A DNA stretch of 32,027 nucleotides, taken from the IMG/VR virus record IMGVR_UViG_3300025087_000236, positions 1 to 32,027 of that record, one strand, 5' to 3'. The DNA comes from a virus. Below, piece after piece: positions 1 through 32,027 of the stretch. The notes below the pieces were generated by a model. The model was not told the DNA's origin, made no database searches, and was given only the letters and a program-made list of their open reading frames with translations. The translations under genes and the position numbers were made by a program. Position 1 is the first letter of the stretch. Every line of letters starts with the position of its first letter.

Positions 1-28
1 CGCCTTTTGAAACAGAAAGGAGAAAGAT

Positions 29-292
29 ATGGATATTTTAGCAATTTAAACGACAGGGGCAGAAATTATCAGACTACTCGTCCAGGGCATCAGCTTTGTC
101 GAACGGCTTTTCAGCAGACAGAGCGGACAGGGTGAGGCCAAGAAGGATTTCGTCATGCAGTTCGCGGAGGTTGCCTTTGCATCGTTTGGATCGCAAGGTG
201 ATAAAGAGAAATGGGAGAAGGCAAAAAGCCATGTCTCGGTTATTATTGATGAAATTGTGGCGGTTTTAAATATTTTGAAAAAGGAGCCATGA
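29..292 (+). pseudogene. Small phage protein interrupted by an in-frame stop (holin-like or head-region hypothetical)
   Basis: A ribosome binding site (GGAGA) precedes ATG at 29, but the frame stops after six codons (TAA 47-49). The same frame is then open for about 80 codons to TGA at 290-292 with no ATG, GTG or TTG until ATG 155. Read through, it gives a small protein with a hydrophobic N-terminal stretch (IIRLLVQGISFVERLF), a charged middle and an amphipathic C-terminal helix (IIDEIVAVLNILKK), a pattern of small phage holin-like or hypothetical proteins. It may be a gene with a nonsense mutation, a sequence error, or a shorter 45-residue protein starting at ATG 155, which has AAGAAGGA just upstream. 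The family is not recognised with certainty. Confidence 0.4.
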
Positions 293-296
293 AAAC

Positions 297-488
297 TTGG
301 GTGGAGAGGCGAAACGGAAAGGAAACCGTGACGAGAGAATAGCGGCGGCGATCGAGCGTCAAAGTAGAATTAAGAACCTTCGCGCCGGAGATATTGAGGC
401 GGCCCGTATGCAGATGAAACAAGGGCTGATGAAGCCTAACACGACGCCTTTGCATGCGGACGCCCGTTACATTTTAAAGGAGGAATAA
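297..488 (+). CDS. Small conserved phage head-region protein, unknown function
   Basis: A 63-residue basic protein starting at TTG 297, 10 bases after an AAGGAG ribosome binding site. The ATG at 289 lies in another frame and stops early, so TTG is preferred. It opens with MGGEAKRKGNRDERIAAAIERQ, a highly charged helical N-terminus like that of small proteins next to scaffold genes in podovirus-type genomes. There are no cysteines and no membrane segment. It ends two bases before the scaffold gene and its last codons carry that gene's AGGAGG site, so the two are probably translationally coupled. Function unknown. Confidence 0.6.
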   Translation: MGGEAKRKGNRDERIAAAIERQSRIKNLRAGDIEAARMQMKQGLMKPNTTPLHADARYILKEE

Positions 489-490
489 TC

Positions 491-1249
491 ATGGGTGCAA
501 ACGATGGCGGAGCTCCTGGCGATGCCGGAGGAACCGGAACGGTTGAAAGACCTGCGTGGCTGGACAGTGCCCCGGATGCCTATAAAAACAATGAGTCATT
601 TTACCAATTCGCAGAACCGGTAAAGTTTTACGAAAAGGCAGATGCCCTCATTAAGGCGGAAAAGGACATGGTAGTCGTGCCTGGCGAGAAGGCAACCGAT
701 GAGGAAAGAGCGGCCTTTTACGGCAAGCTCGGGCGGCCGGAGACGGCTGATAAGTACACAATTACCAAACCTGCGGATTTGCCGGTGGGCTTGCAATACA
801 GCCTTGAGGTGGAAACAGCGTTTAAGCAATTTGCCCATAAGAGCGGATTTTCCGACGCTCAGGCCAAGGCTACGTATGATTGGTATTACGGTCTGATCAA
901 GGCCGGTCATGCTCAGCAACTGAAGGCCGAACAAGAAGCTACGGATGCGGTTATAAATACCCTAAAGGATGAATGGAAGGGCGATGCATTCAAAACCAAT
1001 TCCGAATTGGCAAAGCGCGCGTTTCAGAAATTCGGGGGCGATAAGCCGGAGATTTTAAAGTTCATTCAGGATAGCAAAATCAATGGCGTGGCCCTGGGCG
1101 ATCATCCGGTTTTTCTTCGAGTGTTTGCCGAGATCGGCAAGGCTATAGCCGATGACAGTATGAGTGGAGGCGGCAGGGGCGGTGCAGGGGGAGAAATGTC
1201 CGATGAAGAACAAGCAAAGGCCAGATTCCCCAATACCTACAGGAAATGA
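491..1249 (+). CDS. Capsid scaffolding protein
   Basis: A 252-residue acidic, lysine-rich, mostly helical protein with no cysteines. Seen: a Gly/Ala-rich N-terminus, the segment VVVPGEKATDEERAAFYGKL near residues 61-80 followed by GRPETADKY, a helical middle, a Gly-rich linker near residue 225, and a charged tail ending ARFPNTYRK. The phrase about age-of-system length K-LGRPE-ADKY is typical of scaffolding proteins of T7-like and related podoviruses, which build the procapsid and then leave. Its place directly before the major capsid gene supports this. The terminal RFPNTY motif recurs at the ends of two other small head genes (see findings) and could be a capsid-docking peptide; that is inference. 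An AGGAGG site lies just upstream of ATG 491. Confidence 0.85.
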   Translation: MGANDGGAPGDAGGTGTVERPAWLDSAPDAYKNNESFYQFAEPVKFYEKADALIKAEKDMVVVPGEKATDEERAAFYGKLGRPETADKYTITKPADLPVGLQYSLEVETAFKQFAHKSGFSDAQAKATYDWYYGLIKAGHAQQLKAEQEATDAVINTLKDEWKGDAFKTNSELAKRAFQKFGGDKPEILKFIQDSKINGVALGDHPVFLRVFAEIGKAIADDSMSGGGRGGAGGEMSDEEQAKARFPNTYRK

Positions 1250-1264
1250 AAGGAGGTCGCGTAG

Positions 1265-2239
1265 ATGGCGACATTAACCAGTCAATACAGCCTGGTAGAG
1301 CAGGCAAAGCGGATTGACCCCTCCGGCAATCAAGCCCGGATTGTCGAAGTTCTCAATAGAAAAATGGGCTCCATGTTAACGGAAGCGCCCTGGATTCCGT
1401 CAAACGACGTATGGACAAACAAGACCACGCGGCGGGCTTCGCTCCCCGCGGGATCGCGGCGCAGGCTTAACCAGCGGATTTCGGCCTCGGTATCCAGAAC
1501 AACCGAAATTTTGGATGTCATCGAAAACATTGAAGACTGGTGTGAAGTCGACGCGATGCTCATTGATTCCATGCCGTCCCCGGCGTTATTTCGGGCCGGT
1601 GAAGTTGATGCCTTCATTGAAGGCCTTGGCCAGACATTTGCCAGCGATTTGCTTTACGCTGACTCCAATGTTGACCCGGATGCCTGCCACGGCTTTGCGC
1701 CCCGGCTTGCAACCCTGGACAGCCGATTTGTCATCGGTGCCGGCGGCACTGGTTCCGATGTCACAAGTATCTTTATCGTGACCTGGGGCCAGGATACGGC
1801 CTATCTGATTTATCCCAAAAACATGGCCGCAAGTCTTGGCGTGATACACGAAGACGAGGCACTGGTCACCAGCGAGACCTCGGACGGCAAAATGAGAGTT
1901 TACCGGGATCACTTCCAGATTCGCGGCGGGCTGGTAGTGCGTCATCCCCGAGCAATCACCCGTTATGCGAATATTGAGAGTGCTGGCGCAGACAATACCT
2001 TTAATGAGGACGACTTGATTTCCCTGATCAACAACATGGTCAAGGGGCCTGGCACTAGGATGTACTGCAATGAGACAATCCTTACCCAGATGCAGATTCG
2101 GGCAAAAGACAAAAATAACGTCTATTACACGCCCGGGGGAAACGCGCTGTCCGGTGAACCGCCTTTATATTTTAACGGCGTCCCCATCCGTCAATTTGAC
2201 AGGGAAATCCTGCTGAACACGGAAACGGCGATTTCCTAA
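1265..2239 (+). CDS. Major capsid protein, epsilon15 gp7-like
   Basis: A 324-residue protein. The N-terminal part has the pattern seen in the epsilon15 gp7 capsid family: an N-terminal helix (SLVEQAKRIDPSGNQARIVE), then APWIPSNDVWTNKTTRRASLP and a tract of basic residues, then ENIEDWCEVDAMLID. Later segments include the YADSNVDPDACHGFAPRL region and a C-terminal GVPIRQFDREILLNTETAI. Members adopt the HK97 fold and form the icosahedral shell. It follows the scaffold gene after 15 bases with a strong AAAGGAGG site and precedes the cement gene, the order seen in epsilon15- and BPP-1-like phages. The family call is by motif memory and not by alignment. Confidence 0.88.
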   Translation: MATLTSQYSLVEQAKRIDPSGNQARIVEVLNRKMGSMLTEAPWIPSNDVWTNKTTRRASLPAGSRRRLNQRISASVSRTTEILDVIENIEDWCEVDAMLIDSMPSPALFRAGEVDAFIEGLGQTFASDLLYADSNVDPDACHGFAPRLATLDSRFVIGAGGTGSDVTSIFIVTWGQDTAYLIYPKNMAASLGVIHEDEALVTSETSDGKMRVYRDHFQIRGGLVVRHPRAITRYANIESAGADNTFNEDDLISLINNMVKGPGTRMYCNETILTQMQIRAKDKNNVYYTPGGNALSGEPPLYFNGVPIRQFDREILLNTETAIS

Positions 2240-2267
2240 ACATCTTAATGAAAGGAGGATAAATATA

Positions 2268-2726
2268 ATGCAAGACTCTCAATTAATATTTTCCGATGGC
2301 CAGAACATCACCGCTAACGCAACGACCGTTGATTCAACCAATGTGATTGACCTTGGCGCTATGCTTGATCACAAAGGTACGGCATTGCTTTCGCATGGGC
2401 CTGAAAACGGCAACGATCGCCTGATTGTCTCCGTGGGCGTGGCGCCTTCGGCTGGCACGGGGCTTTATCTGGAATTGCAGGACTGCGCGACGGTAGGGGG
2501 ATCATACACGCCTACCGGCATCGGCATTGACTCGGCAAATGCAATTCCCATTGCAACGCTCATCGCCGGCTATGAGATTCTAAACGTCCCGCTCCCCAGG
2601 GGCTTGAAAGAATTTCTGAAGATTGTCTACACGACGACCGGCAATCACGCCGGTTCTCTGGGTACTATCAATGCCCGCATCGAGTGTGGGGCAACGACTA
2701 AGAACCAGACGCCTTATCGCGCCTAA
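2268..2726 (+). CDS. Capsid cement (decoration) protein, Bbp16-like
   Basis: A 152-residue protein beginning MQDSQLIFSDGQNITANATT with STNVIDLG close behind, the hallmark opening of the Bbp16 family (BPP-1 Bbp16, epsilon15 gp10), which staples capsomers on the outside of the shell. The rest is beta-rich: VSVGVAPS, LYLELQDC, GGSYTPTGIGI and PLPRGLKEFLKIVYTTTGNH. It starts 28 bases after the major capsid gene behind AAAGGAGGA and is followed by a transcription terminator, which fits two highly expressed capsid genes forming one transcript end. Confidence 0.88.
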   Translation: MQDSQLIFSDGQNITANATTVDSTNVIDLGAMLDHKGTALLSHGPENGNDRLIVSVGVAPSAGTGLYLELQDCATVGGSYTPTGIGIDSANAIPIATLIAGYEILNVPLPRGLKEFLKIVYTTTGNHAGSLGTINARIECGATTKNQTPYRA

Positions 2727-2745
2727 CTAAAGTTTTTTGAAACGA

Positions 2746-2774
2746 AGGGGCGGGTACGCGCTCGCCCCTTTTTT
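2746..2774 (+). terminator. Rho-independent terminator after the capsid genes
   Basis: A 7-bp perfect stem (AGGGGCG with CGCCCCT), extendable by a G-T and a G-C pair to 9 bp around a 6-base loop, runs straight into T6 at 2769-2774. It lies 20 bases after the cement gene stop and 14 bases before the next start. It would limit read-through from the highly expressed capsid genes into the following head genes. Confidence 0.85.
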
Positions 2775-2787
2775 CAAAAGGAAAATC

Positions 2788-3012
2788 ATGCAAGGAGCCG
2801 CAGCCATGGTGGATGAAGAAAAATGGAAGGTGGAAAGCGATGTCCGCACTCTCAAAGAGGCCGAGATGATTAAGGCCGATTCGGACCGGATGAAGAAAGC
2901 CATGGGCATGATGGATGAGGAGATGAAGGCCATGATGAAAATCGCGGTCAAAAGTATAGAAGATCACGCAAAAGAACGTTTTCCGAAGACTTATCCAAAA
3001 TCCGGAGAATAA
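2788..3012 (+). CDS. Small Met- and Lys-rich helical head-region protein
   Basis: A 74-residue protein starting at ATG 2788 behind AAAAGGA; the longer frame from 2737 would run through the terminator. It is almost entirely charged helix, unusually rich in methionine (KKAMGMMDEEMKAMMKIA), and likely coiled coil. Its C-terminus reads AKERFPKTYPKSGE, echoing the ends of the scaffold protein and the next small protein. The location suggests a head assembly accessory, perhaps a second scaffold-like or decoration peptide, but no family is recognised. Confidence 0.65.
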   Translation: MQGAAAMVDEEKWKVESDVRTLKEAEMIKADSDRMKKAMGMMDEEMKAMMKIAVKSIEDHAKERFPKTYPKSGE

Positions 3013-3016
3013 ACAC

Positions 3017-3199
3017 ATGCCTACACCCGACAAAGGCGAATCCGAAGACGATTACGTAAACCGTTGCATCCCCATAGTTCTTGGAGAAGGAACGGCGAAG
3101 GATGGCAAGCAGGCGGCAGCGATTTGCCATTCCATGTATGATAACCATCGCAAGGAAAGCGGCGCGAGAAAAAGATTTCCGAATACCTACAAAAAATAG
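3017..3199 (+). CDS. Small phage protein with the GESxxDYVxRC...AAAICHSMY motif
   Basis: A 60-residue protein. The segment PDKGESEDDYVNRCIPIVL, then a short Gly/Lys-rich linker and QAAAICHSMYDN, matches a small motif (acidic opening, D-[YF]-[VI]-x-R-C, about 20 residues, then A-[IV]-C-[YH]-S) that recurs in phage genomes as a stand-alone peptide or attached to head maturation proteins. Its two cysteines may face each other. It ends KRFPNTYKK, the same tail as the scaffold protein. It starts four bases after the previous stop. The motif is recognised, the biochemical role is unknown. Confidence 0.7.
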   Translation: MPTPDKGESEDDYVNRCIPIVLGEGTAKDGKQAAAICHSMYDNHRKESGARKRFPNTYKK

Positions 3200-3207
3200 G
3201 AGGCAAT

Positions 3208-3588
3208 ATGCCAAAATTTTTAGTCAACGAAGCATTTCAATTTCGCAGTCAAGTCCATCGTGTTGGGCTTATCCTGACGATTCCCAAGGAAGACTTGCAC
3301 ATTGAAATCGAGAGGGGCAAGCACCCGAGCAAAAAGAATGACCGCTGGCTTTCGGGCCTGCTGAACAACTGCGTTCCAGCTGATGAGGCCACAGCTCAGA
3401 TAATTGCCAAAGCCACAGGCCAGGAAGTAGAGGCCGCCACTCTTGAAGACGATGATAAGGAAAGCCACGCAGGGGAAATCGAAGACATAAGGGCGGAGAT
3501 GGACGGGATGGGCGCCGCCTACGATAAACGGTGGGGTCTCAAAAAGCTTCAGCATGAGCTTATTAAGGCTAAGAAAATCCGGGGGTAA
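3208..3588 (+). CDS. Phage protein with C-terminal HeH/LEM-like helix motif
   Basis: A 126-residue protein starting at ATG 3208 behind AGGAGGC. The N-terminal half (FRSQVHRVGLILTIPKEDL, then KHPSKKNDRWLSGLLNNC) looks beta-rich and carries a Trp-Leu-Ser-Gly-Leu-Leu helix. After a short acidic linker, the C-terminus MGAAYDKRWGLKKLQHELIK has the aligned Y-D-x-R-W-G-x-x-x-L signature of small HeH/LEM-type helix-extension-helix domains found in many phage head-region proteins. It lies between the small head proteins and the head-tail adaptor, so a head completion or DNA-contact role is possible. Exact function unknown. Confidence 0.68.
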   Translation: MPKFLVNEAFQFRSQVHRVGLILTIPKEDLHIEIERGKHPSKKNDRWLSGLLNNCVPADEATAQIIAKATGQEVEAATLEDDDKESHAGEIEDIRAEMDGMGAAYDKRWGLKKLQHELIKAKKIRG

Positions 3589-3591
3589 GCC

Positions 3592-4182
3592 ATGGCGTCG
3601 GAAGTCCAGATATGTAATGCCGCGCTCCTGAAATATGGCAATCTGGCTATCGCCTCCGTTGATGATGCGACAAAAGAGGCGCGGGCATGCAAAGTCTTCT
3701 ATCCCTTGTTACGGGACCAGCTCATTTACTCCCATCCCTGGAATTTTGCCATGGCCAGGGCGGACATTTCCGCACAGTTGGCGACAACACCGGCCTTTCA
3801 ATGGGATTACGCCTATACAATTCCGGCAGATTGTTTAAGAGTTTGGGAACTTTATGGCACAGATGCCGAGTGGGTAGTGGAGGGCACAGAATTTTTAACC
3901 AACGAAGAAGAAGAAATCTATATCCGGTATCTACGGCAAATCACGGAAACGGGCAGGTTTAATCCGGCCTTTGTGAATTGTCTGGCCACTCTCCTGGGCG
4001 CCGAACTCGCATCGAAACTGGCTGATGACAAGAAGATGCGTGTTGAGCTTTTAAATGAACTGCACAAGGTCTTATTGCCAGAGGCCTATTCCTTAAATGC
4101 CATGGAAGGCAACCGGCCACGGCATAAAAATGAACAAGCACTTGATGAAGGGAATTTCAGTTGGCAAACAATCGGAAGATAG
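3592..4182 (+). CDS. Head-to-tail adaptor, tail tubular protein A-like
   Basis: A 196-residue protein of the T7 gp11/tail tubular A type, which forms the ring joining portal and nozzle in short-tailed phages. Recognisable pattern: VQICNAALLKYGNLAIASVDD at the start (helix, G-x-x-x-I), then CKVFYPLLRDQLIYSHPWNFAMAR, a hallmark of this family, and DYAYTIPADCLRVWELYG. The C-terminal helices include NCLATLLGAELASKLADD. The length fits the family. It starts three bases after the previous gene. An HNH gene sits directly behind its stop. Confidence 0.88.
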   Translation: MASEVQICNAALLKYGNLAIASVDDATKEARACKVFYPLLRDQLIYSHPWNFAMARADISAQLATTPAFQWDYAYTIPADCLRVWELYGTDAEWVVEGTEFLTNEEEEIYIRYLRQITETGRFNPAFVNCLATLLGAELASKLADDKKMRVELLNELHKVLLPEAYSLNAMEGNRPRHKNEQALDEGNFSWQTIGR

Positions 4183-4186
4183 CCAA

Positions 4187-4795
4187 ATGACCCAGAAGAA
4201 ATGCACACAGTGCGGAGAAATTAAGTCGCTGTCTAATTTTTGCAAGCATTCAACCTGTAAAGCCGGGGTTCGCCCTATTTGCAGAGAATGTAAAAGAATT
4301 GCTTTGGCAAAATGGCGGATGGAAAATAGAGCGAAAAGCAGGGAAATAGATCGAAAGTGGAGAGAAAAAAATATCGAAAAAGTCAGGATGTCACGAAATA
4401 AGTGTATTGCTAAAAAGCGTGCAACTCTTGCCGGAACCCTAAACCATCGCATATCGGTAGGGATGCAGCAGTCATTAAAGGGAAACAAGAAGGGCAGAAG
4501 TTGGGAATCGTTGGTAGGATTTAGCCTTGAAGAGTTGAAAAAGCATCTTGAGAAGCAATTTAAGAAGGGAATGTCCTGGGAACTAGTAATGACTGGACAA
4601 ATACACATAGACCATAAGATACCCATCGCGGCATTTAATTATGACAGCCCAGAAGATATAGATTTCAAAAGATGTTGGGCGCTTAAAAACTTGCAACCCT
4701 TATTTGCTTTAGAAAACAAAACAAAAAAGGACAGTCTTTATAGGCCATTTCAACCAGCACTATTATTACAAGCAGCACAAACGGAGGGCAGGTAA
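4187..4795 (+). CDS. HNH homing-type endonuclease with N-terminal zinc finger
   Basis: A 202-residue basic protein. The start is set at ATG 4187, four bases after the adaptor stop, with GGAAG upstream; a longer reading from 4097 overlaps the adaptor. Seen: an N-terminal zinc-binding pair (CTQC with CRECKR, plus two extra Cys between), a Lys/Arg-rich middle, then a C-terminal HNH core with IHIDHKIPIAAFN and WALKNLQPLFALENKTKKD. HNH enzymes of this kind cut DNA and spread as selfish free-standing genes in phages. It sits between two tail genes normally adjacent, and its composition is more AT-rich than both neighbours, supporting insertion. Its last codons carry the ribosome binding site of the nozzle gene. 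Confidence 0.85.
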   Translation: MTQKKCTQCGEIKSLSNFCKHSTCKAGVRPICRECKRIALAKWRMENRAKSREIDRKWREKNIEKVRMSRNKCIAKKRATLAGTLNHRISVGMQQSLKGNKKGRSWESLVGFSLEELKKHLEKQFKKGMSWELVMTGQIHIDHKIPIAAFNYDSPEDIDFKRCWALKNLQPLFALENKTKKDSLYRPFQPALLLQAAQTEGR

Positions 4796-7528
4796 TTGGC
4801 CGGATCGTATTTCATGCAAACATCCTTCAATGGCGGCGAATGGACAAAACTGCTTGAGGGCAGGATTGATCTGGAGAAGTACCGGAATGCCCTCTACCGG
4901 ATGGAGAATTTCATCATTGATCCCCGGGGGCCTGCACATTTCCGGCCTGGCTTCCGGTTTAAAAACGGCACAAAAACCAATGCCAGCGCATCCCGTTTCA
5001 TTCCGTTCGAGTTTTCCACAACTCAAGCCTATATTTTAGAATTCGGCAATAATTACATAAGATTCTACCGCAACCAGGCTCAGATACAGATTGCTTATGC
5101 GGCATGGGCGGGGACTACGGCCTATGCTTTGGGAGCTTTGGTCACCAATGGCGGCAACTATTACCGATGCATTGTTGCGCATACCTCCACGGCAAATTTT
5201 GCCAATGACCTGGCTTCCGGGTATTGGGTGGCATCGGCAGGCGCAACAGACCTGGCCTATGAGATCCCGTCCACCTATGCGGCGGCTGACGTGGCGGGGA
5301 TAAAATACTGCCAAAGTGCAGATGTGATCTACTTGTTTCACAGTTCCTACGCTCCGCGCAAGCTCAGCCGGACTGGGCACACCGCATGGACGCTGACGAC
5401 TATCAATTTCCGATCACCCGCGGTAAAAGAGCAGGGCATAAAACCTGCCGCAACATTAACGCTTGCCGCAGTAACCGGCAATTCCATATTGTTCACGGCT
5501 GGCGCGGCGGTGTTTCAATCCGGGGATGTCAACCGGATCATCACCTCCGGGGCGGGCCGCGCATCGATTACGGCCTATAATTCCACCACGGAAGTCACTT
5601 GCGACATTATAGACGACTTTGCAGCCGTGGGACCGATAGCCTCACAGTCATGGTCACTGCTGGGCAGCCCCAGCGGCAGTATCACGCCATCGGCAAAGAG
5701 TCCGGTGGGCGCGATCATCACCATCACGTCCAGCGATGCCGCAGAGGTGTTCTCAAATCTTTTGACGGCTGAAGATCCGCCCGATGATAACTGGCTTGCT
5801 TCGGGATCCGGAACAAACGAATACTATCTTGTCAACACAGCGTCCACCTACCAAGCTGCGAAACCAGACGCCTTCTATATTTCTGCTGTGGCTGCCGTGG
5901 AAGGCGCCATGGGCAGCCTCGGCATATCGCAATGGGATTGGGGCGACAACGACGCCCTGGGATACGACACGCTTTACGTCCGGCTGTCCGATGGCGTCGA
6001 TCCCGACACCAAAAGCACCTTTGCGACGCCCGATAACGATTTCCTGAAATGTTCTGACATTACGGCGGCGGCTGACCTCTTCCGCAGTTCCGATGTGGGC
6101 AAGTATATCCGGGTGCATAGTGGATTTGTTAAGATCACGATTTACACATCTGCAACAGTGGCGAGCGGTGAAATCCTCAAGGAGCTGATGGCAACCACGG
6201 CGACGCTCGCCTGGACCCTGGAAAGCGAGGTCTGGAATGCTACGAATGGCTATCCGTCATGCGGCACATTTTTTGAAGAGCGTTTGTGTCTGGCTGGGTC
6301 TCTGGCGTACCCGGAAACGATCTGGGGGTCGGTCGTAGGCGATTTTGAGAACCACACACCTGGTGTTGACGCAGCCGATGCGTTTGAGTTTACCATTACT
6401 GGTAAGGAGGTCTCAAACATCGCCTGGATCGAACCGGATGAATATCTCCTTCTGGGATCTGCGGGGAAGATATCCCGGCTAGGGCCGGAAGATACCGGAC
6501 AAGCGCTGACGCCTTTGAATGTCCTGGCAAAACGCCAAGTCCCGGAAGGTGCAGCGGAAATCATGCCGGTGGCCGTCACCAATGCCGTCCTGTATGTGGA
6601 TAGGAGCGGATTCGACAAGGACGTGGGAAATAGCATCCGGGAACTAACTTGGGTATGGGAAAACGGTAAATATGTCTCGCCTGATCTTTCGCTTTTGGCT
6701 GAGCACATCACAAATGAAAGCAAAATCGCAGGCATAGCCTATCAGCGGAAACCATTTTCAATATTATGGGTGTACCTAGAAGACGGATCCCTGGCCGCCA
6801 TGACCTATCTGCGGGAGCAGGATGTGGTAGGCTGGCATAGACACCCTGTTGATAATGGCGAGGTCGAAAGTCTGGCCAGCATCCCCGGCGATGGCTATAC
6901 TGAGATTTGGGCGATAATCAAAAGAACGATAAACGGCGCCACGGTTCGCTATGTGGAGATGATGGAGGCTGTTTTTACTGATGACGATGACACCTATACC
7001 GCAAACAAGGGGCTAAACGCATTCTTTGTGGATTCTGGTATTACCTATAACGGCGCGGCTGCCACAAATATCACCGGTTTGAGCCATTTGGAAGGCGCGA
7101 CCGTGGCAGTTCTGGCAGATGGGGCTTGGGTATCGAACAAGGTCGTCAATAGCGGCGCCATTACTTTGGCCACGGCGGCCCAGGTTGTCCATGCCGGCCT
7201 GCCCTATACTGGAACCTTGCAGACTATGCGTTTAGATGCCGCCATGCGCGACGGCACGGCCCAGGGGCGCGTTAAAAAGATTCACAGTCTTATCGTCCGG
7301 GTTTATCAATCAGGGCCGTTCAAGACCGGTAGGGACGCGAATAATCTTGATGTTTGCGCCGACCGCGAACGTGTAATCATCCTGGGAGCTCCCTATCCTC
7401 TTTTTACGGGAGATTTGCCTATCGGCTACGACGATCGATGGGATACCGATGCACGGGTTATGATTGTGCAGGATAAGGCCATGCCGTTGAGCGTGGTCGC
7501 GTTGATTTCGGAGGTCTCGATCTCATAA
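4796..7528 (+). CDS. Tail nozzle protein, tail tubular protein B-like, with carbohydrate-binding-like insert
   Basis: A 910-residue beta-rich protein. The N-terminus (SYFMQTSFNGGEWTKLLEGR, then DLEKYRNALYRMENFI and RGPAHFRPGFRF) matches the start of nozzle/stabilisation proteins of podoviruses. TTG 4796 is chosen because GGAGG lies eight bases upstream; ATG 4814 is an alternative. Residues about 102-148 (YALGALVTNGGNYYRCIVAH, then NFANDLASGYWV) have the aromatic pattern of a type 5/12 carbohydrate-binding module, which is absent from T7 gp12. Later segments such as TFFEERLCLAGS, followed by PETIWGSVVGDFENHTPG, and WHRHPVDNGEVES are usual for the family. The stop overlaps the next ATG by one base. 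Confidence 0.85.
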   Translation: MAGSYFMQTSFNGGEWTKLLEGRIDLEKYRNALYRMENFIIDPRGPAHFRPGFRFKNGTKTNASASRFIPFEFSTTQAYILEFGNNYIRFYRNQAQIQIAYAAWAGTTAYALGALVTNGGNYYRCIVAHTSTANFANDLASGYWVASAGATDLAYEIPSTYAAADVAGIKYCQSADVIYLFHSSYAPRKLSRTGHTAWTLTTINFRSPAVKEQGIKPAATLTLAAVTGNSILFTAGAAVFQSGDVNRIITSGAGRASITAYNSTTEVTCDIIDDFAAVGPIASQSWSLLGSPSGSITPSAKSPVGAIITITSSDAAEVFSNLLTAEDPPDDNWLASGSGTNEYYLVNTASTYQAAKPDAFYISAVAAVEGAMGSLGISQWDWGDNDALGYDTLYVRLSDGVDPDTKSTFATPDNDFLKCSDITAAADLFRSSDVGKYIRVHSGFVKITIYTSATVASGEILKELMATTATLAWTLESEVWNATNGYPSCGTFFEERLCLAGSLAYPETIWGSVVGDFENHTPGVDAADAFEFTITGKEVSNIAWIEPDEYLLLGSAGKISRLGPEDTGQALTPLNVLAKRQVPEGAAEIMPVAVTNAVLYVDRSGFDKDVGNSIRELTWVWENGKYVSPDLSLLAEHITNESKIAGIAYQRKPFSILWVYLEDGSLAAMTYLREQDVVGWHRHPVDNGEVESLASIPGDGYTEIWAIIKRTINGATVRYVEMMEAVFTDDDDTYTANKGLNAFFVDSGITYNGAAATNITGLSHLEGATVAVLADGAWVSNKVVNSGAITLATAAQVVHAGLPYTGTLQTMRLDAAMRDGTAQGRVKKIHSLIVRVYQSGPFKTGRDANNLDVCADRERVIILGAPYPLFTGDLPIGYDDRWDTDARVMIVQDKAMPLSVVALISEVSIS

Positions 7529-8028
7529 TGTGTACGGGTGTTGAAATAGCATTGTTGGCCGCCACGGCAGTATCAGCGGTAGGTACATTAGAGGCAGGCC
7601 AGCAGCAGGCGCGAATGGCTGAATATAATGCCCGCGTAGCCGAACAAGGAGCGGCGGCGGCGGCTGGCGAAAAAGCGACTTACGATGAGCAGATACACCG
7701 GGAGCAGGTGCGAAAAATTTTGAGCCAGCAGCGGGCTCTTTACGGAAAGTCCGGTGTGGACATGACAACAGGATCGCCCTTGCTGGTGATGGAAGACACG
7801 GCGAAAACCGGCGAACTTGACGCCTTGGCTATTCGATACGGCGGTGAGGTCGAGGCAGCCCGGGCGCGGAGCGGAGCAAATTTATCAAGGATGCAGGGGC
7901 GGACTGCACAGACAACAAGCTATTATCAAGCTGGAACGACTTTGCTTAGTGGCGGCGCCCAAGCATACGGCAACTTTAAAAAATCACAACTGTCTACACG
8001 GCCCATTATATTGAAATCAGGTGGATAA
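7528..8028 (+). CDS. Internal virion protein, T7 gp14-like
   Basis: A 166-residue protein with a hydrophobic N-terminus (CTGVEIALLAATAVSAVGTL) followed by a long Ala-, Gln- and Glu-rich helix (QQQARMAEYNARVAEQGAAA). It then has a conserved-looking stretch RALYGKSGVDMTTGSPLLVM seen in phage internal core proteins after the nozzle gene. Such proteins leave the head first at infection and help form the channel through the outer membrane. It overlaps the nozzle stop by one base (TAATG) and is followed immediately by the next internal protein. Confidence 0.75.
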   Translation: MCTGVEIALLAATAVSAVGTLEAGQQQARMAEYNARVAEQGAAAAAGEKATYDEQIHREQVRKILSQQRALYGKSGVDMTTGSPLLVMEDTAKTGELDALAIRYGGEVEAARARSGANLSRMQGRTAQTTSYYQAGTTLLSGGAQAYGNFKKSQLSTRPIILKSGG

Positions 8029-9978
8029 ATGCCAATAATTCCTCTCCTCCAAAGACGGCAGAGTATTTCTGGCGAGGCGGCAAGTGTGCCGGGCAATATC
8101 GGTGCGGCCGGCATTGTCGGTGAAGCCGTGGCGCGGGCTGGCGCAAGAGGCATGGCTATCTCTGAGGATTTCGCCGATCTGGTAGCGCGACGCAATGAGG
8201 AATTACGGAAACAAAACAATGCCTTTGCAGTCCTAAAAACGCAAAACTCCATAGATGAGGACATTAGAACTTTTCGGCAAACCTATGACATAGAGGCGAC
8301 AAAAAGCGCGGCAGATCCCGGAGGATTATTACAATTCACCAACGACCGGATAGATGCCTTTTCCAAGTCCCTGGATGAAAAGTACCTAGCCAATGTTACC
8401 GATGCCGACCGGAAACTATACATTGAGCAATACCGCAATTCTGCCATTGCCCGAGTTTTGGACCATACTGCCGTCTATCAGTCCAATTTCAGGCAGGATT
8501 TTGCCAAGACAGAGATTTCAAGGGCTAAGGACTTATCACTCGCGGCAGTGCGCGGCGGCGCCGATTATGAGGCCGAAATCGAAACCTTCCGGCAAAAGGT
8601 AGGCGCTTTATACGCGACCGGCGCCGTGAACGCGCCCGACATGGAAGAAATAATCATCCAAACGGACCGGCAAATAGCCGGGGCCTATCTGGATTACCTG
8701 CTTGCCAATAACCCAATCAAGGCCCGTCAGGTAATCAAATCAGGCCGAATTATTGAATTCTTGCCGGGTGAACAATACCGTTACTATGCTGCACGGGCCG
8801 AAAGCCTGGGGCAGGCAGAGGAAAAAATCGTTAAGGAAAATGAGGCCTTTGGCGCCGTCCTTGAGAATTTCCGGGAACCAACAGGCATTATAAATGTATC
8901 TAAAGCCGTAATCGCCGTTGAAACCGCTAAAACAGTGGGCGGAATTGATTTTAGCAGCCTTGATCGTGAGACAAGAAACAGCCTGAAAAGCCGCTTGGGA
9001 GCTATTGACGCGGCACAGAAGGCGCGGCGTCATGAGGTTAGCAACGGATTGATGCTCGACATAGAGAAAAACATTCTCAATTACAATGCAATCAATAACC
9101 CACTAGGGCTGACTCAGGCAAAAATGGCAATAACCAGATTGATGGAGGATCCGGAGAACGCGGACATGGTAGGACCGCTGATGCAGTACTCAAGGATCAT
9201 TGATACAATCTCCCGCCAGGAAGAAGCAGAACGGCGGCAAGAAGAGAGGATCGCAAAGCAGGAGGAAGCCGCAAAGAAAAGAGAAGAAAAGGCCGAAAAG
9301 GTAGAGGCCAGGATCGAGGCGAGGGAAATAAGATCGGAGGCGGCACGAGAGCGACAAGAGTCCAGAATCTTAAAACAAGAGTCAGAGGAAGACGCGAATG
9401 CCGAAATGCTGGCTCGCGTCAACAACGGCGATTTTATAGATATTTACGATCCACAGGACGGGAACCGCAGGTTGTTGGATGTTGCAACAAGACTGGGCGT
9501 ACCCAGGCGCAACTTCCAGCAATACGTTGCCATGAACAATGATCACATGAAAAGTTCGGGCATGCAGAATTTCTGGTCACAGGTCATGACGACCTTGAAC
9601 AAAGCCTCTACGGAGGGCAGCAATACATATGTCAAGAATATTGTGGCTAATAAAAGCCGGATAATCAATAGCTTACAATTCTACATGACCAAGCCTTCAG
9701 AATTGGATAAAAGCTTTGGGGATCAGCCGATTACGATCTATAATCCGAAGGTCATTGACCTATACAATAAACTGATCGAGAAAGCCGATAAAGAGGCTTT
9801 CTTCGGTTACGATTTCAGCCCATATCTACGGGAGTTGCCTCCTCCAAGCAGGAGATTTGCGACGCCGCGGCAAGGCGGCAAGGTTGAGAATTTGCCGGAC
9901 GGCGCCAGATTAGCCGCAGACGGTCAATGGTATGTCCCTGACCCGGCGCGGCCGGGTAAATATTTGAAGGTGGAATGA
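8029..9978 (+). CDS. Internal virion protein, T7 gp15-like, coiled coil
   Basis: A 649-residue, highly helical protein with no clear membrane segment. The N-terminus is Ala/Gly-rich (AGIVGEAVARAGARGMAISE). The middle (around residues 390-460) is a long charged coiled coil dominated by Glu, Arg and Ala (RQEEAERRQEERIAKQEEAA). The C-terminal part is less repetitive and ends in a Gly/Pro-rich stretch with ADGQWYVPDPARPGKYLKV. The order 166-, 649-, then 1951-residue proteins behind the nozzle mirrors T7 gp14, gp15 and gp16, so a role in the ejectosome is inferred. It overlaps the next gene by four bases. Confidence 0.7.
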   Translation: MPIIPLLQRRQSISGEAASVPGNIGAAGIVGEAVARAGARGMAISEDFADLVARRNEELRKQNNAFAVLKTQNSIDEDIRTFRQTYDIEATKSAADPGGLLQFTNDRIDAFSKSLDEKYLANVTDADRKLYIEQYRNSAIARVLDHTAVYQSNFRQDFAKTEISRAKDLSLAAVRGGADYEAEIETFRQKVGALYATGAVNAPDMEEIIIQTDRQIAGAYLDYLLANNPIKARQVIKSGRIIEFLPGEQYRYYAARAESLGQAEEKIVKENEAFGAVLENFREPTGIINVSKAVIAVETAKTVGGIDFSSLDRETRNSLKSRLGAIDAAQKARRHEVSNGLMLDIEKNILNYNAINNPLGLTQAKMAITRLMEDPENADMVGPLMQYSRIIDTISRQEEAERRQEERIAKQEEAAKKREEKAEKVEARIEAREIRSEAARERQESRILKQESEEDANAEMLARVNNGDFIDIYDPQDGNRRLLDVATRLGVPRRNFQQYVAMNNDHMKSSGMQNFWSQVMTTLNKASTEGSNTYVKNIVANKSRIINSLQFYMTKPSELDKSFGDQPITIYNPKVIDLYNKLIEKADKEAFFGYDFSPYLRELPPPSRRFATPRQGGKVENLPDGARLAADGQWYVPDPARPGKYLKVE

Positions 9979-12900
9979 TGCCGAAACTAACGCCAATTGA
10001 TTATGATCCCTTCGAGAAAAAGAGCGCCATAAATTTGACGCCCGTGGATTATGATCCTTTTGGCCAGGGAAGCAATGTGATCCCGATCCGACGCCCTGGC
10101 GAAGGCACAGAGGCCATGAGGATTTTTGCGCCGGCAAAAGTAAGAGGTTTGAGACTTTACGAAATAGGACAGGAATTTAGCGGTGTAACATCTTTATCTG
10201 AAGACAAGGGCTATTCCGCGCCCGAATGGTTACGCTCCGTTTTTGATGCGCTATCCCTGACGGATGAATACCAAGGCGAAAGGGCGCGGGCCGCCAACAT
10301 AACCTCCCTGGCTGAAGAACTGAACATAAGACCAAGCCAAGCGGAGCGTGACTTTGATGTACTGACCGGAAATATTTTTTCAAGGAACCGCCTGCCCGAC
10401 ATGGGCGTGAAGGGCGCCGGCGAAATCGCCATGTTAGGCGGTGTGGCGCGGCTGGCCATGACGCATCCGATCGCTACCCTTGCTTCAATTCCTGCCTTTG
10501 CTGGGTTGAATGCCCTTTACACGGCGATTCTTGAGCGTCAACATGGCATCCCTGGAGTGGGTTTGACCGGATTCTTACCGGAAAATACGATTCAACCGGC
10601 CAAAGATATGGTTTGGCTGGCCGAAACTATAGCACAGGCCTATGCCGTATCCCCTGTTTTCAGGTTGGGGAAGAACCTTGATACGCGCTACACGGAGCCC
10701 CTAAAGCGGGCAGTTACTGAAAAATGGTTTAAAGACGTGACCGAGACTTTCAAGTCTCCAGAAAGCTTCTATATTTCAGCCGGCAAGATTCGGAGGTTTT
10801 TTGGTGGCGGCAAGGTTGGAGAAGAGATCTCACCCGAAGAATTTGACATACTACAGACCTATGGCATTCCCAGGGAGTACTACCGGGCGGCGGTAAAGCA
10901 AGGGCTCGACATTGAAATTCCTGCTGAAAGAATTGTCACCTCTGCCGACAAGCCATGGTGGAATAATATTAAGAACGCCTTCCGGGTATCTCCGCAGTGG
11001 GAACCGCCTATTGAAATAATAAAAACGGGCGATGCGAGAGCGGCAATCGTCAGACCTCATGTATCGGGTCTGCTGGAAGGCGGAACGGGAACGCGACGCA
11101 GTTTTACTGATATTTACAAGGACCTTAACAATTTCTTAGGCGAAAGTGGGCAGATAGGACCGAAAGAAAAGACGCCTGAGCAAAAGCAAGCGGCAGATCG
11201 GCTTAAAAACGATCTTGCGATTATCAAAAAAGAGGCGGAGCAGGCCGGGAAGGACTTTACCGAATATCTACGAGAAGTCGGGTTTGATGAACCGGCAATT
11301 GCGGCGGCAATAAAGATTTTGAGTTTGTCCGAAGAACCGGAAACCAACATACTCCCCGAGGCAACCCCGAAGGCTATCGAGCTATGGGAGATGACGAAGG
11401 AAGAAGTAAAATCCGGTTTATCGAAAGATCTCATCTATAAGCCCGAATCCATGTCAAACGAAACATTGGCTATGCGTGGTTTTAATGGAATAACTGTAGT
11501 AGGCGATAAATTTTTTGATCTCCCTCCCTTGGAACGCAAATCATTATTATTGCATGAAATAGGACATGAAATCTCCAGGTCAATTATCAAAGATCCTTTC
11601 TGGGTTGATCTCATGGAGCCATTGCGCATACAGGATGGATCGCCAAGAAGTATAAAGTCAAAATATAGAAATCCCGTTGGCGGCTCTACGCGCCCGGAAG
11701 AAATTATCGCCGACATTGCCGCTGATATCAAAGAACACGGAATGCCTGATTTTTCAACTGGATGGAGTGAAGAAAGTAAAATTACGCTTGCGCCTATTTA
11801 TGAGCGCGTATTTAAAGAGTTGGCAAAAATCGAGGAACTAAAGCAATCCTACGAGACAACCTCGAAGGGTGAGGGGCAGATGCAGCAAACGCCACGTATA
11901 AATCCCATCACAGAAAAAGCGGGCGCACTTTTAAATGCAACAAATACAAAAACCCTGACCTCCCACAGAGATTACGAAGTTGCCAAATCCGGAGGGGCGC
12001 TTGCCGCCGTGAGTCTCGTGCGTGATCTGGTCAAGCCGGAATCGCTCGATTATGCCCGAAGCCTCGGAAGCGATGTGATTTATGTCCCAGTTATCTCCGT
12101 CGAAAAATCCGGCATGAACGCAATCCCTCAAGCCCTGGCACATTACCACGCACAGGCGGCAGGCGCCAAGGTTGCTGATGACATTTACCAGGCGAATAAG
12201 ACTTATCATACGGGTGCCGATGCCTTGAGCCGATTACTAAGTCGTCCCACTTTTAAAGGCCCTGTTATCCAGGGCGGCCGCTATATTTTGGTGGATGATG
12301 TTGTTACGATGGGCGATACTTTAGCCGAATTAGCGGATTATATTAAGAAAGGTGGCGGAGAAGTTGCGGGAATAATAGTTCTTGCAAATACCGCAAAATC
12401 TGCTAATATAGTGGCTACTCCTGCATCAGTGCAGGAAATAAAAAGGAGATTTGGCGATGCCATTGAAACCGAATTCGGAATTAAGCCAGAAGCCCTCACC
12501 AAGCCAGCCGCAGAATACCTCCTTAAATTTAAGGATGCTGACAGACTCAGAAACCGCATCGCTATTACAAAAAACAAAGGAAAACTCGGAGTTGTTCAAG
12601 AAGGCGTTCAACCCGGAACCATAACGCCGGAAATCTTATCCTCTCTCCAGAAAACGCAAACCATAGACCTGACAGACGAAGCCAATACCTTGCTTGACCT
12701 TGCCGCGGCCGAAGAAACCGGCAAGGGAATGCCTGACGATCCATCTTATGAGCAGATCAAGGCGGAGGCGGCGAGGCTGGCCCGGGAACGGATGAAGAAA
12801 AATAAAAACCTTGTGAAAAAAAGGATGGAGCGGGCCGCTACGCAGGCCGCCATGACCGCAGCCAGAGAAACGCCGGTTCAGGCCGCCATGACCGCAGCAA

Positions 12901-15830
12901 TCAAGGCCGGTGGTTTTCGATATGATAGCATTCGCATTGATTATTCCCGGGATACGATCAAGGAACTGAATCAAAAGCGGCCGGGCTTGGTTGCCAATGA
13001 CGGCAAGGCACGGCTTGATGAGTTGGCGGAGGATCATGGCTTTGAAGATGGCGACGCCCTGCTTGAAGCGATGTTGTCGGCGGAACCAATAAAGGAAACG
13101 GCTGGCAAGATCAAAAGACAATTCGATGACATGATGGCAGAGGAATTAGAGGCCATTGCCGAAGACACGGGCTATCTTGTCGATGTTTACGAGGAGGAAG
13201 AAAAAATCCTGGCCAAACTTCTCAAGGAGAATAAGCCGAAACCCGCTAAGTGGCTAAAACATTTCATCAGGGAAGAGACGGGACAAATAAGGGTCGGGGA
13301 CCTTGTGCTTTCAGAATATGACGCCCTTAAGGCTGCCATGAAGAAAGCGGAAACAGCTTCACGGATTGCCTACCGAGAGGGCAACAAGACTGGCGCCCTG
13401 GCAGAAAAAACAAGGCAACGAGAGATTGCGGCGCGTCTGAAGGCACGGTTGGATGCCAAGGCAGAGACAAAGAAGATCTACGATGACATCATAAAGCTTT
13501 CGGGAAATAAGAAAATCCCCCTGGATTACCAGGATCAGATTGCCGAACTCCTGGAAGGATACGACCTGCTACCCAGATCATCCAGGGGCGAACGGCAAGT
13601 TGAGTCATTGCAACGTTTTCTCGATCGCGCCGAGGCGGAAGGAGAGGATGTTAATATTCCCCGCTCGCTTCTGGCCAAGGTGGAACGCTATGGCCGGGTG
13701 CATTGGAAAGACCTGACACTTGCCCAACTGCGCGACATCTACGATCAGGCAAAAATGATTGAGCATCTGGGCAAATTAAAGGGCGTCTTACTAGCGCGGG
13801 CCAGAGAACGGGCATATGAAAAAACGATCGCAAATATCACGACTACGATCAAGACCAATCATCCGGTGAGCGATGAGGATATCCAAGATAAAATCGATAG
13901 GATGGTGCAGAAACGCTTATTGGAGCCATCCCGCATCCAGGAGATTAAGGACTTTTTTACTGGCTATAGCGCATCCCTGATTAAGCCGGAAATGATATTC
14001 AGATTTCTTGATAACTTTCAAGATCTAGGGCCAACGTGGACGGAACTTTATCAGCCGATTAAAACTGCATCAGACGCCGGCATACGGTTGCGCCAAGACA
14101 TTTTACCAAAACTGGAAAAGCTCTTTGAACCATTCACGGCGACGGGCGGCTACCGGTGGAAAAGCGAGAAATATTATATTCCTGAGATCGGCAAGACTAT
14201 GACGAAGGAACGGATACTCATGATCGCCCTCAATACCGGCAATAAGGGAAACCTGGACGCCCTTATAGAGGGCTATGGCTGGGATGAGACGCAGATAAAT
14301 GCCATTACCAGCCATCTGACGGCCGAAGAATGGAAATTTGTATCAGGAACATGGGCGTTATTGGAAGAACTGTGGCCGCACCTATCCGGTATTTACGAGC
14401 GGATGAGTGGCGCTAGGCTGCGGCGAGTCGAAGGCAATTATTTCCCTCTGAAATTTGACCGAAAACTCTCCTGGATTGCCGACAAAAACGCCATGGAAAA
14501 GGATTTACGGGATTTCTTCCAAAGCTATTATGCAGTCCGGCAGCCGGAATCAGGCTTTACGAAAGAAAGGACGGGCGGGAAAATGCCTCCGCTTCTCGAC
14601 TTCGACGTAATCTTTACGCACATTGCCGATGTCACGCATTACGTGACCCATGCCGAGGCTATCAGGGATGTGCAAAAACTATTAAGAAATCCACGGGTAC
14701 GGGCGACTATCGAATCGGTGCCGGATATTGGGGAAACAGGCTACAAGGAATTACTGCCCTGGTTGCAGGATATAGCCAAGCCCCGCGTTGAGCCATTGAC
14801 TAAGGTTGATCAGATTATTGACGCCCTGCGCCGAAACACCACCGTAGTAGCCCTCGGCTTGAAGCTGCCCGTGGCGGAACTTCAGCTATTAGCAATCACA
14901 CAGACTATTAACGAAATCGGCGCCGAAGCTACCATGAAGGGCATTGCCGAATTTTATGCGCATCCTGTGGAAAACATCAGGAAGATAAAAGAATTGTCCG
15001 CCGAGATGAGCGTCCGCGCGATGGTTTGGGATCGGGAACTCAAAGACGCCTACGGAAGATTAGGCCTTGAATACTTCAAATATTCCCAGACCGTCAAGGA
15101 CGCCTTTTTCGGCCTGATCTCAATGCTTGACATGGCTGTGGCATATCCCACGTGGATGGGGGCCTATGATATTGGCGTGGCAAGATTCGGGGAATCGCAA
15201 AAGGCTAAAGAGTTTGCGGATATGTCGGTCAGGAAGAGCCAAGCCTTGGCCTTGACAAAAGACCTGGCCGGGATTCAGCGAGGCGGACCCCTTACAAAAC
15301 TGGTAACGATGTTTTATACATTTCTCTCCGGACTGAATAACCTGTTTTGGGAGATGCACAAAAAATGGAAACTGTCTGACGAGAAGATCGCATCTACTGT
15401 TGACTTGATTAAGGCTTATTGGTGGCTGCTGATTTTTCCTGCTGTGGCTGCCTACGCCATAAGGGAAAGGCAAATCCCGAGTGCAAAGACCACAGCCAAG
15501 GAGATATTAAAATATAGATTGGCAACCTACCCTTTCTTCCGGGACTTAACGGCGCCCTGGGTATCTGATTACGATTACCAGCTCACGCCCGTTGGTAGGG
15601 CCGGTGAAGTTATGGGGAAATTCGGAAAAGAAATCGGGCAGGGCTTGGCGGGTGACAATAAGTTTGATGCAACCCAGTTATTTCTATACGGCCTGGAAAG
15701 TTCTGGCTATGTTTTTGGCTTGCCAACAGACCAGGCCAAAATAACGGTTAAGGGTTTTCTTGATCTAAAGGCAGGGAAAACAAATGATTTTACGCGGTTA
15801 TTTTTCAGAGAATCGCAAAAGCAGAAATAG
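9975..15830 (+). CDS. Giant polyvalent internal virion protein: HEIGH metallopeptidase-like, phosphoribosyltransferase and LPD38-like regions
   Basis: A 1951-residue protein. Seen in order: an N-terminal duplicated peptide (LTPIDYDPF and LTPVDYDPF); a zinc-peptidase-like motif LLLHEIGHEISRS with H527, E528 and H531, and a downstream PEEIIADIAADI near residue 575 that could give the third ligand; a phosphoribosyltransferase-like region about 640-840 with the PRPP-loop motif ILVDDVVTMGDTLAEL near residue 773; a long charged helical region about 860-1300; and a C-terminal region with LIKAYWWLLIFPAVAAYAIR near residue 1814. The C-terminus resembles the LPD38 domain of polyvalent proteins, which phages and conjugative elements deliver into the recipient with DNA. 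By position it replaces T7 gp16. Enzyme activities are inferred from motifs only. Confidence 0.8.
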   Translation: MMPKLTPIDYDPFEKKSAINLTPVDYDPFGQGSNVIPIRRPGEGTEAMRIFAPAKVRGLRLYEIGQEFSGVTSLSEDKGYSAPEWLRSVFDALSLTDEYQGERARAANITSLAEELNIRPSQAERDFDVLTGNIFSRNRLPDMGVKGAGEIAMLGGVARLAMTHPIATLASIPAFAGLNALYTAILERQHGIPGVGLTGFLPENTIQPAKDMVWLAETIAQAYAVSPVFRLGKNLDTRYTEPLKRAVTEKWFKDVTETFKSPESFYISAGKIRRFFGGGKVGEEISPEEFDILQTYGIPREYYRAAVKQGLDIEIPAERIVTSADKPWWNNIKNAFRVSPQWEPPIEIIKTGDARAAIVRPHVSGLLEGGTGTRRSFTDIYKDLNNFLGESGQIGPKEKTPEQKQAADRLKNDLAIIKKEAEQAGKDFTEYLREVGFDEPAIAAAIKILSLSEEPETNILPEATPKAIELWEMTKEEVKSGLSKDLIYKPESMSNETLAMRGFNGITVVGDKFFDLPPLERKSLLLHEIGHEISRSIIKDPFWVDLMEPLRIQDGSPRSIKSKYRNPVGGSTRPEEIIADIAADIKEHGMPDFSTGWSEESKITLAPIYERVFKELAKIEELKQSYETTSKGEGQMQQTPRINPITEKAGALLNATNTKTLTSHRDYEVAKSGGALAAVSLVRDLVKPESLDYARSLGSDVIYVPVISVEKSGMNAIPQALAHYHAQAAGAKVADDIYQANKTYHTGADALSRLLSRPTFKGPVIQGGRYILVDDVVTMGDTLAELADYIKKGGGEVAGIIVLANTAKSANIVATPASVQEIKRRFGDAIETEFGIKPEALTKPAAEYLLKFKDADRLRNRIAITKNKGKLGVVQEGVQPGTITPEILSSLQKTQTIDLTDEANTLLDLAAAEETGKGMPDDPSYEQIKAEAARLARERMKKNKNLVKKRMERAATQAAMTAARETPVQAAMTAAIKAGGFRYDSIRIDYSRDTIKELNQKRPGLVANDGKARLDELAEDHGFEDGDALLEAMLSAEPIKETAGKIKRQFDDMMAEELEAIAEDTGYLVDVYEEEEKILAKLLKENKPKPAKWLKHFIREETGQIRVGDLVLSEYDALKAAMKKAETASRIAYREGNKTGALAEKTRQREIAARLKARLDAKAETKKIYDDIIKLSGNKKIPLDYQDQIAELLEGYDLLPRSSRGERQVESLQRFLDRAEAEGEDVNIPRSLLAKVERYGRVHWKDLTLAQLRDIYDQAKMIEHLGKLKGVLLARARERAYEKTIANITTTIKTNHPVSDEDIQDKIDRMVQKRLLEPSRIQEIKDFFTGYSASLIKPEMIFRFLDNFQDLGPTWTELYQPIKTASDAGIRLRQDILPKLEKLFEPFTATGGYRWKSEKYYIPEIGKTMTKERILMIALNTGNKGNLDALIEGYGWDETQINAITSHLTAEEWKFVSGTWALLEELWPHLSGIYERMSGARLRRVEGNYFPLKFDRKLSWIADKNAMEKDLRDFFQSYYAVRQPESGFTKERTGGKMPPLLDFDVIFTHIADVTHYVTHAEAIRDVQKLLRNPRVRATIESVPDIGETGYKELLPWLQDIAKPRVEPLTKVDQIIDALRRNTTVVALGLKLPVAELQLLAITQTINEIGAEATMKGIAEFYAHPVENIRKIKELSAEMSVRAMVWDRELKDAYGRLGLEYFKYSQTVKDAFFGLISMLDMAVAYPTWMGAYDIGVARFGESQKAKEFADMSVRKSQALALTKDLAGIQRGGPLTKLVTMFYTFLSGLNNLFWEMHKKWKLSDEKIASTVDLIKAYWWLLIFPAVAAYAIRERQIPSAKTTAKEILKYRLATYPFFRDLTAPWVSDYDYQLTPVGRAGEVMGKFGKEIGQGLAGDNKFDATQLFLYGLESSGYVFGLPTDQAKITVKGFLDLKAGKTNDFTRLFFRESQKQK

Positions 15831-15839
15831 GAGGGAAAA

Positions 15840-18347
15840 ATGAAAATGAAAGAAATTATTGCCGCTATCTGGCTGGTTTTAATCTTTGGCATTTCGGCGC
15901 TCAGTCATGCCACGGTAAGCAGCGAAACCGCAAAAGTATCCTACACCTGCAACGGTGTGCTGGCGACATATGCCTATACGTTTAAAATCTTTGAGGATGA
16001 CGACCTCCTGGCTATCAAGACCTTGACAGCGACCGGAACCGAAACCACTCTTGTGTTGAATACCGATTACACGGTAACGGGGGCAGGCAATACAAATGGC
16101 GGCAACGTGATACTCACGGCGGCCAGTAAATGCGCCTCGGGTTATTCGCTGACGCTACTCCGCAATATGGACATAACCCAGGAGACAGATTACGTGGATG
16201 GCGAGGCCTTCTCGGCCACATCTTTTGAGAACGCCCTGGATCGGCTGACGATCGGTCAGCAGCAGCACGGCGAGGCTCTTGATCGGGCGCTTAAGAATCC
16301 CGTAAAATCTACCGCTACCTTACCCGGTGCTGTAGCCGGGAATTATATCGGCTGGAATGATACCGCCACGGCCCTTGAAAATAAGATCACGGCCCTGCAG
16401 GTGGGCGCTACCGCCGGCACAGCCGACAACCTTTTCTACGCCGACCCCGACGCTGCCGACCAGGGCGCGACCACCAACCCCCGCTCCATCGCCTCCCTCC
16501 TCGCCTCCATCGGCACCTCAAAGTCAGCCACGATTGTTCTGGCCCATTCGAGTAGTGGGAATATGACGACATATACGGTGACGACGCCAGTTACCTTTGC
16601 GAGCTATCCACTAATCAAATTAAGTGTGGAAAGCGGTGCAATAATTAGTGGAACACTTACTGGATTGAGGCAACAAGTGAAACCTGAGTGGTGGGCCTTA
16701 AATACTATACCTGGCACTACTGATATGAGTACTGCCCTAAATGCGGCTTCAGCAGCAAGTACGGAGATTATTTTATCTAATCGTTATAAACACTCTACAA
16801 CGTGGTCTGTGCCATCCGGTAGGAAGATTCACGGAGTATCACGTAGTTCAACACTTGAGTCTTGGAATGTTAATGGTATTACTATTATCGAAGCTGCTCG
16901 TGATGAAGGCGTTGAAATATATGATTTTCAAATGACTTCATTTACTGCTGTTGGGGCACCTACAACTGGTAGTCCTATAAATAAGGGTATTACAGCAATT
17001 GGTGATTATGCTGGTGTTGGTGGGCCATTCTATTCGATAAGTATTCACGACATGCAGTTTCAGGGGTGGGATACAGCCATCTATTTTTATGATATTTGGG
17101 ATTCAAAGATATCATATAATCAATTTGTCTACAACCAAACTGGAATTGACTTAACAAATTTATCTGCTCGCATAAATATTACAGACAATATGTTTGTAGC
17201 GGACGACGGAGTAGTAACTACTTCATCTTGTATAATATTAAATAGAGATAACTACACAAGTGAAGGAGTTATTATATCCAACAATAAACTCTATGATCAT
17301 GCCTTCGGTGTGAAGTTGCCCTTACTTGGTTCAGGCATCAGTATTCTTGGAAATGAGTTCGACAACACAATAAGTGCTATCTATGCAAACATAAATGAGG
17401 GTCTCACTATCGTTGGCAATTATTATATGCGATCATCAGGAAGTGAACCTACTATAAAATTTCCTGACCAAGGAGCTTTATCTGCAAAAAAAGTAGTCGT
17501 TGCCAATAATTACATAATCAATGCTGGTACAGGAGTTGGAATCTATCTGGGAGAATTACAGTCTGATTATACTGTTATAGGTAATGTCATTACAAGTTCT
17601 GAAACTATTATTACAGTCAGTGCAAACGTAACCAATACGAATATTTCAGGTAATATTGGAAAGGTGGATGATGCCAGTTCTATTTCTACTATCGCTGTAT
17701 TCGGCGGTACACGTCTATCTATTACAGACAATGTAAATGTGCGAGTGAAACTATATTGGCCAGATATAGTTGATGCGGCTATTAGTAATAATACATTTAC
17801 TCAGAAAACCTCTTTAAATGTTGCAGTTCCTACAACTGGAACATGGAATCAAGGAGATATAGTATATAAACAGTTTCAGGGAACGGCTCCTTACACAGCC
17901 CCCAATCAATCGTCTCTCGGAGATATTATTGGCTGGGTATCTACGTCTTCGGGAACGTTCTCGGCAGCCACGGATAATACGGGTGACACTACATTAGACA
18001 GCCAAACGATTACTGGTCTGACAGATACTAGTGATTTCTATCCAGGAGACTATGTGACGATCTCGGCTGGATTTGCCTCAGCCACTACGCCGATGCAGAT
18101 CATTACCAAAACAGCTACTACTTTGACTTTTGATGAATATTCAAATGGGACTCAGGCAAATGTTACGATAGCAACAGTTGATCCTATATTCAGAGCATTT
18201 GGCCAAAGAGGTTACAGAGAAGGAGCAGTCAGTCCAGCAGGAGTGATAACACCGTATTTTATCGGTGAAGAATATCTAGATTCAACAGCAAATATATGGT
18301 ATAAGAGCTACGGTGTTACAAATGTAAATTGGGCTGCGTTAAATTGA
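15840..18347 (+). CDS. Tail fibre/tailspike with T7 gp17-like N-terminus, beta-helix body and a signal peptide
   Basis: An 835-residue protein behind GGAGG. Residues 1-24 look like a secretion signal (MKMK, then IIAAIWLVLIFGIS and LSHA before TVSS). Residues about 25-160 match the phage T7 fibre N-terminal domain that docks on the tail: VSYTCNGVLATYAYTFKIFE, later LTLLRNMDITQETDYVDGEA and SFENALDRLTIGQQQH. From about residue 280 the VKPEWWALN segment opens a pectate-lyase-like right-handed beta-helix with repeated N-x-F/I-turn units (SYNQFVYNQTGIDL, ISNNKLYDHAFGVKL, ILGNEFDNTISAIY). GC content drops sharply around base 16550, within the gene, suggesting the receptor-binding part was acquired separately. 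It probably binds or degrades a surface polysaccharide. Confidence 0.82.
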   Translation: MKMKEIIAAIWLVLIFGISALSHATVSSETAKVSYTCNGVLATYAYTFKIFEDDDLLAIKTLTATGTETTLVLNTDYTVTGAGNTNGGNVILTAASKCASGYSLTLLRNMDITQETDYVDGEAFSATSFENALDRLTIGQQQHGEALDRALKNPVKSTATLPGAVAGNYIGWNDTATALENKITALQVGATAGTADNLFYADPDAADQGATTNPRSIASLLASIGTSKSATIVLAHSSSGNMTTYTVTTPVTFASYPLIKLSVESGAIISGTLTGLRQQVKPEWWALNTIPGTTDMSTALNAASAASTEIILSNRYKHSTTWSVPSGRKIHGVSRSSTLESWNVNGITIIEAARDEGVEIYDFQMTSFTAVGAPTTGSPINKGITAIGDYAGVGGPFYSISIHDMQFQGWDTAIYFYDIWDSKISYNQFVYNQTGIDLTNLSARINITDNMFVADDGVVTTSSCIILNRDNYTSEGVIISNNKLYDHAFGVKLPLLGSGISILGNEFDNTISAIYANINEGLTIVGNYYMRSSGSEPTIKFPDQGALSAKKVVVANNYIINAGTGVGIYLGELQSDYTVIGNVITSSETIITVSANVTNTNISGNIGKVDDASSISTIAVFGGTRLSITDNVNVRVKLYWPDIVDAAISNNTFTQKTSLNVAVPTTGTWNQGDIVYKQFQGTAPYTAPNQSSLGDIIGWVSTSSGTFSAATDNTGDTTLDSQTITGLTDTSDFYPGDYVTISAGFASATTPMQIITKTATTLTFDEYSNGTQANVTIATVDPIFRAFGQRGYREGAVSPAGVITPYFIGEEYLDSTANIWYKSYGVTNVNWAALN

Positions 18348-18362
18348 TAAAAGGAGAATAAA

Positions 18363-19820
18363 ATGAAAAAACTTTTTTACGCATTAATTATATTATTAGT
18401 CCCCCTAACGACATGGGCAGCTTCGCAGAGTCATTATGGAATATTGGATCAGACGGGTACATCTGGCAGTTTATACGGTACTGGAGTAGATGGTGCATTA
18501 ACTGACAAGGCAACTGATAGTGATGCAACTACCATTACTCAGACTAATGCTACAACACCAACTGATAATGTGACGCTCCGAGCAACCGGTAACGTAGCAA
18601 TCAATAATGCTATAACTATAGGCAAACAGACAGGGCAAGCAAGGGGATCGTTCCCTACTACGCATGGCAGTCCTGGTATAGATATTAGTGCTGTTCTTGT
18701 GACTATTGGCAGCAAAGGTATTCCCCAGCCTATGACTCCTGGTGGAGCGACAGCCTCAATGAATGGAGGCCGCCTACAAATCCTCTCAGGTGGCACGGTT
18801 GATGTAAGTGGGACAATTACTTCTGTGGGCACGAATGTCGTCTCAGAGGGAGGTGGCGGTGGAGGTCTTGTCATAATTATCGCCAAAACCTCTATTACTG
18901 GTGCTTCTGCTATTGATGTAGCAGGGGCGACTGGCCACGCAACGGCAGCAGCAAAGGGGGGATCTGGCTCATATTCTGGGGAACCTGGGGGCCATGCAGG
19001 TATTGGCGGTAGTGGGGGAGGAGGAGCATATAATGGTGGAGTTGGCGGTTCAGGGGGAGCTGGATTTATTGTAGGCTTGGCTGGTGGCACTAATTCCGGA
19101 GGAGGTGGGGCTGGAGGAGGGAGTTTAGATATTGCTGGGTCAAACAGCGATGGCGATGGCCTCAGTGGTGGGGCTGGAGGAGCATGTGGAGACAAATGTT
19201 TAAACCGCTATATTGGTTTAGTTATGTCGCCTCAAAAAGCAAGTCCTACTGATGCTACAGCGGGCACAACTGGTACTGGAGACAATGCTGGTACAGGAGG
19301 AGGGGCAGGTGCTAACGGAGGTGGCGGAGGGGGAGGGGGTCGTGGTGACACGACTCCTGGAGTAGGTGGAAATGGTGGAGATATTGGATCAGGTGGGGGA
19401 GGTGGAGGATATTCAAACGGTGATGGCGGAGTGGGAGCTAATGGCAATGCTTATATGTATGTTCTTTCATCTCCTTCCATTTATGCTGGACTTCCAGGTG
19501 GTCAGGGTGGGGGGGGAGGTGGAGCAGCGTCGCAGGGAAGTGGCGCAAAAACCGGAGGGGCAGGAGGAACTGGTGCTACATTTGTGACAGCATTGGTAGC
19601 AACAACAGGTGCAGGCACAGGAGGAAACGGAGCTGATGGTAGCCAACCGACTGGAAATAGTGGTGGAAATGGTGGAGATGGTGGCAACGGTGGCGGTGCG
19701 GCAGGTCTTGTTCTTTTGATTTCTCCATCAATTACCTATAATGGCACTGTAACTGGCAGATTGGTAAAAATTGAAGGAGGGGCGGCTTTAGATTTTATCT
19801 TGGGATATGATGTAAGATAA
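18363..19820 (+). CDS. Glycine-rich adhesin-like protein with signal peptide
   Basis: A 485-residue protein behind AAAAGGAG. Residues 1-20 form a clear signal peptide (MKKLFYALIILLVPLTTWAA). Residues 30-160 are Thr/Ser/Gly-rich beta-prone sequence. From about residue 160 to 460 the protein is dominated by glycine runs broken by Ala, Asn, Ser and Thr (GGSGGGGAYNGGVGGSGGAG, NGGGGGGGGRGDTTPGVGGN), with hydrophobic strands between. Such blocks resemble polyglycine-II sandwich domains, as in T-even gp38-type tip adhesins and some ice-binding proteins. The end, GRLVKIEGGAALDFILGYDV, is non-repetitive. As the last gene of the tail operon it may be the fibre tip or an exported surface protein. Confidence 0.7.
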   Translation: MKKLFYALIILLVPLTTWAASQSHYGILDQTGTSGSLYGTGVDGALTDKATDSDATTITQTNATTPTDNVTLRATGNVAINNAITIGKQTGQARGSFPTTHGSPGIDISAVLVTIGSKGIPQPMTPGGATASMNGGRLQILSGGTVDVSGTITSVGTNVVSEGGGGGGLVIIIAKTSITGASAIDVAGATGHATAAAKGGSGSYSGEPGGHAGIGGSGGGGAYNGGVGGSGGAGFIVGLAGGTNSGGGGAGGGSLDIAGSNSDGDGLSGGAGGACGDKCLNRYIGLVMSPQKASPTDATAGTTGTGDNAGTGGGAGANGGGGGGGGRGDTTPGVGGNGGDIGSGGGGGGYSNGDGGVGANGNAYMYVLSSPSIYAGLPGGQGGGGGGAASQGSGAKTGGAGGTGATFVTALVATTGAGTGGNGADGSQPTGNSGGNGGDGGNGGGAAGLVLLISPSITYNGTVTGRLVKIEGGAALDFILGYDVR

Positions 19821-19947
19821 GAGAAAAAAGGGCGATATATTGTCTAATATGATTTAATATCACCTGTGAAAATACGGAAAAACACGAATTGGCAATGATT
19901 ATTATATAAATAATATTACGTAATTACACATATAGGTTGTTTATTAA
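19821..19947 (+). other. AT-rich non-coding stretch beside the attachment core
   Basis: No ORF or clear terminator is seen. The stretch is strongly AT-rich with a tract of alternating A and T near 19897-19914 and a perfect 10-base palindrome ATTACGTAAT at 19915-19924. Its position next to a tRNA 3' half fits an attP arm with integrase- or IHF-binding sites, but no specific site can be assigned. Confidence 0.4.
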
Positions 19948-19997
19948 ACTGCTTTGGGAGCAGGATGTCGTAGGTTCAAATCCTACCGCCCCGACCA
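19948..19997 (+). other. 3' half of tRNA-Pro(UGG): attachment-site core
   Basis: The 50 bases read as the second half of a proline tRNA: anticodon arm ACTGC-TTTGGGA-GCAGG (anticodon TGG at 19955-19957, four pairs plus an A-G mismatch), variable region, T arm GTAGG-TTCAAAT-CCTAC, acceptor strand CGCCCCG, discriminator A and encoded CCA. No 5' half (which would end its acceptor with CGGGGCG) precedes it, so it is not a complete tRNA gene. A 3' tRNA fragment next to an integrase relic is the usual look of an attP core or an att scar for a tRNA-Pro integration site. Confidence 0.85.
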
Positions 19998-20003
19998 ATA
20001 ATA

Positions 20004-20226
20004 TCAAGAGGTTGGCGAGTTGTCGTCAACCCCTTTTTCGTCTGATCTAATGTTTTCGTCTAATATTTCCGGGTAAAGCGACGGGATCGACAATGCTTTC
20101 TTGGCTTGCAGGTCGTCCACTAAGTGCGCGCGCCTGATGGCCGACCCTCTGGGCCAGTTCCAGGATGTTGGCGCCTTCCTTCAGGGCATGGGTAATGAAA
20201 AAGTGCCGAATATTAATCCGTGATTT
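20004..20226 (-). pseudogene. Tyrosine recombinase (integrase) C-terminal relic
   Basis: Read on the minus strand, the sequence gives RINIRHFFITHALKEGANIL then ELAQRVGHQ, the RHxFxTHxLxxG...LGH box of tyrosine recombinases. Just past that box, near 20124-20134, the meaningful frame shifts: the next frame reads AHLVDDLQAKKALSIPSLYP and on to a stop at 20004-20006, like the C-terminal tail after the catalytic tyrosine. The short piece that would carry the tyrosine is missing and the N-terminal two thirds of the gene is absent (stop at 20227-20229, then AT-rich non-coding DNA). It ends seven bases from the tRNA fragment, the expected place for an integrase beside its att site. It cannot encode an active enzyme. 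Confidence 0.8.
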
Positions 20227-20307
20227 TTATAAATCATACCCTGAAACCTTCCCCAAAATATCAGTTTTATCCCTATATTAAAAGTTTCAATTAAAAATGA
20301 AAAAAGC

Positions 20308-20336
20308 TTGACTTTGCCTATTTCATCATTTATATT
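20308..20336 (+). promoter_or_regulatory. Strong sigma70-type promoter for the early operon
   Basis: TTGACT at 20308-20313 and TATATT at 20331-20336 are separated by exactly 17 bases in an AT-rich stretch. Transcription would start about 20 bases upstream of the HTH gene at 20366 and run through the early operon. No clear operator repeat is visible around it. Confidence 0.8.
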
Positions 20337-20365
20337 TGTATCATAACCAAGAGGCAGGGTGGCAT

Positions 20366-20575
20366 ATGAAACAATTTCAATTCAAAAAAATTAAGGAGTT
20401 TCGGGAAGCGGCAGGCGTTAAACAGGCCGAGCTTGCTGGAAAGATCGGCGTTCCCGCCCGGCAGCTCTGGGAATGGGAACATAGAAGCGACGACCGCAGC
20501 CTTACCACTCTTTACCTGGGGAAACTCGCAGATGCCCTGGGCAAGCGGACGGATGATTTCTTTATAGAGACATAA
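20366..20575 (+). CDS. Cro/CI-type (XRE family) HTH regulator
   Basis: A 69-residue protein starting at ATG 20366; the frame is open slightly further upstream but that would overlap the promoter. It has the single-domain helix-turn-helix layout: FKKIKEFREAAGVKQAELAG, then KIGVPARQLWEWEH as turn and recognition helix, followed by LYLGKLADALGKRTDDFFIE. Proteins of this size act as Cro-like or repressor-like DNA-binding dimers. It is the first gene behind the promoter at 20308, so it may regulate its own operon. There is no divergent repressor gene here. Confidence 0.85.
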   Translation: MKQFQFKKIKEFREAAGVKQAELAGKIGVPARQLWEWEHRSDDRSLTTLYLGKLADALGKRTDDFFIET

Positions 20576-20655
20576 ACGCTGAGATCAGGAAGGACGGTAG
20601 CATGTGGTTTGAGAGGGAGGGAGTCAAGTGCAGACTTCAGTAGGGAGGGACGAGC

Positions 20656-20745
20656 ATGGCAATCTTTAGAATATTTTCCACAGTGCTGACCTATGAAATT
20701 CTTTGTGGCGAGGTCGTCTATATCGCCTGGGGGTTGATCCTATGA
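20656..20745 (+). CDS. Tiny hydrophobic peptide, 29 residues
   Basis: ATG 20656 lies six bases behind AGGGAGGGA. The peptide MAIFRIFSTVLTYEILCGEV continues for nine residues, is hydrophobic and could insert in a membrane. Its TGA overlaps the next ATG (ATGA at 20742-20745), a sign of translational coupling and support for its being translated. Function unknown. Confidence 0.45.
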   Translation: MAIFRIFSTVLTYEILCGEVVYIAWGLIL

Positions 20746-20897
20746 TCGATTATGAAGGCACAGAATGGGATGCCCCAAAAGAGGCAGATCTGAGGGACTG
20801 GGCAACGGAACTTGATCCTGCCTACCTGCCTGACGGAGATCGGGCGAAGGCGGATCATGGGGTGGAGATAAGGGAGGTGAAAAAGCATGCCTGCTAA
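20742..20897 (+). CDS. Small acidic early protein, 51 residues
   Basis: It starts at ATG 20742 in an ATGA overlap with the preceding tiny gene; upstream in-frame start codons lack this arrangement. The protein is acidic in its first half (DYEGTEWDAPKEADLRDW) and ends with basic residues. The last codons carry the GGGAGGTGA ribosome binding site of the next gene, which it overlaps by 11 bases. No family recognised. Confidence 0.55.
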   Translation: MIDYEGTEWDAPKEADLRDWATELDPAYLPDGDRAKADHGVEIREVKKHAC

Positions 20898-21063
20898 AAT
20901 GTGCAAAGACGGCCATATCGAGCATTACCGACCAACACGAGGAAGTAAGGCGCCGACTATATGTAAGCAATGCAAAAAGCCCCTTTTCAGGGCGGCTTAT
21001 TCAGACAAGCTCGATAGTGAAGGTTACCCCACACAGGAAATTATGAAAGGCGTGAAACCATGA
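20887..21063 (+). CDS. Small cysteine-containing early protein, 58 residues
   Basis: ATG 20887 lies eight bases behind a strong GGGAGGTGA. The protein is basic, with an N-terminal Cys-His segment (KMCKDGHIEHY) and a CKQCKK pair that together could bind one zinc ion. It overlaps its neighbours at both ends (11 bases upstream, ATGA downstream), as in compact phage early operons. Function unknown. Confidence 0.6.
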   Translation: MPAKMCKDGHIEHYRPTRGSKAPTICKQCKKPLFRAAYSDKLDSEGYPTQEIMKGVKP

Positions 21064-21239
21064 GAGCACCGGAGGAAACAGAATTCAAGGGTTACCCCGT
21101 GATTAAAATTTACACGGGGAAGGAATACAACGGAGAGGAAGAATACATCACATTGGGCGTTAGGAAGGCCCGGGCGATCGCCGATAATATCGACTATATT
21201 TATCGGTTCGTTGCCAAACACGACGCAAAAGGAGGCTAA
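21060..21239 (+). CDS. Small early protein, 59 residues
   Basis: It starts in an ATGA overlap at 21060. The sequence has a beta-strand-like opening (YPVIKIYTGKEYNGEEEYIT) and a helix (VRKARAIADNIDYIYRFVAK), a simple strand-helix layout typical of small phage early proteins. Its final codons (AAAGGAGGC) form the ribosome binding site of the next gene. No family recognised. Confidence 0.6.
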   Translation: MRAPEETEFKGYPVIKIYTGKEYNGEEEYITLGVRKARAIADNIDYIYRFVAKHDAKGG

Positions 21240-21240
21240 A

Positions 21241-22560
21241 ATGATGGAGAAGAATCCGACCAAAACACAGACACAGGCACCACCGCGGCAGGCGGCAACA
21301 CCCATGAACCAACAGCAAACCCCACCGCCTGTGGCAATGATCACGCCCTCGATGGCCCTCAACACCATCAAGGAAAAATTTCCGGAAGAGGCGGCTATTT
21401 TGGCGGCGGTATGTAAGAACAATATCGTCTCCCTGGGGACCGACGAGGCTTTTACCCTGCGGGACAACGCAGGGGAAATACGGGCGTATAAACAGCGCCT
21501 GCACCTCTCGCAAAGGGAAGGGACGCTGATTCAGCCAGTTCCCGGCGGTCCTTTTGCTCTCAGCGCACAAGGATATGAGGTGTGGCAGGAGAAGGCTGGC
21601 GCTTGCGTTATTTTCCCGTCCGAGGTCCTTGTTGATGGCAAATGGCAACAAAATCCTTCCGTCGTCAGGGATGAGAAAAACCGGCGCATCCTGGCGATCT
21701 ACGCCCGCGCCGTCGCATTCAGATTCAGCGACAAGGGCATACCGATGGTGTCGGATTGGACAACAATCTTCGACACGCCCTCTTACCGGCTTATTGACCT
21801 CCTGGCAAAAGCCAAAAATCTGCCCCAGGCGTTCAGACTTCTTCCGGCTGAGATGAAACCTGAGATTACGGAGGAAGGCGGCAGGCAAGCGACGTGGGCA
21901 GTTTATCCTTTCGACGAGTCCACCAACTTGTGGGTCAATACAGCCCACAATGAGGCTTTACAGTGGTTTTCGCAGATCCTTAATAGGGAGAAGAAAGCCA
22001 TTGATTTCGCGCAGACTTTCGCGAAGCGTAACAGCTTGAAGCATCTGTCCGGCCTTCAGAAAGCTCCTGGTCCCGAGTGGGATATCCCCGTGCTTTGTTG
22101 GCGACCTACAGGTGGCAATATTATCAAATGGGATGCCACTCAATATGTGCAGCTCCAGGAGCGCGTAGGGAAGATGATCAGTGGAGATCGGCGGGAATTT
22201 GCTGAGATGGCTCTTCAAGCCGGGACAGAACGCACCTCTGAGGATGAGGCGGCAGATGTCGTTATGCAGGAAACCGATCCTGAAGACCAAGCGCTTGATG
22301 CAGCGAGGGAAATACCGAACGGCAAGCCCCTGGAAGGGCATGGCGGGGTAAATGGGGGAAAACCTTCAACCGTCAAACTAACGACAGAAGAAGAAAAACT
22401 TTACGCAAATTTGACCGTCGCCATCAAGGAATTCCCGAGGGAATTCGCGACGGCCTGTAAGCAGCTCGGCATCAAAGTCCTCTCGCCCGAGCAATACGCG
22501 GTTGAGACGGCACGAGACATGTTTGCCGTCATCAATAGTTTGGTTGATGCACAATCATAA
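21241..22560 (+). CDS. Unrecognised 439-residue early protein, possible recombination partner
   Basis: It starts at ATG 21241 behind GGAGG; the Gln/Pro-rich first 40 residues look disordered. The core (residues about 45-300) is mixed and well folded in appearance, with segments such as RRILAIYARAVAFRFSDKGI and TPSYRLIDLLAKAKNLPQAF; an acidic linker follows near 345-370 and a C-terminal helical part (LTTEEEKLYANLTVAIKEFP). It is upstream of SbcC-like ATPase genes, separated only by an HNH insert, so it may serve DNA recombination or repair, for example as a single-strand annealing protein. No RecT, Erf or Sak motif could be confirmed, so the function is left open. Confidence 0.6.
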   Translation: MMEKNPTKTQTQAPPRQAATPMNQQQTPPPVAMITPSMALNTIKEKFPEEAAILAAVCKNNIVSLGTDEAFTLRDNAGEIRAYKQRLHLSQREGTLIQPVPGGPFALSAQGYEVWQEKAGACVIFPSEVLVDGKWQQNPSVVRDEKNRRILAIYARAVAFRFSDKGIPMVSDWTTIFDTPSYRLIDLLAKAKNLPQAFRLLPAEMKPEITEEGGRQATWAVYPFDESTNLWVNTAHNEALQWFSQILNREKKAIDFAQTFAKRNSLKHLSGLQKAPGPEWDIPVLCWRPTGGNIIKWDATQYVQLQERVGKMISGDRREFAEMALQAGTERTSEDEAADVVMQETDPEDQALDAAREIPNGKPLEGHGGVNGGKPSTVKLTTEEEKLYANLTVAIKEFPREFATACKQLGIKVLSPEQYAVETARDMFAVINSLVDAQS

Positions 22561-22572
22561 AAGGGTAAGGCC

Positions 22573-23124
22573 ATGGCAGCAATATTTTGTGGTTGTGGGT
22601 GCGGTGAAATAACTAACATATCCACACAAAATAGTTCTAAAGGTTTAGTTAAGGGTGAACCTTATAGGTTTATTAGGGGCCATTGTAACCGAGGAAGAAA
22701 ACCTGGTAATTGGAAAGGTGGGAAGACCCTAACTTATAATGGGTATATATTAGTAAGAGAGGCAGGAAGAACAGAATATGAACATCGTCTGATTGCCGGA
22801 AAGGTATTAGGACGAAAACTTCCTGAACTCGTAGTTGTTCACCACCATGGAGGAAAGAGGTCTCATAATAACGGTAATCTTGTAATCTGTCAAGATGCTG
22901 CCTACCACCATCTTTTACATGTTCAAACTCAAGCGTTTTTAAGTTGCGGGAACGCTTTCTATCGAAAATGTACTTACTGCAAAAAATATGGTGATCCTAA
23001 TGATATGAAGTCCCGGCATAGCCATTGTCGAAAAAATGGCGAAAAAACATACTTTCACGCAACGTGCAGAAACGCATATGCCCGGGAATACAAAAAGTTA
23101 AGGAGGAACACACATGAACATTAG
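22573..23124 (+). CDS. HNH homing-type endonuclease (second copy type)
   Basis: A 183-residue Cys/His-rich basic protein. Seen: an N-terminal CGCGCGE cluster with a later HCNRGRKPGNWKGGKT; a central HNH core YEHRLIAGKVLGRKLPE followed by VVVHHHGGKRSHNNGNLVIC and YHHLLH; and a C-terminal zinc-finger-like part (CTYCKKYG ... SHCRKNG ... HATC). It has no resemblance in its core to the HNH gene at 4187, so two different elements invaded this genome. It is more AT-rich than its neighbours. It overlaps the next gene by 11 bases and its end carries that gene's AGGAGG site. Confidence 0.85.
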   Translation: MAAIFCGCGCGEITNISTQNSSKGLVKGEPYRFIRGHCNRGRKPGNWKGGKTLTYNGYILVREAGRTEYEHRLIAGKVLGRKLPELVVVHHHGGKRSHNNGNLVICQDAAYHHLLHVQTQAFLSCGNAFYRKCTYCKKYGDPNDMKSRHSHCRKNGEKTYFHATCRNAYAREYKKLRRNTHEH

Positions 23125-24106
23125 TGCAATAACTGCTACAAATTTCAAGGGTCTGACATTTGAGCAGCCCCTTGAAAAACAGAACCTTTTCCTCGGCCCT
23201 AACGGCGCCGGGAAGAGCGCCCGGACACAGGCCATGCTCTTTGCAATCATGGGATATGTGCCGGGTGTGGGAAAGACAAATGCCGACATATTGGATGCCC
23301 TGGGCGATGGAAACAAGCTTATGGCGGGTGCCAAGATCGGAAATTATCAGTTCAACCGTGCCCTTGTGCGCAATGGCGAGGGCAAGGTTTCCATGGGTTA
23401 CAGCGTCAACGGAAAGCGTTTTTCTGAAGCATTATTTGCCCAAACGATGGGCGAGGCTAAAGCGCCGAAGATCATTGATTTGTCGATTTTCCTGAAGCTC
23501 AGCGACCAGAAAAAGATTGACTATATTTTCGATCTCTATCCGCCTGCGGGCAACGTCGAGAAAATCCTCGATGACATCGCAAAAGTGCAGCAAAGAATCA
23601 GTGTGCTAAAGAAAAAGGCCGAATCGGAGGAGGAGGCCGCGGCGCGGATGACAACGGCAAGATCTCAATTACAGTTGCCCCCGGGCAGCCTTGCGGAAAC
23701 GGACGCGGCGATAAACGAGACCGAAGAAAAGCTTGCCACGGCTAAGGAAGAGTTGATCCGAGAGCAAGAGGCGGAGAAACAACGGATCAAGGAGGCTGAG
23801 GCGGCAGCAAAGGCGCAACAGGAAACGGCGACGGCAAAAACATCGCCCGCGCAGGAACTGCCGAAAACGCGCGACTTCGGAACCCATATCTTCAAGGATG
23901 GAAAATTAAAGCAATCCCCGGGAAAATCCTCTGAGCCTATAGCAGGCATTCCGAATGCTATGGCGCCCACGGCACAATGCACAGATTCGCGAGCTTCGAT
24001 CCAAGCCATACTTAATGCCCTCAATGCGGTGGGTTGCTCGACCTGTGCGGCACGGCTCGTGGCGGTTCGGGAACTGCGAAAATTTCAGGAGGTGAATCAT
24101 GGATAA
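23114..24106 (+). CDS. SbcC/Rad50/RecF-like ATPase, N-terminal half
   Basis: A 330-residue protein. The N-terminus has the layout of SMC-type ATPases: ITATNFKGLTFEQPLEKQNL, then the Walker A motif FLGPNGAGKS at about residues 33-42. A globular lobe follows, then a Glu/Ala-rich coiled coil at about residues 180-240. Close to the C-terminus is a CxxC pair (NAVGCSTCAARL, C308 and C311) reminiscent of a Rad50 zinc hook. The ABC signature and Walker B motif are absent here but present in the next gene, which overlaps it by eight bases and lies in a different frame. The pair probably forms one ATPase acting on DNA ends during recombination or replication. Confidence 0.8.
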   Translation: MNISAITATNFKGLTFEQPLEKQNLFLGPNGAGKSARTQAMLFAIMGYVPGVGKTNADILDALGDGNKLMAGAKIGNYQFNRALVRNGEGKVSMGYSVNGKRFSEALFAQTMGEAKAPKIIDLSIFLKLSDQKKIDYIFDLYPPAGNVEKILDDIAKVQQRISVLKKKAESEEEAAARMTTARSQLQLPPGSLAETDAAINETEEKLATAKEELIREQEAEKQRIKEAEAAAKAQQETATAKTSPAQELPKTRDFGTHIFKDGKLKQSPGKSSEPIAGIPNAMAPTAQCTDSRASIQAILNALNAVGCSTCAARLVAVRELRKFQEVNHG

Positions 24107-24656
24107 CGCGATCCAGGAACAAAAGGACTACATAACAGGGCTACAGGCGCATCTACGGGACCTGCGCGGCCAGCGCGACCTTTTTATTAAGGCATCCTCC
24201 ATGCAGGAACAAACTGAAAAGCTCCGCCAGGAGGCCGAAAAAAGCCGTACCGATCTGGACGGCGCCAAGAAGGAATTGGCATCCCTCCAGGAGAAAAAAC
24301 GGCAGGCGATCCAGGGCACGGCGGACAGCTTTGTAGGCAAAATCAACGCTCATCTTCCCACGGGAGAGGCGACTTTCCGTATTGAAGATGACGGTGCCGT
24401 GTTCATCGGGCTGAAGGAGGACGGCAGGGAAAGACCCTACGAGGGACTGTCAGGCGGCGAGAAGATCCTATTTAATAGTGCGCTTGTCGCGGCCTTGGGG
24501 GCGATGTTTGTGATTGTGGAGGGGGCGGAGTGCGATGATGCTAACTTGGCAAGGATGATGGAGAAATATGCGGCGTCACAGCTTCAGGTCATACTCTCGA
24601 CGTGCCATAGCCCGAGCAAGGTCGGGGATGCATGGAAGGCGGTGGAACTATGTTAG
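24099..24656 (+). CDS. SbcC/Rad50-like ATPase, C-terminal half
   Basis: A 185-residue protein with its own GGAGGTG ribosome binding site inside the previous gene. Residues 1-75 are charged coiled coil. The C-terminal lobe has FRIEDDGAVFIGLKEDGR, the ABC signature LSGGEKILFNSALVAALG near residue 122, and a Walker B-like strand MFVIVEGAECDD in which the usual Asp-Glu pair is altered, followed by QLQVILSTCHSP as the H-loop strand. It lacks Walker A, so it should need the preceding protein for ATP hydrolysis, giving a split head ATPase. Confidence 0.8.
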   Translation: MDNAIQEQKDYITGLQAHLRDLRGQRDLFIKASSMQEQTEKLRQEAEKSRTDLDGAKKELASLQEKKRQAIQGTADSFVGKINAHLPTGEATFRIEDDGAVFIGLKEDGRERPYEGLSGGEKILFNSALVAALGAMFVIVEGAECDDANLARMMEKYAASQLQVILSTCHSPSKVGDAWKAVELC

Positions 24657-24693
24657 CACTTTTACCGCTTCTCCTAAATCTCAGAGGTGAATT

Positions 24694-26406
24694 ATGTTGA
24701 CCCTTGACCCTCAGCAGCAAGCGGCGGTGATGACATCCTCACGGCGCGCACTTATCGAAGCATCGCCTGGCAGCGGGAAAACACATTGCATCATTGAGCG
24801 CGCCGCCTACCTCATGGAAGAGCGTAGCGTATCGCCATACGAAATCCTACTGGTAACGTTTACAAGAAAAGCCGCTCAGGAAATGCGCCAGCGTCTCGTG
24901 GCCCGTATAGGAAGTAAGGGACATCATTGTACGATTGGCACTTTCCACGCGATCGCCCTGGATCATTTGCAAAGGTTTGGGGGGGCCATCGGTTATAAAA
25001 CGGGCAATACAGTCTATGGTGAGTGGGAGGAGCAATTTCTCCTGAGGGATGTTGCGCAGGAAATGGGCATCCTGCGGGGAAAGACCTGGAAAATACCCAA
25101 GAAGGATGTGCAGGGTGTCTTCGATCATTACTATCAGACGGGAGAGGAGCCGGAATTATATGATCCCTGTTATGACCTTTTCCGGGCGTTTATTCAGCGA
25201 TGCCGGGAAAACAATAGTTACACCTACGGCAGCCTACTGACGGGCTTCAAGATGCTGCTGCCCCATATCGCGCAGTATCTTCAGTGGAAGCACGTCATAC
25301 AAGACGAGAGCCAAGACGCAGATAGATTACAATGGTCCATCGTCGAGGAGCTGGTGAAGTGGTGCGGGGCATCGCTCTACTGCGTGAGCGATTTGGACCA
25401 GACCTTGTACCACTGGCGCGGCGCCTGTCCGGAGTATATCCTGGAGAATCAGGACAGCTTCAACATCTACAAGCTGGAGACCAACTACCGCAGCGTGCCG
25501 GAGATCGTCATGGCGGCAAATAGTCTCATTTCCCACAATCGGGACCGGATCACCAAAACCATGGTGCCGGCAAGAGAAGATGGTGGCGAGATCGGCTATC
25601 TGAAGGACATGGACAGCGATGCTGTGGTCAAGATACTAACGCAACTGGATGGCCCCCATACAGTTCTCGCTCGCAACCACTTCCTCCTGGAAAAAATTTC
25701 GCGCCTCCTCTGCGAGCAGGAAATTCCCCATGTCTATGTCGGACAATGTTCGGCCCTGATCAATAGTGAGGAGTTCCGACGCTTTCACGCATTCCTCAAG
25801 CTGCTTGTCAATCCGTTCGATAACTTCTCATTCCTGCTCATCAAAGACTTGGTAGGCATTTCACAGGAGGAATATGCGGTGATCCGCGTGAAAGCGGCGG
25901 AAGCGGGGCTATCTCATTTCATGGCGTGGAGTAAATGCTATGATTTTGTTGATGAACTTCTCGGCGACGGAGACGATCTATGGGAGGTAGCGGACAGAAT
26001 AGCACGGCGTTTAGAGGGCAATAATTTTTATTTCGGCCCAGCCAGTGCCTTTATCCGGCAATATGAGGGTAAACGCACAATCACGGATTATCTCAACTGG
26101 CTGGCCCTGTACGAGGTTACCGACGATATCAGGGAAAAGGACTGCGGGATAACGTTGATGACGGTGCACGCCGCAAAGGGGTTGGAGTGGCCAACCGTAA
26201 TAGTCGCGGGCTGCAACGAAGGGATCCTCCCGTCAAAGCACGCAGCGGACAATGACGAGGTGGAGGCAGAGCGACGCCTATTCTATGTGGCCATGACCAG
26301 GGCCCGGGATCAACTTGTGTTGACCATCAGGCCAGAGGTGATAGAGAAGGATGGGCGGGTTTACGAGATCCCGAAAAGCAGATTTGTGGGGGAGGCGTTT
26401 TCATAA
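24694..26406 (+). CDS. Superfamily 1 (UvrD/PcrA-like) DNA helicase
   Basis: A 570-residue protein. Motifs in order: Q-motif LDPQQQAAV; Walker A ASPGSGKTHCI near residues 24-34; VTFTRKAAQEM (motif Ia); GTFHAIALDHL; motif II VIQDESQDADRLQW near residue 203; SDLDQTLYHWRGA (motif III); LETNYRSVPEIV (motif IV); LMTVHAAKGLEWPTVIVAG (motif V region); and RRLFYVAMTRARDQLVL (motif VI). These define an SF1A 3'-to-5' helicase for replication, repair or recombination. It is shorter than UvrD and lacks most of the 1B/2B insertions. It follows the SbcC-like pair by 37 bases. An attC-like site starts at its stop codon. Confidence 0.92.
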   Translation: MLTLDPQQQAAVMTSSRRALIEASPGSGKTHCIIERAAYLMEERSVSPYEILLVTFTRKAAQEMRQRLVARIGSKGHHCTIGTFHAIALDHLQRFGGAIGYKTGNTVYGEWEEQFLLRDVAQEMGILRGKTWKIPKKDVQGVFDHYYQTGEEPELYDPCYDLFRAFIQRCRENNSYTYGSLLTGFKMLLPHIAQYLQWKHVIQDESQDADRLQWSIVEELVKWCGASLYCVSDLDQTLYHWRGACPEYILENQDSFNIYKLETNYRSVPEIVMAANSLISHNRDRITKTMVPAREDGGEIGYLKDMDSDAVVKILTQLDGPHTVLARNHFLLEKISRLLCEQEIPHVYVGQCSALINSEEFRRFHAFLKLLVNPFDNFSFLLIKDLVGISQEEYAVIRVKAAEAGLSHFMAWSKCYDFVDELLGDGDDLWEVADRIARRLEGNNFYFGPASAFIRQYEGKRTITDYLNWLALYEVTDDIREKDCGITLMTVHAAKGLEWPTVIVAGCNEGILPSKHAADNDEVEAERRLFYVAMTRARDQLVLTIRPEVIEKDGRVYEIPKSRFVGEAFS

Positions 26407-26491
26407 TAACGCCATGATCAGCCACCGGGCCACGGGCTGAAATGAAAACCATCCACGCTGATTCCCTGCCGGCTGGATTAAATTGTTAGGA
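26405..26491 (+). other. attC-like recombination site 1
   Basis: It opens with TAAC (26407-26410), directly after the helicase stop, and closes with GTTAGGA (26485-26491), a fit to the R' core GTTRRRY. Inside, ATCAGCC (26417-26423) pairs with GGCTGGAT (26471-26478) leaving one G extrahelical, then further G/C pairs, with a longer central region. This is the least regular of the four sites. Its R' end overlaps the AGGAGG ribosome binding site of the following gene. Confidence 0.65.
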
Positions 26492-26497
26492 GGTTTG

Positions 26498-26815
26498 ATG
26501 GGGGGAAGATATAAAATAGATTGCTTGGAGTGGAACCCACAACATGTAAGATTCAACGTATTCGACCCATTTGGTGCAAATTGTGGAGTATTAACCATAC
26601 TTGCTAAGGATGTTAAAAACTTTGTTACGAATTCATGGAAGGGTGACATCTTCTGGAACGGAAAGATGCCTCAAGATTTTATAATGGGGGATGCAATGGA
26701 AATTATCACAGCCCTGGTCAGGGGGATTGAGTTATGGGCATCGGATGAGGATGGCGTACACGAGGGGTGCTGGGAAGCATATCAAAAAGCCAAGTTTTAT
26801 ATTGGTGAAATATAA
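26498..26815 (+). CDS. Cassette gene 1: unknown 105-residue protein
   Basis: It starts at ATG 26498, four bases behind AGGAGG that is part of the preceding attC R' box. The protein has a beta-rich first half (MGGRYKIDCLEWNPQHVRFN, FGANCGVLTILAKDVKNFV) and a helical second half (DAMEIITALVRGIELWASDE, CWEAYQKAKFYIG). It has three cysteines without a zinc pattern. It resembles the small orphan proteins common in environmental integron cassettes; no family recognised. Confidence 0.65.
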   Translation: MGGRYKIDCLEWNPQHVRFNVFDPFGANCGVLTILAKDVKNFVTNSWKGDIFWNGKMPQDFIMGDAMEIITALVRGIELWASDEDGVHEGCWEAYQKAKFYIGEI

Positions 26816-26871
26816 CGTAGAGGTCAGCGGTGCGCAGCTTTTTGCGGCTCCGCTGGAGTGACTGGTTATAC
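26810..26871 (+). other. attC-like recombination site 2
   Basis: ATATAAC (26810-26816) and GTTATAC (26865-26871) form the outer pair. After an unpaired spacer on each side, TCAGCGG pairs with CCGCTGGA leaving one extrahelical G, and GC-rich bases close around a TTTTT loop. The stop codon of cassette gene 1 is the TAA of TAAC. Outer boxes, unpaired spacer, inner stem with extrahelical G, and about 60-base size are all as in canonical integron attC sites. Confidence 0.85.
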
Positions 26872-26887
26872 GATTGTTGGAGGAAAC

Positions 26888-27103
26888 ATGGGGAACTATC
26901 ACGAACATACAGGAGGACATCAAAAAGAAACTCACGTAAAGCCCGTAGTGGACCACTTTCTCTGTAATCACTGTGGATCGGGTGAAAAAACAAAAAAGGT
27001 CGTTGTCTATAATATGGCAAACATTCTTTGTTTTTCATGCCGAAGCCGAATGCAGGATGAAATTATAGATATAGCAAAAAGGTATTTAATTGTTTCTGTA
27101 TAA
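26888..27103 (+). CDS. Cassette gene 2: small zinc-ribbon-like protein
   Basis: A 71-residue protein starting at ATG 26888 behind GGAGG. It has a His-rich N-terminus (GNYHEHTGGHQKETHVK) and two CxxC knuckles (CNHC and CFSC) separated by about 22 residues, consistent with a single treble-clef or zinc-ribbon fold. The C-terminal helix is MQDEIIDIAKRYLIVSV. It may bind nucleic acid or a protein; no family assigned. The stop TAA is shared with attC site 3. Confidence 0.65.
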   Translation: MGNYHEHTGGHQKETHVKPVVDHFLCNHCGSGEKTKKVVVYNMANILCFSCRSRMQDEIIDIAKRYLIVSV

Positions 27104-27163
27104 CGCTAAAGCTAAGCGGCGTGGCGGCTGTATGCCACGTCCGTCTTGAGCGCCTGGTTATGG
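27098..27163 (+). other. attC-like recombination site 3
   Basis: GTATAAC (27098-27104) and GTTATGG (27157-27163) are the outer boxes. GCTAAGCGGCGTGGC on the left pairs with GCCACGTCCGTCTTGAGC on the right, leaving T, T and G extrahelical on the right arm and an 8-base loop. Unpaired spacers lie between outer and inner boxes. The extrahelical bases all on one strand are the feature that sets strand choice in real attC recombination. Confidence 0.87.
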
Positions 27164-27182
27164 TGTTTTTTATGGAGGTTCT

Positions 27183-27866
27183 ATGAGTCTCGTAAAATCT
27201 AAAGGAAATATGTATTCTTGGATAACTCACCAGCATTGTCATTTGGGTGGAGAGTGCCCGCATGGGTGCGTATATTGTTATGTCAATAGTTTCCCATTTG
27301 GTCGTCCGGAGAAATATAAAGGCCCGTTGCGCCTGATAGATAAGGAATTTTCCGTGAACTACGGAGAGGGAAAGACAATTTTTGTTGAGAATTGTAACGA
27401 TTTGTTTGCCGAGAAAGTTCCCGAAGAGTTTATAATGCGCGTTATTGGCCATTGTAGGCACTGGCCTGCCAATACCTATGTTTTTCAGACAAAAAATCCG
27501 GCAAATTATCTGCAATGGTTGTCGCTCATGCCTCCTAACTACATTCTCGGATGCACGATTGAGACGAACCGGAATATCCCAAAAATCAGCAAGGCCCCGA
27601 AAACGGTGGAGCGAGCGCGGGCGATGAACTGCCTGACGGGACAACGCCGCTTCATCACCATAGAGCCGGTTTTGGATTTCGATGTGGACATTCTTGCGGA
27701 TTGGATACGGCGCATAAACCCTGAATTTCTGAACCTTGGGGCAGATAGTAAAAATAATAATCTCCCGGAACCCACGATTGAAAAAATTGTAGGATTGACG
27801 GAAAAATTAAAGGAATACGGCATTGAGTTGCGAGAGAAACATAATCTTTCTCGTCTCAGGCCATAA
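27183..27866 (+). CDS. Cassette gene 3: radical-SAM protein of the phage Gp37/Gp68 (DUF5131) type
   Basis: A 227-residue protein behind GGAGG. It carries a CxxxCxxC iron-sulphur cluster motif (GGECPHGCVYCYVN, residues about 23-36) that in radical-SAM enzymes holds a 4Fe-4S cluster and cleaves S-adenosylmethionine. Further segments fit the phage Gp37/Gp68 group: IFVENCNDLFAEKVPEEFI, YVFQTKNPANYLQWL, ILGCTIETNRN, RRFITIEPVLDFDV and LNLGADSKNN. The substrate of the group is not known to me. The length is near the family norm. Its TAA stop is the start of attC site 4. Confidence 0.85.
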   Translation: MSLVKSKGNMYSWITHQHCHLGGECPHGCVYCYVNSFPFGRPEKYKGPLRLIDKEFSVNYGEGKTIFVENCNDLFAEKVPEEFIMRVIGHCRHWPANTYVFQTKNPANYLQWLSLMPPNYILGCTIETNRNIPKISKAPKTVERARAMNCLTGQRRFITIEPVLDFDVDILADWIRRINPEFLNLGADSKNNNLPEPTIEKIVGLTEKLKEYGIELREKHNLSRLRP

Positions 27867-27922
27867 CGCTGAATTGAGTGGCGGCCCGCTTTTTGGCCGT
27901 CCACTCCAATGACTGGTTATAA
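27861..27922 (+). other. attC-like recombination site 4
   Basis: CCATAAC (27861-27867) and GTTATAA (27916-27922) are the outer boxes. Five unpaired bases follow on each side, then ATTGAGTGGCGGCC pairs with GGCCGTCCACTCCAAT leaving a C and a T extrahelical, around a CGCTTTTT loop. This is the cleanest of the four and a textbook attC shape. Confidence 0.9.
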
Positions 27923-27937
27923 TTTTGTTTTGTAGGT

Positions 27938-28723
27938 ATGCGAATTATTAGAGTTTTCCCAAGAAAAACGAAAGCAACGCCTGCCGATAACCTCGTAAGA
28001 ATTGGCAAGGGGCCGGGTTTGTTCGATGAGGCGGATCAGGTACACATTTCCGTGGCGTTCACTTGGGATATGCCCCTTGCCGAAAAGTTGGCGCGTAAAT
28101 GGGGTGACGTGGCTCCAGTCAAGATCGGCGGCCCGGCCCTGGGTGAACGAAGCGGAGAGTTCACGCCAGGGATGTACTTGAAGCCAGGTTATGTGATAAC
28201 TTCGCGGGGATGCCCGAACCGCTGTTGGTTTTGTTCAGTACCAAAACGCGAAGGTGGAATCAGGGAATTACCGATAACGGACGGTCACAACATACTTGAC
28301 GATAACCTCCTCGCTTGTTCGGATGACCATATCCAGCGTGTTTTCGTAATGCTGAAAAAACAAAAAGAGCCGATTGAATTTACAGGCGGACTTGAGGCAG
28401 CGCGATTGAGGTCGTGGCATGCGGATGAACTTAAAAAGCTGAGAATAAAACAGATGTTTTTCGCTTACGACACGCCGGATGACCTGGAACCATTGCAGCA
28501 GGCTGGAAGATATCTGCGTAGTCATGCGATGAGGTGTTTTGTATTATGTGGGTATCAAGGAGATTCGATCAGTTATGCAGAATATCGCATGAGAAAAACC
28601 ATGCAGGTCGGATTTACCCCAATGGCGATGCTCTGGAAAGACGAAACGGGCAGGTGTGATCCAGAGTGGGGGAAATTTCAACGGGAATGGGCAAGACCGG
28701 CAATTATTTATAGTAGATTATAA
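27938..28723 (+). CDS. Cassette-like gene 4: second radical-SAM protein
   Basis: A 261-residue protein starting at ATG 27938. The motif RGCPNRCWFCSVPKREGG (residues about 90-107) is a CxxxCxxC radical-SAM cluster loop, preceded by VKIGGPALG and KPGYVITS, the layout of B12-binding-domain-associated radical-SAM proteins, although the N-terminal domain is short. Later strands of the partial barrel are seen: HNILDDNLLACSDDHIQRVF, EFTGGLEAARL, QMFFAYDTPDDLEPLQQAGR and RCFVLCGYQGDS. It shares little sequence with cassette gene 3 beyond the motif. The stop TAA at 28721 again opens a hairpin, but no good R' box follows. Confidence 0.8.
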   Translation: MRIIRVFPRKTKATPADNLVRIGKGPGLFDEADQVHISVAFTWDMPLAEKLARKWGDVAPVKIGGPALGERSGEFTPGMYLKPGYVITSRGCPNRCWFCSVPKREGGIRELPITDGHNILDDNLLACSDDHIQRVFVMLKKQKEPIEFTGGLEAARLRSWHADELKKLRIKQMFFAYDTPDDLEPLQQAGRYLRSHAMRCFVLCGYQGDSISYAEYRMRKTMQVGFTPMAMLWKDETGRCDPEWGKFQREWARPAIIYSRL

Positions 28724-28766
28724 CCATTGATTATCAGGTAGATTTGCCCTGATAATTATGTTTTCG
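28721..28766 (+). other. Hairpin after cassette gene 4, possibly a decayed attC
   Basis: TAAC at 28721 overlaps the gene stop as in the four attC sites. A perfect 9-bp stem follows (ATTATCAGG with CCTGATAAT), with a 9-base loop. There is no extrahelical base and the expected GTTRRRY is replaced by a weak ATGTTTTC. It may be an eroded attC, or a simple transcript hairpin without a proper T tract. Confidence 0.35.
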
Positions 28767-28782
28767 GGCAGCAGATGAAGCC

Positions 28783-29081
28783 ATGATTAAAATCACCGAG
28801 CATGACGTTACTGTAGGCATCAGGCAGCTACTCCGTACTGTCGGGATTTGGCATTTTAAGCATTGGGGGGGGCGATGGGAGAAAAGGGCGTGGCGGATAT
28901 CATCGGCTGCTGGAAAGGCCGAATGATCGCCATAGAGATCAAAAAGCCGGGCGGGAAGGCTACGCACGCGCAGCTTAGTTTTTTGGAGTGCGTAAATCAG
29001 GCCGGTGGGATAGGGTTTGTAGCAGATTCAATAGAGGTTGTTATCCGGGAGCTGGGATTGCAGGATAGATTTTTGGTGTGA
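28783..29081 (+). pseudogene. VRR-NUC nuclease gene split by a frameshift at a G8 tract
   Basis: From ATG 28783 the frame reads MIKITEHDVTVGIRQLLRTV and on to FKHWGG, then enters a run of eight G (28865-28872) and goes off frame, stopping soon after. The next frame, from the same run, reads GGAMGEKGVADIIGCWKGRM and IAIEIKKPGGKATHAQLSFL to a stop at 29081: the G-V-x-D-I-x-G, E-x-K, Q core of VRR-NUC nucleases (Holliday-junction or flap processing in phages). Nine G, or a -1 ribosomal slip on the run, would join the halves into a 99-residue protein of normal family size. It could be a sequencing error, a phase-variable tract, programmed frameshifting or a mutation. Confidence 0.75.
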
Positions 29082-29109
29082 GGATCATCGAACCATAGGG
29101 ATAGCCAAA

Positions 29110-29313
29110 ATGATTAAAGAAAATAAGGAGTGGAGCCAAACCGTTAAAGAAATACTGCAGGAATACCTAACAATCCACGGATATGACGGCCTTTTTAATG
29201 AGTGGGAAGAATGCGGCTGCAGGGTTGACGACCTGATGTGTTGTGATTCCTGCCCTGATGAATGCGAACCCGGCTATGACCTGGGCGACGGTATGATCGG
29301 GAGGCGGCAATGA
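29110..29313 (+). CDS. Small cysteine-rich phage protein
   Basis: A 67-residue protein starting at ATG 29110; the frame is open further upstream but overlaps the nuclease. The N-terminal helix (EWSQTVKEILQEYLTIHGYD) leads to a Cys/Asp-rich part, GLFNEWEECGCRVDDLMCCD then SCPDECEPGYD. The C-G-C-x-x-D-D-L ... C-E-P-G-Y pattern recurs in small phage early proteins and probably binds zinc. Its stop overlaps the next start (ATGA). Confidence 0.65.
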   Translation: MIKENKEWSQTVKEILQEYLTIHGYDGLFNEWEECGCRVDDLMCCDSCPDECEPGYDLGDGMIGRRQ

Positions 29314-29585
29314 CCTGCTCACGCACTCATATCGTACCCCGCTGTCCGTCATGCGCCAGTCCGGATCACGGCAGTGCGGCATGCCCTACGGCTGAGATCC
29401 CGACAAAAGGTCACAACGAAAAGCTTCACGCCCTTTTAGACGAAGCCGCGGGAAAGCTAAAGCAATGCTCAGATTCCATGAACGATCCGATGAGCTTTTA
29501 TTACTGCTATTACTGCATCAGGGCGGCCGCGATGATCAAGGGGGCATTCGAGATGTTGAAAGAGGCGATGGAAATTGATGGCTGA
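29310..29585 (+). CDS. Small early protein with N-terminal Cys pair
   Basis: A 91-residue protein starting in an ATGA overlap. CPSC near residue 12 and a later Cys at 25 suggest a small zinc site (RCPSCASPDHGSAACP). The rest is helical (EKLHALLDEAAGKLKQCSDS, AAAMIKGAFEMLKEAMEI) with a YYCYYC segment. No family recognised. It overlaps the next gene. Confidence 0.55.
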   Translation: MTCSRTHIVPRCPSCASPDHGSAACPTAEIPTKGHNEKLHALLDEAAGKLKQCSDSMNDPMSFYYCYYCIRAAAMIKGAFEMLKEAMEIDG

Positions 29586-29799
29586 GATAAATTGCCGAAC
29601 CTGCCGTCACGCCTATCTGCGGGTAGAGCGGACAAAGGATTGGAATTATGAATGCTGCGGGTTAGGCGTGCAGCCAATGACACCGTTTTTAACAGGAGGA
29701 TGTAATCTATATGTTCGAGGAAACGACGATGCAATTAGAGAATATCGGCAATGGGAACGGAGATCAACTATTGCGTGGGGACCGGATATCCAGCTATGA
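29578..29799 (+). CDS. Small early protein with CxxC
   Basis: A 73-residue protein from ATG 29578, overlapping the previous stop by eight bases. It opens MAEINCRTCRHAYLRVERTK, has further cysteines (YECCGLG, GGCNLYV) and ends in a charged helix. Four or five cysteines could form one zinc-binding site. Function unknown. Confidence 0.6.
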   Translation: MAEINCRTCRHAYLRVERTKDWNYECCGLGVQPMTPFLTGGCNLYVRGNDDAIREYRQWERRSTIAWGPDIQL

Positions 29800-29879
29800 G
29801 GAATTTTTAGCATCGAAATTGGGGTTAATAATATCAAGTCGGTTGCCGTAAATCACGGAAACTTATTTGACTTCACCCC

Positions 29880-29906
29880 TTGACATCGGGGAGGTTTTGT
29901 TATACA
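29880..29906 (+). promoter_or_regulatory. Possible promoter of the replication module
   Basis: TTGACA at 29880-29885 is followed after 15 bases by TATACA at 29901-29906. The spacer is shorter than optimal. A second TTGAC lies 13 bases upstream (29867). This would start transcripts just before the structured leader at 29921. Confidence 0.4.
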
Positions 29907-29920
29907 GGGTAGGTAAGAAA

Positions 29921-30036
29921 GGGAGCGGAACTCCATGACGGACAATCAATCACAATTTAATTGCCCAAGAAAGGCCCCATATTTGCTTAGGTAGGATGTT
30001 CCGCTCCCGCCTAACTATATGGGGTTTTTTCTTGGG
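29921..30036 (+). promoter_or_regulatory. Interleaved inverted repeats (pseudoknot-like leader) upstream of the replication gene
   Basis: Arm A GGGAGCGGAAC (29921-29931) is the exact reverse complement of A' GTTCCGCTCCC (29998-30008). Arm B (29964-29982, CCCAAG, AAAGG, CCCCATAT) pairs with B' (30017-30036, ATATGGGG, TTTTTT, CTTGGG) over 6 plus 8 Watson-Crick pairs and several A-U or G-U pairs with one bulge. The order A-B-A'-B' means both pairings together form a pseudoknot, or exclude each other. B' abuts the start of the replication gene, so this is a candidate translational or attenuation switch. Confidence 0.65.
29935..29994 (+). CDS. Leader peptide ORF, 19 codons
   Basis: ATG 29935 sits nine bases behind GGGAG and encodes MTDNQSQFNCPRKAPYLLR before TAG. 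Its ribosome binding site lies inside one arm of an inverted repeat and its codons cover an arm of a second, so its translation would decide which RNA structure forms upstream of the replication gene. Being real rests on this arrangement only. Confidence 0.4.
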   Translation: MTDNQSQFNCPRKAPYLLR

Positions 30037-30830
30037 TGTTATGGACGTTTACTTTGGCTATCGAGGGATGGGTACATCTTCACAGGATATTAAGCATTGA
30101 CCCAATGTGGACGGCTGAGACTTTTACTCGCGGACAAGCATGGGTTGATTTGATTATGCTGGCCAATCATCTTGACGGATATATAAGGGTAAGGGGCGTG
30201 AAGGTGGAAATAAAAAGGGGGCAGGTTGGATACTCAGAAGTAACCCTTGCTAAACGCTGGAAATGGTCTCGTGATAAGGTTCGGAGATGGTTTAAAGAGC
30301 TGGAAGGAAAAGAGGAAAAAATAATACAGCAAAAAGACAACGTAAGTAGTGTAATTACTTTGATAAATTATGACAAGTACCAATCGAACAAGACACCAAA
30401 CAATACAGCAAACCGACAGCAAACAATACAGCAAACCGACAGCAAACAAGACACTAACAATAATGAAAAGAATGATAAGAATGAAAAAAAGAAGAATATA
30501 TATAGTCCTGATTCACCTGAAATCTATCTTTCAAACCTTCTTTTTGTTAAAATATCTGAACGTGATCCCTTACACAAAAAACCCGACTTGCAGTTGTGGG
30601 GGAAAGATATTAATGCATTAATTAGGATTGACGGGAGATCATCGCAAGAGATCGAAACCGTCATTTGTTGGTGCCAAGAAGATCAGTTTTGGAAAAATAA
30701 CATTCTCAGCACTGCAAAGCTAAGAAAAAAATTCAGCCAACTATTATTAAAATCTCAAGAAAGTGGTGATGGCTGGGGAAAATTAGATAAATGGGTAAAG
30801 GAGGAAAACGCTAAAAATGCAGCTCAATGA
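30036..30830 (+). CDS. Replication initiation protein (lambda O / DnaD-like phage organiser)
   Basis: A 264-residue protein. The start is uncertain: GTG 30036 abuts the B' repeat arm; TTG 30054 would give MAIEGWVHLHRIL, close to the usual EGWxxLHR opening of phage replication organisers. The N-terminal winged-helix part shows QAWVDLIMLANHLDGYIRVR, then IKRGQVGYSEVTLAKRWKWS and RDKVRRWFKELE, the recognition helix. A Gln/Asn/Thr-rich linker at residues about 118-150 is encoded by tandem iterons. The C-terminal half is helical and probably contacts the helicase loader. The layout, origin inside the initiator gene with the loader gene next, is as in lambda O and P. Confidence 0.75.
   Translation: MLWTFTLAIEGWVHLHRILSIDPMWTAETFTRGQAWVDLIMLANHLDGYIRVRGVKVEIKRGQVGYSEVTLAKRWKWSRDKVRRWFKELEGKEEKIIQQKDNVSSVITLINYDKYQSNKTPNNTANRQQTIQQTDSKQDTNNNEKNDKNEKKKNIYSPDSPEIYLSNLLFVKISERDPLHKKPDLQLWGKDINALIRIDGRSSQEIETVICWCQEDQFWKNNILSTAKLRKKFSQLLLKSQESGDGWGKLDKWVKEENAKNAAQ
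30398..30443 (+). repeat. Tandem 23-bp iterons inside the replication gene, candidate origin
   Basis: Two exact 23-bp copies (30398-30420 and 30421-30443; unit begins AAACAATACAGC and ends CCGACAGC) lie back to back. They are flanked by AACAAGACAC on both sides (30387-30396 and 30445-30454). An A-rich, easily melted stretch follows up to about 30505. Iterons plus an A-rich tract within the initiator gene is the lambda ori arrangement. Confidence 0.65.
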
Positions 30831-31329
30831 ATTACAGGACTTCGTTAGGGACTTATGCACCTATTTTGAGCGGTTTAAAGCCCCCTCGCCGCAGAGCGTA
30901 AGTCTATGGTATAAACGAGTAAGGCTAATCCGGGAAGACGCGCTACCGGTCATCAGGGCGAGGATCACAGAGGATTGCGACTCATTCCCGAAGAACTTGC
31001 CTAAGCTGATGTGGGAATTGAATATCGAATATCGAAAAGCCGAAGGGATGAAGAAAGTTATCTCGTATAAGGGGTGTGAATATTGCAACGGAGAAGGTGA
31101 AATATTCCTGCAAAAAAAGAACGAAAGCGGCGAATATTACACGCGATATGTCTTTAGGTGCCAAACCTGCAAGCAAAATTATTGCTCAGCGTACCCATGG
31201 GGAAATAAACTGGCATTGCTGCATCTACAGGGATACGAGGAAATTCCTGAGATGCAAGGAAGCGAAAAAATAACAAATGTCTATGAATTACCGGCGTTTT
31301 TATCAACATTGGGAAATTTACCCTTTTAA
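30817..31329 (+). CDS. Helicase-loader-like or replication accessory protein with zinc motif
   Basis: A 170-residue protein overlapping the initiator gene by 14 bases, with AAGGAGG upstream. The N-terminal part is helical (QDFVRDLCTYFERFKAPSPQ, SLWYKRVRLIREDALPVIRA) and leads to FPKNLPKLMWELNIEYRKAE. A zinc-binding pair follows (CEYCNGEGE and CQTCKQNYC), spaced as in DnaJ-like knuckles. Position after the initiator suggests a lambda P- or DnaC-type helper, but no Walker motif is present. Confidence 0.65.
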   Translation: MQLNELQDFVRDLCTYFERFKAPSPQSVSLWYKRVRLIREDALPVIRARITEDCDSFPKNLPKLMWELNIEYRKAEGMKKVISYKGCEYCNGEGEIFLQKKNESGEYYTRYVFRCQTCKQNYCSAYPWGNKLALLHLQGYEEIPEMQGSEKITNVYELPAFLSTLGNLPF

Positions 31330-31397
31330 AATCAAGATCGTCCCGGACCGCCAGTGTGCTGGGAAAAATCACACACAGTGAAGCAGTGTGGTGGAAA

Positions 31398-31628
31398 ATG
31401 GATGAATCGTATATGTTCGAAACGGCAATATGTGGGTGGTCCGAAATTTGTAGGCTATTAGGGCATGTGAATCGGCGGACGATGATGCGGCGGCGCGATG
31501 ATATGCTGAGGCATGGGGTGATATTCTACCGCGTGACTGGAAAGCCGCCCAGAAAAAACGTGTACGCATTTCCGTCAATTATCAAGGCATGGACAATGAA
31601 GCGGGCATCAGAAGGTAAAATGTTTTAA
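31398..31628 (+). CDS. Small winged-HTH DNA-binding protein
   Basis: A 76-residue protein taken from ATG 31398 behind GGTGG; GTG 31356 is an in-frame alternative that adds 14 residues. The core WSEICRLLGHVNRRTMMRRR and DDMLRHGVIFYRVTGKPPRK is a helix-turn-helix with a basic wing, followed by VYAFPSIIKAWT. Small proteins of this shape serve as terminase-region, excisionase-like or MerR-like DNA-binding factors. It lies just before the 14-bp repeats at 31693, which could be its binding sites; that is inference. Confidence 0.6.
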   Translation: MDESYMFETAICGWSEICRLLGHVNRRTMMRRRDDMLRHGVIFYRVTGKPPRKNVYAFPSIIKAWTMKRASEGKMF

Positions 31629-31692
31629 ACTTTTTTCAATTATTTTAATAAGTTTAATTATTTCAAATAGTTAGAATCAATAAATAATTTTT
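31629..31692 (+). other. AT-rich tract before the 14-bp repeats
   Basis: Sixty-four bases of almost pure A and T (long T and A runs) with no ORF. Together with the adjoining repeats it has the look of an easily melted origin segment or an upstream regulatory region. Confidence 0.5.
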
Positions 31693-31755
31693 TGTCACAA
31701 TCCTAGTGTCACAATCCTAGTGTCACAATCCTAGTGTCACAATCCTAGTGTCACG
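31693..31755 (+). repeat. Four exact 14-bp tandem repeats (iterons)
   Basis: The unit TGTCACAATCCTAG occurs four times with no mismatch (31693-31706, 31707-31720, 31721-31734, 31735-31748), then a partial fifth TGTCAC. A 14-base period gives about 1.3 helical turns, so neighbouring sites lie on different faces. They precede the terminase-like gene at 31792 and follow an AT-rich tract. They may be a replication origin, a regulator array or a packaging signal. Confidence 0.85.
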
Positions 31756-31791
31756 TTGTAAATTGATTTTGGAATGTGATTTAATGCCTCC

Positions 31792-32027
31792 ATGACGAAA
31801 GACGCGGACGCGTTAATCAGCGCAATTACAACACCGATGTTTGGGGTCCTGACATCACGAGGGATTACTATGGAATCTCTCGCTCGGGACCTCAAACGCG
31901 AGCTGAAGGCCAAGGAAACGAAAATTTTCAAGGTAAAACGCGGACTTATAGAGCTTCCTAACGCAGAGACAAAAATCCGGCGATACCGAACGATTATGGC
32001 GACCAATGAGGAAATCGTCATTGCTGT
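31792..32027 (+). CDS. Terminase small-subunit-like protein, 5' part (runs off the window)
   Basis: ATG 31792 opens a frame with no stop to the end of the window (78 codons). The segment LARDLKRELKAKETKIFKVK followed by RGLIELP resembles the mid-region of phage terminase small-subunit-like proteins (LxxELxAKETKxFxxxGxv) that bind the packaging site. Only the N-terminal part is seen, so the call is tentative. The position near the presumed head-gene start on a circular map fits. No strong ribosome binding site is visible. Confidence 0.5.
   Translation, partial: MTKDADALISAITTPMFGVLTSRGITMESLARDLKRELKAKETKIFKVKRGLIELPNAETKIRRYRTIMATNEEIVIA

Follow-up and report, generated by a model that had tools for sequence, protein, structure and literature searches.

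Four hairpins lie at one locus of a 32,027-nt stretch of viral DNA, referred to here as the window. The locus is bounded on one side by the phage helicase gene uvrD and on the other by a VRR-nuclease-like gene. Each hairpin combines TAAC and GTTA as outer boxes with spacers and a GC inner stem and has extra bases in one of its arms, and the folding of all four is stable. The window itself encodes a major head protein and a tail protein (PHROGs). The features of the locus are listed in Table 1. The uvrD stop codon is 3 nt from the first crossover. Between the edges lie four genes, designated A to D. No family was found for gene A in a family search, and the only match for gene B in that search was a weak one to the GATA finger.

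Table 1. Features of the locus, with positions in the window
Feature	Position	Strand	Basis and remarks
UvrD/Rep-type helicase gene, left edge of the array	24694..26406	+	Pfam PF00580 2e-45; PHROG 1967 DNA helicase 7e-96
attC site 1	26404..26491	-	R1 17.9 bits, E 0.062; L'' arm +2 bases; belongs to cassette A
Cassette A (attC site 1 and gene A)	26410..26815	-	G/TT boxes read from the sequence
Gene A, ~105 aa	26498..26815	+	Stop TAA at crossover
attC site 2	26810..26871	-	R1 22.1 bits, E 0.0068; belongs to cassette B
Cassette B (attC site 2 and gene B)	26816..27103	-	G/TT boxes
Gene B, 71 aa, small four-cysteine protein, zinc-ribbon-like	26888..27103	+	Stop TAA at crossover
attC site 3	27098..27163	-	R1 31.0 bits, E 6e-5; belongs to cassette C
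Cassette C (attC site 3 and gene C)	27104..27866	-	G/TT boxes
Gene C, 227 aa, DUF5131 / phage radical-SAM-like	27183..27866	+	PF07505 6.5e-12; PHROG 2045; stop TAA at crossover
attC site 4	27861..27922	-	R1 26.4 bits, E 7e-4; belongs to cassette D
Cassette D (attC site 4 and gene D)	27867..28723	-	Limits of DNA similarity in contig L158
Gene D, 261 aa, radical-SAM protein	27938..28723	+	PHROG 9298 4e-20
Right edge of the array, then 9-bp inverted repeat	28724..28762	.	Box GTTATAA on minus at 28724-28718

Recombination sites, their orientation and the cassette limits

A covariance model (R1) was constructed from 54 attC sites of known integrons, to which the window contributed none. The sources were intI-adjacent loci in 80 bacterial genome contigs, class 1 plasmid integrons and known phage integrons, and a minority of the training sites came from phage records with integrons already described (L018, L019 and L020). 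As shown in Table 1, R1 gave four matches on the window at E ≤ 10. All were on the minus strand, and no match was obtained on the plus strand at this threshold. Accepted integron sites score 18-46 bits with the model; site 1 is a weak match (E 0.06). When R1 was run on 159 kb of phage DNA from relatives and controls, nothing above 14.4 bits was found. A separate rule-based scan of the 32 kb returned the same four sites and no others, with thresholds that were set after inspection of bacterial sites and that the weakest window site falls within. The same scan of block-shuffled windows gave a mean of 0.14 sites and a maximum of 2 in 120 trials. All four sites carry the R''/R' boxes (RYYYAAC ... 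GTTRRRY) and the L''/L' inner stem of attC. Judged by sequence and fold, the four hairpins are real attC sites of the integron type. A preliminary description of this DNA had placed four sites of the attC plan here and had proposed a covariance-model check, and that reading came through the check with all four hairpins matched. A cluster of at least two attC sites with intI not nearby is classed as a CALIN. With four sites within 1.5 kb, the window array is a CALIN by membership, and its gene orientation is non-canonical.

We determined the orientation of the sites from their asymmetry. The L'' arm, whose extrahelical bases give attC its strand bias, is 2-3 bases longer in all four window sites when they are read on the minus strand. 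It was also the longer arm in 63 of 72 bacterial and 25 of 27 phage sites. C precedes GTT in 69 of 72 training sites and, on the minus strand, in all four window sites; the bases after AAC likewise fit canonical attC on this strand. Since R1 matches the minus strand only, the extra bases lie by R'' and C stands before GTT, the window sites are on the minus strand and run counter to the genes. The plus-strand reading had looked natural because attC is nearly palindromic. In known integrons, the orientation of cassettes is fixed by bottom-strand choice (PMC8946536). In a canonical cassette the gene is parallel to attC, and 4/4 window genes are antiparallel. These sequence comparisons indicate that the window attC sites are canonical and that it is the genes that are reversed. 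The genes had been described as running in the direction of the sites, which the minus-only R1 matches and the extra bases in the minus-fitting arm contradict.

The G/TT crossovers on the minus strand delimit four cassettes from 26410 to 28723. The earlier count of three must be revised, as the radical-SAM gene D is included and the feature reaches 28723. On the plus strand, each cassette reads in the order attC, ribosome-binding site, gene and TAA at the crossover, and the stop TAA falls exactly at the crossover in all four genes. The first site abuts the uvrD stop but is the attC of cassette A, not of uvrD. The nearest homologue of gene D was found in contig L158, with 81% identical protein. 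DNA similarity between L158 and the window occurs only between the boxes of cassette D; it starts at the box that precedes gene D and stops at TTATAAC. All four window cassettes fit a class that we propose to call the phage integron with backward cassettes, in which attC is antiparallel to the gene and the stop is at the crossover.

Backward cassettes, cassette movement and integrases in other phages

Further viral contigs were found with the gene D protein and with a DNA pattern derived from attC sites 2 and 4. The comparison contigs are metagenomic assemblies, apart from L331, which is a contig from an isolate genome. AttC arrays opposite to the genes were present in viral contigs L148, L155, L117, G010, G019 and G020. 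L148 has at least 8 attC sites with gene D among its cassettes, and G010 has two attC arrays. The gene D family occurs in backward cassettes of G019, G020, L148 and L158, and other phage cassette cargo includes N6/N4 and C5 DNA methyltransferases and a PAPS-reductase-like enzyme. Gene direction was then scored from the longest ORF of each cassette. In phages, 48 cassettes were antiparallel and 17 were parallel, 9 of the 17 coming from L331, whose canonical array serves as an internal control. In bacterial integrons, 62 were parallel and 4 antiparallel. Counted by locus, antiparallel arrays made up 19 of 23 scorable phage loci versus 0 of 22 bacterial loci (Fisher p 4e-9). Among phage loci found through IntI alone, for which orientation was not selected, 12 were antiparallel and 3 parallel. 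The stop codon lay exactly at the crossover in 19 of the 48 antiparallel phage cassettes.

Cassette gain and loss was then compared between related arrays. Contig L279 equals L278 minus exactly two cassettes, with the joint at TAA/C. L155 and L117 are 99% identical as far as an attC site, past which their cassettes differ. L278 and G019 have one cassette in common, 96.9% identical over its whole length; outside it they match only at attI/intI (~78-79% identical) and in repeated attC parts. L260 and L278 share 98 identical bp of cassette that end at the crossover, and their integrases belong to different clades. At the level of sequence, these comparisons demonstrate that cassettes have been gained and lost cleanly at crossovers in other phages, and recombination in these arrays would be active. 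Of the earlier proposal that these are integron-type sites with cassette turnover, the presence of attC in a phage and turnover at G/TT, the latter in other phages, were upheld; the gene direction and cassette count were not.

At least 12 backward arrays lie upstream of an integron integrase gene, and several of these contigs carry terminase, portal or capsid genes. In this study, we searched viral contigs with an IntI alignment, obtained 169 relatives and retained 80 of them. Among intI contigs, PHROGs identified the terminase large subunit in L258/G020, L267, L270 and L272, the portal in L267, L270, L272, L278 and L299, and major head or maturation proteins in L276, L297, L299 and G019. G020 encodes an intact IntI, which exceeds the TIGR02249 cut-off at 327 bits; the gene is immediately preceded by a gene D cassette and a methyltransferase cassette. 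G019, whose virion genes are distantly related to those of the window phage, retains only the C-terminal half of IntI. Phage contigs with an integrase resemble bacterial integrons in that the attC sites lie upstream of intI and run antiparallel to it. Phage genes are followed by cassette genes, then by attI and intI, all in one direction. Phage IntI proteins fell mostly in phage-only clades, with 12 label changes versus 54 expected by shuffling, in a tree of mixed support and arbitrary root. In L306 and L308, the latter sharing a sample number with a near-identical, partial second copy of the window phage (G002), IntI lies between terminase and portal, and neither attC nor a link to the window was found in these two contigs.

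No integron integrase or other tyrosine recombinase was detected (TIGR02249 cut-off; PF00589) on the 32-kb contig, which may be incomplete, or on G002, G003 and G010. This agrees with the earlier statement that no integrase is nearby, and the window contig, which may be incomplete, lacks the intI of a complete integron. As the array is present and a recombinase is absent from the contig, the window phage probably relies on an integrase provided in trans. Integrase-bearing phages share a sequence between the last crossover and intI, presumably attI. The window right flank begins with sequence similar by eye to phage attI and has an inverted repeat. A sequence model of phage attI (R2), for which the RNAalifold consensus has zero base pairs, gave no match on this flank, so attI in the window stays a guess; by position, the right edge is possibly an attI remnant.

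Other relatives of the window genes were also surveyed. The gene C relatives found (L011-L013) are ordinary phage genes with no detectable attC, and gene C alone is therefore no marker of the system. Most gene D relatives found are likewise ordinary phage genes in which attC was not detectable. The comparison with relatives proposed earlier thus gave a divided answer: these homologues lack detectable sites, and other phage pairs show gain and loss at G/TT. No matches were obtained for the UvrD and gene A baits in the viral contigs searched or for gene C in the genome contigs searched, and no related array was found in the plasmid collection. Gene D was not matched in four integron-bearing bacterial genomes, in a search run without a positive control. 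A close cousin of the window phage, G003, lacks both the array and uvrD and so offers no direct empty site for the window locus.

Alternative readings and a proposed mechanism

Taken as a whole, the region is very probably an integron array of four cassettes within the genome of a tailed phage, belonging to a phage family in which genes are antiparallel to attC. An unlikely alternative is that a host integron put ordinary cassettes into a G/TT-like secondary site after uvrD, the phage being a passive carrier. Insertion at a single site after a stop codon and a contig lacking an integrase would fit such an event, integrase-less attC clusters are already known in phages (PMC9892861), and attC site 2 resembles by eye that of a chromosomal Desulfobacteraceae integron (L060). 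However, cassettes of bacterial origin would be expected to be parallel, as 62 of the 66 scored here were, whereas all four in the window are antiparallel and each gene stops at a crossover. Phages that encode an integrase of their own show this layout too and carry the same gene D. The idea that cassettes were simply borrowed from bacterial integrons also fits poorly: the phage genes are antiparallel and many phages encode their own IntI.

It is very improbable that the attC sites lie on the plus strand and enclose A to C as three ordinary cassettes that follow the phage direction, site 1 being the entry point. R1 without any plus-strand match at E ≤ 10, extra bases in the wrong arm at 4/4 sites and the behaviour of gene D as a fourth cassette oppose this layout, even though palindromic attC makes both readings plausible by eye and the stop codons overlap TAAC, with GTTA followed by ribosome-binding sites, as in ordinary cassettes. 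Transcription terminators or RNA processing signals that happen to resemble attC, as stable intergenic folds within an operon might suggest, can be dismissed almost entirely, because an Rfam search gave no match, the boxes, spacers and arm asymmetry match attC, and similar sites elsewhere in phages mark exact gene gain and loss.

For the backward array, we propose the following mechanism. IntI would recognise the folded bottom strand of attC, which in the window is the plus and coding strand, and insert cassettes at the G/TT site at the downstream end of the phage operon. As recombination of the bottom strand would fix the orientation, only genes placed backward could be read in the phage direction. 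Backward placement may have been selected, since an attI at the end of the operon would otherwise leave the genes antisense. The upstream promoter of the phage operon would express the cassette genes, and its transcription may expose the coding strand, here the recombining one. The window array may be mobilised in trans by the integrase of a co-infecting phage or of the host. We lean slightly towards a broader view in which tailed phages have an integron system of their own, with several phage-only IntI lineages, backward cassettes that circulate among unrelated phages and are kept from the bacterial pool by their orientation, and non-autonomous arrays of the window type that are served in trans.

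Integrons are usually seen as bacterial devices that phages pick up now and then. If the broader view is true, integron recombination would be a regular engine of accessory-gene exchange among phages, with DNA methyltransferases, radical-SAM and PAPS-reductase-like enzymes and small proteins of unknown function as cargo. The attC strand choice that fixes cassette orientation would be exploited in the opposite sense. Behind a bacterial Pc promoter a phage cassette would then be antisense, as would a bacterial cassette placed in a phage operon.

Relation to known integrons

Clusters of attC in phages and their recombination by IntI1 have already been reported by Qi et al. 2023 (PMC9892861), for phages TJE1, P12002L, PH101, M16-3 and Va_90-11-286_p16; 5 of the 6 phage attC sites that were tested underwent IntI1-mediated recombination with attI1 (PMC9892861). 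The window resembles these phage CALINs in its attC cluster without an integrase and its single-gene cassettes, and methyltransferase cargo is common to them and to the cassettes of other phages described above. Unlike in the window, the genes of TJE1, M16-3 and the Vibrio phage of that set were found here to be parallel to attC. The complete integrons in that paper come from temperate phages and are similar to those of hosts, and it describes neither backward cassettes nor phage-only intI clades (PMC9892861). We found no report of either in the open literature, a scope outside which most subscription papers and preprints fall, and within it both appear to be undescribed.

With chromosomal and class 1 integrons, the arrays share attC boxes, unpaired spacers, extrahelical bases, the G/TT crossover and, in the integrase-bearing phages, an attC array that lies upstream of intI and is opposite to it in direction. 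The genes differ, however: chromosomal and class 1 integrons have theirs parallel to attC and diverging from intI, whereas those of the phages oppose attC and are co-directional with intI. The 'atypical' integrons of Treponema (PMC3607928) are similar to the phage arrays in that intI and the cassette genes are co-directional. In Treponema, intI is transcribed toward attI and the genes lie downstream (PMC3607928), whereas in the phages the genes lie upstream and are read toward attI and intI.

Arrays with a truncated or absent integrase

Two attC arrays running in opposite directions were found on one 66-kb phage contig (G010). Genes were antiparallel to attC in both, and a tyrosine recombinase was not found on the contig. 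In G019, a distant relative of the window phage in its virion genes, the array is followed by a truncated integrase gene in which a normal start region is joined directly to the C-terminal half alone. Because of this truncation, the G019 array may be losing its autonomy.

Coordinates of the features described
Feature	Sequence	Position
attC array	G010 (L244)	16194-19421
attC array	G010 (L245)	5421-7546
Truncated integrase gene	L241	6250-6756
Same gene	G019	26250-26756
IntI gene	L306	2218-3204
IntI gene	L308	622-1608
IntI-like gene, annotated xerD	L338 (KX853513.1, Virus Rctr41k)	4680-5678
Integrase-profile match	Window, minus strand	20134-20211
VRR-nuclease-like gene	Window	28785-29081
Eight-G run	Window	~28866

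Integron integrases on phage contigs

L306 and L308, near-identical phage contigs from two different samples, encode IntI between the terminase and portal genes, and no attC was detected on either contig. This is a distinct phage use of IntI. Apart from known host-type integrons, L338 was the only phage-collection record with an IntI-like gene; no attC was found near it. A useful control was L331, an isolate-genome contig classed as viral that carries a canonical integron with many cassettes. An identical attC-like site (17.9 bits), a candidate attC, was common to three contigs (L109, L119 and L120), where an ORF stop falls at the box of the site.

The window phage and the flank of its array

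A second contig (G002, L017) belongs to the same phage as the window, with 99.99% identity across window 1-16003, and reaches 2.3 kb further left. The fragmentary 11-bit match to the integron integrase profile in the window is probably due to chance. To the right of the array, a VRR-nuclease-like gene is apparently split by a frameshift at the eight-G run; in the window sequence, the upstream ATG frame (MIKITEHDVTV...) carries on in a different frame. This looks to be either a genuine frameshift or a sequencing error.
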